This document shows, piece after piece, positions 1-64,000 of a stretch of 64,000 nt of DNA. This stretch comes from Streptomyces sp. NBC_01224. GTDB lineage: Bacteria; Actinomycetota; Actinomycetes; Streptomycetales; Streptomycetaceae. Position 1 is the first letter of the stretch; each line of letters opens with the position of its first letter. Below the pieces are notes generated by a model. It worked only from the letters and a program-made list of their open reading frames with translations. It was not told where the DNA came from and made no database searches. Made by a program: the position numbers and the translations under genes. Where the stretch lies: positions 62,001 to 126,000 of the forward strand of contig NZ_CP108529.1 in the NCBI RefSeq assembly GCF_036002945.1, given 5' to 3'.

Positions 1-1
1 G

Positions 2-1120
2 AACGAGAAGGTGGGACGGCGCCGGCAGGTGCCCGACTGGCTGGCGGCGGAGGCCGCGCGCGCCGCGCGCAGCGGCTGGCCCGTGCACCGGGCGCTCCCG
101 GCGCTGCTGGAACCGGCGTCGTCGCCGGAGCTCGGCGTCGACGTCCCGTGGCGCATCGAGGGAGATCACCCGGCGACGGTGTCCCCCGCCGATGCGCCGT
201 TCACCTCGGCGGTGCTGATCGGCTCGATGAGCCTGATGGCCTGGCTGGCCCACCGGCTGCCCGCCGGCGATCCGGTACGGGCGGCGCTGCCGAGTGCGCT
301 GACCGCCGTGCGGCAGCGTCTTGCGGCACCCGAACTGCTGCTCTCCGCCGGGTATTACACGAGCCTCGCGGACTTCCGGAAGGTGGCCGGCGCCCCGACG
401 GAGACGGCACCGGACCACGAGCGGTACGGCGCGGTGCTCATGGCCACGCAGGACGGCCAGCCCCAGCCGGCCGTACGGCCCGCCCTGCTGGACTCCACCG
501 GCTCCGACCCGTACCTGGTGGCACTGCGCGGCGCCGATCAGCAGCCGACCGGGGTCGAGACGGCGCTGCGGTGGGCGTACGATCCGGCGTTCGCACGGCT
601 GCTGGCCGACCCGGGCGTGCCCGTGGCCGGCACGGCGGACGACGAGGGCCTGTGGTGGCCGCAGGATCCGTCTCGTTCGGTGCCCGAGCGGGTGGCCGAG
701 GTCGCCGATGCACACGGTCTGACCGCCGACGCGGCAACGCTGTACCTGATGCTGCTGGCCATGCCCGACCCGACGGACCGCAACACCGCGCGATGGACGG
801 GGTGGAAGCCGGCCCGTCTCAAGACGGCGCGGGCCGAACTGGCCGACACCGACCTGGTGGTGTCGGGCGTACGGGCCCGGGCGGGACGCTCGCTGGTCCT
901 GCCGGGCGCCTGGGCGGAGCAGTCGGCGCCCGTCCTGCCCGTCGAGCAGTGGAAGCTGCCGATGTACGGGGTGGCCACGGGCGGCCGGCCGGTGCTGGGC
1001 ACCCTGGTGCCGAGCGAACCGGCTGCGGAGCTGTTCGCCCGGGCCTGGCAGCGGATCCTCGACGGCGACCTCCCGCGCTTCGAGGAGCTGAAGGTGCGGC
1101 GTACCAGGCGCCACCGCTGA
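2..1120 (+). CDS. C-terminal part of a large protein upstream of the MoxR/VWA/SWIM operon (partial)
   Basis: The reading frame is open to the window edge (codons for N-E-K-V precede the first possible GTG at 11), so this is most likely the C-terminal ~370 residues of a longer protein and not a complete gene. No catalytic motif is visible. The sequence is Ala/Leu/Arg rich and ends in a basic tail. It lies 138 bp upstream of the MoxR ATPase gene on the same strand. In E. coli the yehLMPQ genes lie near yehI, a DUF4132/WGR protein, and many actinobacterial MoxR-VWA-SWIM loci carry a DUF4132-type protein. That identity is inference from position and I cannot confirm it from motifs. Confidence 0.55.
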   Translation, partial: NEKVGRRRQVPDWLAAEAARAARSGWPVHRALPALLEPASSPELGVDVPWRIEGDHPATVSPADAPFTSAVLIGSMSLMAWLAHRLPAGDPVRAALPSALTAVRQRLAAPELLLSAGYYTSLADFRKVAGAPTETAPDHERYGAVLMATQDGQPQPAVRPALLDSTGSDPYLVALRGADQQPTGVETALRWAYDPAFARLLADPGVPVAGTADDEGLWWPQDPSRSVPERVAEVADAHGLTADAATLYLMLLAMPDPTDRNTARWTGWKPARLKTARAELADTDLVVSGVRARAGRSLVLPGAWAEQSAPVLPVEQWKLPMYGVATGGRPVLGTLVPSEPAAELFARAWQRILDGDLPRFEELKVRRTRRHR

Positions 1121-1258
1121 GGCGCCGCCGAACGGCACCTGAGCCGCCGCTGACCGGCCGCCCGTAGTCAGCACGGCGCGGCGCGCCCGTCCCCGGGTGC
1201 GCCGCGCCGGTTCCCGACCCGTATGAACACCTGCCGAACCATGACGAAGGAAACCCGC

Positions 1259-2413
1259 ATGACCGCCACCGAACAGACCGCACCCGTCCGGCAGGGCCAG
1301 CCGGCCGAGGAGCGCCACGCCGTCGAACTCGCCTTCCTCGCCGCCCAGGACCCCGGGCCGCGGCCGCCCGGCTGGGCGCTCACTCCTCGCGCGGTGGTCA
1401 CGTTCGTCTGCGGCAGCGACGGCGTGGAGCTGGCCCTGCCCGGGCGTCGCGCCGGTCTGCCGTCGAAGCTGGTGATCGCCCCGAAGTTCGTCGGCGAGCG
1501 CGCGCTGGTCGAACGCTGTGTGGTCACCCTCGCCGGAGAGCGCGGGCTGCTGCTCACCGGTGAGCCCGGCACGGCCAAGTCGATGCTGTCGGAGCTGCTC
1601 GCGGCCGCTGTCAGCGGGACCAGCGCCCTGACGGTGCAGGGCACGGCGGGCACCACCGAGGACGCGTTCCGCTACGGATGGAACTACGCCCTGCTGCTCG
1701 CCCAGGGCCCCTCCCCGCAGGCCCTCGTGGACTCCCCGGTCCTCGCCGCCATGCGAGCCGGACGGGTGGTGCGGGTCGAGGAGATCACCCGCTGTCTGCC
1801 CGAGGTCCAGGACGCCCTCGTCTCCATCCTGTCGGACCGGCGGATCAGCGTACCCGAGCTGACCTCCACCGAGGACGCGGTCGTCCGCGCCGCCCCCGGC
1901 TTCACCGTCATCGCCACCGCCAACCTGCGCGACCGGGGCGTCTCCGAGATGTCGGCCGCGCTGAAGCGCCGTTTCAACTTCGAGACCGTCGACCCGATCG
2001 CCGACGCCGACGCCGAGGCGGTCCTGATACGCCGCCAGGCTGTCGCCGCCGTGCAGCGGGCGGGCGCGGCCTTCGCCGTCGATGACGCCGTCCTCGACGC
2101 CCTCGTCACCGTCTTCCGCGACCTGCGCTCCGGCCGCTCCAACGAGGGCTGGGACGTGGAGCGGCCGGGCACGGTCATGTCCACCGCCGAGGCCGTCCAG
2201 GTGGCGGCGTCGCTGGGGGTCGCGGCCGCCTACCTGCCCGGCGAGGACGTGCTCGACCTGCTGCCGGGACATCTGCTCGGCGTGGTCCGCAAGGACGACC
2301 CCGCCGACCACGCACGGCTGCTGGGCTACTGGGACGGCCCGGTGCGCCGCCGCGCCGAGAACGGCTCGGCGATGTGGCGCCGGCTCTGGGACCTGCGCGG
2401 GAGCCTGCGTTGA
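1259..2413 (+). CDS. MoxR-type AAA+ ATPase (YehL-like)
   Basis: 384 residues. It has a Walker A motif GEPGTAKS at residues 101-108, a Walker B-like VVRVEEI and a sensor-1 stretch VIATANLRDRG, the usual MoxR order. MoxR ATPases remodel or activate partner proteins and are usually encoded beside von Willebrand A (VWA) proteins, as here. The ATG at 1259 is chosen over an in-frame ATG at 1223 because AAGGA lies about 7 nt upstream of it. Its stop is overlapped by the next gene (TTGA at 2410-2413), which suggests translational coupling. The client and cellular role of the YehL-like subgroup are not established. Confidence 0.9.
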   Translation: MTATEQTAPVRQGQPAEERHAVELAFLAAQDPGPRPPGWALTPRAVVTFVCGSDGVELALPGRRAGLPSKLVIAPKFVGERALVERCVVTLAGERGLLLTGEPGTAKSMLSELLAAAVSGTSALTVQGTAGTTEDAFRYGWNYALLLAQGPSPQALVDSPVLAAMRAGRVVRVEEITRCLPEVQDALVSILSDRRISVPELTSTEDAVVRAAPGFTVIATANLRDRGVSEMSAALKRRFNFETVDPIADADAEAVLIRRQAVAAVQRAGAAFAVDDAVLDALVTVFRDLRSGRSNEGWDVERPGTVMSTAEAVQVAASLGVAAAYLPGEDVLDLLPGHLLGVVRKDDPADHARLLGYWDGPVRRRAENGSAMWRRLWDLRGSLR

Positions 2414-5400
2414 CGACCGTCGATCCACGGACGGCCGTGGACGCACTGGCCGCATCGCGTGCGCCGTACCTGCTTGGAGTGCGCCACCACAGTCCGGCGC
2501 TGGCCGCGGTGGTACCCGCCCTGCTGGAAGAGGCGCGGGCCGAGGTGGTCTGCGTCGAGCTGCCGACCGACTTCCAGCCCTGGCTGGAACACCTGGCGGA
2601 CCCCGAAACCGTCACCCCGGTCGCCCTGGCCGGAGCGGGCGAGGGAGGACGGCTTTCGTTCTACCCGTTCGCGGACTTCTCGCCGGAGCTCGCCGCGGTC
2701 CGCTGGGCCAGAAGCCGCGGGGTGGAGGTCGTGTGCTGCGACCTTCCCCTCGGCGACCCGCGCTGGTCGGCGGGGGCACTCGGGCCGGTGCGCGAGCAGG
2801 ACGGGAGCGAGGCCGTACGTCCGGAGGCCGATGCGCCCCTGGGGGCCACGGGTGCGCTCGACGCCAGTCCTGACCCTGCTCCCGGCGACGGGACGACGCG
2901 GGTGCGGCGCTCGTACGCCGAGGCGCTCGCCGCCGCCGGGACCGGCCGGGACGGTGACGATTTGTGGGACCGCGCGGTGGAGGTGCTGGCTCCGGGGTGC
3001 GCTCCGGACGCGGTGCGCCGAGCCGCACTGGGCGTGGGCTGGGCCCTGCGCGCCGACGCCGCCGTACCCGCCGCCGACCTGGCGCGGGAGGAACGGATGC
3101 GGCAGGTGATCGCCTCTGCCTCGGCGGACGGGCGCCGGGTGGCAGCCGTGATCGGCGCGTTCCACGCACCCGCGCTTCTCGCGTCCACGGAGGCGGATGC
3201 CGGAACGGAGGCCGGGGCCGGGACGGCGGGCGTCTCCGGCGCTACGGGGCGGGCGGCTGTCCCGTCCGAGGCCGCGCCGCGCGGTGCGGGGCCCCGCACG
3301 TGGGGGTCCGGTACGGACGCGGCAGGGGTTTCGGCGGCTGGCAGGGCCGGGGAAGACGGCGCCGCCGCGACCGAGGGCTCGGCGGTGACCTCCCTCGTGC
3401 CGTACTCCTTCGACCTGCTCGACTCCCGGTCCGGCTACCCGGCTGGAATCCGCGACCCGCTGTGGCAGCAGGCGGTGCTCACCGCCGCCGGCGATCCGGA
3501 ACGGATCCGGGAGGCGGCTGCCGACGCGGTGACCGGCCTGTGTCGCGAGATGCGCCGCGGCGGTCACACCGCAGGGACCGGCGAGGCCGCCGAGACGCTG
3601 CGCCTGGCCTGCGACCTGGCCGCCCTGCGCGGACTGCCCGCGCCCGGACGCGGCGAACTCCTGGAGGCCGTCACCACTGTCCTCGGCCAGGGCGAACCCC
3701 TCGGCCGGGGCCGGGCCCTGGCCCGCGCGCTGGAGGCCGTGTTCATCGGCACCGCACGCGGCCGGATCAGCCCGCACGCGCCCCGGTCCGGTCTCGGCCC
3801 CTCGGTCGAGGCCGAACTCGCGGAACTGCGGCTGCCCCGACCGGACGACCCCGACCGCCGCGACCTGCGCCTCGACCCGCTCCGTTCACCGCTGGACGGC
3901 CGCCGCGAAGTGCTGCTCCAGCGGCTGCTGGTGATCGGCGCCTCGTACGGCGAACCCCTGGACGTGGCGAGCACGGGCGACGGCACCGCGCTCGGCACCA
4001 GGTGGCGTCTGACGTGGACGCCGTCCGTGCCCGCACGCCTCGACCTCGCGGGCGTGCGCGGGGTGACCGCGGCCCAGGCCGCCGCCGGTACGCTCGCGGC
4101 GACCGCGCGCCACGAGGCCGCCGAGGGCGGCCCCACCCCGGCCCAGATCCTCACCGGGCTGACCGCCGCCGCGCGCTGCGGCCTGCCCGAACTGGTCGAC
4201 GCACGCCTGTACGAGGCCTCCGTCGTGCTGCCCGACAGCGCCGACCTGCCCGAGCTCCTCCAGGCCCTGGACCTGTTGGAGGGACTGCGGCGCGGCCACT
4301 ACCCCGACACGATGCAGGGCGCCCGCACGACGGCCGGCGCCCTCACGGAGGAACTCCTCGAGGCCGCGGTCCGGTCCCTGCCCGGCCTCGCCGGGAGCGA
4401 CAGCGGCGCCGCCGCCGGGGCGCTGGTGGCGCTGGCGGACCGGACGGCCGCCCGTCATCTGGGCCTGCGACTGGACCGGGCGCTCGCCGAGCTGGCGGCC
4501 GAGGGCTCCCCGCTCATCCAGGGCGCGGCCCTGGCCGTACGCGTGCTGCTCGACCTGGACGACGCGGCCGAACTGGGCGAGCGTACGGCCGGCTGGATCG
4601 ACGGGGCCACGGCTCCGGACACGCGCCGGGCGCTGGCGAAACGTCTTGCCGGGCTGCTCACAGCCGCCGGTCCCCTGCTCCAAGCGTCGCCGGACGCGCT
4701 CGCCGCGCTCATGGACCGGGTTGACGCGCTGGCCGACCAGGACTTCCTCGACCGGCTCCCGGCCCTGCGCGGCGGCTTCGACACGCTGGCCCCGGCCGCG
4801 CGCGACAGGCTACTCACCACCGTGACGGAGCGGCTCGGCGACCGGCTCGACCTGTCACTCGACGCCCCGCCCGAACTGCTCGCCCTGTGGGCGGCGGCCG
4901 ACGCGGCCGGATCGGCAGCGCTGAAGGCCCTGGGCCTGCCAGGCGCCGATGCCGACGCGGACGCCGACGCAGGAACGGACCCGGGCTCGGACTCGGCCGA
5001 CAATCCCGGCCCCGTACCCCCACCCGCAGCGGACAGCGCCGCCGCGGACGACGCGGACCGACGGCTCGGCCGTGCCGACCGCTGGCGGCTGCTGCTCGGC
5101 CGCCACAAGGAACGGCTCACCTGCGACGCTCGCCGCTACGCCCACGCCCTGGACGAGCTCTACGGCCGCGGGCGCGGCGAAGGCGCCCAGGACCTGGCCG
5201 GCGGCGCACCAGGTCAAGGCGGCGGTCAGGACCCGTCCTTCCCCACCGCGCGGGAGTGGGCGCAGGAACTGGAGGCCCTCTTCGGCACCGACGTACGCGA
5301 GGAGGTCCTCGCGGAGGCCGCCGACGCGGGTCGCACCGACGTGCTCGCGCAGCTCGATCCGGCGTCGGTACGCCCGTCGGTGGAGCTGCTCGGTTCGGTG

Positions 5401-6183
5401 CTGTCCCTGGCCGGAGGCATGCCCGAGGCCCAACTCGCCCGGCTGCGTCCGCTGGTGAAGCGGCTCGTCGACGAGCTGTCCCGGGAGCTGGCCACCCGCC
5501 TGCGCCCGGCGCTCTCCGGTCTGGCCACCCCGCGCCCGACCCGACGGCCCGGCGGGCGCCTCGACCTCGCCCGTACCCTGCGGGCCAATCTCGCCCACAC
5601 CCGGCGGACGGAGGACGGCCGGCTCGTCGTCGTACCGGAGCGCCCGCTGTTCAGCACGCGGGCGAGCAAGGAGGCGGACTGGCGCCTGGTCCTCGTCGTC
5701 GATGTCTCCGGTTCGATGGAGGCGTCGGTGATCTGGTCGGCGCTGACGGCCGCGGTCCTCGGCGGGGTTCCGACCCTGTCCACGCACTTCTTGGCCTTCT
5801 CCACGCAGGTGATCGACCTGACCGATCGGGTCGAGGATCCGCTGTCGCTGCTGCTGGAGGTCCGGGTCGGCGGCGGTACGCACATCGCGGCCGGTCTCGC
5901 GCACGCGCGTTCGCTGATCACCGTGCCGAGCCGCACGCTCGTCGTCGTGGTCAGCGACTTCGAGGAGGGCGCACCGCTCGGCGGGCTGCTGGGCGAGGTG
6001 CGTGCCCTGGCGTCCTCCGGCGCCCACCTGCTGGGCTGCGCGGCGCTCGATGACACCGGCACGCCGCGCTACTCGGTGTCCGTGGCGCGCCAACTCGTCG
6101 CGGCCGGTATGCCGGTGGCCGCCCTCAGCCCGCTCGAACTCGCCCGCTGGGTGGGCGACCGCCTCCGTGGAGAACCCCGTTGA
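2410..6183 (+). CDS. DUF5682 protein fused to a C-terminal VWA domain (YehM-YehP-like fusion)
   Basis: About 1257 residues from a TTG start that overlaps the ATPase stop as TTGA. The N-terminal ~270 residues contain GVRHHSPA, VVCVELP and AVIGAFHAPAL. This G-x-H / E / G-x-x-H spacing recalls TraB/Tiki-like proteins (inference). The middle is helical and Ala/Leu rich. The last ~170 residues are a VWA domain with a complete metal-ion-dependent adhesion site: DVSGS near residue 1096, the Thr of GGGTH and the Asp of VSDFEEG. In E. coli the two halves are separate proteins (YehM, YehP) and their summed size fits this one. The fusion supports the two halves working together with the MoxR ATPase. An ATG-like alternative start inside the upstream gene (2374) is less likely. 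Confidence 0.82.
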   Translation: MTTVDPRTAVDALAASRAPYLLGVRHHSPALAAVVPALLEEARAEVVCVELPTDFQPWLEHLADPETVTPVALAGAGEGGRLSFYPFADFSPELAAVRWARSRGVEVVCCDLPLGDPRWSAGALGPVREQDGSEAVRPEADAPLGATGALDASPDPAPGDGTTRVRRSYAEALAAAGTGRDGDDLWDRAVEVLAPGCAPDAVRRAALGVGWALRADAAVPAADLAREERMRQVIASASADGRRVAAVIGAFHAPALLASTEADAGTEAGAGTAGVSGATGRAAVPSEAAPRGAGPRTWGSGTDAAGVSAAGRAGEDGAAATEGSAVTSLVPYSFDLLDSRSGYPAGIRDPLWQQAVLTAAGDPERIREAAADAVTGLCREMRRGGHTAGTGEAAETLRLACDLAALRGLPAPGRGELLEAVTTVLGQGEPLGRGRALARALEAVFIGTARGRISPHAPRSGLGPSVEAELAELRLPRPDDPDRRDLRLDPLRSPLDGRREVLLQRLLVIGASYGEPLDVASTGDGTALGTRWRLTWTPSVPARLDLAGVRGVTAAQAAAGTLAATARHEAAEGGPTPAQILTGLTAAARCGLPELVDARLYEASVVLPDSADLPELLQALDLLEGLRRGHYPDTMQGARTTAGALTEELLEAAVRSLPGLAGSDSGAAAGALVALADRTAARHLGLRLDRALAELAAEGSPLIQGAALAVRVLLDLDDAAELGERTAGWIDGATAPDTRRALAKRLAGLLTAAGPLLQASPDALAALMDRVDALADQDFLDRLPALRGGFDTLAPAARDRLLTTVTERLGDRLDLSLDAPPELLALWAAADAAGSAALKALGLPGADADADADAGTDPGSDSADNPGPVPPPAADSAAADDADRRLGRADRWRLLLGRHKERLTCDARRYAHALDELYGRGRGEGAQDLAGGAPGQGGGQDPSFPTAREWAQELEALFGTDVREEVLAEAADAGRTDVLAQLDPASVRPSVELLGSVLSLAGGMPEAQLARLRPLVKRLVDELSRELATRLRPALSGLATPRPTRRPGGRLDLARTLRANLAHTRRTEDGRLVVVPERPLFSTRASKEADWRLVLVVDVSGSMEASVIWSALTAAVLGGVPTLSTHFLAFSTQVIDLTDRVEDPLSLLLEVRVGGGTHIAAGLAHARSLITVPSRTLVVVVSDFEEGAPLGGLLGEVRALASSGAHLLGCAALDDTGTPRYSVSVARQLVAAGMPVAALSPLELARWVGDRLRGEPR

Positions 6184-8051
6184 GCACCGAACTCCTGCCT
6201 CCCGTCGCCCCCGACGTCCTCGCCGACGCCGTGGAGCAGCTCAGCGCACGGCTGCGCAAGAAACTCGACGCGGCGATCTCGGGCTGCGCCGACCAGGCCT
6301 CCACCACGGCCGACGGGGCAGCCGAGGTCCACTTCGGCGAGGACGCCACGGTCACGCTGCGCCCGGGCCCGTCCGGCACGGTCACGAACGCGGAACAGGC
6401 CGTGTGCACCTGCCTGTTGGCCCCGCGCTGCCTGCACCGGGCCGCGGTCCTGGGCGCGGCACCCATCGCCGGTGGGGAGGACGACACGGGCGGGGGTGAC
6501 GACTCGGGTACGGGCAAGGCCGCAGGCTCGGGCACAGCCTCCGACACGGGCGCGGGCCCCGAGGAGGCCGCACCCACCGCCCCAGCCGCCGACGTTGCGG
6601 CCACGGTGGTCTCGCCGGCCGCACTCACCGCGGCGCAGGTCCTTGCCGCCACGGCGCTGTGGGACGCCGCCGCCGAAGCCCTGTCCGCCGGCGTCACGGC
6701 GGGCGGCGCCGTGGTGCAGGCCGAGCTGCTCCGCGCCGCCCACACCGCGCGGCTGGCCAGGTTGCCGCGGGCCGAAGCGGCGGCGCTGCGAGTCGTACGG
6801 AGCCTGAGGGCTGCGCGGGAGCGGAGCGAGGGACAACGTCTCGCCGACCTCACCGGAGCCTTCCGTGAGCTGCTGGCCGGCACCGCCCTGCTCGCCTCCG
6901 GGTCGGCCGACACGGAGGCGGCGGGCTCCGCGCGCCGGGTCTACGAACAGGGCGGCAGCCTGCGGGTGTACGGCCTGTGCCGGGAGCCGGTGCTGTCCGC
7001 GACGGGGTACGGCGGAGTGACCACGCACCTGGTCGGTTCGGACGGCGCCGGTTACACGGTGTCCGACGTGCGCCCCGGTGGCCTCGCCCGCGTGAAGGGT
7101 GCGGGGTCCGCGTCCGTGGCGCTCGGCGGTGCCGTCCTCGACCACGCCGGGCTGGCGCGCGGGGGTCTGCGGATCGTTGGCGCGACCGTCTCTGTGGACG
7201 GGCGGCTCGGGGCAGGACGGGGGGTCAGCGCGACGCCACTGCGCGGGGTGGACTGGTCCGAGGAACCCGCCGCCGTCCTCTTCACCCGACCAGTGCAGGA
7301 GGCGATGGCCGCTGTGCTCGCCGACGGCGCGCCCGAGGCGGGCGGGCCCGGCAGGACGGCGCCGAGCCTGCTGGGCTGCGACGTCGAGGTGATCGGTGCG
7401 GCCGGCGAGTCTGTCGTCGTCCGCGTCGCCGGTGGGGGATCGCTGCTGCGGCTCCGCCCCGCACACCCCCACCCGGAGCTGCCGCACGCCGCCAACCTGC
7501 GCCGGATCGCCGAACACCCGGGGCTCGCCCTGCGCGTGCTCGGCCGTCCCGACCTGGACCGGGCGGCGACGCTCCAGTCGCTGGCGGTCGGGCCGGTGCC
7601 GGGGGCGTCCGCCACGCTGCGGCTGCCAGACGCGTGGAAGGGCCGTGCCGACCTGGGCTACGACCGGCTCCAGGGCGAGCACTTCCCCCGCGAGACGGCG
7701 GGATCCGCGGACTGCGGGCCGGTCACCGCGGGCCCCGACCCGCTGGCGGAGGCACCGCTGTGGCGTGTCCGCCGCCTGCTGGAGACGGGCGTCGCGGGCG
7801 GTCGCCGTGCCGTGGCCGAGGCGGGCCGCGGGACGGACGCGGCCTCGCTCTCCGCCCGCCTGACCCGGGCGGAACTCGGCGTAGCGGCCCACCTCGCACA
7901 GGCCCTGACAACGGAGGCGGGCCGCCGCCCCCGCGACACCTTCGGCCGCCTGACCGACCCCTCGGCCGACGCCTACGCGAGGGCCTGGCTCGCCTCGGCG
8001 GTGCACCTGGCGGCTGCGGAACGCTCGCTGGTGGCCGCGTCCTGGTCGTGA
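6180..8051 (+). CDS. SWIM zinc-finger protein (YehQ-like)
   Basis: 623 residues. A SWIM-type zinc motif C-x-C-x5-C-x-H is seen as CTCLLAPRCLH, with ligands C76, C78, C84 and H86. The rest is Ala-rich with no enzyme motif that I recognise. SWIM fingers bind DNA or proteins in other families; the role here is unknown. The TTG start at 6180 overlaps the preceding stop in the same TTGA arrangement as the gene before, so the last two junctions of this operon use identical coupling. A strong hairpin follows 9 nt after the stop, so this is probably the last gene of the operon. Confidence 0.85.
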   Translation: MSTELLPPVAPDVLADAVEQLSARLRKKLDAAISGCADQASTTADGAAEVHFGEDATVTLRPGPSGTVTNAEQAVCTCLLAPRCLHRAAVLGAAPIAGGEDDTGGGDDSGTGKAAGSGTASDTGAGPEEAAPTAPAADVAATVVSPAALTAAQVLAATALWDAAAEALSAGVTAGGAVVQAELLRAAHTARLARLPRAEAAALRVVRSLRAARERSEGQRLADLTGAFRELLAGTALLASGSADTEAAGSARRVYEQGGSLRVYGLCREPVLSATGYGGVTTHLVGSDGAGYTVSDVRPGGLARVKGAGSASVALGGAVLDHAGLARGGLRIVGATVSVDGRLGAGRGVSATPLRGVDWSEEPAAVLFTRPVQEAMAAVLADGAPEAGGPGRTAPSLLGCDVEVIGAAGESVVVRVAGGGSLLRLRPAHPHPELPHAANLRRIAEHPGLALRVLGRPDLDRAATLQSLAVGPVPGASATLRLPDAWKGRADLGYDRLQGEHFPRETAGSADCGPVTAGPDPLAEAPLWRVRRLLETGVAGGRRAVAEAGRGTDAASLSARLTRAELGVAAHLAQALTTEAGRRPRDTFGRLTDPSADAYARAWLASAVHLAAAERSLVAASWS

Positions 8052-8059
8052 CCTACCGC

Positions 8060-8097
8060 TGAGCCCACCGGGCCGCCTGGGCCGCCCGGTGGGCTCA
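8060..8097 (+). terminator. Hairpin after the MoxR/VWA/SWIM operon
   Basis: Perfect 13-bp stem, TGAGCCCACCGGG at 8060-8072 pairing with its complement at 8085-8097, with a 12-nt loop. It lies 9 nt downstream of the SWIM gene stop. There is no clear U-tract, which is common for Streptomyces terminators. Confidence 0.8.
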
Positions 8098-8100
8098 GGC

Positions 8101-8337
8101 GGTCCCGGGCCCCGGTCCTTCCGGCGTTCCGCACCACCGGGTGTGGCAGCCTGTCTGCGAACTCCTCCACCGAGCCGCTCCCGAACCACCGGTCCCTGCT
8201 ACCCGTGTTCGACGCCCTGCGCGCGGAGAGGTCCGCGGCACGGCCCAGTTCCGTATCGGTGTCACCCACGAGGGCGACGCCCTCTCCGTGACCGTGACTG
8301 TGACTGGTCAGGCCGGGCAGGCGTATCTCTGGGGTGC
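8101..8337 (+). pseudogene. Unrecognised gene remnant interrupted by the IS110 element
   Basis: Short stretches look protein-like in two plus-strand frames. One, around 8155-8235, includes NHRSLLPVFDALRAE; the other, around 8240-8333, includes AQFRIGVTHEGDALSVTV. No complete frame exists and the second stops being protein-like where the IS110 end begins near 8337. I read it as the decayed end of an unknown gene truncated by the element. Nothing else is visible in this interval. Confidence 0.3.
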
Positions 8338-9700
8338 CTCTATGTCGTTCGTCAATCCCGCGCTGTCGGTTTTGTGGGTGTCGGTCCTGTTCACGCGGCG
8401 AGGGCGATGGTGGGGGTTCGGGACTCGTAGAAGGTTCCGTCGCGGAGCATCGCGAACAGGACGCTGATGCGTTGGCGGGCGAGGCGGAGGAGGGCTTGAG
8501 TGTGGGTTTTGCCGCGGGCGCGTTGCTTGTTGTAGTAGGTCCGGGAGGCGGGATCGGCGTTCATGCAGGCGAAGGCGGAGAGGAACATGGCCCGTTTGAG
8601 CTGCCGGTTGCCGCCTCGGGGTGCGTGCTCGCCGTGGATCGATGTTCCCGAGGACTTCGTTGTGGGGGCCAGGCCCGCGTAGGAGGCGAGGTGGGCGGCG
8701 GTGGGGAAGCTGGTGCCGTCGCCGACGGTGGTCAGCAGGACTGCGGCGGTCCTGACGCCGACGCCGGGCATCGAGGTCAGGACCTGGGAAAGAGGGTGTG
8801 TCTCCAGCAGGGTGTTGATCTGGGCTTCCAGGGCTCGGCGCTGTTCGTGGACAGCTCCCAGCGAGCGGGCCAGGGAGGGCACGACGGTGTCGAGGGTGCC
8901 GGTCCCGGGGACGGTTACGGTCTGCTCGTCCAGTGCGTCGAAGACCTCGTCGATCAGCCGGGCGGCCATGCGTGGGGCTTTGGGGCGGATGAGCTCGACG
9001 AGTCTGTGGCGGCCGGCCTTTCGCAAGGCGGCTGGGGATCCGTGGCGTTCAAGGAGCCAGGTGACGGCCTGGTGGTCCAGACGCGGACCCAGGACGCGCT
9101 CCAGGCTGGGGTGGAATTGGGTGAGCAGGCCGCGTATCCGGTTGCTGGTCCGGGTGGCCTCTGCGGCGAGGTCCTGGTCGAAGCCGACCAGGACGGTCAG
9201 CTCGGCGGTGATCTCGTCGGTCAGTTCCAGCGAGCGCAGGGTGTGGGGCAGAGTGCGGGCGGCATCCGCGATCACCGCGGCGTCCTTCGCGTCGGTCTTC
9301 GCCTCGCCCGGGTAGAGATCGGCGATCCGGCGCATCGCCAGTCCGGGCAGGTAGGCGACCCTGCAGCCCGCGTCCCGGGCGACGGCCAGGGGCAGGGCGC
9401 CGATGGAGGCGGGCTGGTCCACGATCACCAGGACGGTGCCGAACTTCGCGGCCAGCTTGTCGAAGACGGCCCGCAGTTTCGGCTCGCTGTTGGGCAGCTG
9501 CTTGTCGAAGACCTTCTTCCCGGCCGGGGTCAGCGCGTGCCCGTGATGGGCGCTCTTACCGACGTCCAGGCCGAGGAACACGCCGACGTCTTCGGTGTCG
9601 AACATCGCACCCTTCCCAAGGGGTTGGCGGTGCTGGCCTCGGCAGAGGTGTCGTGCGCGCGCATCCACGTTATGCAGACCTGCCGCCCGCGAGCTGTCCG
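8337..9700 (-). mobile_element. IS110-family insertion sequence (right boundary approximate)
   Basis: Contains one intact IS110-type transposase. The left end is placed near CTCTATGTC at 8336-8344 because nearly the same sequence borders the IS110 remnant at 28857. IS110 elements lack clear terminal inverted repeats, so the right boundary cannot be read from this sequence alone and lies somewhere after the transposase start at 9605. Confidence 0.6.
8391..9605 (-). CDS. IS110-family transposase
   Basis: 404 residues. The N-terminal part carries the DEDD (RuvC-like) domain, beginning FLGLDVGKSAHHG and including VIVDQPAS and KTDAKDAAVIADAAR. The C-terminal part is a transposase_20 domain with the helix-hairpin-helix-like SMPGVGVRTAAVLL and the family motif GNRQLKRAMF. 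Length and domain order are normal for IS110, so it looks functional. The start at 9605 is preceded by GGGAAGGG; an open frame extends further upstream but has no family similarity. A broken relative occurs at 28857-29107. Confidence 0.93.
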   Translation of the reverse strand: MFDTEDVGVFLGLDVGKSAHHGHALTPAGKKVFDKQLPNSEPKLRAVFDKLAAKFGTVLVIVDQPASIGALPLAVARDAGCRVAYLPGLAMRRIADLYPGEAKTDAKDAAVIADAARTLPHTLRSLELTDEITAELTVLVGFDQDLAAEATRTSNRIRGLLTQFHPSLERVLGPRLDHQAVTWLLERHGSPAALRKAGRHRLVELIRPKAPRMAARLIDEVFDALDEQTVTVPGTGTLDTVVPSLARSLGAVHEQRRALEAQINTLLETHPLSQVLTSMPGVGVRTAAVLLTTVGDGTSFPTAAHLASYAGLAPTTKSSGTSIHGEHAPRGGNRQLKRAMFLSAFACMNADPASRTYYNKQRARGKTHTQALLRLARQRISVLFAMLRDGTFYESRTPTIALAA

Positions 9701-9875
9701 GCATTGCGCCGGACCGGACGGTGGCCGGACCTCTCATCAGCGTCTCCGACGGCACCCCCAGGCCCGGTGACACCACCCCCCAGGTCATCGAGTTCGACAG
9801 GGGGACACAGTCATGCCGGGCCCGGAGGCCAGCGGCCCCGTTGCAGGACCGCGAAAAAGATAACGGGGGCAGCCT

Positions 9876-10475
9876 CTACTTCCTCTCTCTCAGACCGTTC
9901 AGCACCAAGTCAGTCAAGCGCTCCGGGAGGTCCGGTTCGATCGGGCGGTGGCCGAGCAGGGAGCGGGTCTGGAGTGGGGAGCAGAGCAGTTCCAGGGCCA
10001 GGGCCGCGTCCGTGTCTGCCGGGAGTTCCCCGCGTTCGACGGCCCGGCTGATGATGGCGCCGGCCTGATCGAGGCGGGACTGCCAGAAGGTCTGCCAAGC
10101 CGCGACGAGGTCGGGGTCCTCGGAGCTGAGTGAGGCCTCCCGGGCAACGGAGCGGCCGGTCGGGGTGGCCAGGTACTCGGCCAGCGCGCGGGCGAAGGTG
10201 GCCAGGTCGGTGCGGACGGCTCCGGTGTCGGGGACGGGGATGCCCTCGTCACTGCCGGCCAGCATGGCGTCCAGCACGAGCTTCTCCCGACTGCCCCAAC
10301 GTCGGTACACCGTGGTCTCGTTGACCCCGGCACGGGCCGCGACCTCGGCGATGCTGAGCCGGGCGATGCCCTCCTCGGCCAGCACCTCCATGGCGGCTGC
10401 CAGAACGGCCTGGCGGACGCGCGCGGCACGGCCGCCAGGTCGGCGGCGGATCGGCTCCGGTTCTTCCTCAGTCAT
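9876..10475 (-). CDS. TetR/AcrR-family transcriptional regulator
   Basis: 199 residues. An N-terminal TetR helix-turn-helix spans about residues 20-66 (key stretch SIAEVAARAGVNETTVYRRW). The C-terminal ligand-binding domain contains a WQTFWQSRLDQA helix, typical of one large actinobacterial TetR subfamily. It is divergent from the hydrolase at 10590, and the 114-bp gap holds an inverted repeat overlapping a likely promoter. The usual arrangement is repression of itself and of the divergent enzyme, released by a small molecule. The ligand is unknown. Confidence 0.92.
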   Translation of the reverse strand: MTEEEPEPIRRRPGGRAARVRQAVLAAAMEVLAEEGIARLSIAEVAARAGVNETTVYRRWGSREKLVLDAMLAGSDEGIPVPDTGAVRTDLATFARALAEYLATPTGRSVAREASLSSEDPDLVAAWQTFWQSRLDQAGAIISRAVERGELPADTDAALALELLCSPLQTRSLLGHRPIEPDLPERLTDLVLNGLRERK

Positions 10476-10513
10476 GTGTCGATCACCTCAACCACCACCT
10501 TAACGCAGGGCGG

Positions 10514-10555
10514 CTTGCATTAAGTGTCACCCGGGCGCATAGTCACTAATGCAAG
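10514..10555. promoter_or_regulatory. Inverted-repeat operator overlapping the hydrolase promoter
   Basis: CTTGCATTAAGTG at 10514-10526 is mirrored by CACTAATGCAAG at 10544-10555, with one base inserted in one arm. TTGCAT (10515-10520) and CATAGT (10538-10543) lie 17 bp apart and fit -35 and -10 boxes for the hydrolase. A TetR dimer bound here would block transcription on that side and probably autoregulate. Confidence 0.65.
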
Positions 10556-10589
10556 AGTTCCGGCTTTAAGCACAGCAGGAGGCATCACC

Positions 10590-11642
10590 ATGTCCTTCAC
10601 CTGGCCCCTGGACCCGCAGGACCTGTTCGTCGAGCGCTACCCGCAGATGACCCTCGGCCTCCCCGTCGACGAGGTGGACGCGGTCCGCGCCGCCGTCACC
10701 GAGATGTGGCCCGACCGGCCCGGCAGCTGGGTGTACGAGTGGTCCGCCCTCGCCGCCCGGCACGCCGAGGCCGGGCGCCACCGCCTGGCCGCGCAGGCGT
10801 ACGGCTGGGCCAAGTTCCCCTCACTGGCCGACGACCCGAAGCGCACCGCGCTCGCCCGCCAGGTCGAGCAGTACGCCCTCGCCGCCCCCGGCTTCCCGGT
10901 GGAGTTCGAGCGCCGCACGCTCACCGTCCCGTACCGCGGCGGCGAGGCCACCCTGCCGATCCACCTGATAGCCGCCCCCGGCCTGCCCGCCGACGCGCCG
11001 GTTGTGCTGGCCAGCGGCGGGGTGGACTCCTGGAAGACCGACCTGCACGGCATGTGGGAGCAGCTCGCGCTCGCGCTGCCGGTACGGCTGCTGCTGTTCG
11101 ACATCGTCGGCACCGGCGAGACCGCCCACCTGCCGATGACCCCGGATGGCGGGGCCGAGGTGATTGCCGGACTGGTCTCCTTCGCCCGCACGATCGGCAA
11201 CGGGAAGGTCGGCCACTTCGGCATCTCGATGGGCGGTTACTACTCCGCCCGGACCGGACTGACCGGGGCAGTGGACGCCTCTGTGGTGCTCGGCGGCCCG
11301 GTGGAGCGCTCCTTCGCTCCGGACCGCGGCTTCGCCTTCGGCATGGACGGCATCGTCGGCAACGCCCTCGGCTTCGACGCCATGCCGAGCACGGCTGCGC
11401 GCGAGGAGGCCTTCGCGGCCTTCGACCTGCGCCCGCTGCTGGACCAGGACGCCAACGGGTCGATGCTGGTGGTCAACGGCACCGAGGACGTCCACGTCCC
11501 ACTCGACGACACCTTGGTGTTCGAGGGCCGCCGGGACACCCAGGTCGAACTGATCCCGAACACCGGCCACTGCGCTATCTCGCGCTTCGGCGAGGCGATG
11601 GCCGTGATCACCCCCTGGCTGAAGGACACCCTGATCGGCTGA
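10590..11642 (+). CDS. Alpha/beta hydrolase (FrsA/DUF1100-like)
   Basis: 350 residues. The nucleophile elbow is GISMG with Ser213; a likely acid is the Asp of NGTEDVHVP and the His lies in NTGHCA near the C-terminus, giving a complete Ser-Asp-His set. The ~130-residue N-terminal helical part before the hydrolase core is typical of FrsA-like esterases. The start has an AGGAGG ribosome-binding site about 7 nt upstream (10577-10582). The divergent TetR gene probably controls it. A 16-bp-stem hairpin follows the stop, so it forms a single-gene unit. Substrate unknown; an esterase role is inferred from the fold. Confidence 0.88.
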   Translation: MSFTWPLDPQDLFVERYPQMTLGLPVDEVDAVRAAVTEMWPDRPGSWVYEWSALAARHAEAGRHRLAAQAYGWAKFPSLADDPKRTALARQVEQYALAAPGFPVEFERRTLTVPYRGGEATLPIHLIAAPGLPADAPVVLASGGVDSWKTDLHGMWEQLALALPVRLLLFDIVGTGETAHLPMTPDGGAEVIAGLVSFARTIGNGKVGHFGISMGGYYSARTGLTGAVDASVVLGGPVERSFAPDRGFAFGMDGIVGNALGFDAMPSTAAREEAFAAFDLRPLLDQDANGSMLVVNGTEDVHVPLDDTLVFEGRRDTQVELIPNTGHCAISRFGEAMAVITPWLKDTLIG

Positions 11643-11678
11643 TCCGACAGTCCTGTCGCGACACGAAGCCGCCAACCC

Positions 11679-11731
11679 GCGAGCGCCGTGCGTGGCGCCG
11701 CCGAGAGGAGGCGCTCACGCACGGCGCTCGC
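11679..11731 (+). terminator. Long hairpin after the hydrolase gene
   Basis: A perfect 16-bp stem (GCGAGCGCCGTGCGTG at 11679-11694 with its complement at 11716-11731) is extended inside by GCGCC/GGCGC. It lies 36 nt after the hydrolase stop. Confidence 0.8.
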
Positions 11732-11832
11732 GGTCCGCATCGGCGCTTAAAGGAGTGGTGGGTTCCCCCGGGGCGCCGTTAGTGGCCGCCGATGAGACGC
11801 AGGATCGTGTGCCGGGCCTTGCGAAAGGCCAG

Positions 11833-11940
11833 TTAGCGGTGGTGTTCCTCTTGGCGCGCGGGGTCGTTGCCCGGGTCGGGGCTGAAGGGGCGTTGGAAGG
11901 CCGCCATCCACTCCGGCTCGGCCAGGCGAGTACCCAGGGC
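11833..11940 (-). pseudogene. C-terminal scrap of an unrecognised protein
   Basis: The minus strand reads LGTRLAEPEWMAAFQ followed by RPFSPDPGNDPARQE and a TAA at 11833-11835. It looks like a natural protein end, but the frame is not supported further upstream. I do not recognise the family; it could also be chance. Confidence 0.3.
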
Positions 11941-12007
11941 CGGCGGTCCGCACCCGGCGGGCGCGACCGCGAAGTGCAAGGACGGGACCTACAGCTACGC
12001 GGAGAAG
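11922..12007 (+). pseudogene. DUF3761-domain gene fragment cut off by IS6
   Basis: The plus strand reads HPAGATAKCKDGTYSYAE, matching the start of the DUF3761 domain (small secreted actinobacterial proteins that normally continue with a Cys/His-rich stretch). The frame runs straight into the left terminal repeat of the IS6 element at 12008, and the remainder of the domain does not appear on the far side of the element. The family call rests on this short motif only. Confidence 0.5.
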
Positions 12008-12867
12008 GGCGCTGTCACGTTGGCTGGCCCGTGGGATGATCTTCGGGTTGATCACGTTGGGGGAGCCTTCCGTGGTGGGTGCACCGCCGTCGTACAAGGG
12101 GCACCGACACCCGGTCGAGGCCATCTCGCACTGCGTGTGGCTGTACTTCCGGTTCCCGCTCAGTTTCCGTGAGGTGGAGGAGCTGATGCTCGAGCGCGGC
12201 GTGACCGTCTCCCACGAGACCGTGCGCCGCTGGTGTCTGAAGTTCGGCCAGGCGTACGCCAGCGCGCTGCGCCGCCGGCGGCCCCGCCCCGGGGACAAGT
12301 GGCATCTGGACGAGGTCTTCATCAAGATCAACAGCGAGCAGAAGTACCTGTGGCGGGCGGTCGACCAGGACGGCAATGTCCTGGACATCCTCGTTCAGAA
12401 CCGGCGGGACAAGGCCGCCGCCAGGCGATTCTTCCGCAGGCTGATGACGAAGACGGGCAGGGTGCCGCGGGTGGTCGTCACCGACAAGCTGCGTTCCTAC
12501 GGCGCCGCTCACCGCGAGGTCATGCCCTCGGTGGAGCATCGCTCGCACAAGGGCCTGAACAACCGGGCCGAGAACAGCCACCAGCCGACGAGGCAACGCG
12601 AACGGGCGATGAAGGGCTTCCGCAGCGTGGGCGGGGCCCAGCGGTTCCTATGCGCGTTCAGCGGCATCTCACCCCACTTCCGGCCCCGACGCCACCTGTT
12701 GACCGCATCCGAACACCGAGCCGAAATGACCATCCGCTTCACCATCTGGGAGCAGATCACCGGCGTCACCGGCCGACCTACCGCGGCCTGAGCCCAGGCC
12801 GGCACCCGGCCCCACCACACCTCGACGCACCGTCAGACACCCACGCACCCAACAACGTGACAACGCC
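12008..12867 (+). mobile_element. IS6-family insertion sequence with terminal inverted repeats
   Basis: GGCGCTGTCACGTTGG starts at 12008, and the complement of the end at 12867 reads GGCGTTGTCACGTTG, giving imperfect terminal repeats of about 20 bp around an intact IS6 transposase. The total length of 860 bp is normal for IS6. The 8 bp on each side do not match, so there is no target duplication; this suggests recombination or a deletion next to the element. Confidence 0.82.
12036..12791 (+). CDS. IS6-family transposase
   Basis: 251 residues with the IS6 DDE catalytic core: the first Asp in WHLDEVFIKI, the second in VVTDKLRSYGAA, and the Glu in the NNRAENSHQ stretch. An N-terminal helix-turn-helix-like region (VTVSHETVRRWCLKFG) precedes it. 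Size and motifs are complete, so it is probably active. The exact start is uncertain: ATG 12036 is used, but a GTG about 12 codons in would also give a normal protein. Confidence 0.93.
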   Translation: MIFGLITLGEPSVVGAPPSYKGHRHPVEAISHCVWLYFRFPLSFREVEELMLERGVTVSHETVRRWCLKFGQAYASALRRRRPRPGDKWHLDEVFIKINSEQKYLWRAVDQDGNVLDILVQNRRDKAAARRFFRRLMTKTGRVPRVVVTDKLRSYGAAHREVMPSVEHRSHKGLNNRAENSHQPTRQRERAMKGFRSVGGAQRFLCAFSGISPHFRPRRHLLTASEHRAEMTIRFTIWEQITGVTGRPTAA

Positions 12868-12956
12868 ATCACTGGAAGTCATCCAGCTCGACCAACTCGC
12901 CGAAGAAGCAAGGCGCCCCCGCACCCGCAAGCCGACCAGAACGGCATGATGCGGAC

Positions 12957-13579
12957 GTGAAGAAGACCACCGAAACGTCGGCTGACGGGAAGTTCGCAGC
13001 TGTCTGCGGCCAGGCGTGGGACATCCTGGTCCCCGCCCGCGCCGACTACCTGGCAGGCGTCTCACCCCACTACGACGAGGTCTTCCAAGAAGTCGCACAG
13101 CGAATCGAGAACGCAGGCAGCCTCGGCAAGACGGACATCGCAGCGCTGGCCGTCTGGAAACGCCTCTCCGCACAAACCCGTTGGGCATCGGCGCTCATGT
13201 CCCTGCCCGACGTTCGGTCACCGAACGGGCCGTCACCGCCGTCCACGACACCGCCCTCACCCGCAGCCAAGCCGCCCGCACAGGACGCGGCATCATTGCC
13301 GAGCTGCCCGGCTTCCACACCGGCGACGCCCTCGCCTCAGCCGTCCTGACCGCAGCAGCACCCCAGCGGATGGCCGTCTACGACCGCCACGTCCAACACG
13401 TCCTCGACGCCTTCGGCCTCCCCCTCACCCGCGCCCCGGGACGCTACGGCCGCTACATGCAACTCCTCGACGACCTCCTCCGCCACGGCGCAGCACAGGC
13501 CGACGGCTGGACCGCACGCGACATCGACACCGCCCTGTACTGGACCGGCGCCAACCCGCCCCAACCAGCAGCAACGTAA
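12957..13579 (+). pseudogene. Hypothetical gene with one frameshift
   Basis: The frame from ATG 12957 reads as a normal protein for ~83 residues (to around ALMSLPD at 13205). The protein-like sequence then continues in the frame read at 13199 (SVTERAVTAVHDTALTRS) through to TAA at 13577-13579 with LYWTGANPPQ. Joined, it would be about 206 residues, mostly helical, with no family recognised. The surrounding DNA is A/C rich on this strand. The gene is either decayed or carries a sequencing error; a programmed shift is not supported by any visible slippery run. Confidence 0.55.
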
Positions 13580-13823
13580 ACCACACGACAGCAGCACCGG
13601 CAGGCCCGACCACGCAGCAAGCCGCTGACCAGCACAAACCCGCACCAGTCCTTTAGATGCCGGACACCATCACCAACACCACACCACCGTTATCAACACA
13701 CCCCGAACAACCCCAGGCCAGACGCACCGTCACCACCGCCACAAGCCCAAAAGAAGCGACCCCTCCCCTATCAGAAAGCCCTCAACACCCCAGCTCAAGC
13801 CACCCACACCCCACCTACGACTA
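13580..13823. other. Gene-free A/C-skewed stretch
   Basis: No reading frame looks coding. The plus strand is strikingly poor in G, with runs such as CACCATCACCAACACC, unlike the neighbouring genes. Seen again at 14825-15100 on the far side of the IS5 element. Confidence 0.6.
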
Positions 13824-14824
13824 GGACTTGTCCGGTCGATCATGTTCGGAGCCAGATGACGAGTGCTGCTGCGGTGGCGGTGCCGAGGAAGACGTAGCCG
13901 CGCTTGTCGTATCTGGTGGCCACGGCCCGGTGCTGCTTGAGGCGGTTGATTGCCCGTTCGATGGTGTTGCGTTTCTTGTAGCGGTCTTCGTCGAAGCCGG
14001 GGGGTCGTCCGCCGCGTGAGCCTTTGCGCCGGCGGGCGGCCTGGCTGTCGGTCTTCTCCGGGATGGTGTGCCGGATGCCCCGGCGCCGCAGGAACTCGCG
14101 GCAGGGTCCGTTGCTGTAAGCCTTGTCGGCGGCAAGACTGTCCGGCTTCTTGCGGGGCCTGCCCGGCCCGTGCCTGGGGACGCGGATCTTATCCAGGACC
14201 AGCTTGAACTGGGTGCAGTCCGCCCGCTGTCCCGGTGTGACGACCAGGGACAGCGGGCGGCAGCGGCCGTCCGCGCTCAAGTGGAGCTTGCTGGTGAACC
14301 CACCGCGCGAGCGGCCCAGGCCCTCACATCCCGCACCACCTCCACCAGGCGGGCGTGCAGGCTCTGCCACGGCGTCTCGTCCTGGTGTTCTGGCGGTTCG
14401 CCCCCTTTGAACCGGGGGCGGGCGGTGGTTCGGTCCGGGCGCCGGCCGCGTGCTGATGCGCGCGGACGACAGTGGAGTCGACCGAGATGTCCCAGTCGAT
14501 CTCACCAGCGGCGTCGGCCTCGGCCTGGACCTGCTGAAGCAGCCGTTCCCAGGTGCCGTCAGCCGACCACAGCCGGTGCCGTTCGTAGATGGTCTTCCAT
14601 GGTCCGAACCGTTCAGGCAGGTCACGCCACTGCACGCCGGCCCGAACCCGGTGCAGAATCCCGTCGATCACCTGCCGATGGTCCCGCCACCGGCCACAAC
14701 GTCTGTTGCTGACAGGCAGGAACGGCCGCAGCCGTTCCCACTCGGCATCACTCAGATCACCCCGCCCCATGCCCGCATCAACGATCCAGAAGCAAGGCAG
14801 TTACATGATCGGCCGGACAAGTCC
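13824..14824 (-). mobile_element. IS5-family (IS427-like) insertion sequence
   Basis: The ends read GGACTTGTCCGGTCGATCATG inward from 13824 and, on the other strand, the same with one mismatch inward from 14824. The element is flanked on both sides by TA, consistent with the short TA-type target duplication of IS427-group elements. It is about 1 kb with a two-frame transposase on the minus strand. Confidence 0.85.
13840..14770 (-). CDS. IS5-family transposase in two overlapping frames
   Basis: The first frame (14770 down to 14324) starts MGRGDLSDAEWERLRPFLP and carries the DUF4096-type N-terminal domain and the first catalytic Asp region DISVDSTVVRAHQHAAGA. The second frame (open from 14625 down to 13840) carries GRSRGGFTSKLHL, the second Asp in SLAADKAYSN and the Glu of RNTIERAINRLKQ. 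Together they make a complete DDE transposase. Streptomyces IS427-type elements commonly use two frames joined by frameshifting, so this is probably normal and not damage. The switch must occur between about 14330 and 14420. Confidence 0.88.
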
Positions 14825-15194
14825 TAACCCCTGAATCACACGAGGGCCGGCCCCACCAACCAACCCCGCCCGAGCCCTGAACAACCCTCACCTGACATCC
14901 ATCAGACACCCCAACTGATATCCATCAGTCGCCACAAAACACCAACACCGAATTCACCACCCACCAGAAAACGACCCACCACCCAAATTCTGGAATCTCT
15001 CAACACCACCACCCGAAAACATAGAAACGGCCCCGGAATTACCACCCCAGAACCGCGTCAAAAAACCTTCTCCACCAAGATCCGTACCACCACGCCGGAC
15101 CGGAACCGATGCCGTCGGTACTCGGGTTCTGGCACACATTTCGTGAAAGATCTAGCCAGCAGGACGCGCGCGTCACGTGACCTGCGGGGACCAC
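14825..15194. other. Gene-free, low-G intergenic stretch
   Basis: No convincing coding frame on either strand. The plus strand is A/C rich with relatively low GC for this genome, and contains the paired dyads listed separately. Confidence 0.6.
14892..14928. repeat. Two copies of a 14-bp dyad
   Basis: CTGACATCCATCAG (14892-14905) and CTGATATCCATCAG (14915-14928) are direct copies, 23 bp apart. The second is itself an inverted repeat (CTGAT-ATCC-ATCAG). They resemble paired protein-binding sites; no adjacent gene explains them. Confidence 0.5.
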
Positions 15195-15217
15195 GCGTCA
15201 CCGGGTTCCGGTGACGC
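15195..15217. terminator. Hairpin downstream of the LysR gene
   Basis: Perfect 10-bp stem GCGTCACCGG with a 3-nt loop, 112 nt after the LysR gene stop on the minus strand. It could end that transcript. Confidence 0.5.
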
Positions 15218-15329
15218 CGGACTCAAGGTCGCTCACGGAATGTGTGCCAGAGCCCCGCTTTGGGAGGCAGTTCCGAGGGCCGCGGCGTTCGAATTGTTCA
15301 CGGGATGCGGCAGCGCCGGTTGCCGGTGC

Positions 15330-16181
15330 TCAGTAGCGGTACGCGGCTGTCGCGATCTCGACGAAGGATCGGATCAACGGGTTGGTGTCACCTTCGTTCC
15401 ACACCGCGACCACTCGGCTCGGCGCCATGTCGATCAGCGGTACCACGGCCAGCTCTGCGGGCAGGTCGTGTCCGAGCGGGGCCAGGCCGACCGTGCCGTT
15501 CCACAGCACGGCCTGCAGGCATTCCTGGACGGCGCGCACCACTGGGCCCTCGCGCGGCCTGCCGCCGTTCCAGTACGACTGCCAGATGGGGTCGGTGCCC
15601 TGCGGGAACTGGAACCAGCGGCGGTCGCTCAGCTCGGCCAGCCGCAGCCGGTCGCGGCGGGCCAGCGGATCGTCGGCGCGCAGGACCACGCCGACCGGAT
15701 CGGTTCGCAGCGCACGCACCGTCAGGGCAGTCTCGTCGAACGGCGCCCGGGTCAGGGCGATGTCGACCAGCCCGGCGCGCAGCCCGCACGTCGGGTCGGT
15801 CAGGTCGGGCTCGCGGATGCGGATGTCGATGCCGGGGTGGCTTCGGCGGTAGGCGGCGGCCAGCCTGGACACTCCCGGGTCGGTGCCATCTCCCAGGATG
15901 CCGACAGTGATGGTCGCGACGCCGGCCGCCGCGCTCACGCGTACACGGACGCGGTCGGCGTGGTCGAGTAGGGCCCGCGCCTCGTCGAGCAGCACCGTGC
16001 CCACCGAAGTGAGCGTGACGCCGGTGGGCGAGCGGGCGAAGAGCAGGGCCCCGACATCGACCTCCAACTGCTTGATCGCCCGGCTCAGCGGCGGCTGACT
16101 CATGTGCAGTCGGGTGGCGGCCCGGCCGAAGTGGAGTTCCTCGGCGACCGCCACGAAGTAGCGCAAGGTCCGTAGCTCCAC
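15330..16181 (-). CDS. LysR-family transcriptional regulator
   Basis: 283 residues. The N-terminal LysR winged helix (ELRTLRYFVAVAEELHFGRAA, then SQPPLSRAIKQLE) is followed by a periplasmic-binding-fold effector domain containing VGILGDGTDPGVSRLA. The GTG at 16181 is chosen because the family sequence starts exactly there; the open frame continues much further upstream only as antisense to the cupin gene. The divergent gene encodes a cupin protein and a T-N11-A palindrome sits in the 75-bp gap, so it probably regulates that gene and itself. Confidence 0.92.
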   Translation of the reverse strand: MELRTLRYFVAVAEELHFGRAATRLHMSQPPLSRAIKQLEVDVGALLFARSPTGVTLTSVGTVLLDEARALLDHADRVRVRVSAAAGVATITVGILGDGTDPGVSRLAAAYRRSHPGIDIRIREPDLTDPTCGLRAGLVDIALTRAPFDETALTVRALRTDPVGVVLRADDPLARRDRLRLAELSDRRWFQFPQGTDPIWQSYWNGGRPREGPVVRAVQECLQAVLWNGTVGLAPLGHDLPAELAVVPLIDMAPSRVVAVWNEGDTNPLIRSFVEIATAAYRY

Positions 16182-16188
16182 GCTGCAA

Positions 16189-16207
16189 CGATACCCACGG
16201 GGTATCG
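16189..16207. promoter_or_regulatory. LysR-type binding site
   Basis: CGATACCC-ACG-GGGTATCG is a perfect inverted repeat containing a T-N11-A core (T16192 to A16204), the classical LysR-type recognition pattern. It lies 8 bp upstream of the LysR start and 50 bp from the cupin start, placing it to control both. Confidence 0.75.
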
Positions 16208-16262
16208 GCGCTGCGGGATGGGTCTTGGACACTGGCGGGGTCCCGGCGGTGCACTCGTGAGC

Positions 16263-16757
16263 ATGACCGAAGAAGCGAAGACCAGCGAGCCGCAGGCCGA
16301 CCCCGCCGTATCGGTGGTGGGTCCCGGCGACGGCGAGACGATCGTTCTGGGCACCACGCGCATGCGCGTTCTGGAGGACGGCAGCCACACTGGGCACCGC
16401 CTCGCGATCGCCGAGTCCGTCCTCGCCCCGCACACCCAGGGACCGCCGCAGCACCGCCACGCCCAACACGACGAGGGCTTCTACATCCTCTCCGGCACCG
16501 TGCGGTTCACCGTCGGGGACGAGGACTGCGACGCCACCACGGGCACGCTCGTGATGGTTCCGCCCGGTACCCCTCACACCTTCGCAAACCCGACCGACCA
16601 GCCCGCCGTCATGCTCAGCACATTCACCCCCGACCTGTACGTGCAGTACTTCCGAGACCTCCAGGAGGTGCTCGCCGGCGGCCGGCCGCTGACGCGACAG
16701 GCCAACATCGACGCAATGAGCCGCTACGCGACCGAGCCCGCCACCGACCTCGCCTGA
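16263..16757 (+). CDS. Cupin-domain protein
   Basis: 164 residues. It is a single small-barrel cupin with motif 1 around QHRHAQHDEGFYILSG (metal-binding His/His/Glu) and motif 2 around PPGTPHTFANP (His). Such proteins are dioxygenases, isomerases or binding proteins for small molecules; the substrate cannot be told. ATG 16263 is used; GTG 16257 two codons earlier is equally possible. The divergent LysR gene is the likely regulator. Confidence 0.87.
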   Translation: MTEEAKTSEPQADPAVSVVGPGDGETIVLGTTRMRVLEDGSHTGHRLAIAESVLAPHTQGPPQHRHAQHDEGFYILSGTVRFTVGDEDCDATTGTLVMVPPGTPHTFANPTDQPAVMLSTFTPDLYVQYFRDLQEVLAGGRPLTRQANIDAMSRYATEPATDLA

Positions 16758-16927
16758 AGTCGACGGATGGAACGGCCCGGCCGCCCTCCTTTCGACCGCG
16801 GCGCCGTGCCACTCCCGTCTTTCGGCGGGTCCGACCCCTCGGACGACGGACCAGGCCTTCTCCAGGACTCTTCTGACCATCGACGCAATCGAGGGCCCCG
16901 TGAACCGGTGGCCCATGAACGGGAACC

Positions 16928-17287
16928 ATGAACATCGCCTATTGGATCGTCGCGGGACTGCTCGCCCTCTTCTACTTCTATGCAGGCACGCTGAAGGTGA
17001 TCCGCAGCCGCGATCAACTCCGACCGATGATGGCCTGGGTCGACCGCATACCCTTGCCCGCCCTCAGGGCGCTGGGGACGGTCGAAATACTCGGCGCGAC
17101 CGGCCTGGTCCTGCCACCGCTGACCGGCATCGCGCCCTCGCTGGCGTCGGCCGCAGCCATCGGCTTCGTCCTCCTGCAGACCGGTGCGACCGCCGTCCAC
17201 CTGACCGGCGAAGACCGCCGGATCGCACTCAACGTCGGGCTCACCGCCACCGCGGCCATGACCATCTGGCTGGCCACCAGGCTGTGA
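16928..17287 (+). CDS. DoxX-like small membrane protein
   Basis: 119 residues with four predicted membrane segments, beginning NIAYWIVAGLLALFYFYAGT and including LGTVEILGATGLVLP, the DoxX-like family pattern. These proteins sit in the cytoplasmic membrane; the role of actinobacterial members is mostly unknown. It follows the cupin gene by 170 bp on the same strand and may share its transcript, but a link is not shown. Confidence 0.8.
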   Translation: MNIAYWIVAGLLALFYFYAGTLKVIRSRDQLRPMMAWVDRIPLPALRALGTVEILGATGLVLPPLTGIAPSLASAAAIGFVLLQTGATAVHLTGEDRRIALNVGLTATAAMTIWLATRL

Positions 17288-17507
17288 TCGAGCACAGTCC
17301 TCGACCGGAGGATGCGAATCCGGGGCCAGCCGCCCCACGGCCGCTGTCATTTCTCATGAACATCGAACACGCCGCCATCCACGCGCTGCTCGGTGAGGCG
17401 TACATCTGCTGTCGCAACTCGTGAACAGAGCCAGCGCAAGCTATCCATCTGCCTCGGAGACCCAGTGACGAGCCCAAATGCGTTACGACTCGACCGGTGT
17501 GGAAGCG

Positions 17508-18632
17508 CTAGCTAGTGGGAGCCAGTCTTTCCCCGATCGGCAGTTTCAGGTGGAGCCTGTACCCGCCGTCGGCTGTGGCCCCGGCAGCGATGGTGCCGCC
17601 GAGGAGCTCAGCGCGTTGGCGTAGCCCGGCGAGGCCGTGATGGGCGCTGGGCAGGGGGAGCGCTGGCCGGGTGGGGGCGGTATTGGTGATGGCGGTGTGG
17701 ATGGCGCTGTCCTTGTGGTGGACGCATACCCTCGCCGTGGCGCCGGGGGCGTGTTTGCGGACGTTGGTCAGGGCTTCCTGGACGGCCCGGTAGACGGCGC
17801 GTTGGATGGGGGGCGGCAGGCCTTCGGGCAGGTCTGTCTCCAGCTCCGCGTCGATGCCGCTGCCTCCGACCAGTTGCTGCAGATCGGCAAGAGAAGGCTG
17901 GGGAGTGAGCTCCGTGGGGCGGCTGCCCGAGGCGCGCAGCACGCTGACCATGTGCCTCAGTTCGTCCAGGGTCTGCACGCTGAGCCGACGGATCGTGGCC
18001 GCGGCCTTTTTGGTCTCGGCGTCTTGGCTGCCCACTTGGAGTACTCCGGCCTGCACGGCGATGAGGCTGACCTGGTGGGAGACCACATCGTGCATCTCCC
18101 GGGCGAGCTGTGCGCGTTCCTTCGCCAGGACGCTCTGGGCGGTGAGCAGCCGTTCGTGTTCGCGGGCATCGGAGATCTCGACGAGCCGCTGGGACAGTTC
18201 GCGCCGGGCCTGTACGAGCTGGCCCAGGAAGACGGGGGCCACTGCAGTGGCCAGAGTGTACGTGAGGTGGACCAGGTTGTGGGTCTGGGCGAGGTCGGCG
18301 GCCCTCAGAGACGACCACGGCCACGGCAGGAAGTCGGTGATCGCGTAGGCCAGGGCGCAGCCGGCCAGCAGGACACGGTGGCGGCTGAGTGAGGAGAGCG
18401 TGTACAGCGCGGCCATCGTGGCGAACACCGCGTCGGTGACCAGGGCGGTAGGAAGCGTGAGCACGAAGGTCGTCAGTGGCAGACGGCGACGCACCGCGAG
18501 GGCCAGTGCGGCGAGCAGAGCGCAGGCCATGGCCGCGTGCTCCTCGACGTGGACGTTGACCCATGCGTCTGCCAGCGAGGCCCCGACGAGGGCGGTGTCC
18601 AGCAGCGGAGCCGTCGGGCGGCGGAGGTTCAT
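17508..18632 (-). CDS. NarL-type sensor histidine kinase
   Basis: 374 residues. The N-terminal part (to about residue 140) has four to five membrane segments with no large extracellular loop. The HisKA_3 dimerisation domain has the phospho-acceptor His181 in REMHDVVSHQ, and the ATPase domain has an N-box around AVQEALTNVRKHAPG and a HGLAGLRQRAELLGG G-box. Its start overlaps the stop of the response regulator upstream (ATGA, 18629-18632), so the two are co-translated. The signal is unknown. The divergent membrane protein gene at 19492 is a candidate target. Confidence 0.92.
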   Translation of the reverse strand: MNLRRPTAPLLDTALVGASLADAWVNVHVEEHAAMACALLAALALAVRRRLPLTTFVLTLPTALVTDAVFATMAALYTLSSLSRHRVLLAGCALAYAITDFLPWPWSSLRAADLAQTHNLVHLTYTLATAVAPVFLGQLVQARRELSQRLVEISDAREHERLLTAQSVLAKERAQLAREMHDVVSHQVSLIAVQAGVLQVGSQDAETKKAAATIRRLSVQTLDELRHMVSVLRASGSRPTELTPQPSLADLQQLVGGSGIDAELETDLPEGLPPPIQRAVYRAVQEALTNVRKHAPGATARVCVHHKDSAIHTAITNTAPTRPALPLPSAHHGLAGLRQRAELLGGTIAAGATADGGYRLHLKLPIGERLAPTS

Positions 18633-19297
18633 CGCGTGTCCCCGTCCTGCGGTGACGCGAGGAGACCGGCGCGTTCGGCGATCAGGGCCGCCTGGACGCG
18701 GCTGCTGACCTGCAGTTTGCTGAATACGGTACTGACGTGGCCTTTGACAGTGCCGGTGCTCAGGTGCATCCGTTCACCGATGTCGGTATTGGCGAGTCCT
18801 TCCGCCATGAGTATGAGGACGGCACGCTCGCGCTCGGTCAGCCGGGCGGCGAGGCGGGCGGCGGGGGGCTCGTGCATGCCCTTGTCGAGGTAGGCGTCCA
18901 CCACGGTGCGGGTGATCTTGGACGACAGCACGGTCCCGCCGTCTGCCAGGGTTCGCACGAGGTGGGGAAGGTGCTCAGGATCGGTGTCCTTGAGCAGAAA
19001 TCCGGCGGCACCTGAGCGCAGGGCGGTCGCCACGTACTCGTCGGTGTCGAACGTGGTGAGCATGGCCACTACTGGGGGGTCCGGAATGCGGCGGAGGTTG
19101 GCCAGAATGGTGAGCCCGTCCACGTCGGGCATCCGGATGTCCAGCAGGACGATGTCAGGACGGAGTTCCCGCACCGTCGACACAGCCTGGCCGCCGGGAA
19201 CCGCCGCCACGACCTCGATGTCGTCCACCGTGTTGAGAATGTGTGTGAAGCCCATGCGGATGAGGGCTTCGTCGTCGACTACCAGTACCCGGATCAC
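18629..19297 (-). CDS. NarL/LuxR-type response regulator
   Basis: 222 residues. The receiver domain has the acidic pair D8-D9, phospho-acceptor D53 (VLLDIRMPD) and the Lys of FLLKDTDP. A C-terminal LuxR helix-turn-helix (LTERERAVLILMAEGLANTD, then TVKGHVSTVFSKL) binds DNA. The GTG at 19297 is chosen because the receiver fold starts there; the frame is open a further 14 codons without family similarity. It is the partner of the overlapping kinase gene. Confidence 0.93.
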   Translation of the reverse strand: MIRVLVVDDEALIRMGFTHILNTVDDIEVVAAVPGGQAVSTVRELRPDIVLLDIRMPDVDGLTILANLRRIPDPPVVAMLTTFDTDEYVATALRSGAAGFLLKDTDPEHLPHLVRTLADGGTVLSSKITRTVVDAYLDKGMHEPPAARLAARLTERERAVLILMAEGLANTDIGERMHLSTGTVKGHVSTVFSKLQVSSRVQAALIAERAGLLASPQDGDTR

Positions 19298-19400
19298 GTG
19301 CGCTCCGCTCGTCGCATGCCGCCGTTTGATCCGTACCACGCTGGGAGCCGTCCGTCCGCCGGGTAGATGCGTTTCGTGTCAGTCGGTGATGCGGTTCCAG

Positions 19401-19431
19401 CCGGTCGGCCGGTTAACTTCGGCCGGTCGGC
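19401..19431. promoter_or_regulatory. Phased direct repeats between the two-component operon and DUF418 gene
   Basis: CCGGTCGGC occurs at 19401-19409 and again at 19423-19431, a 22-bp spacing, about two helical turns. The position in the 194-bp divergent gap makes it a candidate binding site for the neighbouring response regulator. Confidence 0.4.
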
Positions 19432-19491
19432 GGGGTGCCTTCGGAAAGCCGCCGGGGTGGCTGGGGCGGGTGGTCGGTGAAACCTCAAGGC

Positions 19492-20754
19492 ATGACGCAG
19501 AACGCATTGTTGATCGTGTCGGCACAGGTGCCACGTGAGCTTGAGGCGGATCGCTCGTCCAGCGCGGGCATCGCGCCGTCGACGGGCAGAGTGATCGGCA
19601 TCGATCTGGTCCGCGGGCTCGCGGTCTTCGGGATGTACTCCGCCCATGTCGGCCCCGACGTGACAGTGGGCGGGCCGGTGGGGTTCCTGCTAGAGGTGGC
19701 GCGGGGCCGTTCCTCCGCCCTCTTCGCGTTGCTCGCGGGCTTCTCGCTGATCCTTATCACCGGCCGTCCGCATCCGCGGACGGGGCGCTCTGGCCGTCAG
19801 GCGGTGGTCAGAATCGCGATCCGTGCCGTCGTCCTGGCAGCGCTCGGCTACGCCCTGACCGCCCTGGACACCCGGGTCGACGTGATCCTCAGCTTCTACG
19901 GGGTGCTTTTCCTGGTCGCCCTCCCGCTGTACCGGTTGCGGGCAAGGACGCTCGCGCTCATCGCTGCCGCAGGTGCGCTGATCTTGCCTCAAGTCCTCTA
20001 CGTGGTAAGGGAATCGATCGAAGAAGGGAACTGGGCCGACGCCATCACTGCACGGGATCCGCTGGCCTGGATCAGCGGCACGGACGGCTTCGTCGAGTTG
20101 CTGTTCACGGGAGAGTATCCGGTTCTCACTTGGATGCCGTTCCTGATCGCGGGTATGGCAGTGGCCCGGCTCGACCTCATTCGCACTGGCATCCGATCCC
20201 AGCTGGCTCTGACCGGCGGGGCGCTCGCCGTGCTCGGCTACGGAGGCTCCTGGCTGGCCCTGCGCCTGGTCCCACACGCTCTTTCCGCCGTCGTGGCCGC
20301 CACGGATGGCGATTCGGCGTCGTCTGCATGGTGGTCCGACACCGTGGGTGAACCCGGGGACCACATGCCGCTCGCCTGGCTGCTGGTGGCCGTACCCCAT
20401 AGCCAGACGACCTTCTCCATCCTCGGCAACACGGGCATCGCCCTCGTAGTGGTGGCCGCGTGCCTGACTGTCGCCGACCGGCTGCCACGCCTCACACGCC
20501 TGGCCGCACCCATTGCGGCAGTCGGCACGACGGCGCTGACTGTCTACGTCCTGCACATCGTCGCCCTCTGGTTCTTCACCGATGTCTGGCACGTGGCCGC
20601 GATCGAGGACGAGACCCTGTCCGCCCTGCCCGTACTCCTCGGCTTCATCGCTGCCGCCGCGCTCCTGGCGACCGTCTGGACCCGTCTGTTCCGGCGTGGC
20701 CCCCTGGAGTACCTGCTCCACATCGCCACCCGGCCCGCCCAGCACATCAAGTGA
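19492..20754 (+). CDS. DUF418-family membrane protein
   Basis: 420 residues with about ten membrane segments. The family signature is seen at the start (RVIGIDLVRGLAVFGMYSAH) and at the end (FRRGPLEYLLHIATR, the DUF418 RGPxE motif). Related heparan-alpha-glucosaminide acetyltransferase-like proteins move acyl groups across the membrane, but DUF418 function is unknown. ATG 19492 is used; the open frame extends upstream without membrane character. It is divergent from the two-component system. Confidence 0.85.
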   Translation: MTQNALLIVSAQVPRELEADRSSSAGIAPSTGRVIGIDLVRGLAVFGMYSAHVGPDVTVGGPVGFLLEVARGRSSALFALLAGFSLILITGRPHPRTGRSGRQAVVRIAIRAVVLAALGYALTALDTRVDVILSFYGVLFLVALPLYRLRARTLALIAAAGALILPQVLYVVRESIEEGNWADAITARDPLAWISGTDGFVELLFTGEYPVLTWMPFLIAGMAVARLDLIRTGIRSQLALTGGALAVLGYGGSWLALRLVPHALSAVVAATDGDSASSAWWSDTVGEPGDHMPLAWLLVAVPHSQTTFSILGNTGIALVVVAACLTVADRLPRLTRLAAPIAAVGTTALTVYVLHIVALWFFTDVWHVAAIEDETLSALPVLLGFIAAAALLATVWTRLFRRGPLEYLLHIATRPAQHIK

Positions 20755-21235
20755 GACGGTGGCTGTGCAGGGTCAGGAACTTTGCGGCTCCTCGCGTGTC
20801 TCGGGCAGCAACGACCGCGGTGCCCCCTCCGTCAACTCGGCCTCCACGCTGTCGCGCCCGCCGTCTCGACCCGCTGACGTACGCCCACCCACCACTGATC
20901 AGTCACGCGCAGACCGTACGTGCAGCCACCGACGCCTGGGTCGCATGGCCCGCTGCTGCCATCCCGACGGACTCAGGAACGGCCCGACGTCCCGGGCCCC
21001 CGGCAAACACGACGTCGCCCACGACGCTGGCGGCCCGTGGCGCCACCCGGCGCGCTGGCACTGCGCCCGCCCCGGTCTCTCACCCGCCGACATCCCCCGG
21101 CCTGACCGCGCCGCCGCACTGACGCGTGCCCGAGCGCGGCCACCCGGCCGACGCTCAACCCGCTGAGCGCGCCCCGATCCCCGTCAGCGCTCCGCGCCGC
21201 CCATCCCGCCCACCCCTTCCTACGGCCGTTCACCT
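20755..21235. other. Gene-free stretch
   Basis: Open frames exist, as expected at this GC content, but none shows domain-like sequence or a ribosome-binding site. I see no clear repeat or RNA gene here. Confidence 0.5.
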
Positions 21236-21595
21236 GTGGATAAGTTCCGGCAAGCGCACCCCAACTCCCAAGGCCGACTGGGCCAGCTCATCAAGGAGCA
21301 AATCGCCCAGCCCCGCACCACCACCCGGGTGCGCCGGGCTCTGGAGGAAGCCTCTCCCTACCTGCTGCCCGGCAAGTTCCCCCACCGCCCCCGCAACCCT
21401 CACGGGGTGGGCAATCTGCTGAAGCAGCATGGGCTGCCCGTGCTCAGTGCCAGGAACACCGCCATGATCGAGGCCGTCACCACGCTGCCGCCCATTGTCG
21501 TCGCTGACCTGTTCGACCTCCACCCCTCCACCGCGGAGGCATGGGCGAGGTACGCCAACGACAGCTGGACCCACTACCTCGCCGCCCGAGCGTGA
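21236..21595 (+). pseudogene. C-terminal fragment of a recombinase-like protein
   Basis: 119 residues from GTG 21236. The C-terminal half (LPVLSARNTAMIEAVTTLPP, then IVVADLFDLHPSTAEAW) resembles the end of a group of large Streptomyces integrase-like proteins that finish with a site for helix-turn-helix packing. The normally long N-terminal part is missing and the upstream sequence is not coding, so it is probably a truncated gene. It could also be an independent small DNA-binding protein. Confidence 0.4.
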
Positions 21596-21636
21596 AGTCC
21601 TGGCTCAGCCGGCCAACGGGCGGCCCGCGCTGGGTC

Positions 21637-21779
21637 ATTCGTGCGCGGGTCGGTTGGTGAGCTGGTGGTCGGCCAGGTTCAGCGCTTCGTCCACGACGTG
21701 GCGCAGGTATCCGTCGGCCAGGGTGTAGATGACCCGGCGCCCCTCAATCTTGAGGCCGCCGCGATCAGCGAGGCGGCCC
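21637..21779 (-). pseudogene. C-terminal fragment of an ArsR-family regulator
   Basis: The minus strand reads LKIEGRRVIYTLADGYLRHV then VDEALNLADHQLTNRP and a stop at 21637. This is the end of an ArsR/SmtB winged helix (the wing plus last helix). The DNA-recognition part is missing; sequence upstream switches to unrelated frames. A relic. Confidence 0.6.
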
Positions 21780-21893
21780 GTACGTGAGGAAGTGCTCGAA
21801 GTCATGGGGCGGATGGCCGAAGGCCGCCGGAATCCGCTGTGGCTGTGACCTGGCGGTTGTCCGGTCGGTTTTCGCGGCGCTACTCAGCTTGGG

Positions 21894-22481
21894 ATGATGT
21901 CGCTCATGCCTTTCCTTGTCTCGCCAGTGATATCCCCTGGCTGTCTTGCGAGCACCGGTCAGCCGTCTTTGCCAGTGGAGGGCGGACTGTTTTTGCGGCC
22001 CTGGCGGTTGGAGGACGCCGCATCTGTGGTGAAGGCGTTTCAAGATCCGACGATCCAGCGGTGGCATCACCGACGGACAGATTCCAAGGACGAAGCCAGG
22101 GAGTGGATCACCCAGTGGCAGCAAGGCTGGCGGGATGAGACCGCAGTGCACTGGACTATCGCCGATGGCGAGAACGACACTGTGCTCGGCCGAGTGTCTC
22201 TCCAATCCCTGAACCTTAGGGGCGGTCAAGCTGAGACCTCCTACTGGGTGATGCCATTGGCGCGCGGTGCCGCGGTCGCTCCTCGGGCCGTCACGGCAGC
22301 GACTGATTGGGCTTTGGGCGAGACCGGCTTCCATCGCATCGAACTCGGGCATTCGGTTGCCAACCAGGCGTCCTGTCGTGTGGCAGCGAAGGCCGGGTTC
22401 GAACAGGAAGGCATCCGCCGCAGAGCGCTGCTGCATGTGGACGGGTGGCACGATATGCACCTCCATGCGTGCACTCGATGA
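21894..22481 (+). CDS. GNAT acetyltransferase (RimJ/RimL-like)
   Basis: 195 residues. The GNAT fold is recognised by LFLRPWRLEDAASVVKAFQD near residue 32, the YWVMPLARGAAVAPRAVTAA acetyl-CoA region and the closing NQASCRVAAKAGFEQEGIRR. The RimJ/RimL group acetylates N-terminal amines or small amine substrates. The acetyl-CoA loop is less Gly-rich than usual, so activity is not assured. The start at 21894 gives some extra N-terminal residues; a shorter start is possible. Confidence 0.8.
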   Translation: MMSLMPFLVSPVISPGCLASTGQPSLPVEGGLFLRPWRLEDAASVVKAFQDPTIQRWHHRRTDSKDEAREWITQWQQGWRDETAVHWTIADGENDTVLGRVSLQSLNLRGGQAETSYWVMPLARGAAVAPRAVTAATDWALGETGFHRIELGHSVANQASCRVAAKAGFEQEGIRRRALLHVDGWHDMHLHACTR

Positions 22482-22629
22482 CTCGTCTGCAGGCTCCGGA
22501 CGGACTGGCCAAGGCCGACCGAGGGGGCTCCTCAGCGAGTCATGGCAGCAGCGGATCGAAGTGCTCTTTTGCGGGCTGTTCTGCCCCTCGAGAGGGTCGT
22601 TGCCGCGGCGTGGACGCGCTCGAGCAGTT

Positions 22630-24285
22630 CAGTGCGGGAGGCGGCGAACCAGCGGCTGCGGGACACCCTGTACGGGCTGCTGAGCGTCGGGCAGCGGGCG
22701 GTGCTGGACTCGCTGCTGAACGTGTCGGCGGGTGAGTGGGTCTCGGACGCCCTGGAACGCAACGTGCGCCTGACGGCGCGCGTTCGGCAGTTGGAGAAGC
22801 GGCTGTCCGAAGAACTGGGTGCGACGGTCTGGGCCGAATCCGGCTTGGGCGCCCCGGTGGACCTCGACCAGCTCCAGCGCCGCATCACTATGATCGAAAA
22901 ACAACTCGTCGACAAGCAAGGCGACCTCGAAGAGCGGACAGAGGAGCTGAAAGCGGCGCGGGCTGCGAACCAGGCGCTGACCCGGGCCCTGAACCATCGG
23001 CTTTGATCTGGCGAGGTCAGTCTGAAGCGAGGTCCTGGCCGCGGCCGCGTCTGGCCACGCTGCTGGCCACGACGGTGTACCTGACGTCGCGGGCGGTGGA
23101 CGATGCGCTGGATTTGTTGGAGGTGCTGATCGCGACGAAGCCGCTGGCCCGCACGGAGCGCGAGAGCGCGAAGGAGAAGCTGAGGACCCTGCCGCGGGTC
23201 GAGCGGGCCTCGGCGAAGCTGGCGACCGCTTTCCAGGTCGTGTTCGGCACCACCAGCGAGCAGGTCGACACCGACACCGGGGAGATCACCCCGCCGAGGT
23301 GAAGACCGTGGAGGCGACGTGGGCGGCGATCGAGCAGGTGGTGCCCGCCGTGAGCTGGCCGCGGCGATCGCCGCGCTGTTCGAGCTGACCCCGCCGCTGG
23401 ACTCCGACGCCGACTCGGGCGCCGCGGCGGCGCGACCTGGCTCAGCATGATCAACGACCAGGCCGCCGGGCTGGACGGGAAGGTCGTGGCCGGCACCCCG
23501 CGTGACTCCCTGTACATGCTGGACGTCCTCTACGACCGCGACGGCGGCAAGCGCCCCGAGGTATCGTCACCGAACCGCCAGCTACAGCGACATCGTCTTC
23601 GGGCTGCTCACCCTGGCCGGGTTCGCCTGCGCCCCGCAGCTCGCGGACCTGCCCGACCAGAAGATGTGGCACATCGACCGCACCGCCGACTACGGCGCCT
23701 TCCAGGACGCGGCCCGCGGACGGATCGACCTCGCGCGGATCGAGCGGCACAGGGAGGACATCCTGCGGATCACCGACTCCATCCACACCGGAGCCGTCCG
23801 CGCCTACGACGTCATCCGCATGCTCTCCCGCGACGGCCGCCCCACCCCGCTCGGGGACACGATCGCGCACTACGGGCGGATCGCGAAGCCCCTGCACGTC
23901 CTGCGCCTGACCGACGAGCCCGGCTACCGGCGGCAGATCAAAGTGCAGGCCAACCTTAAGGAAGGCCGCCACGCCCTCGCACGGAAAGTCTTCCACGGCC
24001 GCGCTGGGCAGCTCTACCAGCGCTACCAGGACGGCATGGAAGACCAGATCGGCGCACTCGGCCTCGTCCTCAATGCGCTCGTGCTGTTCAACGCCCGCTA
24101 GATGGACGCCGCCCTCACCCATCTGCGCGCGGGCGGCTTCGAGGTCCGCGACGAGGGCGTCGCCCGCCTGTCCCCGTTCGTGCGCCACCACATCAACGTG
24201 CTGGGCCGCTACTCCTTCCAGCTCCCCGACCTGCCGGGCGGAATGCGGCCCCTGCGCGACCATGACGCAACCGACGAGGCGAGAC
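22630..24285 (+). pseudogene. Tn3-family transposase gene, heavily broken
   Basis: Segments match a Tn3-type (Tn4556-like) transposase in order: 22630-22715 (RLRDTLYGLLSVGQRAVLDS), 23040-23302 (DDALDLLEVLIATKPLARTE; ERASAKLATAFQ), a short piece near 23350 (ELAAAIAALFEL), then 23440-24285 (MINDQAAGLDGKVVAGTPRD; RQIKVQANLKEGRHALARKV). A foreign coiled-coil piece (22716-23006, ERTEELKAARAANQALT) interrupts the N-terminal half. There is a large internal deletion before 23440, a frameshift near 23565 and a TAG at 24099-24101 in the middle of the conserved end. No terminal repeats or resolvase were found, so the transposon is dead. Confidence 0.85.
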
Positions 24286-24343
24286 GTCAGCCCTGGCATG
24301 TCCGGCCCCGGTCCCAGCAGGGCTCGGGACCAGGCCGGGAGCA

Positions 24344-24391
24344 CCTGCCTTGACCTTCATGCCGTCCATTCGGCACGAAGGTCAAGGCAGG
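24344..24391. terminator. Bidirectional hairpin at the end of map
   Basis: A 15-bp perfect stem (CCTGCCTTGACCTTC at 24344-24358 with its complement at 24377-24391) encloses a second 5-bp stem (TGCCG/CGGCA). The right arm contains the last codons and stop of map. It would end minus-strand map transcripts and plus-strand transcripts from the dead transposase. Confidence 0.75.
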
Positions 24392-25149
24392 GTCAGAATG
24401 CGGGGGCCCTGGTCGGTGATGGCGACGGTGTGCTCGATGTGGGCGGCCCGACTGCCGTCGGTGGTGCGCAGGGTCCAGCCGTCGGTGTCGGTGCGGTAGG
24501 TGTTCTGCCCGCCGGCCATGAGCATGGGCTCGATGGCGAGAACCAGGCCGTGGCGGAGGGGGAAACCGCGACCGGGGCGGCCACGGTTGGGGAGATGAGG
24601 GTCTTCATGCATGCGGCGACCGATGCCGTGGCCGCCGAAGTCGGCGGGCATGCCGCAGCCCGCCTTGCGGGCGACGGTGTCGATGGCGTGGGAGATGTCG
24701 CCGATGCGGCTGCCGACCTGAGCGGCAGCGATGCCGGCGTCGAGTGCCTGTTGGGTGGCGTTGATCAGGTCGAGGTCTGTGGGGCGTGGAGTTCCTACGG
24801 TGAAGGTGATGGCCGCGTCGCCGGCCCAGCCGTCGAGCTGGGCGCCACAGTCGATGCTCACCAGGTCGCCGTCGCGCAACCGGTAGCCGGTGGGGATGCC
24901 GTGCGCCACGGCGTCGTTGACAGAGGTGCAGATCACCGCGGGGAAGGGGACCGGGGCGAAGGATGGCCGGTACCCGAGGAATGGGGAACCGGCCCCCGCC
25001 TCGGCCAGAACCGCGCGGGCCGCCTCGTCGAGTTCCTGCAGGGACACCCCGACGCCGGCTGCTTTTTGGGCTGCGGTCAGGGCGCGGGCCACCACACACC
25101 CGGCTTCCCGCATCGCGTCCATCGCGGCATCGGTCTTGATCTCCACCAT
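24382..25149 (-). CDS. map: Methionine aminopeptidase, type I
   Basis: 255 residues. All five metal ligands are present: D100 (SIDCGAQ), D111 (GDAAITF), H174 (GGHGIG), E207 (AIEPML) and E239 (HIEHTV), plus the substrate-contacting H83 (VAHGIP). It removes the initiator Met from nascent proteins in the cytoplasm. Streptomyces genomes usually have more than one map; this lone copy among broken genes, away from ribosomal genes, is probably an accessory one. The 60-bp divergent gap to a truncated XRE gene contains a 22-bp palindrome. Confidence 0.93.
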
Positions 25150-25180
25150 GTGCTGTGACTCCCCGCCTCAATCAGGTCCA

Positions 25181-25202
25181 ATACTTATACCGGTATTAGT
25201 AT
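25181..25202. promoter_or_regulatory. 22-bp palindrome between map and the XRE remnant
   Basis: The left half ATACTTATACC is mirrored by GGTATTAGTAT, 20 of 22 positions symmetric and unusually A/T rich for this region. It lies 8 bp upstream of the XRE start and 32 bp upstream of the map start, so it is a good candidate operator for the (now truncated) regulator. Confidence 0.65.
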
Positions 25203-25209
25203 CACGGTC

Positions 25210-25325
25210 ATGGTGAGGACTCCTTTGACTCCATGGGAACGGGAACGCGGCGAGCGGTTCGGCTCGCTGCTGCATCAGGCACGCGGCAGCCGGAGCATGG
25301 CGGAGGTTGCCGTCGCGGCACGGGC
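25210..25325 (+). pseudogene. Truncated XRE-family regulator
   Basis: ATG 25210 begins MVRTPLTPWERERGERFGSL, the typical start of an XRE regulator often found beside accessory map genes; the sequence is family-like for about 37 residues (to AEVAVAA), the first helix of the helix-turn-helix. After about 25325 the DNA codes for an integrase fragment on the other strand. The recognition helix and the rest are lost, so it cannot bind DNA as a normal XRE protein. Confidence 0.6.
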
Positions 25326-25575
25326 CGTCGTAGCCGTACTCCGCGCACCAGCCCAGCCACGACAGCACCGATGCCCGGCGGGCGTTCCAGGTGTTGACCG
25401 CCGCGGTGTCCCACAGCAGTTCCAGGGCCTCGCCGATCTCGTCGTCCGCGACCGACCCGAGCGGCCGGTTCTCGCCGATCCGCTCGGCGATCTTGCCGAC
25501 GCCGATGCCGTAGTTGCGGACCGTGTTCGGGTTGCCGAGCGAGTCGAGGAACAGGTCGGCCGCCGCCGCCCTCAC
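25320..25575 (-). pseudogene. N-terminal fragment of a tyrosine recombinase
   Basis: The minus strand reads AAADLFLDSLGNPNTVRNYG and RRASVLSWLGWCAEYGYDGP, the SAM-like core-binding domain of a tyrosine integrase. The catalytic domain (R-H-R-Y) is absent: the frame crosses into the XRE remnant near 25320. This marks a recombination junction. Confidence 0.6.
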
Positions 25576-25692
25576 GTGGGCGGCGAGCCGTCACGCTGGT
25601 GCATCCGCCGATGTCCCCGGTGACTCCTTACTCTCGGAGGAAAGGCATAAAAGTACGGCGCGAAGTACCTGCAGCCCGTCAACAATGTTCGT

Positions 25693-26439
25693 ATGACCAT
25701 CACTTCGCAGGCCCGCTCGTTCGACACGGCTGCCGCCAGCTACGCTGCGAACCGCCCTTCATACCCGTCCGGATTGCTCGACGCGGTCGAGGAACTCACC
25801 GGCTGCCCCTTGGAGGGCGCCCGCGTCGCCGACGTCGGGGCTGGCACCGGACTGGCGACGATGCTTCTCCGGGCCCGCGGTGCGGACGTCATCGCGGTCG
25901 AGCCCGGCCCAGGGATGGCCGCTCAGTTCCGTCTCAGCCTGCCCGAAGTCCCCCTTGTGATCGGGGACGGCAACAACCTGCCGCTGGCCTCCGCCTCCAT
26001 CGACGTCCTCACATATGCCCAAGCCTGGCACTGGACCGACCAGCGCAAATCCGTCCCGGAAGCTCTCCGAGTCTTGCGCACCGCTGGTGCACTTGCCCTC
26101 TGGTGGAACGACTCAGATAGCGCCGTTCCGTGGATTGCTGACCAGGACGCGCGCTTGCGCCGACTTTTCGGGGCCGACGACAGCCCTCACGACCCCATGG
26201 CCCGGTTCCGCGGACTGCCGCCCGAGCTCGGCTTCGTCCACCGGCACGTGCCGTGGACCCGGAGCGTTCCTCTCGACATGCATCTCGCCAACCTCGCCAG
26301 CTACTCCGACTTCCTCGTCCTCGGCAAGGAAGCGACGAACACCTTTATTGCCAAGGAGCGCGGCCTCCTGGCCGAGGTCTTCCCGAACCGGATGGTCGAG
26401 GAGCACTACGTGGTCAGCTTGGCTGTCGCCACCTGTTGA
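25693..26439 (+). CDS. Class I SAM-dependent methyltransferase
   Basis: 248 residues. Motif I is VADVGAGTGLATMLL, motif post-I VIAVEPGPGM, and a Methyltransf_11-type stretch DVLTYAQAWHWTD follows; the YAANRPSYP start is typical of a UbiE-like small-molecule methyltransferase group. Substrate unknown. It stands alone between the integrase remnant and a decayed region. Confidence 0.88.
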   Translation: MTITSQARSFDTAAASYAANRPSYPSGLLDAVEELTGCPLEGARVADVGAGTGLATMLLRARGADVIAVEPGPGMAAQFRLSLPEVPLVIGDGNNLPLASASIDVLTYAQAWHWTDQRKSVPEALRVLRTAGALALWWNDSDSAVPWIADQDARLRRLFGADDSPHDPMARFRGLPPELGFVHRHVPWTRSVPLDMHLANLASYSDFLVLGKEATNTFIAKERGLLAEVFPNRMVEEHYVVSLAVATC

Positions 26440-27062
26440 TACAACACTGCGACACGTTGACGACCTTCCTCAGGCAGGAATCACGGTGGACCTATCAACC
26501 GCCCCCGCCAGCGAACAGAGGTGCCGTCAATTCTCGGGTTCTGGCTCACTCTCCGTGGTGCGCAACGCTGACCGACAACCGTCACTCCTCAGGAAACGAG
26601 TCCTTCTTGCGTGAGCAGCTGGACGGCCGGAGCGGCGACGTCGGCCGGGCCGACGACCCGTCGAGCCTGCTGTCGGGTCCCCGACGGCGAACGGCACCGG
26701 CCGAAGTGGCAGTTCAAGCGGGCAGCAACCGGCAGCACGACCTTCTCGCCGAAGGCGGACGTGCCGGACATCGTAGAGAACCTCATCAACCATCACCGGC
26801 AGTCACGCCAGACCGTGAAGGGCCTCACGAAGCAGGTCGCCAAGGCCGAAAAGACGATCTGGCAGGGCAAGAGCCGGGTCACCGAGGCCAAGACCCCGGC
26901 CGAGCGCAGCTGGCTCCGCGGCCAACCAACTCCGGGGCGAGAACCGCCGAGTGCGAACGCTGCCGCGGGGCAAGGTCTGGGACGACGCGACGGTGGTCTC
27001 CGGCAGGTATGAACATACCCGCTGCGGCAGCGAGGTTCCACGGGGCGCCGCTCAGGGGTTGA
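26440..27062 (+). pseudogene. Decayed region with coiled-coil gene fragment
   Basis: Around 26755-26920 one plus-strand frame reads DIVENLINHHRQSRQTVKGL then TKQVAKAEKTIWQGK. After a one-base shift near 26925 another frame continues ANQLRGENRRVRTLPRGKVW, then DDATVVSGRYEHTR to about 27040. The whole looks like a coiled-coil protein of mobile elements with a frameshift. The first 300 bases (26440-26740) contain no convincing gene, only a motif shared with 15111-15148. Confidence 0.4.
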
Positions 27063-27137
27063 AAGGTGCTCACCCGGCGTTCACTGGTGCTGAGGAAGGT
27101 TCCGGATGTTCCAACACCAAACCCCCGTGAGGCCCCA

Positions 27138-28724
27138 ATGCGCAAAGATGGAACCTGTCCGTCCCACCCGGCTGCCCCGGACGAGCCCGGATTCGGGCGT
27201 CGGCGGCTGCTGCAGGCAGGGGCGGTGCTCGGGGCTGCCAGCACTGTCTCCCTCGCGCCCCTGTCCTTCGCCTCGGCAGCCGAAGGTTCGTCGGGGGATG
27301 TCACCAAGATGGTGACCGGGCATCTCGAGTCCGGCGCGCCGGACTTCGTGTACCTGCCCGTGGAGGTCCCGGCCGGAGTGCGCGAAATCGCCGTCTCCTA
27401 TTCCTACAATAAGCCCTCCGTCCCGGCCGGCACCCTGGGCAACGTCTTGAACATCGGTGTCTTCGACGAGCGCGGCACCGCCCTCGGCGGCAAGGGATTC
27501 CGTGGCTGGTCCGGCGGCGCCCGCACCTCGTTCGCGATCAGCCGCACCGAGGCCACGCCCGGCTACCTCCCCGGCCCGGTGAACCCGGGCACCTGGTACG
27601 TGGTGCTCGGCCTGTCCCAGGTGGCGCCGCAAGGCATGGACTACCGGGTAGAGGTGACCCTGATGTTTGGTGCCCCAGGCCCGGACTTCAGACCCACCTA
27701 CCCCCCGGAGCGGGCGCGCGGCCGCGGCCGTGCCTGGTACCGGGGCGACTGTCACCTGCACACGGTGCACTCGGACGGCAAGCGGCTGCCCGCCGAGGTC
27801 GCGGCCGGCGCCAAGGCGGCAAGGCTGGACTTCGTGATCTCCACGGACCACAACACCTCGTCTGCGCACGGAATCTGGGGCCAGTACGCCGACCAGGACC
27901 TGCTGATCCTCACCGGCGAGGAGGTCACCACCCGCAACGGCCACTGGCTGGCGTTGGGCGTCGACTCCGGCACGTGGATCGACTGGCGCTACCGCACCCG
28001 TGACGACGCGTTCTCGCGCTTCGCCCGCCAGGTGCGCCGCTCCGGCGGCCTAGTGGTGCCGGCCCACCCCTACTGCCCGTACGTGGCCTGCCAGTGGAAG
28101 TTCGGCTACGAGGACGCGGATGCCATGGAGGTGTGGACCGGACCATGGACGTACGACGACGAGTCCGCGGTGGACACCTGGGACGCCATGCTGGGCGAGG
28201 CGCTGCGGCGCGGCCGCCGCTGGACGCCGGCGATGGGCAACAGCGACGCGCACAGCGTGCCGCAGGTGATCGGCATGCCGCACAACGTCGTGCTGGCCGA
28301 CGACCTCTCCCGCAGCGCGGTGCTGGACGGCATACGGGCAGGACGGACCTGGATCGCCGAGTCGGCGGACGTGCAGCTGAAATTCACGGTCACCGGTGGC
28401 GGGAAGCAGGCCGGGCCGGGTGAGTCGCTCAAACTGCCGACGGACGCGCCGGTGGACGCCCAGCTGGAGGTGTCCGGGGTGCCGGGCGGCACGGTGCGGT
28501 TCATCACCGACGAGGGACAGATGCACCAGGAGTCGCTGCCCGCCTCTGGCTCGGGCACCGTGGTGTGGCGGGCGACGGCCTCGCTGGCCGCGTACATCCG
28601 CGCCGAGGTGCGGCACCCGATGGCCGACGGCACGCCGGGCAAGGGCAACACCATGGCCGCCGACCTGCAGTGGGGCCCTATGGCGGCGCTGACCAACCCG
28701 GTGATCCTGCACCTCAAGGGCTGA
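27138..28724 (+). CDS. Tat-exported PHP-type metallohydrolase (CehA/McbA-like)
   Basis: 528 residues. A twin-arginine signal is visible (GRRRLLQAGAVLGAASTVS, then a cleavage region near ASAAEG). After a ~180-residue beta-rich N-terminal part comes a PHP-type domain with metal-binding motifs DCHLHTVHSDG, STDHNT, PAHPY and GNSDAHS, then a C-terminal beta domain. CehA and McbA of this group hydrolyse carbamate-type bonds, but many members are uncharacterised; the substrate is unknown. ATG 27138 is preceded by a weak GTGAGG. It acts outside the membrane, exported folded with its metal. Confidence 0.88.
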   Translation: MRKDGTCPSHPAAPDEPGFGRRRLLQAGAVLGAASTVSLAPLSFASAAEGSSGDVTKMVTGHLESGAPDFVYLPVEVPAGVREIAVSYSYNKPSVPAGTLGNVLNIGVFDERGTALGGKGFRGWSGGARTSFAISRTEATPGYLPGPVNPGTWYVVLGLSQVAPQGMDYRVEVTLMFGAPGPDFRPTYPPERARGRGRAWYRGDCHLHTVHSDGKRLPAEVAAGAKAARLDFVISTDHNTSSAHGIWGQYADQDLLILTGEEVTTRNGHWLALGVDSGTWIDWRYRTRDDAFSRFARQVRRSGGLVVPAHPYCPYVACQWKFGYEDADAMEVWTGPWTYDDESAVDTWDAMLGEALRRGRRWTPAMGNSDAHSVPQVIGMPHNVVLADDLSRSAVLDGIRAGRTWIAESADVQLKFTVTGGGKQAGPGESLKLPTDAPVDAQLEVSGVPGGTVRFITDEGQMHQESLPASGSGTVVWRATASLAAYIRAEVRHPMADGTPGKGNTMAADLQWGPMAALTNPVILHLKG

Positions 28725-28827
28725 GCGACGCTCAGCGCGGCACTGCGATACCGCCCTTATCCCGAACCGTACGGAGCGCCGGTTCCAGTCCGGTCCCGCA
28801 GCGGCTCGCAGCCGACGGGTGGGAGCG

Positions 28828-28847
28828 GCGCCGGAGGGGTCCGGCGC
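28828..28847 (+). terminator. Possible terminator after the PHP gene
   Basis: 8-bp stem GCGCCGGA/TCCGGCGC with a 4-nt loop, about 100 nt after the stop. Short and without a U-tract, so tentative. Confidence 0.35.
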
Positions 28848-28856
28848 TCAGGGTGA

Positions 28857-29107
28857 CTCTATGTCTTTGGTCAAGCGGCGCGTGGGGTTCTGGGTTCGCA
28901 GAAGGTAGTAGCTGCGGGAGGCGGGATCGTGCGGGGCTGCGAACGCGGACAGGAACGTCGCGCGTTTGAGCTGGCGGTTCCCGCCTCTCGCGGCGTGTTC
29001 GCCATGGATGGATGTGCCGCATTGCTTGGTGGCGGGTGCGAGGCCGGATGAGGAGGCGAAGTGGGCGGCGCTGGGAAATTTGCTGCCGTCGCCAATACGG
29101 GCTGACG
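28857..29107 (-). pseudogene. IS110 transposase remnant
   Basis: The minus strand encodes AAHFASSSGLAPATKQ, GTSIHGEHAARGGNRQLKRA and TFLSAFAAPHDPASRSYY, the C-terminal IS110 domain. The N-terminal DEDD domain and the last ~30 residues are gone. The outer border CTCTATGTC matches the end of the intact IS110 at 8336, but the internal sequence differs, so it is a relative and not a copy. Confidence 0.8.
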
Positions 29108-29580
29108 CCTCCCGGCAGACGATCTCGACCATCACCGACAAGGTCCTCAAAGCATGGCGGAATGGCAGAACCGCCCGCTCGAACCTGTCTGTTCATCGAC
29201 GCCATCCACGTGAAGATCAGGGACGGTGCAGTCGCGAACCGCCCCGTCTACGTCGCCCTCGCGGTCACCACCGAAGGCCGGCGCGAAATTCTGGGCCTGT
29301 GGGTCGGCAACGGGGGCGAGGGTGCCAAGCACTGGATGCATATCCTCACCGAGATCAAGAACCGTGGCGCCGGTGACGTTCTCATGCTCGTCTGCGACGG
29401 CCTGAAAGGTCTCCCCGATGCCGTGGAGGCGGTGTGGCCGAAGATCGTCCAGACCTGTGTCGCCCACCTACGGCGGAACTCTTTCCGGTACGCGGCCCGT
29501 CAGGACTGGGACAAGACCGCGAAACTCCTCAAGCCCGTCTGTACGGCGCCGACCGAGGAGGCCGATCTGGACGGCACCGG
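29100..29580 (+). pseudogene. IS256-family transposase fragment
   Basis: The plus strand encodes FIDAIHVKIRDGAVANRPVY, LMLVCDGLKGLPDAVEAVWP and CVAHLRRNSFRYAARQDWDK, the middle of an IS256 mutator-type transposase including its first catalytic Asp (FIDAIHVK) and the CDGLKG Asp. A frameshift near 29185 separates it from the preceding EWQNRPLEP part, and the sequence leaves the family after PTEEADL (29570). Both ends are missing. Confidence 0.8.
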
Positions 29581-29646
29581 AGGCGGCACCGACGGCCGAC
29601 CACTGGGGCGGCCCGGGACCGGACGGCCTCCCCCGCGGCGAACCGG

Positions 29647-30303
29647 TCAGCCGTAGCCGCCCAGCCCCGCATCGCGGGCCAGCAGGGCGGCCTGGACACG
29701 GTTGTCGGCGCCGAGCGCACCGAGGATCCGGCTGACGTGTGCCTTGACGGTACTTTCGCGCATGCCCAGCGCCGTCGCGATCTCCGCGTTGGAATCGCCC
29801 AGCGCGAGCCGTGCCAGGACGTCCGTCTCACGAGGTGTCAGGCCCTCGACCCGGGTACGGGCTTCCAGCACTTCGGGGCGGGCGGCGCGGTGGAAGCGGT
29901 CGATCAGGCGACGGGCGGCAGCCGGATGCAGCATGCCCTGGCCGTCCGCCACCACATGGACTGCGCGGATGATCTCGCGGGGTTCGGTGTCCTTGAGCAG
30001 GAAGCCGTCCGCACCGGCGGCGAGCGCATCGTAGACGTACTCGTCCAGGTCGAAGGTGGTGAGGGTGATCACTCGCGGCGGGTCCGGGAGTGCGCGCAGC
30101 CGGCGGGTCGCGGCGATGCCGTCCATCCGCGGCATCCGCACATCGACCAGGGCAATGTCGACCCGGTGCCGGCCCGCCTGTTCGACGGCGGCAAGGCCGT
30201 CCGCCGCCTCGGCGACGACGGTCAGTTCCGGGTCGGTGGACAGCAGGTCGACGAGAGCGAGCCGCACCAGGGCGTCGTCGTCAACCACCAGAATATTGAT
30301 CAC
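29647..30303 (-). CDS. NarL/LuxR-type response regulator
   Basis: 218 residues. Receiver domain with acidic D8-D9, phospho-acceptor D54 (ALVDVRMPRMDG) and FLLKDTEP; C-terminal LuxR helix-turn-helix LTPRETDVLARLALGDSNAE then TVKAHVSRIL. GTG 30303 overlaps the stop of the kinase gene (GTGA at 30300-30303), so kinase and regulator are translationally coupled, kinase first. This is distinct from the system at 17.5-19.3 kb. Targets unknown. Confidence 0.93.
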   Translation of the reverse strand: MINILVVDDDALVRLALVDLLSTDPELTVVAEAADGLAAVEQAGRHRVDIALVDVRMPRMDGIAATRRLRALPDPPRVITLTTFDLDEYVYDALAAGADGFLLKDTEPREIIRAVHVVADGQGMLHPAAARRLIDRFHRAARPEVLEARTRVEGLTPRETDVLARLALGDSNAEIATALGMRESTVKAHVSRILGALGADNRVQAALLARDAGLGGYG

Positions 30304-31499
30304 GAGGCGGACGCCGGCGGACGGACGGGTGAGGAGGTGGGCAGCCGGGCGGAGAGCCGCCAACCGCCCCCGCAGGTACCGGTGTGCAAGTGACCGCCCA
30401 GCGCCGCGACTCGCTCCGCCAGACCGATCAGGCCATAGCCACCGGGCACCGCGGAACCTCCGGAGACCGCGGAGTCCCCGATGTGTCCGGCCGGCCCGTT
30501 GACGACTTCCACCGTGGTGGCCGACGGTCCGTAGTGCACGCTCACGGTCACGGACGCGTCATGGGCATGCCTGCGGGCATTGGTCAGGGCCTCCCGTACG
30601 AGCCGGTGTACCGCCAGACGATGGCTGGTGGACGTGCTCTCCACATCACCGGACACCACCGACTCGATCACCTGGCCTGCGGCCCGTGCCTCGGTGAGCA
30701 GCTCCGCCAACTCCGGCAGGGCCGGCGCCGTGACAGCGGGCGCCCCATCGGCCCCGGCGGGCCGGTCGGAGCGCAGCGCCCCCAACACCTCGCGCAGATC
30801 GTCCAACGCCTGTCCGGCTGTGCCGCGCAGCAGGGTCAACCGCTCCAGGACGACCGGTGACATTCCCTCAGAACGCAGCTGAAGCACCCCGGCGTGCAGC
30901 ATCAGCAGGCTCAGCCGGTGGGCGAGCACATCGTGCATCTCGCGGGCGATCCGTGCCCGCTCCGCCAACCTTGCCTGTTCGACACGGAGTTCACGCTCAA
31001 CCCGCAGCTGTTCCACCTGGTCCGTCAGCGCACCCAGCAGTCTGCGCCGACTGCCCGCCCACATACCGAGGGCCAAGGCCAGAGCCACCAGCACGGCATT
31101 ACCGACACCGGCGCCGGTCCAGGTGTTCAGCCGTCCCCCGGACAAAGGGCGTCCCAGCGCCAACGCAACCGCCAGCCACGGCAACCCGGCGGCCAAAGCG
31201 ATACCCAGGCACACCCACACCGCTCGCAACCGGCCGCGCGAGGCGAAGTGATAGAGCATCACCAACAATGGGAACACGGAGCCCAGGCCGACCGAGACCA
31301 GCGCCAGGCCCGCCACCGCCCGCGCAAACCTATAGCGGGCGAGCACCGCGAACGAGGCGGTCGCCGCCACCCACGGTGCCGGATCGGCCAGGGTGTCACC
31401 GGCCGACCGAAAGCCCTCCAGCGTGGACAGCAGGGCGAGCAGCACCGCTGACGGCACCTCCACCCACAACGGCACGTTGCGCGCCGGCTCGGATTTCAC
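30300..31499 (-). CDS. NarL-type sensor histidine kinase
   Basis: 399 residues. The first ~150 residues hold five or more membrane segments; His189 in REMHDVLAHR is the phospho-acceptor of the HisKA_3 domain, and the ATPase domain has REALTNARRHA and a YGLIGLAERVAALGG box. It starts at GTG 31499 with AGGA 7 nt upstream. Only 13 bp separate the start from the end of an IS701 element (target duplication at 31509-31512), so the native promoter has been displaced. Confidence 0.92.
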   Translation of the reverse strand: MKSEPARNVPLWVEVPSAVLLALLSTLEGFRSAGDTLADPAPWVAATASFAVLARYRFARAVAGLALVSVGLGSVFPLLVMLYHFASRGRLRAVWVCLGIALAAGLPWLAVALALGRPLSGGRLNTWTGAGVGNAVLVALALALGMWAGSRRRLLGALTDQVEQLRVERELRVEQARLAERARIAREMHDVLAHRLSLLMLHAGVLQLRSEGMSPVVLERLTLLRGTAGQALDDLREVLGALRSDRPAGADGAPAVTAPALPELAELLTEARAAGQVIESVVSGDVESTSTSHRLAVHRLVREALTNARRHAHDASVTVSVHYGPSATTVEVVNGPAGHIGDSAVSGGSAVPGGYGLIGLAERVAALGGHLHTGTCGGGWRLSARLPTSSPVRPPASAS

Positions 31500-31512
31500 C
31501 TCGTCATCCTAG

Positions 31513-32956
31513 TAGGGCTTTGTTAGGTACCCCAAGTGATCCTCGTTGGATAGATTGTGATCTTCTTTCAGTTGTGACTCCTGAGGAGATGGAAGAGGTC
31601 CGTCCGCGTCTGGAGGCGTTCGCGGCCGAGATGCTGGGCTCGTTGGCGCGTCGGGACCAGCGGGCCAAGGGTGAGTTGTACCTGCGCGGGCTGATGCTGG
31701 ACGGCAAGCGCAAGTCGATGCAGCCGATGGCCGAGCGCCTGGGCGTGGACCACCAGCAGCTCCAGCAGTTCGTGTCCTCCTCCACCTGGGACTACGCCAA
31801 GGTCCGTGAGCGGCTGGCCCGTTGGGCCGCGGCGCACATCTCGCCCGAGGCGTACGCGATTGACGATGTCGGCTTCCCCAAGGACGGCTACGACTCGCCA
31901 GGGGTGGCGCGGATGTACTGCGGCGCGCTGGGCAAGCGGGGCAACTGCCAGATCGGGGTCAGTGTGAACCTGGTCAGCGACCGCGCCTCCTCGGCCGTCG
32001 ACTGGCGTCTGTTCCTGCCCGAGGGCTGGGACGACACCAAACATACCGAGGACGCGCTGCTGGCTTCGGCGATCCGCCGGCGCCGCGCCAAGGCCGGCAT
32101 CCCCGAGACTGCTCGCCACCGGGAGAAGTGGCGCCTGGCCCTGGACATGCTCGACGAGGTTCGCGGGGACTGGGAGTTGCCGGGCCTGCCGGTCGTCGCC
32201 GATGCCGGATACGGCGACGCCACGGGCTTTCGAGAGGGTCTGACCGAACGAGGCCTGACCTACGCGGTCGCGGTCAAGGCCACCACGACCGCGCACCCGG
32301 GCGACGCCACGCCCGAGCGTCCGCCGTACTCCGGGCAGGGCCGCCCTCCCGTGTCCGCCTACCCCCAGCCGCACACCACCCTGCGCGTGCTGGCCCTGGC
32401 CGCCGGGCAAGCGGCCACCCGCACCGTTACCTGGCGTCAGGGCAGCAAGGCCACCAAGCACAACCCACGGGCCGAGATGCGCTCGCAATTCCTGGCCCTA
32501 CGGGTCCGCCCGGCCAACCGGTCCATCCGCCGCGCCGCCGACGGCTCCCTGCCCGAATGCTGGCTGCTCGTCGAGTGGCCTCCCGACTCTGCCGAGCCCA
32601 CCGACTACTGGCTCTCGACGCTGCCCGCCGACATCCCACTGCGCGAGCTGGTGCGAATCGCCAAGATCCGCTGGAGAGTTGAACACGACTACCGCGAGCT
32701 CAAGGACGGCCTCGGCCTGGACCACTTCGAGGGCCGCAACTACCTCGGCTGGCACCGCCACGTCACCCTCGCCTCCCTCGCCCAGGCCTTCTGCACCCTG
32801 CTCAGACTCGACCCAAAAGCCCCTGCGCCGGCCTGACCCTCTACGCGGTCCTCCGCGAACTCCAGGCCCTCCTGGCCACCTGGACCGGCGCCTGCTCGAT
32901 ATGCGGCCAACCCGCACCAACCCCCGAACCCCACCACAGGACCTAACAAAGCCCTA
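31513..32956 (+). mobile_element. IS701-family insertion sequence with CTAG target duplication
   Basis: The terminal inverted repeat TAGGGCTTTGTTAGGT at 31513-31528 is matched perfectly by its complement at 32941-32956. CTAG lies directly outside both ends (31509-31512 and 32957-32960), fitting the YTAR duplication known for IS701. 1444 bp with one intact transposase. The perfect ends and intact gene indicate a recent insertion. Confidence 0.95.
31574..32836 (+). CDS. IS701-family transposase
   Basis: 420 residues. The DDE regions are AYAIDDVGFPKDG (first Asp), LPVVADAGYGD (second Asp) and RVEHDYRELKDGLGLDHFEG (the Y-REL-K-E type signature with the Glu). GTG 31574 is chosen as the first start inside the element that leaves the family sequence (TPEEMEEVRPRLEAF) intact; the open frame runs another 239 codons upstream through the terminal repeat into the antisense of the kinase and cannot be real. 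Confidence 0.93.
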   Translation: MTPEEMEEVRPRLEAFAAEMLGSLARRDQRAKGELYLRGLMLDGKRKSMQPMAERLGVDHQQLQQFVSSSTWDYAKVRERLARWAAAHISPEAYAIDDVGFPKDGYDSPGVARMYCGALGKRGNCQIGVSVNLVSDRASSAVDWRLFLPEGWDDTKHTEDALLASAIRRRRAKAGIPETARHREKWRLALDMLDEVRGDWELPGLPVVADAGYGDATGFREGLTERGLTYAVAVKATTTAHPGDATPERPPYSGQGRPPVSAYPQPHTTLRVLALAAGQAATRTVTWRQGSKATKHNPRAEMRSQFLALRVRPANRSIRRAADGSLPECWLLVEWPPDSAEPTDYWLSTLPADIPLRELVRIAKIRWRVEHDYRELKDGLGLDHFEGRNYLGWHRHVTLASLAQAFCTLLRLDPKAPAPA

Positions 32957-33000
32957 CTAGGGACGCTCCAGCCTTATGGACCCCGGCGAACGGCCATCGG

Positions 33001-33024
33001 GACCCCCTGCTTTCGTCGGGGGTC
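33001..33024 (+). terminator. Hairpin between IS701 and the methyltransferase gene
   Basis: GACCCCC/GGGGGTC, 7-bp stem with a 10-nt loop, followed by TTCGTC. It may have ended a transcript that existed before the IS701 insertion. Confidence 0.5.
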
Positions 33025-33078
33025 TTCGTCACACATCGGAAGATTCCAATGCGCCCGCGGATGCGTAGCGTCCATGCC

Positions 33079-33807
33079 ATGGTCTTCTCCCCGACACGCA
33101 CATCCCCCGCCCGGCGGACCCCGGCACGACGCCTCGCCGACCGCCAGCTGTTCTTCGCCGAGACGTTCCGGACCTTCCGTACGACCGGGGCGGTAACCCC
33201 AAGCGGCCGTCACCTCGCCGCGGCGCTCGCCGCGCCGCTGGCGCACCGCACCGGGCAGCCGCGCGCCGTACTGGAGGTCGGTGCCGGAACCGGCGCGGTC
33301 TCCCGAGTGCTGGCGGACCTGCTCGGCCCCGAGGACACCCTGGACCTCGTCGAGGGCAACCCCCGCTTCGCTCGCCTGCTCGCCGCGGACCTGCGCGCCG
33401 ACCCCCGGCTGGCCGTCCACCGGGAACGCATCGCACTGATCGCAGGACCGGTGGCAGAGCTCGACCCCCAGGCGCGCTACGACGTGATTGTCTCCGGGCT
33501 GCCGTTCGCCAACTTCCACCCCCGCGAGGTGTCCGATCTACTCACCGGCTACCTGACCGCACTCAAGCCCGGCGGCCACCTGACGTACTTCGGCTACCGC
33601 GGCACTGCCCGCCTCCGCGCACTGCTGGGAACTTCCCGGAGCCTGGCCCGGCACAGCGGAGTCGCCCACGTGCTCGATACCTTCCAACAGACCCACGCCG
33701 CCGACTGCCGCACCGTATGGGGCAACCTCCCCCCGGCGCGCGTCTGGCACCTGCGCGCCCCCCACAGGGACACCTCATCCGCTTCCCTGAAGGACTCCGT
33801 TGCCTAA
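33079..33807 (+). CDS. Class I methyltransferase resembling phospholipid N-methyltransferases
   Basis: 242 residues from ATG 33079 (an ATG 33049 also in frame is possible). Motif I is VLEVGAGTGAVSRVLADLLG, with LDLVEGNPRF after it and the DVIVSGLPFANF motif typical of PmtA-like phosphatidylethanolamine methyltransferases and rRNA-dimethylase-like enzymes. No membrane segment is visible. It lies alone downstream of the IS701 copy. A lipid substrate is only suggested by similarity. Confidence 0.82.
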   Translation: MVFSPTRTSPARRTPARRLADRQLFFAETFRTFRTTGAVTPSGRHLAAALAAPLAHRTGQPRAVLEVGAGTGAVSRVLADLLGPEDTLDLVEGNPRFARLLAADLRADPRLAVHRERIALIAGPVAELDPQARYDVIVSGLPFANFHPREVSDLLTGYLTALKPGGHLTYFGYRGTARLRALLGTSRSLARHSGVAHVLDTFQQTHAADCRTVWGNLPPARVWHLRAPHRDTSSASLKDSVA

Positions 33808-33913
33808 CTGGTTGGGTGACATCTGGGCCATGAACCTCAAGAGCAGGCGCGGCAAGCTCACGGGCGACAAGCACCAGCAGCTCGCCAACCTCCGACTGGA
33901 ATGGGCGGCGTGA
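33800..33913 (+). pseudogene. Helicase-associated-domain remnant
   Basis: The plus strand reads LPNWLGDIWAMNLKSRRGKL and HQQLANLRLEWAA then TGA (33911-33913), one typical helicase-associated repeat (W-L...R-R-G-K-L...L-x-L-x-W). No helicase precedes it; it overlaps the methyltransferase stop and is an isolated scrap. Confidence 0.5.
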
Positions 33914-34166
33914 CGGAACAATGGCGATGCCTGCGCTCGCTGGCTGGGCGGCAGGAGCAGCACCCCGGCCTCCAGGACCGCCTGCCGGTGGCGGCCGCGC
34001 GGGCCGACACCGCCGCCCCCGATGACCTCAGCCCCGCAGGCCCGGCCTTCCTGGCGGCAGGGATCCGGGCGGAACGCCGCACCGAACGAACCCAGCGGCC
34101 GACCCGCGACCCGCGCTGCTGGCCTGGGAGCCCACCCGCTGCCAAGCCGAACCGGTGGATCCACGG

Positions 34167-34346
34167 TCAGGTACCAGATCCCAAGTCGATGTCCATCAGA
34201 ATGAGTCCGGCTACGACGATCACGGCGCTCACTGAGGCCCCCGTCTTCTGACGTCGTGTCCAGTTGTTCCAGTCGCGTCGCCCCCGCGTTGAGATGATCA
34301 GACCGACCCCACCTATGACCAACGCGGAAACTCCCAAGTGCCCCAT
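34167..34346 (-). CDS. 59-residue two-segment membrane protein
   Basis: The minus-strand frame begins MGHLGVSALVIGGVGLIIST, passes a basic-polar middle (RGRRDWNNWTRRQK) and ends with a second hydrophobic run AVIVVAGLILMDI. AGAGAGG lies about 6 nt before the ATG. Two membrane segments with a positive loop suggest a small inner-membrane protein with both ends outside or a hairpin. It is flanked by scraps of other genes. No family recognised. Its coding pattern and ribosome-binding site support it as a real gene. Confidence 0.6.
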   Translation of the reverse strand: MGHLGVSALVIGGVGLIISTRGRRDWNNWTRRQKTGASVSAVIVVAGLILMDIDLGSGT

Positions 34347-34501
34347 TACGACCTCTCTCAGTAACTACTGGCCACTAGGGCGTATACGGAATGTGCTGGT
34401 CACAGCCACTCGTTGATGGCTGCGACCAGAATGGTCGCCTCTCAGAGGTCGTCTCGTTCGGTGCCGAAGGGACAGGAGCTGAGCTCGGTGGGTTCAGGTA
34501 T

Positions 34502-35080
34502 TCAGGGGCAGGGAGTGCCGATATCGGGCGGCGTAGGGCGGTTCAGCCGCCAGACCACGTCGATCCCACTGCCTGAGGGAACTGCGGGCGGCGCTACCTG
34601 TTCACGCAGGACTTCGGTGAAGCCCAATCGGCGTGGTATAGCGGCGCTGGAGGTGTTGGCCAGGTCGTGCGCGATTTCCAGGTACTCCACGTCCGGCAGG
34701 GTGAACATCTCGGTGACCATGGCAGCCGTCGCTCTCGTGGCGATGCCCTGGCCTGTGGCGGCAGGGTGCAGCCAGTACCCCATGCGCCGGCCCTGAGGTT
34801 CGGCCCCGCGGTAGGACTGGCACATGCCAATGAGAGTGCTGTCTTTGGCGATGGCGTAGTTGTACACGTCACCGATTGCCCACTTCGACTCGGAGTTCGC
34901 GAGGAAGTCTCGGGTGCTCTTCTCGCTGTGACGGGCGACCCACGGCTCCCAGGGGCGCAAGTGGTCCAGAGACTCCTCGATCAACTTGAATGCCGGAGCG
35001 AAGTCGCTCTGCCCCCGCCAGCGTCGCAGGACGAAGTCTCCGCACTCGATGATCTGCCTCGGTCGCTCCATGGAGGCCAT
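34502..35080 (-). CDS. GNAT acetyltransferase (RimJ/RimL-like)
   Basis: 192 residues from ATG 35080. The start VLRRWRGQSDFAPAFKLIEE, the acetyl-CoA loop MGYWLHPAATGQGIATRAT and the later SSAAIPRRLGFTEVLREQ are the usual order for RimJ/RimL-type acetyltransferases. The Q/R-x-x-G-x-G/A loop is intact (TGQGIA). Likely cytoplasmic, with a protein N-terminus or small amine as substrate. Start is uncertain between 35080 and 35071. Confidence 0.85.
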   Translation of the reverse strand: MASMERPRQIIECGDFVLRRWRGQSDFAPAFKLIEESLDHLRPWEPWVARHSEKSTRDFLANSESKWAIGDVYNYAIAKDSTLIGMCQSYRGAEPQGRRMGYWLHPAATGQGIATRATAAMVTEMFTLPDVEYLEIAHDLANTSSAAIPRRLGFTEVLREQVAPPAVPSGSGIDVVWRLNRPTPPDIGTPCP

Positions 35081-35135
35081 GATTGTTCGCAGAACGGCTC
35101 GCTGCAACGGGATACAGAAGAACTGGTGGGCCGTC

Positions 35136-35366
35136 TAACTGGCAAGACGGCGGTAGCAGATCAGAGCGGCGGCGATGACGCCGAAGGCTAGGAAGTGTGC
35201 GGCCTTGCGCTCGTAGCGGCGGTGCAGGCGGCAGCACCCGGCCAGCCACTCCACCGTGCGCTCCACGGTCCAACGGTGACGGCCCAGCCGCTGGGAGGGC
35301 TCTATTGCCCTCGCGGGCGATGCGCGGGCTGATGTTCCGCGAACGCAGCCGTTTACAACAACTCAT
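35136..35366 (-). pseudogene. IS5-family transposase remnant
   Basis: The minus strand encodes ISPRIAREG, then after a shift SQRLGRHRWTVERTVEWLAG and ERKAAHFLAFGVIAAALICY followed by a stop near 35136: the last quarter of an IS5 DDE transposase including the catalytic Glu region (WTVERTVEW). Frameshifted and truncated. Confidence 0.7.
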
Positions 35367-35427
35367 GAAACATGATCGCCGCAGGTGGACCGCCGGGCGG
35401 CGTTGATGCCGGATGTCACTCCGCGGC

Positions 35428-35812
35428 TCAGGAGGTCCGGGTGTGGTGGTCCAGCAAGCGAGTGAGCAACTGCACGAAATGGTCGCGTTCAGCCGAATTT
35501 AGCGGTGCGAGCAGTTCGTCGTGAATTCCAGGATCTTGTCGAGCCGGAGTAGGTACCGGCGGCCTTGGGGAGAGATGGTGATGACGTTTCGGCGCCGGTC
35601 GTCGGGGTCCGGCACCCGCTCGACGAGGTCACGCTCAGCCAGTTCGTTGAGCACGCTGACCATGTCGCTGCGGTAGATACCGGTGCGCCCGCTCAGGGTC
35701 GCTTGGCTCCCCGGTCCGAAATCCTGCAGTGAGGCGAGCACGGCGTAGTGCCACTTGCGGGCGTCGACCTGGGCCAGCCCTTCGTTCATCAGCCGGTCCG
35801 ACCGCGCGGCGC
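35428..35812 (-). pseudogene. MarR-family regulator, N-truncated and frameshifted
   Basis: The minus strand reads SDRLMNEGLAQVDARKWHYA, SGRTGIYRSDMVSVLNELAE and RVPDPDDRRRNVITI (winged helix), then RLDKIL. The remaining natural end continues in another frame: HDELLAPLNSAERDHFVQLL, TRLLDHHTRTS, stop at 35428. So there is a single-base shift near 35533 in the last helix. The first ~14 residues are missing where a dienelactone hydrolase fragment begins on the other strand. Confidence 0.75.
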
Positions 35813-35835
35813 CGCCTTCCCCGACGGTGGCGATC

Positions 35836-36440
35836 GGCACCGGGGGTGCTGCTGTGCACGGACGCCTTCGGCGTGCGGCCCGAGTTGGAGGAGAAGGCCC
35901 GCGAACTGGCCGAGCACGGGTACTGCGTACTCGTGCCCAACCTCTACTGCCGGCACGGCCCGGCACCCGTGGTCGAACTTCCCGAGCACATCGGAGAAGA
36001 GATCCGGCCCGCGGTCATCGCGCAGCTGATGCCCCTGATCCAGGCGCACACCCCCGAACGTGTCCTGCGCGACGCCGACGCCTACCTCAGGTTCCTCACC
36101 GCTCAGCCCGAAGTCAGCGCCGGACCCGTCGCCGCGATCGGCTACCGCATGGGCGGCGCCCTGACGGTACGCACCGCAGCGGCCCACCCCGAGCAGGTGG
36201 CCGCCGTCGCCGGATTCCAGCCCAGCCCCTTGGTCACCGACGTGCCCGACAGCCCGCACCACCTCTTCCCCAAGCTCACCACCCAGGTCCACCTCGGCCT
36301 TGCCGAGGGCGACATGACCCCCGAGACCACCAGCGTGCTCCACCAGGCCCTGGATGCCGCAGGCGTCGAGCACACCTCCGAGATCTACCCCGGCACCGTC
36401 CACGGCTTCACCATGTCCGACACCGACGCCTTCCCCTCGG
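35836..36440 (+). pseudogene. Dienelactone hydrolase-family gene, truncated at both ends
   Basis: The plus strand reads PGVLLCTDAFGVRPELEEKA, GPVAAIGYRMGGALTVRTAA and IYPGTVHGFTMSDTDAF. The nucleophile elbow is GYRMG, with Arg where Cys or Ser would be expected, so even the core is catalytically doubtful. The N-terminal strand pair and the final helix are missing: after 36440 the frame passes into an unrelated integrase-like sequence. Confidence 0.75.
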
Positions 36441-36459
36441 CTCGGGGATCAGCAGGTCA

Positions 36460-36990
36460 GATGAGGATCTCCTGAACGACAGCGAAGCCTCCTTCGAACG
36501 CCGGCTTGCCGAGCGCCTGGATGGCCTCGCCCCCGGCATCGCAGCGGAGGCCGAGCGCTGGATTCGGGTTCTGCATGACGGCGGCCCCCGCAGTCTGCCC
36601 CGGCAGCAGAGCACGGCCTGGCTCTACCTCACCGGGGCCCGTCCGGCACTGCTGGGCTGGTCAGACCGCTACGACCACCTGCGGGAGGTGACCCGCGAGG
36701 ATGCCCTCACCCACCTCAAGACCCTGCACGGCCACGACCGCCGAGACCAACTCGGCGCCCTGCGCTTTCTGTTCGCTTGGGCCAAGCGAACAGGCTTGAT
36801 CTTCCGCAATCCCACCAGCCGCATCAAGGTCGGCCAGAACAAGTACGGCGTGCCCCAACCGCTGGCGCCCGGCCAGATCGACCGCGGGCTCCTTACTGAA
36901 CTCGCGCCGCTCACCCTGGTCTTCGGGCACTTGACCGCCCATGCGTTGCGCACCGAGGCTACCGGGGGGGTGCGCTCGGCGAGCTGCCGG
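36460..36990 (+). pseudogene. Tyrosine-recombinase-like fragment
   Basis: In one plus-strand frame: FERRLAERLDGLAPGIAAEA, REVTREDALTHLKTLHGHDR, LRFLFAWAKRTGLIFRNPTS and LAPGQIDRGLLTELAP. This is a core-binding domain followed by the start of a catalytic domain of a site-specific integrase. It ends near TAHALRTEATGG without the R-H-R-Y catalytic set. A remnant, fused in frame to the hydrolase fragment by rearrangement. Confidence 0.6.
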
Positions 36991-37541
36991 AGAGTGCCAT
37001 TGTCGACGCCGTGCGATCGGCGAGGACCCAGCAGGCCAAGATCGTCCGGTTCTTAACCGCGGGGCCCACCAGCGCTGCGTGTACAGATCAACTCCAGTAA
37101 ACTGATCGTGTTTTAGGAAGTGGCAAGGCCGCGAGTCGACTGCGTGCGATGGCGGGAAGCACCAGATGTAGCCTGCGTTCGCCGTCCTCAACGGAGCTCT
37201 GATGTACCTGTTCATTTGTGTTCAGCGGGCTCCGCCCTGCGACCGTTGCCGGGGCCGGGAGTTGCGCGAGGGCCGGCCGGACGGACGACGCCGCCTGTGA
37301 GGATCGCGCCGTTGGAGCCTTGGCCGGGTCGGGCCATTCACCGGGCCACGTCTCGGCTTCGCAGTCGTTTGTCTGCGGTGCCACTTCTTCGCCCTGCATG
37401 AACGGTCCACACATTATTCACGAATTGCCACATTGTTACTCCTGTCCGCCAGTTCTCCGGAGGCCGCACTCATCCCCTATGGGGGAGTGAATCGCTGCGC
37501 CGCCTTCGAAGGCTCGACCCCGACCCCTAGGACCACCCTCC
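36991..37541. other. Intergenic region upstream of the conservon
   Basis: No convincing gene. It is locally A/T richer than its surroundings around 37085-37115 and 37405-37440, where the conservon promoter probably lies, but I cannot identify -35/-10 boxes with confidence. Confidence 0.45.
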
Positions 37542-38936
37542 GTGACCTTGTCCTCAATAATCGCCCTTGCCCTCGGCGTCTTGTCCCTCCTCCTAGCAGT
37601 CGGGGCGCTGCTCCTGGCACGCTCGCGCCGCAAACACGTACGACGGGGCAGAGACTTGTCCGCGGAGGCGCAGGCCGCCAATTCCCGTGCGCAGGCTGCC
37701 GAGGGCCGCGCCCGAACCGAGGTGCAGAACAGGCAGACCGCAGAGTCCCGCACGAAGGAACTCAATACCCGCGAGGCGGAGCTTCTCGACGAAGTGCGTC
37801 ACCTCGCCTCTGCGCGACTTCCCGCTGTCGCACTGCACCTGATCAGCTCTCATCACCCCGTCCCCGGACTGCTGCACAAGAGTCTCGCGGGGTCCGAGGC
37901 TGCACAGCTCCTCGACGCCCTGCCCGAAGCTGTTTCTGGCATCGTCCTCAAGGAGAGGCGCCGCATCGACGCCGCTGCTCGGGCTGCCCTGCGCGGTGCA
38001 ACTCAGGAGTCCCAGGCACTTTCCTACCGTCTGCAGACGAATATCGTGGGTCTACAGCACGAGTTCAGCGCGCCGCCCAGCCTGACGCGGAGCCTGCTTG
38101 AGTCCGACCACCTCAATGAGCAGAACCTGCGCCTCACGCAGAGAGCCGCCATCGTGTGCGGAGGCTGGCCGGGTCACGTCCGCAAGGACACTTACGTGAG
38201 CGAGGTCGTCAGTGGTGCCTCCTCACGACTGCGCGGCTTCGACCGCATCAACATCGTTTCTCGGCTGGGCCTTTCCAACATCGGCGTGGTCGGGCGCGCG
38301 GCCGAGCCTGTTGCTGTGGTCTGCGCCGAGCTGATGGCCAACGCACTGGAGCACTCCCGTGACGACCTCATGGTGGACGTCGGCCTGATCCAGACCGGCA
38401 ACGGCAGTGTGTGCATCACGATCGACGACGCCGGCAAGGGCATGACCTCAGAAGCGCTCGCCCGCGGCCGAAGTCTGATATCGGGTGAACAGCAGGAGGT
38501 GATGCTCCTCGAGCTCGGCGACCCGCCGTCCATGGGCTTCGCCGCCATCGGCCGTCTCGTCGCCGACTACGGCCTCCACGTCTCCATCGACACTTCCTCT
38601 CCCTATGGCGGGGTGCGCGCTGTGGTGTCCGTTCCCGAGAACTTGCTGACCTCGATCGACGAAAACGCCACACCTCCGTCGGTCATGGCTCCCCAACCCG
38701 CCGTGGCACCCCAGGCCCACAAGCGGCCCGCCACTGCCGACTCGCCCGCGCACTCGCCCGCGCCGACCGCCGCAGCGGAGCTGCCGCAGCGCCGCCGCCG
38801 TTTCTCAGCGACCGCCACCAATGATGACGCCGCCGCAGCAGCGCCCCGCCCCTTGGACCCGGAAAACACCGGTGCCATCTGGAGCGATTTCCAAAGTGGC
38901 CTCACCAGCGGCCGGTCCGCCACCGATTCGGAGTAA
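37542..38936 (+). CDS. cvnA: Conservon protein CvnA (membrane-anchored ATPase, kinase-like)
   Basis: 464 residues. One membrane segment at the N-terminus (SIIALALGVLSLLLAVGALL) is followed by an Ala/Arg-rich coiled stretch and a GHKL ATPase domain: N-box VVCAELMANALEHS, G1 box TIDDAGKGMT and GDPPSMGFAAIGRLVADYG. No HisKA dimerisation domain with phospho-acceptor His is seen, as usual for CvnA. The last ~90 residues are Pro/Ala rich and disordered. In S. coelicolor conservon Cvn9, CvnA-D form a membrane-associated complex likened to G-protein signalling. First gene of cvnABCDE here, GTG start, 5 nt before cvnB. Confidence 0.92.
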   Translation: MTLSSIIALALGVLSLLLAVGALLLARSRRKHVRRGRDLSAEAQAANSRAQAAEGRARTEVQNRQTAESRTKELNTREAELLDEVRHLASARLPAVALHLISSHHPVPGLLHKSLAGSEAAQLLDALPEAVSGIVLKERRRIDAAARAALRGATQESQALSYRLQTNIVGLQHEFSAPPSLTRSLLESDHLNEQNLRLTQRAAIVCGGWPGHVRKDTYVSEVVSGASSRLRGFDRINIVSRLGLSNIGVVGRAAEPVAVVCAELMANALEHSRDDLMVDVGLIQTGNGSVCITIDDAGKGMTSEALARGRSLISGEQQEVMLLELGDPPSMGFAAIGRLVADYGLHVSIDTSSPYGGVRAVVSVPENLLTSIDENATPPSVMAPQPAVAPQAHKRPATADSPAHSPAPTAAAELPQRRRRFSATATNDDAAAAAPRPLDPENTGAIWSDFQSGLTSGRSATDSE

Positions 38937-38941
38937 ACACT

Positions 38942-39379
38942 GTGACCATGCCTGAAGCCCACGAAGAGACCGGCCCGTCCGCCTGGGTCCTGAAGCCCAT
39001 CACCGAAATCCGTGGCGTCCGGCACGCCCTGACCATGACTCTCGACGGGATGGTCCAGGTCACCTCCGAGAACCTCACCAAGGACGAGGCAGACGGCATA
39101 GGTGCGATGACTGCCGCGCTGCACTCCGCCTCTCGCGCCGCCACCAACGCCGTTTTGGGAGCCCCTCCAAGCACTCCACTCACGACCGTCACCTCACACA
39201 ACGATCGGGGTACCTACATGGTCATGCCGGTCGGCGAAGGAACCAACACCCTGATCGCGGCAGCGGGCGATGAGGACATGCCCATGGGGGTGGTCGCGGC
39301 CACCATGGCCCGCCAGGCAATGAAACTCGGGGAACAGATCATGTCCGTTCCCGCCCGTACCAGCGACGGGACGTCATGA
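38942..39379 (+). CDS. cvnB: Conservon protein CvnB (roadblock/LC7)
   Basis: 145 residues from GTG 38942 (ATG 38948 two codons later is an alternative). Roadblock/LC7 fold: VRHALTMTLDGMVQVTSENL at the first strands and EGTNTLIAAAGDEDMPMGVV in the last part. Roadblock proteins in other bacteria act on small GTPases; here the GTPase is CvnD. The stop overlaps the start of cvnC by 4 nt (ATGA, 39376-39379). Confidence 0.9.
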   Translation: MTMPEAHEETGPSAWVLKPITEIRGVRHALTMTLDGMVQVTSENLTKDEADGIGAMTAALHSASRAATNAVLGAPPSTPLTTVTSHNDRGTYMVMPVGEGTNTLIAAAGDEDMPMGVVAATMARQAMKLGEQIMSVPARTSDGTS

Positions 39380-39759
39380 GCCGCGGCCAGGAACAGCGAC
39401 GGCTGCTGCCGGCCTACCTTGCGACCGGAACCAGCCCCGGCACCGGCCTCTCGGGCACCCTCGATTCGCTGGCCGCTCTGCGTGCCAGTGGTCTGCCCCT
39501 CGCCAGGTACCACACGGCGGTGCACCAGCGCGTGATCGAGCTGCTTACCGACGGATCTCTCAGCGTCGTCGAACTGGCCGGCTATCTCGGCCTCCCGGTC
39601 AGCGTGACTCTGGTGCTCGCCGAACAACTTGTCACTGACGGTCAGTTAAAAGCCAGCGTCCCGATTCCGGACGCTCTCCGCGCGTCGAACGATGGCCGAC
39701 CGTCGAAAGAAGTTCTGGAAGAGGTTCTGAGTGGACTCCACGCTCTCCTTGCCGCCTAG
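39376..39759 (+). CDS. cvnC: Conservon protein CvnC (DUF742), contains a TTA codon
   Basis: 127 residues of the DUF742 family: LLPAYLATGTSP, then a winged-helix-like part with HQRVIELLTDGSLSVVELAG and LVTDGQLKASVPIPD. Codon 91 (39646-39648, Leu of DGQLKA) is TTA, the rare codon read by the bldA tRNA in Streptomyces, so translation may need that developmental tRNA. cvnD begins 29 nt before its stop, so a block here could also lower cvnD and cvnE. Confidence 0.9.
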   Translation: MSRGQEQRRLLPAYLATGTSPGTGLSGTLDSLAALRASGLPLARYHTAVHQRVIELLTDGSLSVVELAGYLGLPVSVTLVLAEQLVTDGQLKASVPIPDALRASNDGRPSKEVLEEVLSGLHALLAA

Positions 39760-40351
39760 CTCGCCTCCCGTCTACCTGCCTGAGGGAGAACACCGAAGGA
39801 TCAAGATCCTCGTTGCCGGCCCGCTCGGTATCGGCAAGACGACCGTAGTCAAGTCGCTGTCGCAGATTCCGACACTGCACACCGACGAGGTCATGACGAA
39901 CGCGGCGGTCGCTACCGATGACCTCAGTCACGATGTCCTGCGTGACAAAACCACCACCACGGTCGCCATCGACTTCGGCCGTCTGACTCTGCCAGGCGAC
40001 AAGATCGTTCTGTACCTGTACGGAACTCCCGGGCAGCGCCGCTTCCTTCCTCTGTGGGAAGGCATCGCGTTCGGAGCACTTGGTGCCCTCGTCCTGGTCG
40101 ACACCCGGCGGCTCAAGGACTCCTGGGAAGTGATGGAACTCATCGAGGAGCGCGGTTTGCCGTACGCCGTCGCTGTCAATGTCTTCCCTGACTCACCCAA
40201 ATACGACTTGGCGCTCATCCGTTCGAAGCTCGACCTCGCCCCAGAGACCCCACTGGTCACCTGTGACGCACGGGAGAAGAACAGCGGCCTCCACGCCCTC
40301 ATCCAACTGACCGCCCATTCCATATCCGTTGCCGGAGTCGAAGCCTCGTGA
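39731..40351 (+). CDS. cvnD: Conservon protein CvnD (Rab-like small GTPase)
   Basis: 206 residues. P-loop GPLGIGKTTVVKSL near residue 30, a conserved Thr region TTTTVAIDFGR, and the G3-equivalent YLYGTPGQRRF in place of a plain D-x-x-G, as in other CvnD/MglA-like GTPases. The G4 site reads AVNVFPDS, not NKxD, so guanine specificity may be unusual or relaxed. It starts inside cvnC (29-nt overlap) and its stop overlaps the start of cvnE as GTGA. Confidence 0.92.
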   Translation: MDSTLSLPPSSPPVYLPEGEHRRIKILVAGPLGIGKTTVVKSLSQIPTLHTDEVMTNAAVATDDLSHDVLRDKTTTTVAIDFGRLTLPGDKIVLYLYGTPGQRRFLPLWEGIAFGALGALVLVDTRRLKDSWEVMELIEERGLPYAVAVNVFPDSPKYDLALIRSKLDLAPETPLVTCDAREKNSGLHALIQLTAHSISVAGVEAS

Positions 40352-41640
40352 CGCTCACACCAGCCGAAGCACCTGTGTCCCTGCATGGGGCCGAACACGC
40401 CGCGAACCCGCAGCGCAGCTATGAACTGCTGCGCCGGCAGGGGCCGGTCGGCGTAGCCGAGGTGGCCCCCGGTGTCGTGGTCAACCTGGTCACCGACTAC
40501 CGGGCCGCCCTAGACCTCCTCCAGGACTCCGATACGTGGACCAAGGACACCCGGAGCTGGCTGCCGCAGGTGCCGGAGGACAGCCCGATCCGGCCCCTGG
40601 TGGAGTGGCGGCCGAGTCTGTTCTTCGCCGACGGCGAGGCGCACGCGCACCTGCGACGTGTGATCACGGACAGCTTCGGTCTCCTGGACCCCCATGATGT
40701 GCGCGTCCTGACATTCCGCTATGCCGACACGCTGCTCCAGGAATTCGCTGATACCGGGACGGTCGACCTCGTCCGCCAGTACGCGCAGCAGCTGCCCCTG
40801 ATGGTCTTCAACGCTCTGTTCGGTATGCCGGACGAGGAAGGGCCTCGGCTTGTGTGGGCGCTCGAGGCGATGATGGACAGTGATCCGGAGAAACAGGCAG
40901 CGGGCGCACAGTCGTTCGGCGCCTACCTCGAAACCCTCTACGGGACCAAGGCGGCACAGCGCGGCCACGACTTGACCTCCTGGTTCATCGATCACCCCAA
41001 TGGGCTGAGCCAGGAAGAGGCCGTCAACCAGGTCCTCATCACCCTCGGGGCCGGGAACGAGCCACTGTGCAACCTCATTGCCAACACGCTCGTCCGCATG
41101 CTCAGCGACGACCGCTATTTCGGCACCCTGACCACCGGAAGCCTGCCCATCCAGCACGCCATCGATGATGCGCTGTGGCACGACGCGCCGCTGGCCAACT
41201 ACAGCGTCCACTTCCCCAAGAAGGACGTGACCTTCCACGGCGCTCGCATCCCCGCAGGCTCGCCCGTCATGGTGTCGTACGCCGCCGCCAACACCTGCCC
41301 CCACTCAGGCGTGCCGGCGGACGGCTATCGCTCTGGGAAAAAGGCGCACCTGGCCTTCGCTGCAGGGCCCCATGCGTGTCCCGCCCGTGACGTCGCCACG
41401 CTGATCGCCACCGCCGCCATCGAGAGGCTCCTGACCTACCTGCCGGACATCGAACTGGACGTTCCCGCCGACAGGCTGACCTACCGCCCTGGGGCTGTCC
41501 ACCGGACGCTCACCGCGCTCCCGGCCCGGTTCACCCCGCTGACGCCCGACGCCAACGGGGCCACCCCCTGGAGCCGGAGCCCCTCCCGCCCCGAGCGGGA
41601 CACGCCATTGGCCCCGACGTCAGGCAGCGCTAAGGCGTAG
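40348..41640 (+). CDS. cvnE: CYP157-like cytochrome P450 of the conservon (CvnE), no ExxR motif
   Basis: 430 residues. The heme ligand is C344 in AFAAGPHACPARD. The I-helix reads TLGAGNEPLCNLIANTL, without the usual acid-Thr pair. At the K-helix, where almost all P450s have E-x-x-R, this protein reads DDALWHDAP (D273-D274-A-L-W277). Loss of the motif is known for the CYP157 family (EQSLW in S. coelicolor CYP157C1), and many conservons end with a CYP157 gene. Whether such proteins oxidise anything or act as sensors is not settled. The start overlaps cvnD by 4 nt. Confidence 0.9.
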   Translation: MTLTPAEAPVSLHGAEHAANPQRSYELLRRQGPVGVAEVAPGVVVNLVTDYRAALDLLQDSDTWTKDTRSWLPQVPEDSPIRPLVEWRPSLFFADGEAHAHLRRVITDSFGLLDPHDVRVLTFRYADTLLQEFADTGTVDLVRQYAQQLPLMVFNALFGMPDEEGPRLVWALEAMMDSDPEKQAAGAQSFGAYLETLYGTKAAQRGHDLTSWFIDHPNGLSQEEAVNQVLITLGAGNEPLCNLIANTLVRMLSDDRYFGTLTTGSLPIQHAIDDALWHDAPLANYSVHFPKKDVTFHGARIPAGSPVMVSYAAANTCPHSGVPADGYRSGKKAHLAFAAGPHACPARDVATLIATAAIERLLTYLPDIELDVPADRLTYRPGAVHRTLTALPARFTPLTPDANGATPWSRSPSRPERDTPLAPTSGSAKA

Positions 41641-41668
41641 AAGCCCTCCCACCTGCCGTCGATCGTCG

Positions 41669-41713
41669 TGTCGCGGTGGTGCCGCCCGGAAGCCGGCCGA
41701 CACCACCGCGACA
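41669..41713 (+). terminator. Hairpin between the conservon and diterpene genes
   Basis: TGTCGCGGTGGTG at 41669-41681 pairs perfectly with CACCACCGCGACA at 41701-41713, a 13-bp stem with a 19-nt loop, in the 164-bp gap between cvnE and the prenyl synthase. It could end the conservon transcript or limit read-through into the pathway genes. Confidence 0.6.
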
Positions 41714-41804
41714 GCCCCAGGGAGGAGACGCGGGTCCGTGGCCCCGTCCTCTGCAACAACGGAACCGCGACGACGGTTCTCGAACGAAAGAGGATCAACC
41801 GCCG

Positions 41805-42884
41805 GTGACACAAACCCTTCCTCCGGGACTGCCCGACCTCACTTCCCTACGACAGCAGGTGGGCGCGGCTCTGACCGGATTCCTGGACACCAAGGAAAGT
41901 GCTGCACCAGGAACCGAGCTGCTCTACCTGACCACCGCCCTGCGCGGACTCCTGACCGGCGGAAAACGTTTTCGGTCCCTGCTGTGCCTGTACGGATGGC
42001 AAGCCGCCGGAGCAACAGGCGACATGACTGCTGCCGTCCGCGCTGCCGCCAGCCTCGAACTTTTCCAAGTGTTCGCCCTGGTACACGACGACGTGATGGA
42101 TGACAGCGACATCCGTCGCGGCCAGCCGTCCGCCCACCGGGCACTGGCCACCGCGTATACCGACGGCGGCGGCCCGGGCAGCAGGGCCGAGGCGCACGGA
42201 CTGGGCGCGGCCGTCCTCCTCGGAGACCTGGCCCTGGTGTGGTCCGATGAACTGCTCCGCACAGCGGACCTCAGTCCGGGGCGACTGGCACAGGTGCTAC
42301 CCCTGGTGGCCGAAATGCGGAGCGAGGTCATGTACGGCCAGCTCCTGGATCTGCAGACCACCGGCCGCCTTGCCGGCGACGTGGATACGGCACTGCACGT
42401 TATTCGATACAAGACGGCTAAATACACCATAGAACGGCCCCTGCACATAGGGGCGGCAGTGGCCGGAGCGACCCCGCCCGTACTCGATGCTTGCACCGCC
42501 TTCGGCATACCGCTAGGAGAAGCGTTTCAGCTGCGGGACGACCTGCTCGGGGTCTTCGGTGATCCGGCAAAGACAGGCAAACCAATACTGGACGACCTGC
42601 GCGAGGGCAAGGCCACCGTCCTGATGGCGCTCGCGGTCCAGCGAGCCTCCACGGCCGAACTGAAAACGCTGCGCGAGCTCGTCGGCCGAAGCGACCTCAA
42701 CGAGGAACATGCGGCCGCGGTCCGCACGATCCTGAACTCCACCGGCGCCCGGCAGACCGTGGAGGAAATGATCACCACACGACGGGCGGCAGCCCTCGCC
42801 GCCCTGGACAACGCTCCCTTCCCGGGAAGTGCCACAGCCTCCCTGCGCCGACTCGCCCGGGACGCAACGGCCAGGCAGACATAG
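41805..42884 (+). CDS. Polyprenyl (probably geranylgeranyl) diphosphate synthase
   Basis: 359 residues from GTG 41805 with AAAGAGGA about 11 nt upstream. The first Asp-rich motif is VHDDVMDDSDIRRG (D95-D96...), the second LRDDLLGVFGDPAKTGKP (D245-D246), with the substrate-binding GGKRFRSLLCLYG. This is a short-chain trans-prenyltransferase condensing IPP with allylic diphosphates. Residues before the first motif (FQVFAL) fit a C20 product, and the next gene needs GGPP; both are inference. First gene of the diterpene set; the stop is 47 nt before the cyclase gene. Confidence 0.92.
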   Translation: MTQTLPPGLPDLTSLRQQVGAALTGFLDTKESAAPGTELLYLTTALRGLLTGGKRFRSLLCLYGWQAAGATGDMTAAVRAAASLELFQVFALVHDDVMDDSDIRRGQPSAHRALATAYTDGGGPGSRAEAHGLGAAVLLGDLALVWSDELLRTADLSPGRLAQVLPLVAEMRSEVMYGQLLDLQTTGRLAGDVDTALHVIRYKTAKYTIERPLHIGAAVAGATPPVLDACTAFGIPLGEAFQLRDDLLGVFGDPAKTGKPILDDLREGKATVLMALAVQRASTAELKTLRELVGRSDLNEEHAAAVRTILNSTGARQTVEEMITTRRAAALAALDNAPFPGSATASLRRLARDATARQT

Positions 42885-42931
42885 GGCATCGCCGCACACC
42901 GTCATCACAACCCCGAGGAGGAAGTCGCCCC

Positions 42932-44530
42932 ATGAGCATCAGCACACCCATCGGCACGTCCTACGCCGAACGAGCCACCAGCCTGGTGGCCAGGGTCGAC
43001 CAGGACAGATGGGGAAGCGTCCGCCCCTCCCTGTACGAAACAGCCCGCGTCCTCTCGGCAGCGCCGTGGCTGCCCGGGGAGCCACTGCGGATCTCGTACC
43101 TGTTGGAACAGCAGGCGCCCGACGGCAGTTGGGGGGAGGGACCGCTGCCCTACCGGCTCCTGCCGACACTCAGCGGGGTGGAGGCCGCACTGGCGGTCCT
43201 GCGAAGGGGCACCACGTCCGCAGAGGTCACCGGCCGGCTCACGGCCGCGGTGAACAGGGGCCTCGACGTACTGCGATCACTGCCACCGGTGTGCCCGTGG
43301 CCGGACACGGCCGCAGCAGAAATACTCGTACCCAGCCTGGTAGCCGAGATCAACGAGAAGCTGAACTCCCTGACCACCGGCGAGCACACGCCGGATTTCG
43401 GTGGCCTCCGGCTGTCGGTTCCGGGCGGCTTCCACGCGTCGGCACCTGCTCGCGTGGCCGGCCGGTACGAGTCGGCGGGCAGCCTACCCGTCAAGTTTCA
43501 CCACACGTTCGAAGGCATAGACGGCTACATACCGCTCTCTCTCGTCCCTGACATCGAAGGCCTGCTGGGCAGCTCGCCGGCCGCCACTGCGGCGCGGGCA
43601 ACGCGGTCACCTGCTACTACCGCTCAGGCCGTCGCCGACCTCACCGCAGTGGCGCAGCGCTACGGCGGTCTCTTCCCCGAGGCCGCGCCCCTCCGCGTGG
43701 TCGAACGGCTATGGGTCGCCGCCGCGCTGGCGCGCGCCCACCTGCCCGCTGCCGCTCTTCCCACTGTCCGCGGGTGGGCCGAGGAGATCTACGATCCTCA
43801 AGGCGTGCGCGGTGCGCCCGGCCTCATGACCGATGCCGACGACACCGCTATGGCGGTGCTGGTTGCCTCGCTCGTCGGCCTGCCGTACGACCCGGCACCG
43901 CTGGACCTGTTCCACAACGGCAGCCACTACGACTGCTACATCGGCGAGGACACCGGATCGGTCACCGCGAACGCCCACGCCCTCCAGGCCCTCGTGAGCT
44001 ATCTGCGGCACTACCCGACGGCAGAGCACACATACGGCCCCCGAGCGGCGAAGCTGTGCGACTGGCTGGCCGACCAGCAGCAACCCGAAGGACATTGGAC
44101 CGACAAGTGGCACGCCTCCCCCTACTACGCCACCGCGCGAAGCGTCACCGCGCTCGCACAGTACGGCGGCCACCACGCGTCCAGGGCCGTCCAGAGCGCC
44201 GCCGCGTGGACAACTGACACTCAGCGCGCCGACGGCTCCTGGGGCGTGTGGGGCAGCACTGTCGAAGAAACCGCATACGCCGTCAAAATCCTGCTGAGCG
44301 CCGCCACCCCCACACCGCAACCGCAGCAGAACCGGGCCCTGGACCTTGCCGAAACGTACCTGCACGCCGCCTCGCACCCCGGCCACCAGCACCCCGCCCT
44401 GTGGCACGACAAAACCCTGTACGCGCCCACCGCAGTGATCGAAGCGGAGGTGCTCGCTGCACAAGAGTTGCTGCGGGCACGTCGCGCAGCCGCATGTACA
44501 GAAGCAGATATGGAAAGGACGGACGCGTGA
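42932..44530 (+). CDS. Class II diterpene cyclase (copalyl diphosphate synthase-like)
   Basis: 532 residues. The class II acid motif is D301-A302-D303-D304 (MTDADDTAMAVL), which protonates the terminal double bond of GGPP to make a bicyclic (labdane-type) diphosphate. A QW-like turn QQAPDGSWGEG is near residue 52 and GSWGVWGSTVEETAYAV near the end. No DDxxD is present, so it has no class I activity of its own. GAGGAGGAAG sits about 8 nt before the ATG. The length is normal for bacterial enzymes. The P450 gene overlaps its stop (GTGA, 44527-44530). Stereochemistry of the product cannot be told. Confidence 0.92.
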   Translation: MSISTPIGTSYAERATSLVARVDQDRWGSVRPSLYETARVLSAAPWLPGEPLRISYLLEQQAPDGSWGEGPLPYRLLPTLSGVEAALAVLRRGTTSAEVTGRLTAAVNRGLDVLRSLPPVCPWPDTAAAEILVPSLVAEINEKLNSLTTGEHTPDFGGLRLSVPGGFHASAPARVAGRYESAGSLPVKFHHTFEGIDGYIPLSLVPDIEGLLGSSPAATAARATRSPATTAQAVADLTAVAQRYGGLFPEAAPLRVVERLWVAAALARAHLPAAALPTVRGWAEEIYDPQGVRGAPGLMTDADDTAMAVLVASLVGLPYDPAPLDLFHNGSHYDCYIGEDTGSVTANAHALQALVSYLRHYPTAEHTYGPRAAKLCDWLADQQQPEGHWTDKWHASPYYATARSVTALAQYGGHHASRAVQSAAAWTTDTQRADGSWGVWGSTVEETAYAVKILLSAATPTPQPQQNRALDLAETYLHAASHPGHQHPALWHDKTLYAPTAVIEAEVLAAQELLRARRAAACTEADMERTDA

Positions 44531-45906
44531 CTCCCGACATAGATGTGACTGCCGACATGGACGTTCCGCCGACCGCTCCGGGGCGGCTGCCGCTCATCGG
44601 ACACGTTGTACCCCTGCTCAAGGACCGCCTGGAATTCGTCGAACGCCTGCGCACATACGGGCCGATCGTCCGTATGTCGGTCGGCCCCAAGAAGGTGACC
44701 GTGGTCAACTCTCATGAGCTGATCCACGAGATGCTCACCAGCAAGTCCGGCTCCTTCTCCAAGGGGTTGCTGGGCGAGAAGCTCAAGCTTTTCGGTCAGT
44801 CGGCCCTGCCGGTCGCGGAAGGCGAGCCCCATCTGCGTCGGCGCCGCCTGCTCCAGCCCGCCTTCCACCGCGAGCGGATCAGCGGGTACGTCAACACAAT
44901 GCGGGAAACGGTGGAGCCATCCATCACGGGCTGGCGTGAGGGGGAACTGCTCGACCTGAAGACCGAAATGGGGCTCATGGCACAGGACGTGGCCATGTCA
45001 GTGCTGTGTTCCTTCCGCGCGGAGCAAGAGCGGGCGCGCGCGATCCTCGACGCCGTCGACACGGTCTTCACGGCCGCCATCTGGCGCACCATGGTGCCCG
45101 TGTCCTCGCTGGAACGGCTGCCCACCCGCAGCAACCGGCGGCTCAAGGCCGCCCGCAGCCTGCTGCGCAGCGAGGTGGCGGACATCATCGCGGAGCGCCG
45201 GGCGGACCCCCACGCCCACGACGACCTCGTGACGCTGCTCCTGGAGGCCCGGGATCAAACCGGTGCGCCACTGCCCGACAACGAGATCCTGTCGGAGATC
45301 ATCGGGCTGCTGGCCGCGGGCTCCGAGACGACGGGAGTCATGCTGGCCTGGCTGTTCCACGAGCTGGGCCGCGACCCCGAGCTGGAGCGCAGGCTGCACG
45401 AGGAGGTCGACTCCGTGGTCGGAGAGGGCCCGATCACCGCCGAGCACGTCCCCCAACTCACCTTCACCCGCAGACTGGTCAGTGAGACCCTGCGCCTGCA
45501 CCACGCCGGCTGGCTGGTGACCCGGCAGGCCACCAAGCCCGTGCGCCTCGGGCAGGTCAGCCTCCCGGCGGGGGAGCAGGTGCTATGGAGTCCCTACGCA
45601 CTGCACCGGGACCCGGTCCTGTACTCCGACCCGCTGTGCTTCGACCCCGACCGCTGGCTGCCGGAGCGTCCCCAGCCGCCGAGGGGAGCCTTCATCCCCT
45701 TCGGGTCAGGAAAACGCATGTGCATCGGCGACGCGTTCGCCTGGACGGAGGGGATAGTCATCACGGCGTTCATCGCGTCCCGCTGGCGGTTGCGGCCCGT
45801 TCCCGGCGCCACCGTGGAGCCGATCGGGCTGCTCACCGTGCACCCGTCGGACCCCCGTATGGTCGCCGAAACCAGGCAGCGGGCCGTCGCGAGGACAGCC
45901 GCATGA
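44527..45906 (+). CDS. Cytochrome P450 of the diterpene cluster
   Basis: 459 residues from GTG 44527, overlapping the cyclase stop. All hallmarks are present: I-helix AAGSETTGVML near residue 264, K-helix E320-T-L-R323, FDPDRWLPER, and heme loop FGSGKRMCIGDAFA with C399. The CYP family cannot be named. It is translationally coupled on both sides (GTGA at the start, ATGA at the end), so it almost certainly works in the same pathway, oxidising the diterpene hydrocarbon or alcohol. It needs a ferredoxin and reductase from elsewhere; none is encoded nearby. Confidence 0.92.
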   Translation: MTPDIDVTADMDVPPTAPGRLPLIGHVVPLLKDRLEFVERLRTYGPIVRMSVGPKKVTVVNSHELIHEMLTSKSGSFSKGLLGEKLKLFGQSALPVAEGEPHLRRRRLLQPAFHRERISGYVNTMRETVEPSITGWREGELLDLKTEMGLMAQDVAMSVLCSFRAEQERARAILDAVDTVFTAAIWRTMVPVSSLERLPTRSNRRLKAARSLLRSEVADIIAERRADPHAHDDLVTLLLEARDQTGAPLPDNEILSEIIGLLAAGSETTGVMLAWLFHELGRDPELERRLHEEVDSVVGEGPITAEHVPQLTFTRRLVSETLRLHHAGWLVTRQATKPVRLGQVSLPAGEQVLWSPYALHRDPVLYSDPLCFDPDRWLPERPQPPRGAFIPFGSGKRMCIGDAFAWTEGIVITAFIASRWRLRPVPGATVEPIGLLTVHPSDPRMVAETRQRAVARTAA

Positions 45907-46868
45907 GCCACACCCGCAGCTCGGACGCGCGTACCCTGCCGATGCCCGACCTCCGAGGCTCTTTCCCCGGCCCCTTCGCCACCAGCCCGTATGCCGACGC
46001 CATCGAGGAGCAGACCGCCCACTGGCTCCGGACCTTCCCCTTGATCGGTTCACCCGGCGAGGCGAAGGCCCTCTGCAACATCACGGCCCAGGGGGTGGCT
46101 CGTGTCCTGCCCACGGCGGACCGGGACGGCGTGTTCCTCTGCGCCGATCTCTTTCTGTGGCTCACCGCGTTCGACGACGTACACGGCGAGGCCGAAGGAG
46201 GCCGTGACACCGCCCGTCTGGTCCGCCGCATCAGTCACTGTGTCCATCTGCTGGCCGGCCACGACGAGCCGGCGGCCGATGACGACGCCTACACCGCCGC
46301 CCTGCGGGACCTCCTGCACCGGTTCCGGCAACGGGCCACGCCCACGCAGTACCTACGGCTCACCGCGCACGTGCGGGACAACCTTTTCGGCATCCTCTGG
46401 GAGGCCCATCACCTCGACAGGCCCGACCAGGTCACCCTGAGCGACTATTGCGCGATGCGCCCACACACAGTTTTCGTCCGGACCGTTATGGCGACCGCGG
46501 AAGTCGCGCTCAGGTACGAACTCACCGAGGATCAGCGAGCCTCGGCAGCGGTGCGGGAACTGGAGCAGGCCATTGCCGACCTTGCCGGGTGGATCAACGA
46601 CCTTGCCTCGTACGCGAAGGAGACAGATCGCGGTGGCCCGCCCCCTCTGAGCCTGCCGACACTGCTGATCCGACACCGCGAGTGCGACCTCGAAGGGGCG
46701 TTCCGCCTGGCCTCCCGCATGTGTGAAGACCAAGCCTCCACCGCACGCCTTCGAATCACCGAACTCTCCGTCAACGGCAAGAACCCACTCGCGGATCACG
46801 CTCGCGCCGTGGAAGCCGTCGCAGCCTCCTACGTGTGGCACATAGGGCACGCCCGCTACGAGGGCTGA
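45903..46868 (+). CDS. Class I terpene synthase
   Basis: 321 residues from ATG 45903 in the ATGA overlap with the P450. The metal motifs are D91-D92-V-H-G-E96 (AFDDVHGE) and the NSE triad N232-D-x-x-S236-x-x-x-E240 (NDLASYAKE), with the C-terminal R318-Y319 pair (HARYEG). This is a normal bacterial class I fold. It ionises the allylic diphosphate, here presumably the bicyclic product of the class II enzyme, giving a cyclised or eliminated diterpene. A longer open frame upstream is antisense-like noise within the P450. Confidence 0.92.
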   Translation: MSHTRSSDARTLPMPDLRGSFPGPFATSPYADAIEEQTAHWLRTFPLIGSPGEAKALCNITAQGVARVLPTADRDGVFLCADLFLWLTAFDDVHGEAEGGRDTARLVRRISHCVHLLAGHDEPAADDDAYTAALRDLLHRFRQRATPTQYLRLTAHVRDNLFGILWEAHHLDRPDQVTLSDYCAMRPHTVFVRTVMATAEVALRYELTEDQRASAAVRELEQAIADLAGWINDLASYAKETDRGGPPPLSLPTLLIRHRECDLEGAFRLASRMCEDQASTARLRITELSVNGKNPLADHARAVEAVAASYVWHIGHARYEG

Positions 46869-47290
46869 TCTGCGCGGTGTGCGGGGACCCGACGACCGAG
46901 TCCCCGACCGTGTACAGCCGGGCGCGCGGCATGCGAGGGAGGCCCGTACGCGGATCCGGCGACCGCCCGATATCTGACGTGGTCGGCTTCGCCGAGCACC
47001 TCTTCTGGGCTCTGTACAGGTTGGATCGCAAGGAGTACGGCGAGGGACTGACGGGTGATGCGTTCCTGTATGCCCGGGCTGCGGTCGTCGGAGCCGGCTG
47101 TGAGGAGTGCGAGAAAGTACTTCGAGACCCAGCGCGGTTCGTGCCGTTCGTCAACAACCTCGTCTGGGCTGAGGCTCTGCTCTACGTACCCGACAACGCA
47201 TACGAGCGCCTCACCGGCGATGAATGGGACCGCAACACCCGATACAGCCACGAGTCGTACTCCAACGCGGCCGCGTGGACCAACGCATAG
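46835..47290 (+). CDS. Hypothetical protein after the terpene synthase
   Basis: 151 residues from GTG 46835, overlapping the synthase end by 34 nt; GTG 46877 would remove the overlap. Sequence such as SDVVGFAEHLFWALYRLDRK and VVGAGCEECEKVLRDPARFV has codon use like the neighbours. Four Cys (CAVC and CEEC) could bind a metal, but I recognise no family. It may be the last gene of the diterpene operon. Confidence 0.55.
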   Translation: MAHRARPLRGLICAVCGDPTTESPTVYSRARGMRGRPVRGSGDRPISDVVGFAEHLFWALYRLDRKEYGEGLTGDAFLYARAAVVGAGCEECEKVLRDPARFVPFVNNLVWAEALLYVPDNAYERLTGDEWDRNTRYSHESYSNAAAWTNA

Positions 47291-47346
47291 CCCCCAGCAG
47301 GCACTCCCACCTCACCATTTGAAACGACGTCAAGACTGCTGGAGAT

Positions 47347-48037
47347 CTACTTCCAGGCCGCATGGCAGGTGCTCAAGTACGGCAGGTGCCCATCCCCCTC
47401 GACGGCTGTCAGTGCCTTCGCGGGCCGAAGGCTGATGTGGCCGGTCGCATCGATATCGAATCCCCAGGAGAATCCGGCCACCGGCAGGACGCGCCGCTGG
47501 ACCTGGTCCAAAGGTGTCCAGGCCAGGAAGCTATGAACGAGCCAGGCCATGGGCTTGCGTTCGGCTCGTGACATGGCGTCGAAAAGAGTGGGGCTGACGC
47601 CGAAGAAGGCGTAGGGGGACGGCGCATCTTCGAACAGGACGAATGGGTCCTTATCGAAGTCGACGCCGCCGGAGAGTTGCCTGTGGAACGGACCAGCTGG
47701 ACCCAGCCGAACAGGGATCGATACCCCTGCCGGAATAGTCCACGGCAGCCGTACGGCACGGAAACCCGCGCGTTTCAGGGCTCGGAGTACCAGATCGTGA
47801 ACCGATCCGCCAAAGATGCAGTAGCCGGTCGACGACGCACAGCCGCTGCCCGTAGGGGCCGGACAACTGGGCGTTGTGGCCGAGGACGAACATGCCGACG
47901 GCCCCAGTCGACGTGACGGCTGTCCCAGGATTCGCCACCAAGGGAGAACTGATCGCCGCATTCGGCGTGTTGGCGGTATGCCAACGCCCCCGTCCAGGCT
48001 GCCAGTTCACGGCCCTTTGCACATGCTCTAGAGCCAC
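47347..48037 (-). pseudogene. Frameshifted gene of unknown family
   Basis: From 48037 the minus strand reads MALEHVQRAVNWQPGRGRWH to GHNAQLSGPYGQRLCVV. After a shift near 47825 the natural sequence continues as GYCIFGGSVHDLVLRALKRA, AFFGVSPTLFDAMSRAERKP, LPVAGFSWGFDIDATGHISL and ends HLPYLSTCHAAWK. Joined it would be about 225 residues of an apparently conserved but unnamed Streptomyces protein. One indel separates the halves. Confidence 0.65.
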
Positions 48038-48273
48038 CGGGTAACCCGTGTCGCCCTCGATGCCCGCCGGGCATCGAGAGTTTCATGGTCATTCCCGAGA
48101 CGCTGGACCATCGAGCCAGGGTCGACTGTAACCAGCGAACCCATCCACACCGCTCCGATAACATGATCGAATTCATGGCGATCGCCCCCATCGCCCACCC
48201 TTCACCGGAACATCGCGCCATCCGGTACGAAGAGTGACCTACGTAACCAACATCTAACAAATCGGCCAAAAAA

Positions 48274-49635
48274 TTGATAACTATCGCATCGCGGGTGTTT
48301 TCGCGAATAAACTGCAGAATTACGTTCGCCTCGTGGCGTCAACCACGGGTGATGCTGTGGGCCACGGCGACAGTGGTGGCCCTCGGTTTCCTCATCGCGC
48401 TGGAGATCGCCGCGCGTCGCTACGGTCTGCCGGGGCCGATCACCACCCAGGTACAAGAGGTGGTATTCGCCCCCAAATCGGGTTTCCTGTTGTACGCCAG
48501 TATGGCGTTGATGATGGTGGTGCTCACCTGGCGGCAACGGTTCATCGCGGCTGGTGCCGCGATCGGCATCGACGTCACCTTCTCGCTGGTGCGGTGGGCG
48601 GCCGACGTCAAGGTGACCGACGGCCACCCCTTCGGCAACGGCGCGTTGTGGGTGATTTTGGGCTATGCGGTCATCGCTGTCACGCGCCGCACAGGCCGGG
48701 AACGTGTCCTGCTACTGAAGGGCGTCGGGCTGGGGCTGCTGCTGGTGGCCGGCCGCAAGACCGGCGATACCTGGCTACTCATCACGTCGAAGACCCGCCC
48801 GGCGGTGCTCGACCAGTACGTGGCAACCGCCGATCACGCGCTGGGCAACCCGTCGTGGCTGGTAGGCCGGATTGTCACGGCCACCGGCCCGATCGGCGCC
48901 CGTTTTCTCGACTACGTCTACACTCAGCTTGCGGTGGCCGCGGTCCTTGTCGCGCTGTACCAGCTGCGTAACGTGGCGGTCGAGCGCCGCTTCCCGGGCC
49001 ATCATCTCGTACGCACCTTCCTGGTCATCGGCCTCCTCGGGCCCGGCATCTACATGATCTACCCGGTGGTCGGACCGATCTTCGCCTACGGCGCCGACGG
49101 CGGACACTGGGCGGTGGCCAACCTGTGGCCGGACACGCCGCCGCCGGTCAATGTCCCGCACCAGATGCCGTTCGACGAGATCACCCCACGCAACTGCATG
49201 CCCAGCCTGCACACGGCGTGGGCTACCGCGATCTTCATTCATTCCCGCAAGGGCCCACGGAGTCTGCGATTCGCAGGCGCGTTCTGGCTGATCGCCACGC
49301 TCGGCGCAACGCTCGGCTTCGGCTACCACTACGGCGCGGATATCGTTGCCGGCGTGGTGTTTACGCTCACGATCGAGGCAGCTCTGCGCTCGCTCGAACG
49401 TGGCTGGGACCGCTCAGGAATCCAGCTGGTCATCTACGGTGCAACGGTCTTCGCTGCGCTCTTGGTGTCATATCGCTATCTGCCGATGGAGATGGCGAAA
49501 CATCCGTGGGTGGCTGGACCACTTCTCATTCTGGCGATGACCTCAGTGATCCTCTGCTACGTACGGACCACCAAACTGTGGGAACCGAAGGCGGCACCAG
49601 CGCGGCAACCGGAACCGCAACCCGAACTGGTTTGA
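48274..49635 (+). CDS. PAP2-family integral membrane phosphatase/phosphotransferase
   Basis: Up to 453 residues with about ten membrane segments. The PAP2 catalytic motifs are the C2-type CMPSLHTAWA and the C3-type FGYHYGADIVAGV (His and Asp). This arrangement fits PAP2_3/Aur1-like proteins that remove or transfer phosphate groups of lipids at the membrane. The first start is TTG 48274; GTG 48349 or ATG 48352, just before the first membrane segment (MLWATATVVALGFLIALEIA), may be the true one. The upstream 150 bp are A/T rich and probably hold the promoter. Confidence 0.85.
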   Translation: MITIASRVFSRINCRITFASWRQPRVMLWATATVVALGFLIALEIAARRYGLPGPITTQVQEVVFAPKSGFLLYASMALMMVVLTWRQRFIAAGAAIGIDVTFSLVRWAADVKVTDGHPFGNGALWVILGYAVIAVTRRTGRERVLLLKGVGLGLLLVAGRKTGDTWLLITSKTRPAVLDQYVATADHALGNPSWLVGRIVTATGPIGARFLDYVYTQLAVAAVLVALYQLRNVAVERRFPGHHLVRTFLVIGLLGPGIYMIYPVVGPIFAYGADGGHWAVANLWPDTPPPVNVPHQMPFDEITPRNCMPSLHTAWATAIFIHSRKGPRSLRFAGAFWLIATLGATLGFGYHYGADIVAGVVFTLTIEAALRSLERGWDRSGIQLVIYGATVFAALLVSYRYLPMEMAKHPWVAGPLLILAMTSVILCYVRTTKLWEPKAAPARQPEPQPELV

Positions 49636-49649
49636 GTCAGGTTGCATCA

Positions 49650-49829
49650 GGAGGTGCGCGAGCTCCAGGCGCTAGCCGTAGATCACTTGACTTCGTGTCG
49701 TCGCCGACCAGTGCTCAACCAGGAACTCGCCGCCACACGAGGCCAACTCGACGAACGGACCGAAGAACTGGAGTCCGCGCCCGCGCCGCCAACCGCGAGC
49801 TGACAAGAGTCCTGAACCAGCGCGCGTGA
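49650..49829 (+). pseudogene. Coiled-coil fragment related to the piece at 22.7-23.0 kb
   Basis: The plus strand reads HQEVRELQALAVDHL, then LNQELAATRGQLDERTEELE and, after one base shift, AANRELTRVLNQRA to a stop at 49829. The end is clearly related to ERTEELKAARAANQALTRAL at 22.9 kb. Both are tails of the same mobile-element-associated coiled-coil protein. Confidence 0.55.
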
Positions 49830-49919
49830 GCCTGCGTGTCACCGCTGCCCGGAGAGGTCCACGAGATCTTCGGGGGCTTTCCTGGCGCGACACCGGGGCC
49901 CAGGGGGCGGTGAAGATCC

Positions 49920-50627
49920 TCAGACGGTGACCTGGGACTGTGCCGGGCTGAGGTAATACACGGCGGTCTGTTCGGCGTGAAGGGCAAGCAGCCCCTGCAG
50001 CTCCTCCGCTGCGCCCTTGAGGAGGTGGCCATCACGGGTGGCGTGGAGGGTTTCGAGGACGAAGGCCACATGTGTGGAGTCCTCGGTGACGCGGGTGCGG
50101 TGGGTGTCGCGGTGGTTCCAGTGGCGGGTCAGGACGCCGGTGGTGTCCGCGTAGATGATCTCGCCGATCTTGGGGTTCTCGACGGTGTCGGGTTCGCCGA
50201 GCGGGGTGAAGGACTCGGTGCCGTCCGCGTGGCGGATGTCGACGTCGCCGGTGACGTGGTCCAGGTCGAAGGCGCCGGCGGGCAGGCCGTGCTGCACGGA
50301 GACGCCGTTGTAGGAGTCGACGGCCGGGTTGATGCGGGGCAGGGCCCCGTTCTTCGCGAGGCGGCGGCCGAGCGCGTCGACGCTGGGGCGGATGCGGCGG
50401 GGGTTGGTGCCGAAGGAGCGGTAGGCGGTGTGCCACGCCTCGATGCGGGGGTCGGTCTCGTCGGCGGGCTGCCAGGTGCCGTCGGCGAGCTGCTGCTCCA
50501 AGTCTTCCAGGGCGGCGGCGGTCTGGGGCCAGGGTTCGTGGCCGCGCAGGCCGGTGGCGGTGACCAGGGCGATGAGGGTGTCGGGGAAAGCGTCTGCGAC
50601 GGCGGGGGCGAGGCGGAAGTCGGTCAT
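49920..50627 (-). CDS. B3/B4-domain (tRNA-editing-like) protein
   Basis: 235 residues. The B3/B4 domain, also found in the beta subunit of phenylalanyl-tRNA synthetase, is seen from AWHTAYRSFGTNPRRIRPSV to RHWNHRDTHRTRVTEDST, including LPRINPAVDSYNGVSVQHGL. Free-standing members may hydrolyse mis-charged tRNA or bind a small amino-acid-like ligand; the role is unproven. It is followed by the PaiB-like gene on the same strand, which lies 38 bp upstream of its start, and the EamA gene beyond it, so the three may be one transcript from the promoter at 52230-52258. Confidence 0.85.
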   Translation of the reverse strand: MTDFRLAPAVADAFPDTLIALVTATGLRGHEPWPQTAAALEDLEQQLADGTWQPADETDPRIEAWHTAYRSFGTNPRRIRPSVDALGRRLAKNGALPRINPAVDSYNGVSVQHGLPAGAFDLDHVTGDVDIRHADGTESFTPLGEPDTVENPKIGEIIYADTTGVLTRHWNHRDTHRTRVTEDSTHVAFVLETLHATRDGHLLKGAAEELQGLLALHAEQTAVYYLSPAQSQVTV

Positions 50628-50664
50628 GTGCGGGGGTCCGTTTCGTGTGCGTGCGGGGTGGGGT

Positions 50665-51311
50665 TCAGGGTTTCCAGGGGCCGATGCGGTCCAGTCGGCG
50701 GCGCTGCTGGCGTGCGGTGGGGGCGTCGAGGCCCTGACCGCGTGCGGTGAGGTGGTCGGCGACGGCGGTGCGGTGCTCGACGGGTTTGTGGTCGTCGTAT
50801 TTGAACTTGGCCAGCACTTCGGTGACTTCCAGGCTCAGGCCGCGGATGCCGGGCAACATTCGGCCGTAGGGGGATCGTCGACGGCGACGGGGGCGTGGTC
50901 TCCGTCGGGCTGGAAGTGGGCGAGCTGGCGGCGCAGCAGTTCGGCCTTGGCCTCGGGGTCGTCGACGATGTGGGCGCGGCAGGTGAACTGGACGGCCGTG
51001 TAGTAGCTGGTGGGGACGCCGTCGGTGGGCGGGGTGCCGACCTTGGCGCGCCAGTGGCCGGGGATGAATGCGTAGTCGCCGGTGACGGTGAGGACGACGT
51101 TGGGGTCGTGCTCGATCGCCTTCCAGACCGGGTTGGGCCGGGCGAGGTGGACCAGGAGGTGGGGTCCGTCGCTGGTGAAGTGGGTAGGTACGGCGATGGG
51201 CGGGTGGCCGTGCAGGCTGTTGACGCTCAGGACTCCGAAGTCGTGTCCTTCGGTGATCCAGGTCTGCCATTCGGCTTCGTCCAGGCCGGCGTCCCAGGGC
51301 TGGATGAACAT
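50665..51311 (-). pseudogene. FMN-binding PaiB-like protein with a frameshift
   Basis: From ATG 51311 (AAGGAG upstream) the minus strand reads MFIQPWDAGLDEAEWQTWIT, SVNSLHGHPPIAVPTHFTSD and FIPGHWRAKV, the flavin-binding barrel of PaiB. Near 50870 the frame breaks after VAVDD, and the natural end continues in the next frame as MLPGIRGLSLEVTEVLAKFK and ENTAVADHL-like sequence to 50665. The single indel sits in a C-rich run, so a sequencing error is possible; otherwise the protein loses its last ~75 residues. Confidence 0.75.
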
Positions 51312-51357
51312 GCTGGTCTCCTTGCGAAGCGGTGGCGTGGTGGGTGGCGCGGCTTGC

Positions 51358-52194
51358 TCAAGTAAGGGCAAGGAGGCTGACCGCGACGGCGGCGGTGCCC
51401 AGGCCGACGAGCTGGCCGCGATGGATGCGCTCGGCGAGCACGCTGCGGGCGAGCAGGACGGTGCCGGCCGGGTAGAGGGCCGTGATCACGGCGACGACGG
51501 TGAGGTCACCACTGCGGGCAGCGAGCAGGAACAGCAGGTTCGCCACGGAGTCCAGCACACCTGCGGCTGCCGACATCGCGTAGGCGGGGCGCTCGGATCC
51601 GAGCTTGCGGTACATCAGCCCTGCTGCGGCCAGGGTGACGGCCGAGGAGACCGCCCGGCCCACGATCAGCGGGGCCACGCCGCTGTCGGACGGCGCCTGG
51701 TTCAGAAAGATCAGCTGAACGGCGATGGCGGCGCCCGCACCCAGGGCCAGCAGCAGCGCGGTACGTGAAGGGCGCGCCGACCCGGCGCCGTGTCCGGCGC
51801 TGACCAGCACCACCGCCACCAGCGCGAGCGACAGACCCACCAGCCCTGCGGCGCCCAGGTGCTCGCCCTGCAGCAGACCCACACCGACGGGCAGCGCGGC
51901 GGACACCACGGCGGTCACGGGCGACAGCACGTGCATCGGACCGATCGCCAGGGTGCGGTAGAGCAGGGCGAACGCGGCGGCCGAGGCGACCCCGGACGCG
52001 GCGCCCCAGCCGAGAGCACCGGCGCTGAACGAGGCGCCGAAGAACGGCCACAGCAGCAGCTCGACCGCGAGACTGGCCGGGGCCGCGATCATCACGGTAC
52101 GCAGCACATGAGCCTTACAGGAGCCGAGGCCACCGAGGAAGTCGGCGCACCCGTAGGCGAGTGAGCTGCCGAGGGCCAGCAGCAGAGCGATCAC
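51358..52194 (-). CDS. EamA/DMT-family transporter
   Basis: 278 residues from GTG 52194 (AAGGGA upstream), with ten membrane segments in two EamA halves: IALLLALGSSLAYGCADFLG at the start and LYPAGTVLLARSVLAERIHR near the end. Proteins of this family export amino acids or drugs. It is divergent from an XRE-cupin regulator, a common pairing in which the regulator controls the exporter. It lies 47 bp upstream of the PaiB-like gene. Confidence 0.88.
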   Translation of the reverse strand: MIALLLALGSSLAYGCADFLGGLGSCKAHVLRTVMIAAPASLAVELLLWPFFGASFSAGALGWGAASGVASAAAFALLYRTLAIGPMHVLSPVTAVVSAALPVGVGLLQGEHLGAAGLVGLSLALVAVVLVSAGHGAGSARPSRTALLLALGAGAAIAVQLIFLNQAPSDSGVAPLIVGRAVSSAVTLAAAGLMYRKLGSERPAYAMSAAAGVLDSVANLLFLLAARSGDLTVVAVITALYPAGTVLLARSVLAERIHRGQLVGLGTAAVAVSLLALT

Positions 52195-52229
52195 GGTACA
52201 TCCCTTACTATTCAATGGAACGACTGAAC

Positions 52230-52258
52230 CGTACAACGGATCGACCGGTCAGTGTCAA
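52230..52258 (-). promoter_or_regulatory. Likely promoter of the EamA transporter operon
   Basis: On the minus strand TTGACA (52258-52253) is 17 bp before TGTACG (52235-52230), 36 bp upstream of the GTG start. A perfect -35 box with a weak -10 is typical when an activator or repressor acts; the neighbouring XRE-cupin gene is the obvious candidate. Confidence 0.5.
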
Positions 52259-52311
52259 CCAAACGACCGCACGGTGCATTCCAGTGGTCCACTCGCGAGG
52301 ATGGTGATCGG

Positions 52312-52896
52312 ATGGCCGAGACAGCCGCAGCCCTGCGGACGCTCGCGCACAACGTCAGGGCGGCCCGCACTCGCGCCGGCCTGTCCCTGGACGAGCTCGG
52401 CCGACGTGCCCAGGTCAGCAAGGGCGCGTTGGTGGGACTGGAGAAAGCCCAGGGCAACCCCAACTTCGCCACCCTGGTCCGGCTGGCCGACACTCTCGGC
52501 ATCTCGGTGTCCGCACTGATGGAAGGACCGGCCGAAGGTCGCGTCCGCGTCGTGACCGCCGACGCCGTGGCCCCCCTGTGGACCGGAGCGCAGGGCAGCG
52601 AAGCCCGGCTCATGCTGACGACCTCAGGCCCGGCCCCGGTCGAGGTCTGGCGCTGGCAACTGGAGCCCGGCGAGGAGTACCCCAGCCACCCCCACCAGGC
52701 CGGAGTCGTGGAAACCGTCAGCGTCACCTCCGGCCGGATGACCGTGGTCGTCTCCGGCACCGAGCACCCCGTCGAAGCCGGACAGACCGCCACCTTCGAC
52801 GGCGATGCCCCCCACGCCTACCGCGGCTCCGGCACCCAAACCTGCCACCTGATCATGACGGTTCACCTGCCGCCCGGCCCTGCCTCCACAACCTGA
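52312..52896 (+). CDS. XRE-cupin transcriptional regulator
   Basis: 194 residues from ATG 52312. The N-terminal XRE helix-turn-helix (TRAGLSLDELGRRAQVSKGA; LVGLEKAQGNPNFATLVRLA) is followed by a C-terminal cupin (SHPHQAGVVETVSVTSGRMT; FDGDAPHAYRGSG) that probably binds a small effector. Such proteins often repress an amino-acid or drug exporter next to them, here the divergent EamA gene. An IS5 remnant begins just after the stop. Confidence 0.9.
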   Translation: MAETAAALRTLAHNVRAARTRAGLSLDELGRRAQVSKGALVGLEKAQGNPNFATLVRLADTLGISVSALMEGPAEGRVRVVTADAVAPLWTGAQGSEARLMLTTSGPAPVEVWRWQLEPGEEYPSHPHQAGVVETVSVTSGRMTVVVSGTEHPVEAGQTATFDGDAPHAYRGSGTQTCHLIMTVHLPPGPASTT

Positions 52897-52904
52897 CCCC
52901 CCGC

Positions 52905-53540
52905 GGCGCGGGCCAGGTTGTCGATCCATGCGAACCACCCCGGCCTTGCAGATCACCTGAACCGGCGACAACGCCACACAGAACACCCGCCCCACCCCAC
53001 GCCACGACCTGCACGCAGTCGGCAAACCGGGCCCAGCGAAGCGACGGACGAAGAACTGTGGAGAGTCCCCCCGCTGCCCGGCAGCGATCACGATCGACAT
53101 CGGCTTCCGGCCGACGGCCGGATGCAGCTTGGTCGTCAGGCCGCCGCGAGAGCGTCCGAGGCCGTGGTCGTCCGGCTCGGTGCCGACGACGCCGGACGGC
53201 TCCTTCTGAAGGTCCCCTTTTCTTCCGCGCTCCGGCCGCGTGCTGGTGGGCCCGGCACATGGTGGAGTCGACGTTGATGTCCCGGCTGATGAGTTCCTTG
53301 GCATCCACCTGGGCCTGCAATTCGATGAAGATCCTCCGCCAGGTTCCGTCCGTTGCCACCGGCGGAACAAGTCGTACACCCGGCCCCAGGGGCCGTACCG
53401 CTCCGGGACGTCCCGCCGGGGAGGCCAGTGCGGGTCCGAAACCGTATGCCGTCGATCAGCTGCCGCCTCTCCCCTATCGGTGGAACGTCCCAGCTTCTTG
53501 CCCCCGGGGCAACAACGGCGCCAAGGCGCCAACCGGGCCC
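52905..53540 (-). pseudogene. IS5-family transposase remnant
   Basis: The minus strand encodes GRDVPERYGPWGRVYDLFRR, TDGTWRRIFIELQAQVDAKE, STMCRAHQHAAGARKKGDLQ and PDDHGLGRSRGGLTTKLH in different frames: the first two thirds of an IS5 transposase broken by at least two frameshifts. The expected second Asp and Glu region is missing. It is not closely related to the intact IS5 at 13.8 kb. Confidence 0.75.
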
Positions 53541-53542
53541 AC

Positions 53543-53581
53543 TGAGCCTTTCTCGGTAACGTCTCGTGACGGTTCGTGATC
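53543..53581. repeat. 39-bp IS end, inverted with 54986-55024
   Basis: TGAGCCTTTCTCGGTAACG begins the 39-bp arm; the complement of 54986-55024 matches 38 of 39 positions. Such long identity indicates two copies of one IS terminus in opposite orientation. Confidence 0.8.
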
Positions 53582-53676
53582 TTGCTCAGCTGGTGCGTCC
53601 GGGTTCCAGCTGGAGCGGGACCAGGGCCGCGCGGGCGATCCTGGTGATGCTGCCGGGGTCGAGGCTGAGCCGCAAT
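53543..53676 (-). pseudogene. IS5-type terminus, left (inverted) copy
   Basis: The minus strand reads SLDPGSITRIARAALVPLQL and EPGRTS then a stop, followed by the terminus 53581-53543. It is the last ~27 codons and end of an IS5-type transposase with HTH_Tnp_4/DDE_4 ending, facing left. The same end occurs inverted at 54986-55024. Confidence 0.65.
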
Positions 53677-54689
53677 GGGAGTAGGCAGCGCGCTGATCAC
53701 GCCCGCCAACTTGGCCATCCTTATGTGGACTTTCACCAGCCCCGCGCGGACAACCGCGATCGCCATTTCCTCGACATCCGCCGGTGCCGGAATGGCTGCA
53801 GGCCCGGTGTTGGCAGGGTTGCTTCTCGACCATTTCTGGCGGGGCTCGGTCTTTCTGGTCAATGTCCCGGTCGTGGCGCTGGCGTTAGTCGGGATTGCTC
53901 CTCTTTTCTATGACCGCCGCCACCTTCTACAACGCGTTCTACCTGCAGGGCGCACGCGGCTTTTCGCCGATGGAGGCGGGCTTGGCCAGTCTCCCGACCG
54001 CGCTCGGTGCCATCCTGGGGGCGCCCCTTGGCGCACGTCTGGTTCGCCGCTGGTCGCTATACCCTGTCACCGCACCAGCGCTCACCGTGGCGGCGCCGGC
54101 CATGGGCGCGTACGGGTTCCTCGGGCTGCAAACCCCACTCATCTGGATCGAGATCCTGTTGTTGGTCCAGGGCCTCTCAATCGGCATGGTGATCGGCCCA
54201 GTGACGGCAGCATTGATCAGCTCCCTGCCGTTGGAACGGGCCGGTGCCGGGTCGGCCGTCACCAACACCGTGCCCGAGACCGGCAGCGTGATCGGGATCG
54301 CGGTTGGCGGCACGATCATGTCGATCGTGTATCGGCGCGTGATCGAACCCTCGTTGAGCGATGTGCCCGGGCCGGTGCAGGACCGGGCGCGGGTTTCCGC
54401 CGAACAGGCCCGGCATGTCGCCACCGCGATCCACCGGCCCACTCTTGCGCACGCTGCCGATGATGCGTTTATTCACGCTATGCACGTCGGCGCGGCCTGG
54501 ATCATGCTCATCGCACTCTTCGGAGCAGCTGTGCTTGCGATTGCCTTGCGTCCTGTCGGAAAGCCCACGGGGCCGGTAGAGGAGCCGGACTACGATCGAG
54601 GAGGCAGCCGATCCGCGACTGGGGCGCCCCCTCATTCCGGGGCCGATAACCAACCCGCTCATGAGGGCGATGACGTGGGCAGCCACTGA
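53675..54689 (+). pseudogene. MFS (DHA2-type) drug transporter, truncated and with internal deletion
   Basis: 53675-53905 reads GVGSALITPANLAILMWTFT and FWRGSVFLVNVPVVALALVG (segments 4-6). At 53905 the sequence jumps into a new frame at LLFSMTAATFYNAFYLQGAR (segment 9) and runs on through GLASLPTALGAILGAPLGAR and DAFIHAMHVGAAWIMLIALF to a normal end at 54689. The first three segments and about 150 central residues are missing. It lies entirely between two inverted copies of one IS end. Confidence 0.8.
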
Positions 54690-54729
54690 CACACTGAGGT
54701 GTTCTCAGTAACGCGACGTAGGAAGCATG

Positions 54730-55026
54730 ATGACTACGAGAACGCCGGACCCGGTCTCCACCACCCGGTCGAGAATCCCAAGGACGGCGAACTCACCGAA
54801 GAACAATGGACGTTCAACGCCGTCGTCCGCGGCATCCACGTGGTCGCCGAACGCGCCAATGCCCTCCTCGAGGTCACCTTCAAGGCCCTGCGCCGCGTCA
54901 GCCTCGACCCCAAAGCGATCACCCGGATCGCCCGCGCCGCCCTGGTCCTGCTCCAGCTCGAACACGGCCACACCACATGAAAGTTGATCACGAACCGTCA
55001 CGAGACGTTACCGAGAAGGGCTCACT
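54730..55026 (+). pseudogene. IS5-type transposase C-terminal fragment, right copy
   Basis: The plus strand reads LTEEQWTFNAVVRGIHVVAE, RANALLEVTFKALRRVSLDP and ITRIARAALVLLQLEHGHTT, the C-terminus of an IS5-type DDE_4 transposase, then the 39-bp terminus. The catalytic N-terminal part is absent. It faces right, opposite to the left copy at 53543-53676. Confidence 0.7.
54986..55024. repeat. 39-bp IS end, inverted with 53543-53581
   Basis: Outer end of the right-hand fragment; 38 of 39 bases complementary to the left arm. See the left arm entry. Confidence 0.8.
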
Positions 55027-55043
55027 GAGTATCCGTCAGATCT

Positions 55044-55643
55044 CTACACGCCACCTGGCGAACATTTCAGAGGTTGATCGACTTCGGGGACGGACGCCAG
55101 ACCGGTCACGGACAGAATCGCCTCGACTGTCTCTTCAACCGTCAGGGCAGTGTTGTCGATCCAGGTTCCCTGCTGCCCGAGCTCGGAGCGCATCGCCTCA
55201 TCCAGGGGCGACCAGTCCGTGGTCAAGACCTTCTCCCGCGCCTGGTTGCGCTGCCACGCGACCGCCGGGCCGGGAGCCAGGATGACGATGTGGAGCGGCA
55301 CTGCCGCCAGCGTCGTGCGGTAGAAGTCAAGGTGGGCATGGCGGACCACAACATCATCGAGCACGGGGATGAAGCTCGCTCGCGCGAAGCTGTCCGCCAA
55401 AAGGCACGCGTTGCGAGCCCGCAGGAAGATCTGCCGGTCGGCTTCCGCGTTTTCGGCCGACGAGGGCCATTGCCCACCGCTGACGATCATCAACTGGAGT
55501 GCGTCCACCTCAATATGGGCCGACATCCGGAGCCGGCCGGCCAGCGCGGCAGCCACCGTGGTCTTCCCACTCCCAGGGATGCCGGTCAGCAGGACAGCCC
55601 CGGCGGCCGACTCACGGTCGATGGGTACCGGATTCACACTCAT
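55044..55643 (-). CDS. P-loop kinase-like ATPase
   Basis: 199 residues from ATG 55643. The Walker A is LLTGIPGSGKTTVAAAL (residue ~20), with a later DDVVVRHAHLDFYRTTL and a lid-like HIVILAPGPAVAWQRNQARE. The size and pattern resemble small nucleoside/shikimate-kinase-like or chloramphenicol-phosphotransferase-like proteins (AAA_33/zeta-like). The phosphate acceptor is unknown. It follows the IS remnant immediately, without visible damage. Confidence 0.8.
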   Translation of the reverse strand: MSVNPVPIDRESAAGAVLLTGIPGSGKTTVAAALAGRLRMSAHIEVDALQLMIVSGGQWPSSAENAEADRQIFLRARNACLLADSFARASFIPVLDDVVVRHAHLDFYRTTLAAVPLHIVILAPGPAVAWQRNQAREKVLTTDWSPLDEAMRSELGQQGTWIDNTALTVEETVEAILSVTGLASVPEVDQPLKCSPGGV

Positions 55644-55871
55644 GCGAGTTCTCCAAGCGCAGCGATCAGGACCCTGAGAGTACGCGTTGCCCCGTGATCC
55701 GCCGAGCCAGCGACTACTTGATGCACTTTCGACACACGCCCAGCAGCCAAGGGGGTGCATGCCATTGGGCCTGGCGTCGTGACCAGTCAGGAGCACAGAT
55801 GAGAAATAGCGTTGATTCCCTGGTGACCGGTCTGGATGCCGACTGGCTGGAGGCGGTGAGGATGCTCGGTT

Positions 55872-56345
55872 GTGTTGAAGGTGTCTGCGCGCGATCTGAT
55901 GCATGCGGACTTGACGTCGTGCGGGTGGTCAGGGTCTGAACAGCACTTGGCCGGCGTCGCGGAGCAGTTGGAGCGCGCCCGGCTCGGAGAGGTCGACTAC
56001 CTTGCGGTTTGCACTGCAACCGGAATTCCCGTGGCGAAGGATGGGATCGACTACCGCGTCAAGGAGGGTGTCGGCACTCTGTGGCAGCTTGCAGTCCATC
56101 CCGCATTGCAGTCCTGTGGGATCGGCACGTTCCTTGGGGACGCAGCGGAGCAACGCATCAGGAACCGCAGTCTGTCGCAGGCCGAGCTCGGCGTGGAGGA
56201 GAACAACCCCCGGGCTCGGGCAGCCCTACGATCGACTGGGCCATGTCTCCTTCGACCGTCAGCCGGACTTGTGGGACGAGCAAGCCCCAGATGGGTCGTT
56301 ACGCCGGTACGAAATGATGTGCACCTTGATACCCAAGGACCTCTC
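55872..56345 (+). pseudogene. GNAT acetyltransferase with a frameshift
   Basis: From TTG 55872: LKVSARDLMHADLTSCGWSG, LWQLAVHPALQSCGIGTFLG (acetyl-CoA loop QSCGIG), EQRIRNRSLSQAELGVEENN and PRARA. Near 56222 one indel moves the rest to another frame (YDRLGHVSFDRQPDLWDEQA, RRYEMMCTLIPKDL). A nearly complete acetyltransferase, broken near its end. Confidence 0.7.
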
Positions 56346-56419
56346 CTGGGTTCAGCCACCTCCGTCGACGAACGCCGGAGCGGACGGCTTCCGGTCGCTC
56401 CAGGTCAAGACGCCGGGAA

Positions 56420-56559
56420 CGGCGCACCCGGATCGCGGCTACACGCGAACCAGAGCGTTCCACCGGTCCGTTGGCTTCCTCTCACTGGAGGAGACGAATG
56501 ACCTCTGGCCGGGAAACCCATGCCTGATCACGGTGAAGTGGCCGGCGCTCCAGTCCTGA
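56420..56559 (+). pseudogene. Second GNAT C-terminal fragment
   Basis: In the same frame as the tail of the preceding pseudogene: YTRTRAFHRSVGFLSLEETN, DLWPGNPCLITVKWPALQS and a stop. This is the end of another GNAT (R-x-F-x-x-x-G-F pattern) and cannot belong to the first, which already has its own end. Confidence 0.5.
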
Positions 56560-56726
56560 CTCTGTGCCGAGCCACAGGATGCTCGCGTCCAGGATAGGGG
56601 CGGAGCCAAGCAGGGGTGCTTTGTTGACTGTGCGTAGTGCTCCGCGGGCGGCGGGTCGCCCGGCATGGCACGCGCGCCTGGACGACATCCACTCATTGCC
56701 GCCCCAGCTGCTGCCGGCGTGCTGTC

Positions 56727-57689
56727 TCACAACCAGCCGCGGCGGGCTGCGATCACTCCGGCCTGGAAGCGGTTGGCGGCGCCGAGGAGGTCGTGCAGGC
56801 GGCTGATGCGGCGGCGCATGGTGCGGACGGACCAGCCGAGCTGGCGGGCTATCGCCTCGTCCTTGAGGCCGCTGACCAGGAGGGTGAGCACGAGTCGGTC
56901 CTCCTCGCCGAGGGGGTCCTCGGCGGGGGCGTTCAGGGGCAGGGCCTGCTTCCAGCACATTTCCCAGTAGCCGGTGAGGGCATCGAGCAGGGTGGACGGG
57001 CGGATCACCGCGGCGCGGACGTCGTTGAGGTCGAGGGAGAGCGGCATCAGGGCGAGCTTGCGGTCGGCGATGGCGAGTTTGATGCCCAGGCCGGGCAGGA
57101 CGCGGGCCTGTTCGCCGTGCCGGACCAGCTCGCGGATGTCGTCGAGGACGCCCGGCCATTCCAGGGCCTCGGGGGCGTAGACCGCGCGGTACCGTACGCC
57201 GCGGCCGAGCGCCGTCGCCTCCACCGGGTTGGAGGTGGTCAGGGCGTACGGCGGCCGGTCCAGGGTCATCACGTCCTCGTGGGCCTCCTGCTGAAGGCGG
57301 ACGAACCAGCGGCCGAGCGCCTCGCTGCCGGTGGTGATCTCCACCTCGTCCTCATAGGTCGCGCCGGTGCGCGCGGCGGCGAACAGCCGGGACAGCTCGT
57401 CGGCCGCCGAACGGACCCGCTCCAGCTCATTGCTTCTGGCCCGCACCAACGCCTCGACGGCGGCGCCCGGCTCGATCGCGGCGTACCGGCGGCGGGAGCC
57501 GGCGAGCCGGCCGACCAGCCCGTGGTCGCGGAGCCGGTCCAGCGCCCTGGCGACGCGCTCGGCCGAACAGTCGAGATCCGCGGTGAGTTCGGCAGGCGCC
57601 GCCGTCCGCCGGGTCAGAACGGCGCGGTAGACGCTCTCGTCGAACGGATCGATGCCTGCCGCAGTGAGTTGCGGTGTCTCGGGAGTCAT
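56727..57689 (-). CDS. HTH regulator with TrmB-like N-terminus and LuxR-like C-terminus
   Basis: 320 residues from ATG 57689. The N-terminal part (TAAPAELTADLDCSAERVAR, then ALDRLRDHGLVGRL) is a TrmB-type winged helix. The C-terminal part (LLVSGLKDEAIARQLGWSVR, then TMRRRISRLHDLLGA) is a LuxR-type helix-turn-helix. It is divergent from the subtilase gene with a 91-bp gap; such pairs recur in Streptomyces, so it is a likely regulator of that protease. Confidence 0.88.
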   Translation of the reverse strand: MTPETPQLTAAGIDPFDESVYRAVLTRRTAAPAELTADLDCSAERVARALDRLRDHGLVGRLAGSRRRYAAIEPGAAVEALVRARSNELERVRSAADELSRLFAAARTGATYEDEVEITTGSEALGRWFVRLQQEAHEDVMTLDRPPYALTTSNPVEATALGRGVRYRAVYAPEALEWPGVLDDIRELVRHGEQARVLPGLGIKLAIADRKLALMPLSLDLNDVRAAVIRPSTLLDALTGYWEMCWKQALPLNAPAEDPLGEEDRLVLTLLVSGLKDEAIARQLGWSVRTMRRRISRLHDLLGAANRFQAGVIAARRGWL

Positions 57690-57780
57690 GGACGGATGGT
57701 GGCCCAATTGTGCCAGCGGCAGCAATGGGCCACGAAGATCAGTTGTGCGGCAAGTGCCCTCACCACTAGGACTTTTACGC

Positions 57781-60700
57781 ATGGCAATGAAGTCACGAAG
57801 ATCGCGTCATGCCGCCCTCGCCGCCGTTGTTCTCGCCGGCACGTTGGCGGCGACACCGGGTGCCGCCAACGCGTCCACGCCCGACCCGTCGCAACGAGTG
57901 CTCGTCGAACTGTCCGGGAACCCAGCGGTCACCGCCGCGCCCGGTGGATCGCTGCTGTCCGCCGAGGCCGCCCGCGGCGTCGGCGCCGCCCGCCGCGCGC
58001 TCGACGCGCGCCAGGAGACGTTCCTCGGCTCGGCGAAGAGCGCCGGGCTGCACCCTTCGGCGACCCGCAAACTGGGCCTGCTCATCGATGCCGTGGCAAT
58101 GACGGTGCCCGCGTCCGAGGTGAGGCGGCTGTCCTCGCTGCCGGGCGTCACCGCCGTCCGCCCCGACACCCGGGTGCTGACGAAGACGGACGTGAGCGTG
58201 CCGCTGATCGGCGCACCCGGCGTCTGGCAGCGCAAGGACCCGGCCGGAGAACGCGTCACCGGCAAGGGGACCACCGTCGCGATCCTGGACAGCGGCGTGG
58301 ACTACACCCACCCCGACCTGGGCGGCGGACTCGGCAAGGGGCACAAGGTCGTCGGCGGGCACGACTTCGTCAACGGTGACGAGGACCCGATGGACGACAA
58401 CGGCCACGGCACCCACGTCGCCGGCATCGTCGCGGGCAAGGCGGCTGAGAAGGGCGGCATCACCGGCGTGGCGCCCGGCGCGAATCTGCTGGCCTACAAG
58501 GTGATGGACGCCGACGGCTCCGGCTACACGTCGGACATCATCGCCGGAATCGAGGCGGCCTCCGATCCGGCCAACCCGCACCGCGCCGATGTCATCAACA
58601 TGAGCCTCGGCAGCCCGGGCGACGGCACCGACCCGCTGGGCCGCGCCGCGACCGCGGCCGTACAAGCCGGTGTGGTCGTGGTGGCCGCAGCCGGCAACGA
58701 CGGACCGGGCACGGGTACGGTCAGCAGCCCCGCAACGGCCGACGGCGTGGTCGCGGTCGGCGCGTCGACAAGCAATCTGAGGCTGCCCAGCGCCTATCTG
58801 GCCGGCAAGAAACCCGAGTTGATCCAGACCTACCGCGGCATCCTGTCCGCGAACCCGCCGGAGCACCCCGTCACGGCGCCGCTCGTCGATGTCGGCGAGG
58901 GCACCGCCGAGGACTGGAAGCGGGTCGGCGACGTACGCGGAAAGATCGTACGGGCGCAGATGCTCATCGCCTCCGACGCCCGGTACCTGACGGCGAACGC
59001 CGTGGAGTGGGCGAAGGAGGCGGAGAAGCGCGGCGCGATCGGCGTGCTGGCCGGCCTGCCCTCCAACGACGGCCCGGTGTTCGTCGCCGGAGCACCGGAA
59101 GAGGTTCGGCCGCCGGAGGTGAACCCTGAGCCGGGAGTGGCCCAGGTGCCGTCCCCGTCCGCGCGGATCGACGCCTCCGGCGACTCGCTGCGCATGGACC
59201 ACCTGGCGGTCATGGGCATCGACTCGACCCAGTACACGGAGTTGAGCGCCCGACTCGCCGCCGGGAAGGTCTCGGTGACGCTGCGCGGCACCGACACGAC
59301 CGACCGGATCGCCTCGTTCTCCTCACGCGGTCCCGCACAGGGCTTCGGTTTGAAGCCCGATCTGGTCGCACCGGGCGTGGAGATCCGCTCCACCGTGCCC
59401 AAGGCACTTTACGGGCCCGGCGAGTACCGCATGTCGGGCACATCGATGGCGACCCCGCACGTCGCCGGCGCTGCGGCCCTGCTGCGCCAGCTGCATCCCG
59501 GCCGGGCACCTGCCGAGATCAAGGCCGCGTTGGTCGGCACCGCGAAGCCGCTGAGCGGCAGCGGGCCCACGACGCAGGGCTCGGGCCGGCTCGATGTGGC
59601 CGCAGCCGCCTCGGCCACGGTCAGCGCCTCGCCGGCGTCGGTGTCGTTCGGACTCGCCGATCTGTCCCGGCGTCACGTCGGCGGCATCGCGAAGGTGACG
59701 CTGCGGAACTCCGGCAAGCGGCCGGTCGCGACCTCGCTGCGGACCGACGGTCCGGCCACGGTCTCGGCGAAGCGGGTCACCGTACCGGCCGGGGGGACCG
59801 CGACCGTCACGGTCTCGATGCGCGTCGCCCGACCGGCGGCCGACACCGAGATCAGCGGCCGTCTCACGGCTACTCCCGACCGGGGACCGGCGATCAGGGT
59901 GCCCTATCTGCTCGCCGTCCGGTATCTGGCCGTCCAGGCCGCACCCGACCCGAGCGACGGTCGCTCGACCGTGCACATCGCCCCGCCCACCCGGCTGGCC
60001 GCACCCCCGGTCGTCACCGTCACTCCGCCTCGCGGCAAGTCCGTCGACGTCACTTCCACGCTCGATCCCGCCAGCGGCTACTACCGGGCCGAGGTGACCG
60101 GCAGCGTGGCCGGTGCCTACCGGGTCTCGGTACGCGGCACCGCCGACACCGGGCAGCGGCTCACCGGCGCCGGCGCCTTCGAGGTCACCCCGGTCGACAG
60201 CCGCGGGGACCGCTGGGAGCCGGTCGGCCCCAACAGCGAGGCCGGTTCGGTCGCCCTCTCGCCGAGTCGGCCGAAGCAGGCCGTCCTCACCCAGTACCAG
60301 AAGGCGGCTCCCTGGCTGACCACCGACAACGGTGCCTCCTGGCGCCAGTTGGGCCGACTGCCCGTCGCGGACGGCACGGGTCCGCTCGTGGTGGACACGA
60401 AGAATCCCGACCGCTGGTGGTACGCCGTGAACAGCGTTCACGACGGCAGTCGGCGGGGCGCCATCCTGCGCACCGATGACAACGGGCGGACCTGGCGCAC
60501 GCTCGACGTCCCGGACACCCGCATCGTGGCGCTCGCCGCCGATGAACGGACCCGCACCCTGGTCGCGGTCACCTCGGACGCACTGCTGGTCAGCACAGAC
60601 GCGGGCGACCACTGGACGACGTATCCGACCGGCGTCACCGGCGGCATCACCGCCGCCGCCGTCACCGGTGACACCCTCTATATGACGACCTATCACGGCG

Positions 60701-62010
60701 TCTGGGCCCGCTCCGGCATCGGCTCGGGCAACCCCGGCGAGGCACGCCTGCTCTTCGCCCCGTCCGGCGGGGGCGTCGGCGGGCTGGCAGCCGACTCCTC
60801 GGTCGTGGCGGTGTATGTCCCGGGCCGGGGAGTTGTCGGTTCCCGTGACGGCGGGGAGACCTGGACCACCCTGCTCTCCATGACGGACGGCGGCCTCCGC
60901 CTGACCGTCTCGGGTGACGACCTGTACCTGAGCACGGTGTCCGGCAGCGGCCGCCTCAGCCGCGACCACGGTCGGACGTGGACCACGGTCGCCGCGCCGT
61001 CGCGCGCAGCGCTACCGATGGACTACGACCGTTGGGCCGACGGTTCCGTCACCGTCTCCAGCGAGCAGGACGGTCTCTACCGGGGTGCCGCGGATGGCAC
61101 CGGATATCGGCGGATCGGCGTCCAGGGACTGACCGTCAACGATCTCGCCGTCAGTGACGGCCATCTGCTCGCCGCCACCGACAGCTCGGTCTACCGCACC
61201 GCCCTTCCCGTCGCGAGCCCGGAATGGGGCCGGTCGGGCGGCGAGGGCATGAGGGGCGTGACTGTCCCGCAACTTGCCGTGTCGGCCAAAGATCCGAAGG
61301 TGATCTGGAAGGTGCGGCGCACCGCGTTCGGCTCATTCACCGTCGAGCGCAGCGGCGACGGCGGTGCCACCTGGGAGAAGAGGGGCAGTTCGGCGGAGGT
61401 GCCGACCGCGCTCCTGGTCCACCCCGCCGACCCGAACCGGGTCATGGTCAGCTTCCGAAGCCTTCTGGGCCAGGGGCTGTTCGCCACCAGTGACGGCGGC
61501 ACGACGTGGAAGAACCTCTACCACGAACGCTCCTTCGACACCATCGCGGGCGACCCCGCAAACCCGCTGCGCCTGTGGCTCGGCAACACCGCCGGTCTCT
61601 ACCGGTCCGACGACGGCGGGGTGACCGTCACCAAGGTCGCCGACGGCCCGGTGACCGCGATCGACCTCGACGGACGGCGCCTGGTCATCGGCGGTGAGAG
61701 TGTCCGCGTCAGCACCGACGGCGGCCGGACCTTCCGCACCGCGGACACCGGCGCTCTCGCGATCCATGTCTCCGACCTGCTCCGGGTCAAGGACACGCTC
61801 TACGCGGCCACCACCAGCTCCAGGGCCAGCGGCCTCCTGCAAGGCGGCCGCGGCGTACTGCGCAGCACCGACCACGGTCTGAGCTGGCACAACATCTCAA
61901 CCGGCCTACAGAACACCGACACCACCAAACTGGCCGCAAGCCCCGACGGCCGCACGCTCTACGTCGGCACCGTCGACGGCGGCGTGCACCGTCTCAACCT
62001 GCGCCACTGA
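57781..62010 (+). CDS. Secreted subtilisin-like (S8) protease with Asp-box repeats
   Basis: 1409 residues from ATG 57781 (ATG 57787 is also possible). A Sec signal (HAALAAVVLAGTLAATPGAA) precedes an inhibitor-I9-like propeptide. The catalytic triad is D170 (VAILDSGVDYTHPDL), H209 (NGHGTHVAGIVAG) and S555 (GTSMATPHVAG). A PA domain is inserted around residues 360-480. A fibronectin-like part follows the catalytic domain, and the last ~600 residues carry about ten S/T-x-D-x-G-x-T-W Asp-boxes (TTDNGASW, RTDDNGRTW, SRDGGETW, RSTDHGLSW...), suggesting a sortilin-like beta-propeller. Acts outside the cell. A 17-bp-stem terminator follows. Confidence 0.92.
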   Translation: MAMKSRRSRHAALAAVVLAGTLAATPGAANASTPDPSQRVLVELSGNPAVTAAPGGSLLSAEAARGVGAARRALDARQETFLGSAKSAGLHPSATRKLGLLIDAVAMTVPASEVRRLSSLPGVTAVRPDTRVLTKTDVSVPLIGAPGVWQRKDPAGERVTGKGTTVAILDSGVDYTHPDLGGGLGKGHKVVGGHDFVNGDEDPMDDNGHGTHVAGIVAGKAAEKGGITGVAPGANLLAYKVMDADGSGYTSDIIAGIEAASDPANPHRADVINMSLGSPGDGTDPLGRAATAAVQAGVVVVAAAGNDGPGTGTVSSPATADGVVAVGASTSNLRLPSAYLAGKKPELIQTYRGILSANPPEHPVTAPLVDVGEGTAEDWKRVGDVRGKIVRAQMLIASDARYLTANAVEWAKEAEKRGAIGVLAGLPSNDGPVFVAGAPEEVRPPEVNPEPGVAQVPSPSARIDASGDSLRMDHLAVMGIDSTQYTELSARLAAGKVSVTLRGTDTTDRIASFSSRGPAQGFGLKPDLVAPGVEIRSTVPKALYGPGEYRMSGTSMATPHVAGAAALLRQLHPGRAPAEIKAALVGTAKPLSGSGPTTQGSGRLDVAAAASATVSASPASVSFGLADLSRRHVGGIAKVTLRNSGKRPVATSLRTDGPATVSAKRVTVPAGGTATVTVSMRVARPAADTEISGRLTATPDRGPAIRVPYLLAVRYLAVQAAPDPSDGRSTVHIAPPTRLAAPPVVTVTPPRGKSVDVTSTLDPASGYYRAEVTGSVAGAYRVSVRGTADTGQRLTGAGAFEVTPVDSRGDRWEPVGPNSEAGSVALSPSRPKQAVLTQYQKAAPWLTTDNGASWRQLGRLPVADGTGPLVVDTKNPDRWWYAVNSVHDGSRRGAILRTDDNGRTWRTLDVPDTRIVALAADERTRTLVAVTSDALLVSTDAGDHWTTYPTGVTGGITAAAVTGDTLYMTTYHGVWARSGIGSGNPGEARLLFAPSGGGVGGLAADSSVVAVYVPGRGVVGSRDGGETWTTLLSMTDGGLRLTVSGDDLYLSTVSGSGRLSRDHGRTWTTVAAPSRAALPMDYDRWADGSVTVSSEQDGLYRGAADGTGYRRIGVQGLTVNDLAVSDGHLLAATDSSVYRTALPVASPEWGRSGGEGMRGVTVPQLAVSAKDPKVIWKVRRTAFGSFTVERSGDGGATWEKRGSSAEVPTALLVHPADPNRVMVSFRSLLGQGLFATSDGGTTWKNLYHERSFDTIAGDPANPLRLWLGNTAGLYRSDDGGVTVTKVADGPVTAIDLDGRRLVIGGESVRVSTDGGRTFRTADTGALAIHVSDLLRVKDTLYAATTSSRASGLLQGGRGVLRSTDHGLSWHNISTGLQNTDTTKLAASPDGRTLYVGTVDGGVHRLNLRH

Positions 62011-62017
62011 TCAATAC

Positions 62018-62060
62018 GGATCGGGCGCCCGGACGGAACCTCTGTCCGGGCGCCCGATCC
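62018..62060 (+). terminator. Strong terminator after the subtilase gene
   Basis: Perfect 17-bp stem (GGATCGGGCGCCCGGAC at 62018-62034 with its complement at 62044-62060) and a 9-nt loop, 8 nt after the stop. Confidence 0.9.
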
Positions 62061-62552
62061 ACGCGTTGACCCGGCCGGTGGATCAGCGCTACGACCACGA
62101 CGGCCGGGCCGCCCAGCGCGGGCGTATCGGGCCATTTGGCCTCGGAGGTGAAGCCGGGCACGGCCTGCATCATCGCCAATGTGACCAGCCTCTGTGGGCG
62201 GATCTGAGCTACCGGCAGCTGGAGCGCCGGGCCAACGCCGCGGAGAGGTGCTGACACAGAAGCGGCGTGCCTTCACGGGCTGCGCACCAAGCTGTGCGAC
62301 GACGTCGACGCCCTGGACAGCTACCTCCCGCCCCGCATCGCGGAGATGGCGCGCAAGTGGCCGACGCCCTCGAAGTGCCCCGGCCAGCCGCCGTGTGACG
62401 GGCGCCGCCTGCGGTCATGAGCGGGCGGCCGGGGAGATGCAGGGCACGGTGTACGCGGATACCCGCCGTAGCCCCGTCACCTCCGCGTGAATGCAGCAAC
62501 CCCATACGGGAGATCGGGTCGGCCGGCACCCGGGCCGGCCCGATCTCCAGGA
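62061..62552. other. No clear gene; two possible scraps
   Basis: One plus-strand frame near 62268-62365 reads LHGLRTKLCDDVDALDSYLP then PRIAEMARKWPT, which looks protein-like, but it is not supported on either side. I recognise no family. No repeat or RNA gene seen. Confidence 0.4.
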
Positions 62553-63131
62553 TCAGCGGCGGAGGGCGTATCGGGTCAGGCGGGAGCGGGCGGCCTGTTC
62601 GCTGATCCCGAGCGCCTGAGCGACGGTGTCCCACCGCGGCCCGTCCACGGTGTCAACGCTGAACGCGGCGTCCGTCGCCACCCACTCGGTAAGGCGTTCC
62701 AGGGCCGCGACGGCCCGGAGTGCGGCCAGCGGTTCATCGGCAACCAGAGCAGTGAGGCGCGTCTCAACCTGATCGAGGAGGGCGGTGAGGTCCGCGGGCA
62801 CGGGCACCGTGCGGGCTCGTACCTCGGTGATGTGGGTGTCCCAGTCGCCTTCCGGTCCGCTGGTGTCGGCCAGGTACGGGCGCCGGCGGTCGACGGTCTC
62901 CCAGTCGAGCGGGTAGCGGGCGCTGCCGCGCCAGCCACAGGAGCACGCACCGCGCAGTTCGGTGGCAAGCGGGGCGCCGAGCGTGCCGTCGTAGACCCAC
63001 CAGTCAACGCTCTGGTGCACCGTCGGCCCGCTCCCGGCATCGAAATACACCGGGCCCGGCTCCGTGCCATCGGCCAGCAGAACCCCGGGCCGCCCCTCAT
63101 GCTCTCTGCCGAACTCCTCGGTGTCCCACAT
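62553..63131 (-). CDS. Hypothetical protein with a C-terminal HTH-like segment
   Basis: 192 residues from ATG 63131, GAGGAG about 7 nt upstream. The N-terminal half ([37 protein letters not shown]) contains a C-x-C pair; the end ([20 protein letters not shown]) resembles a helix-turn-helix. Such proteins are scattered in Streptomyces; function unknown. Confidence 0.75.
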
Positions 63132-63354
63132 GACGAACTCCTCCCTCACCGGCCGGAACACCGGTGACACTCGGACCGGCCCGGCGGCGGCGCACCGCAA
63201 GCTCAGCCCCCGTCGCGGACCCGGCCAGCTCACCCACGACCTTGCCCGAGCCGTACCAGGTCCGGCAGGCGAATACCCGAACCGGTGAACCGTCCGTCTC
63301 CGCTGGGCCGGCGGGACGCCGATGCGAGACGCGCCTCGAACCGGTACCAGGACA

Positions 63355-64000
63355 CTATTGCGGCACCGATGCCCCGTACTGCACCTCGACCACCCCGACC
63401 CATGCTCCCCAGCGCCGCACGCTGACTTCGAGCCGGGGGCCGTTGCCGTTCGTCATACCGCTGTAGCTGCCGCCCTCTTTGTGCTCCTTCAGGCCGCAGT
63501 CGCGCAGCGTCTGCCCGAGCCCGCGGACCGAGTCGAGGGCCTGGTCGGTGTTCGCGTATTGAGAGACGCGGTACCGGGCCTTGGCGTCGCCCTTACCCGT
63601 GTAGGTGCTGGTGAACTGCTGCTCGGGGTTCTGGACGCCACCGGGCCAGCCGTTGCACACGCCGCCCAGGCCGGCCTGCGGCAGTGCGGTCTCATCGTTG
63701 TCGGGACCTTCGTAGTCGACTTTCCAGTGCACGGCCGCGTACATCGGCAACTCCGAGGGCTCCAGGTTCTGCACCACACCGTGCGACATAAACGGGTTCG
63801 CGCCTTCCGAAGCCACGCCCGCATCGCGCGAGCCGGGCGTCAGATCCGTCCACGAGCCGAGACCCGCCGCCGTCACGGCGGCCAATGCCACTGCAACCAG
63901 ACCAACCCGCTGCCGTGACCGGCGGCGCTCGCCGCGGGCACGTACGGCCTGCGCGGACGCAAGCCGCACCGGGACACCGTCCAGCATTTCCTCGACGTCA
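63355..64000 (-). CDS. Membrane-anchored hypothetical protein (partial, runs off the window)
   Basis: The frame is open to the window edge (D-V-E-E before the first Met at 63987), so the start is outside. A basic segment ([12 protein letters not shown]) precedes one membrane span ([19 protein letters not shown]), and the ~150-residue C-terminal part would lie outside the cell. The topology resembles membrane proteins encoded beside ECF sigma factors, where the N-terminus contacts a cytoplasmic partner, but no anti-sigma motif is visible. Function unknown. Confidence 0.7.

Follow-up and report, generated by a model that had tools for sequence, protein, structure and literature searches.

There is a real linkage in Streptomyces between one clade of conservons and a labdane-type diterpene pathway. 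We found it in a window (the whole stretch of DNA analyzed, 64,000 nucleotides of Streptomyces sp. NBC_01224) for which the original prediction had placed a conservon, cvnA-E (37542–41640), upstream of genes for a GGPP synthase, a class II cyclase, a P450 and a class I synthase ending at 46868, all on one strand. This layout was confirmed, and cvnA-E, the GGPP synthase, the class II and the class I genes were found in the same order and strand in each of the 26 distinct loci, of which 25 have the P450 as well. The nine-gene order is thus not a peculiarity of this strain, and the suggestion that the conservon belongs with the pathway holds.

Genes of the locus and their recurrence in Streptomyces

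The genes were identified from the open reading frames together with Pfam and NCBIfam matches, and all of them lie on the forward strand. The first, cvnA (37542–38936), codes for a sensor-kinase-like ATPase without NIT sensor domain, whose HATPase match scores just below the Pfam cut-off. It is followed by cvnB (38942–39379), a roadblock/LC7 protein (Robl_LC7, PF03259, E 8.9e-8), cvnC (39376–39759), a DUF742 protein (PF05331), and cvnD (39731–40351), an MglA-like small GTPase with the motifs GPLGIGKT and GTPGQRRF, which completes the order and the domains of a conservon. The fifth gene, cvnE (40348–41640), is a CYP157-like P450 by NCBIfam, with no Pfam match at E 0.001. The GGPP-synthase-like polyprenyl synthase (41805–42884) was recognized by a domain match, and the proposed spacing of 164 bp after cvnE is valid provided that translation starts at the GTG at 41805. 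The class II diterpene cyclase (42932–44530), also with a domain match, carries the motif DADD. For the tailoring cytochrome P450 (44527–45906) a GTG start was set by eye, with an ATG at 44494 as alternative, and the ATG start of the class I diterpene synthase (45894–46868) was set by eye on the translation. The slices used as queries for these two genes (44497–45906 and 45897–46868) were a few codons off the starts and the matches were unaffected.

The 26 loci are the distinct ones having enough flank. Excluded were L025 (a 5-kb contig), L044 (a 34% outlier without conservon), L045, L047, L050 and L052 (judged by length, the same contigs as L013, L023, L018 and L021, respectively) and L085, in which the contig stops before the class I gene, although cvnA-E, the GGPP synthase and the class II gene are present. 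Conservons, known for membrane complexes that alter the expression of target genes, are common, about a dozen in each Streptomyces genome. In the genome of the window DUF742 was found at 12 places in 10.0 Mb, the window CvnC having the lowest score of the 12, and from this number it can be calculated that a conservon would lie within 6.5 kb of a random gene, on one side and one strand, in about 0.4% of cases. The recurrence in other genomes is a stronger argument against chance than this frequency, and it rules out a fortuitous neighbourhood.

The linked loci are diverse, with class I identities as low as 48%, and a flanking gene-like match was shared by 23 of 325 locus pairs. One locus, L043, has lost the P450 and retained the conservon. 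In 392 Streptomyces genomes the conservon of this clade was not found apart from the pathway; the CvnE matches with at least 62% identity were 14, all inside linked loci, and the next match was at 55%. The distances of CvnA, CvnD and CvnE correlated with those of the class I synthase (r 0.91, 0.91 and 0.94 over 17 loci, equalled in 0 of 2000 permutations each), a correlation that shared descent also predicts. The linked loci form one clade in both trees, so that all loci of the cvnA-E arrangement stem from a single pairing event. This single origin would suit a situation in which conservon and pathway are plain neighbours, inherited or transferred together without functional tie, as would the existence of class II clusters that lack a conservon. 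We consider it highly improbable, since the pair is intact in all the loci in spite of flank turnover and the P450 loss, no free conservon of the clade was found in the 392 genomes and, as described below, conservons of another lineage stand beside class II genes that are also of another lineage.

The linkage does not extend to every terpene synthase. The genome of the window has six terpene-synthase-domain matches at five places, one of them that of the window, and the others are at least 36 kb from the nearest cvnD; a class I relative in another genome (G067, 34% identical) had no conservon within 18 kb. Neither does it extend to every class II cluster, as nine of nine Streptomyces loci with 36–42% class II identity were unlinked. 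In the limited literature set and with the terms that we searched, titles and abstract openings did not join a conservon with terpene or diterpene.

The diterpene enzymes and their nearest known clusters

Comparison with characterized synthases, which had been proposed as a check, gave LrdC for the class I enzyme and PtmT2 for the class II. The window class I protein is closest to LrdC, an (E)-biformene synthase (phmmer E 1e-92, 49% identity), and the nearest solved class II structure is that of PtmT2, an ent-CPP synthase (5bp8, 302 bits). Clusters of the lrd/cld type form (E)-biformene from normal CPP. The likeness to the lrdABDC cluster of Streptomyces thermocarboxydus K155 includes the gene order as its name prints it, in which we take A to be the GGPP synthase, B the class II cyclase and D the P450. 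Related known clusters are cldABCD (cyslabdan), rmn (raimonol) and that of labdanmycin. All 26 rows of the alignments have the class II DxDD and the class I ND-V/L-AS-xxx-E motifs, and the class I DD motif appeared as FDDxxxE in 24 (in the other two the pattern caught a different stretch first). Besides, the equivalents of Phe189 and Tyr317, key residues of LrdC (PMC9814573; papers given by PMC number are cited for the portions of text covered), are F and Y in the 26 loci which, together with the DxDD cyclase, is the signature of a biformene-type cluster. The set had not been recognized as a described cluster; that it is undescribed is not supported for the enzyme half, which is of the lrd type (lrd, cld and rmn clusters, PMC10301674).

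In the text covered of the lrd literature the conservon is unmentioned. However, the loci with class I proteins 76–79% identical to LrdC (L046, L047/L023 and L054) do carry one, so the lrd neighbourhood of K155 may have it likewise. The cld or lrdABDC clusters gave products in heterologous hosts (PMC10301674), which indicates, though indirectly, that the conservon is probably dispensable for the chemistry. The lrd cluster is termed cryptic in a title cited by the same paper.

Conservon proteins, TTA codon and intergenic signals

The N box of CvnA is ELMANALEHS and its candidate phospho-His is residue 190, replaced by Gln in 3 of the 26 loci. Near the C terminus LPQR was found in all 26, in agreement with the LPxR that conservons have in the C-terminal CvnA extension (PMC4316618). 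CvnE or CvnF proteins accompany the CvnA proteins without an extracytoplasmic sensor domain (PMC13343842), a rule to which the window conforms, with no NIT match in CvnA and a CvnE present.

This CvnE has the haem-cysteine motif FAAGPHACPA and, where the K-helix ExxR is expected, DDALW. The cysteine is retained in the 25 loci in which it could be read and the ExxR arginine is Trp in all 26, a replacement of the E-x-x-W type described for CYP157 (PMC3599690). That CvnE proteins keeping the haem cysteine and lacking the ExxR arginine are found throughout the loci of the cvnA-E arrangement is a new observation. With the cysteine kept and the arginine gone, CvnE looks more like a sensor than like an enzyme. 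It could instead act as a second tailoring oxygenase that the conservon supplies or regulates, and the retained haem cysteine and the slow change of CvnE, which with CvnD is the slowest-changing protein, would agree with such a role. We find it very unlikely, given the Trp at the ExxR position, an I-helix motif that varies by subclade (GAGNEPx or QGAAxxTL) and the fact that the same ExxR loss is general among the CYP157 proteins of conservons without any such pathway (PMC3599690).

Another new finding is the recurrence of the rare bldA codon TTA at one leucine of CvnC. In the window it is codon 91 of cvnC (39646–39648, + strand), the sole TTA among the nine genes. At that column TTA was found in 19 of 26 loci vs 0 of 19 paralogous conservons, over a background of 24 in 8950 leucine codons across all nine genes. 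Of the seven loci without it, two have TTA at a different CvnC codon. A conserved TTA in the regulatory gene of a cluster, expected of a bldA-dependent pathway regulator, is thus present here at the same codon in most loci. Together with the degenerate CvnE, the conserved TTA raises the likelihood that the conservon has a role in control.

The conservon and enzyme halves are separated in most loci by a covarying hairpin, which is also new. In the window it lies between cvnE and the GGPP synthase gene (41669–41713, + strand), identified by fold and covariation. The gap as a whole had a fold z of -2.5, equalled by 2 of 200 shuffles, and 6 of the 16 pairs were altered on both sides. The hairpin count was made on 15 of the 26 loci, trimmed by hand. 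The hairpin is not universal, as L048 and L053 have only weak folds and L023, L046 and L054 an unrelated stem. It may be a terminator, an attenuator or an operator, and we do not decide among these, although an intrinsic terminator was dropped because the T-run is missing and the terminator scan (4 sites vs 4.3 expected) made no call there. A scan for sigma-70 consensus over 37000–47500 found no promoter. Shortly 5' of the cvnA start stands CCCCTAGGACC (37524–37534, + strand), in which CCTAGGA is shared at that site by at least 19 of 26 loci (last alignment block, with estimated cvnA starts). This is possibly a -10 region, with a near-leaderless cvnA transcript.

A second pairing and the possible role of the conservon

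We have found a second, separately assembled conservon-diterpene pairing in other actinomycetes. The order is P450-class I-class II-cvnABCD, with a NIT-type CvnA, and it is widespread in two other families (106 of 200 genomes in one of them, judged by the class II gene). The trees indicate a different conservon lineage and a different class II lineage. In a representative with NIT-bearing CvnA (L119) no CvnE-like gene follows cvnD. Among 20 loci outside the cvnA-E arrangement with class II proteins less than 47% identical to that of L119, cvnD was downstream on the same strand in one and a divergent upstream conservon was found in two more. The P450, class I and class II genes resemble the terp1/sat clusters of Salinispora (class I of L119 and L123 vs Sat1646, 255 and 265 bits), for which the text covered of the literature leaves the conservon unmentioned. 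The spread of this arrangement implies that the tie between conservons and diterpenes is general.

There are precedents of conservons at biosynthetic clusters. In S. coelicolor Cvn8 represses the adjacent lanthipeptide (lan) cluster, with an effect on transcript levels (PMC8510531), and CvnF8 stimulates CvnA8 (PMC13343842). The accessory protein there is a CvnF (GAF), whereas in the window it is CvnE (P450), and the Cvn8 literature, in the text covered, does not describe one conservon clade with one pathway genus-wide. The indole prenyltransferase clusters each contain a conservon and, in some cases, an additional P450, but their chemistry is prenylated tryptophan and not diterpene (PMC3617294). 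In the same way, the frankiamicin fkm cluster includes a conservon, fkmR1-R4, proposed as regulator, but it is a lone case and a type II polyketide (PMC4383371).

Since the conservon travels with the pathway across distant Streptomyces and was separately paired in other actinomycetes, it is probably the control switch of the pathway. The explanation that we favor, and regard as likely from these comparisons, is a dedicated, co-inherited module of signalling plus biosynthesis with developmental gating. The enzymes would convert GGPP to copalyl diphosphate and this to (E)-biformene, to be oxidized by the P450. By analogy with conservon biology, CvnA, devoid of NIT domain, would read the state of CvnE as haem-binding sensor subunit, CvnB and CvnC would set the GTP state of CvnD, and the output of CvnD would turn the pathway on or off. 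In most loci CvnC would be made only with the bldA tRNA, and the overlap of cvnC with cvnD might extend this to CvnD, a dependence that would tie the switch to development. The linkage, its exclusivity in the 392 genomes, the P450 loss in L043, the TTA, the second lineage and the Cvn8 precedent argue for this module; the loci missing the TTA at the column and those with Gln for phospho-His weaken it.

The nine-gene unit encodes no DNA-binding output protein, which counts against a transcriptional module and would favor instead a conservon acting on the enzymes, the GTP-bound CvnD binding a neighbour-encoded enzyme and controlling its activity or its recruitment to the membrane. In each of the two arrangements the conservon is strictly next to the enzymes, which points in the same direction, as does the binding of MfpB to MfpA, encoded directly after a mycobacterial conservon (PMC4316618). 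We hold this to be unlikely, as the best-studied Streptomyces neighbour effect, that of Cvn8 on lan, is on transcript levels (PMC8510531) and the lrd and cld clusters worked in other hosts (PMC10301674).

A conservon clade restricted to one pathway offers a closed test system. It has a single candidate input and a single output cluster, its four enzymes can be measured, and the conserved codon is open to recoding. The conservon link would also provide a handle on silent labdane clusters. More speculatively, and with rather low probability, labdane-related diterpenoids of actinomycetes might be signals with their own G-protein receptors, the linked product being the ligand, read intracellularly by CvnE in Streptomyces and, in the other families, from outside the cell by the CvnA NIT domain. 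If so, CvnE would be a P450 fold that binds a terpenoid without turnover, and the pairing would have come about two or more times because the conservon depends on its diterpene, and not merely vice versa.

Linkage of a conservon and a diterpene pathway in Streptomyces

The window occupies 62-126 kb of contig 1 in a genome of 10.0 Mb and two contigs. As the original prediction of a conservon upstream of a diterpene pathway had it, nine + strand genes are found in two blocks, cvnA-E (37542-41640) and, 164 bp further on, the genes for the GGPP synthase (GGPPS), the class II cyclase, a P450 and the class I synthase (41805-46868). The genes past the class I synthase, for a DUF4240 protein and the next ORF (46835-47290 and 48274-49635), are missing from the other loci, which puts the end of the unit at the class I gene. 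DUF742 is found at 12 places in the genome, the one in the window scoring lowest, and the closest CvnD paralogue is 62% identical. The G+C content is 75-78% over positions 1-8000 vs 64-73% over most of the remaining window.

Seventeen loci, one of them from Kitasatospora, were found by scanning genome contigs with the class I protein. All the 16 with sufficient flank (the 17th is a 5-kb contig) carried the nine genes in identical order and strand. A second search with class I, over 392 genomes of the genus Streptomyces, gave 15 matches, 14 of them at 48% identity or more (window included) and one at 34%. The conservon was present at all 13 other loci in the group of 48% or more, which were fetched, and the 34% locus was devoid of it. 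Merging both sets without duplicates left 26 distinct loci, all with cvnA-E, GGPPS, class II and class I, and 25 also with the P450, so that the core order does recur in other genomes. The locus without the tailoring P450, L043 (genome G065), retains everything else and provides a natural test of whether the conservon needs the P450 product. In L048 (genome G224, 88% complete) cvnE appears in three pieces, which may reflect a frameshift or an assembly error. When CvnE was searched against the same 392 genomes (four candidates scored per genome, the best matches being unaffected), 14 matches reached 62% identity or more. Each of them lies in a locus of this arrangement or in G112, whose contig breaks off within the unit. 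The next-best match (55%) falls among conservons in which, for the most part, cvnE is followed by another P450 and diterpene enzymes of this kind are lacking.

The surroundings of these loci vary. A flanking gene-like match was common to only 23 of the 325 pairs of the 26 loci, over short compared flanks (0.6-7.5 kb upstream and 0.9-10 kb downstream), and 10 of those pairs fell within the group made up of the window and the four loci most closely related to it. Over 17 loci, the CvnA, CvnD and CvnE protein distances correlate with the class I distances (r 0.91-0.94), and the 17 sampled loci form one clade in quick trees of both class II (support 99) and CvnD (97). Judging from these comparisons, conservon and pathway are a unit that moves.

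The predicted chemistry

The original prediction did not recognise the set as a described cluster, a view that the comparison does not support, since the class I protein matches LrdC, a labdane-related diterpene synthase of solved structure (6oh6; E 1e-92, next hits far weaker), and the cld, rmn and lrdABDC clusters have yielded labdanes in other hosts (reviewed in PMC10301674). Phe189 and Tyr317, which direct CPP to (E)-biformene in LrdC (PMC9814573), have Phe and Tyr as equivalents in 26/26 loci, again pointing to a cluster of a described kind. The nearest solved relative of the class II protein is an ent-CPP synthase, and the CPP made here may be of normal or ent stereochemistry.

The conservon as a candidate switch

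One CvnC leucine, invariant over the 26 loci, is coded by TTA in 19 of them and in none of 19 paralogous conservons. Counted over the best match span of each of the nine genes, 24 out of 8950 leucine codons are TTA, and 19 of the 24 fall at that site; two of the seven loci lacking it there have TTA at a different CvnC codon. In CvnE the ExxR arginine is replaced by Trp in 26/26 loci and the haem cysteine is kept in 25/25 readable rows, the same pattern described for CYP157 (PMC3599690). No NIT domain was found in the window CvnA, in keeping with the rule by which a CvnA without a sensor domain has CvnE or CvnF as a substitute (PMC13343842). Together, the TTA codon, the CvnE motifs and the NIT-less CvnA suggest a conservon acting as a switch. 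Counting against it, the candidate phospho-His of CvnA is Gln in 3/26 loci (L023, L046 and L054, the subclade nearest LrdC), so not every locus can rely on phosphotransfer.

The gap between cvnE and GGPPS contains a strong hairpin in most loci. Its 16 pairs, examined in 15 sequences trimmed by hand, are kept in 93.0% of cells, and 6 of them change on both sides. The covariation score was equalled in 0/500 shuffles and the number of pairs in 2/500, although the consensus itself supplied the structure and such shuffles are more readily surpassed when sequences are related. The entire window gap folds with z = -2.5. Given this hairpin, the two blocks may be separate transcripts or be joined by attenuation.

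A dedicated control module is, with reasonable confidence, the most likely reading. Gene content, linkage, codon and motifs are read directly; beyond them, CvnE would be the sensor, CvnC/CvnD a bldA-gated GTPase switch and transcription of the pathway the output. The conservon could instead act directly on the enzymes, for which MfpB acting on MfpA is a precedent (PMC4316618). The boldest reading would have the diterpene itself as the signal.

A second pairing outside Streptomyces

Among more distant class II loci fetched as controls, the conservon was found in none of nine from Streptomyces and in 12 of 13 from elsewhere. In the loci from outside the genus a P450 comes first, followed by class I (Sat1646-like), class II, cvnA (with NIT), cvnB, cvnC and cvnD. 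Class II matches appeared in 106/200 genomes (30/68 genera) of one family outside Streptomyces and in 35/121 (13/44 genera) of another. In 81 fetched loci outside the first arrangement, mostly one per genus and chosen non-randomly, cvnD was downstream on the same strand in 61. This was so in 60/61 whose class II shares 47% identity or more with that of L119, a locus of this second arrangement (the exception is a contig end with cvnA visible), and in 1/20 below 47%, where two more were divergent. The loci of the second arrangement with its NIT-type CvnA (L105, L116-L147, L150-L156, L160-L163, L166-L177 and L179-L183) belong to two families outside Streptomyces. Rearranged forms (L122, L146, L151, L184 and L186) have either class II and its own cvnB-D on one strand with P450, class I and conservon genes opposite, or class II and a conservon in divergent orientation. 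An extra conservon gene set adjoins the block in L136, L140, L152 and L155.

The CvnD tree splits with support 100, placing the window clade among CvnE-type conservons and the clade of the second pairing among those of NIT type; the CvnE-type rows had been chosen by likeness to the window CvnE, and the program gave a warning of long branches meeting. The class II tree also keeps the two pairings apart, with unlinked clusters in between (support 84); an unlinked Streptomyces row, L108, nests inside the second clade. Two conservon lineages are thus tied to two CPP-type pathways, and the second arrangement deserves separate study.
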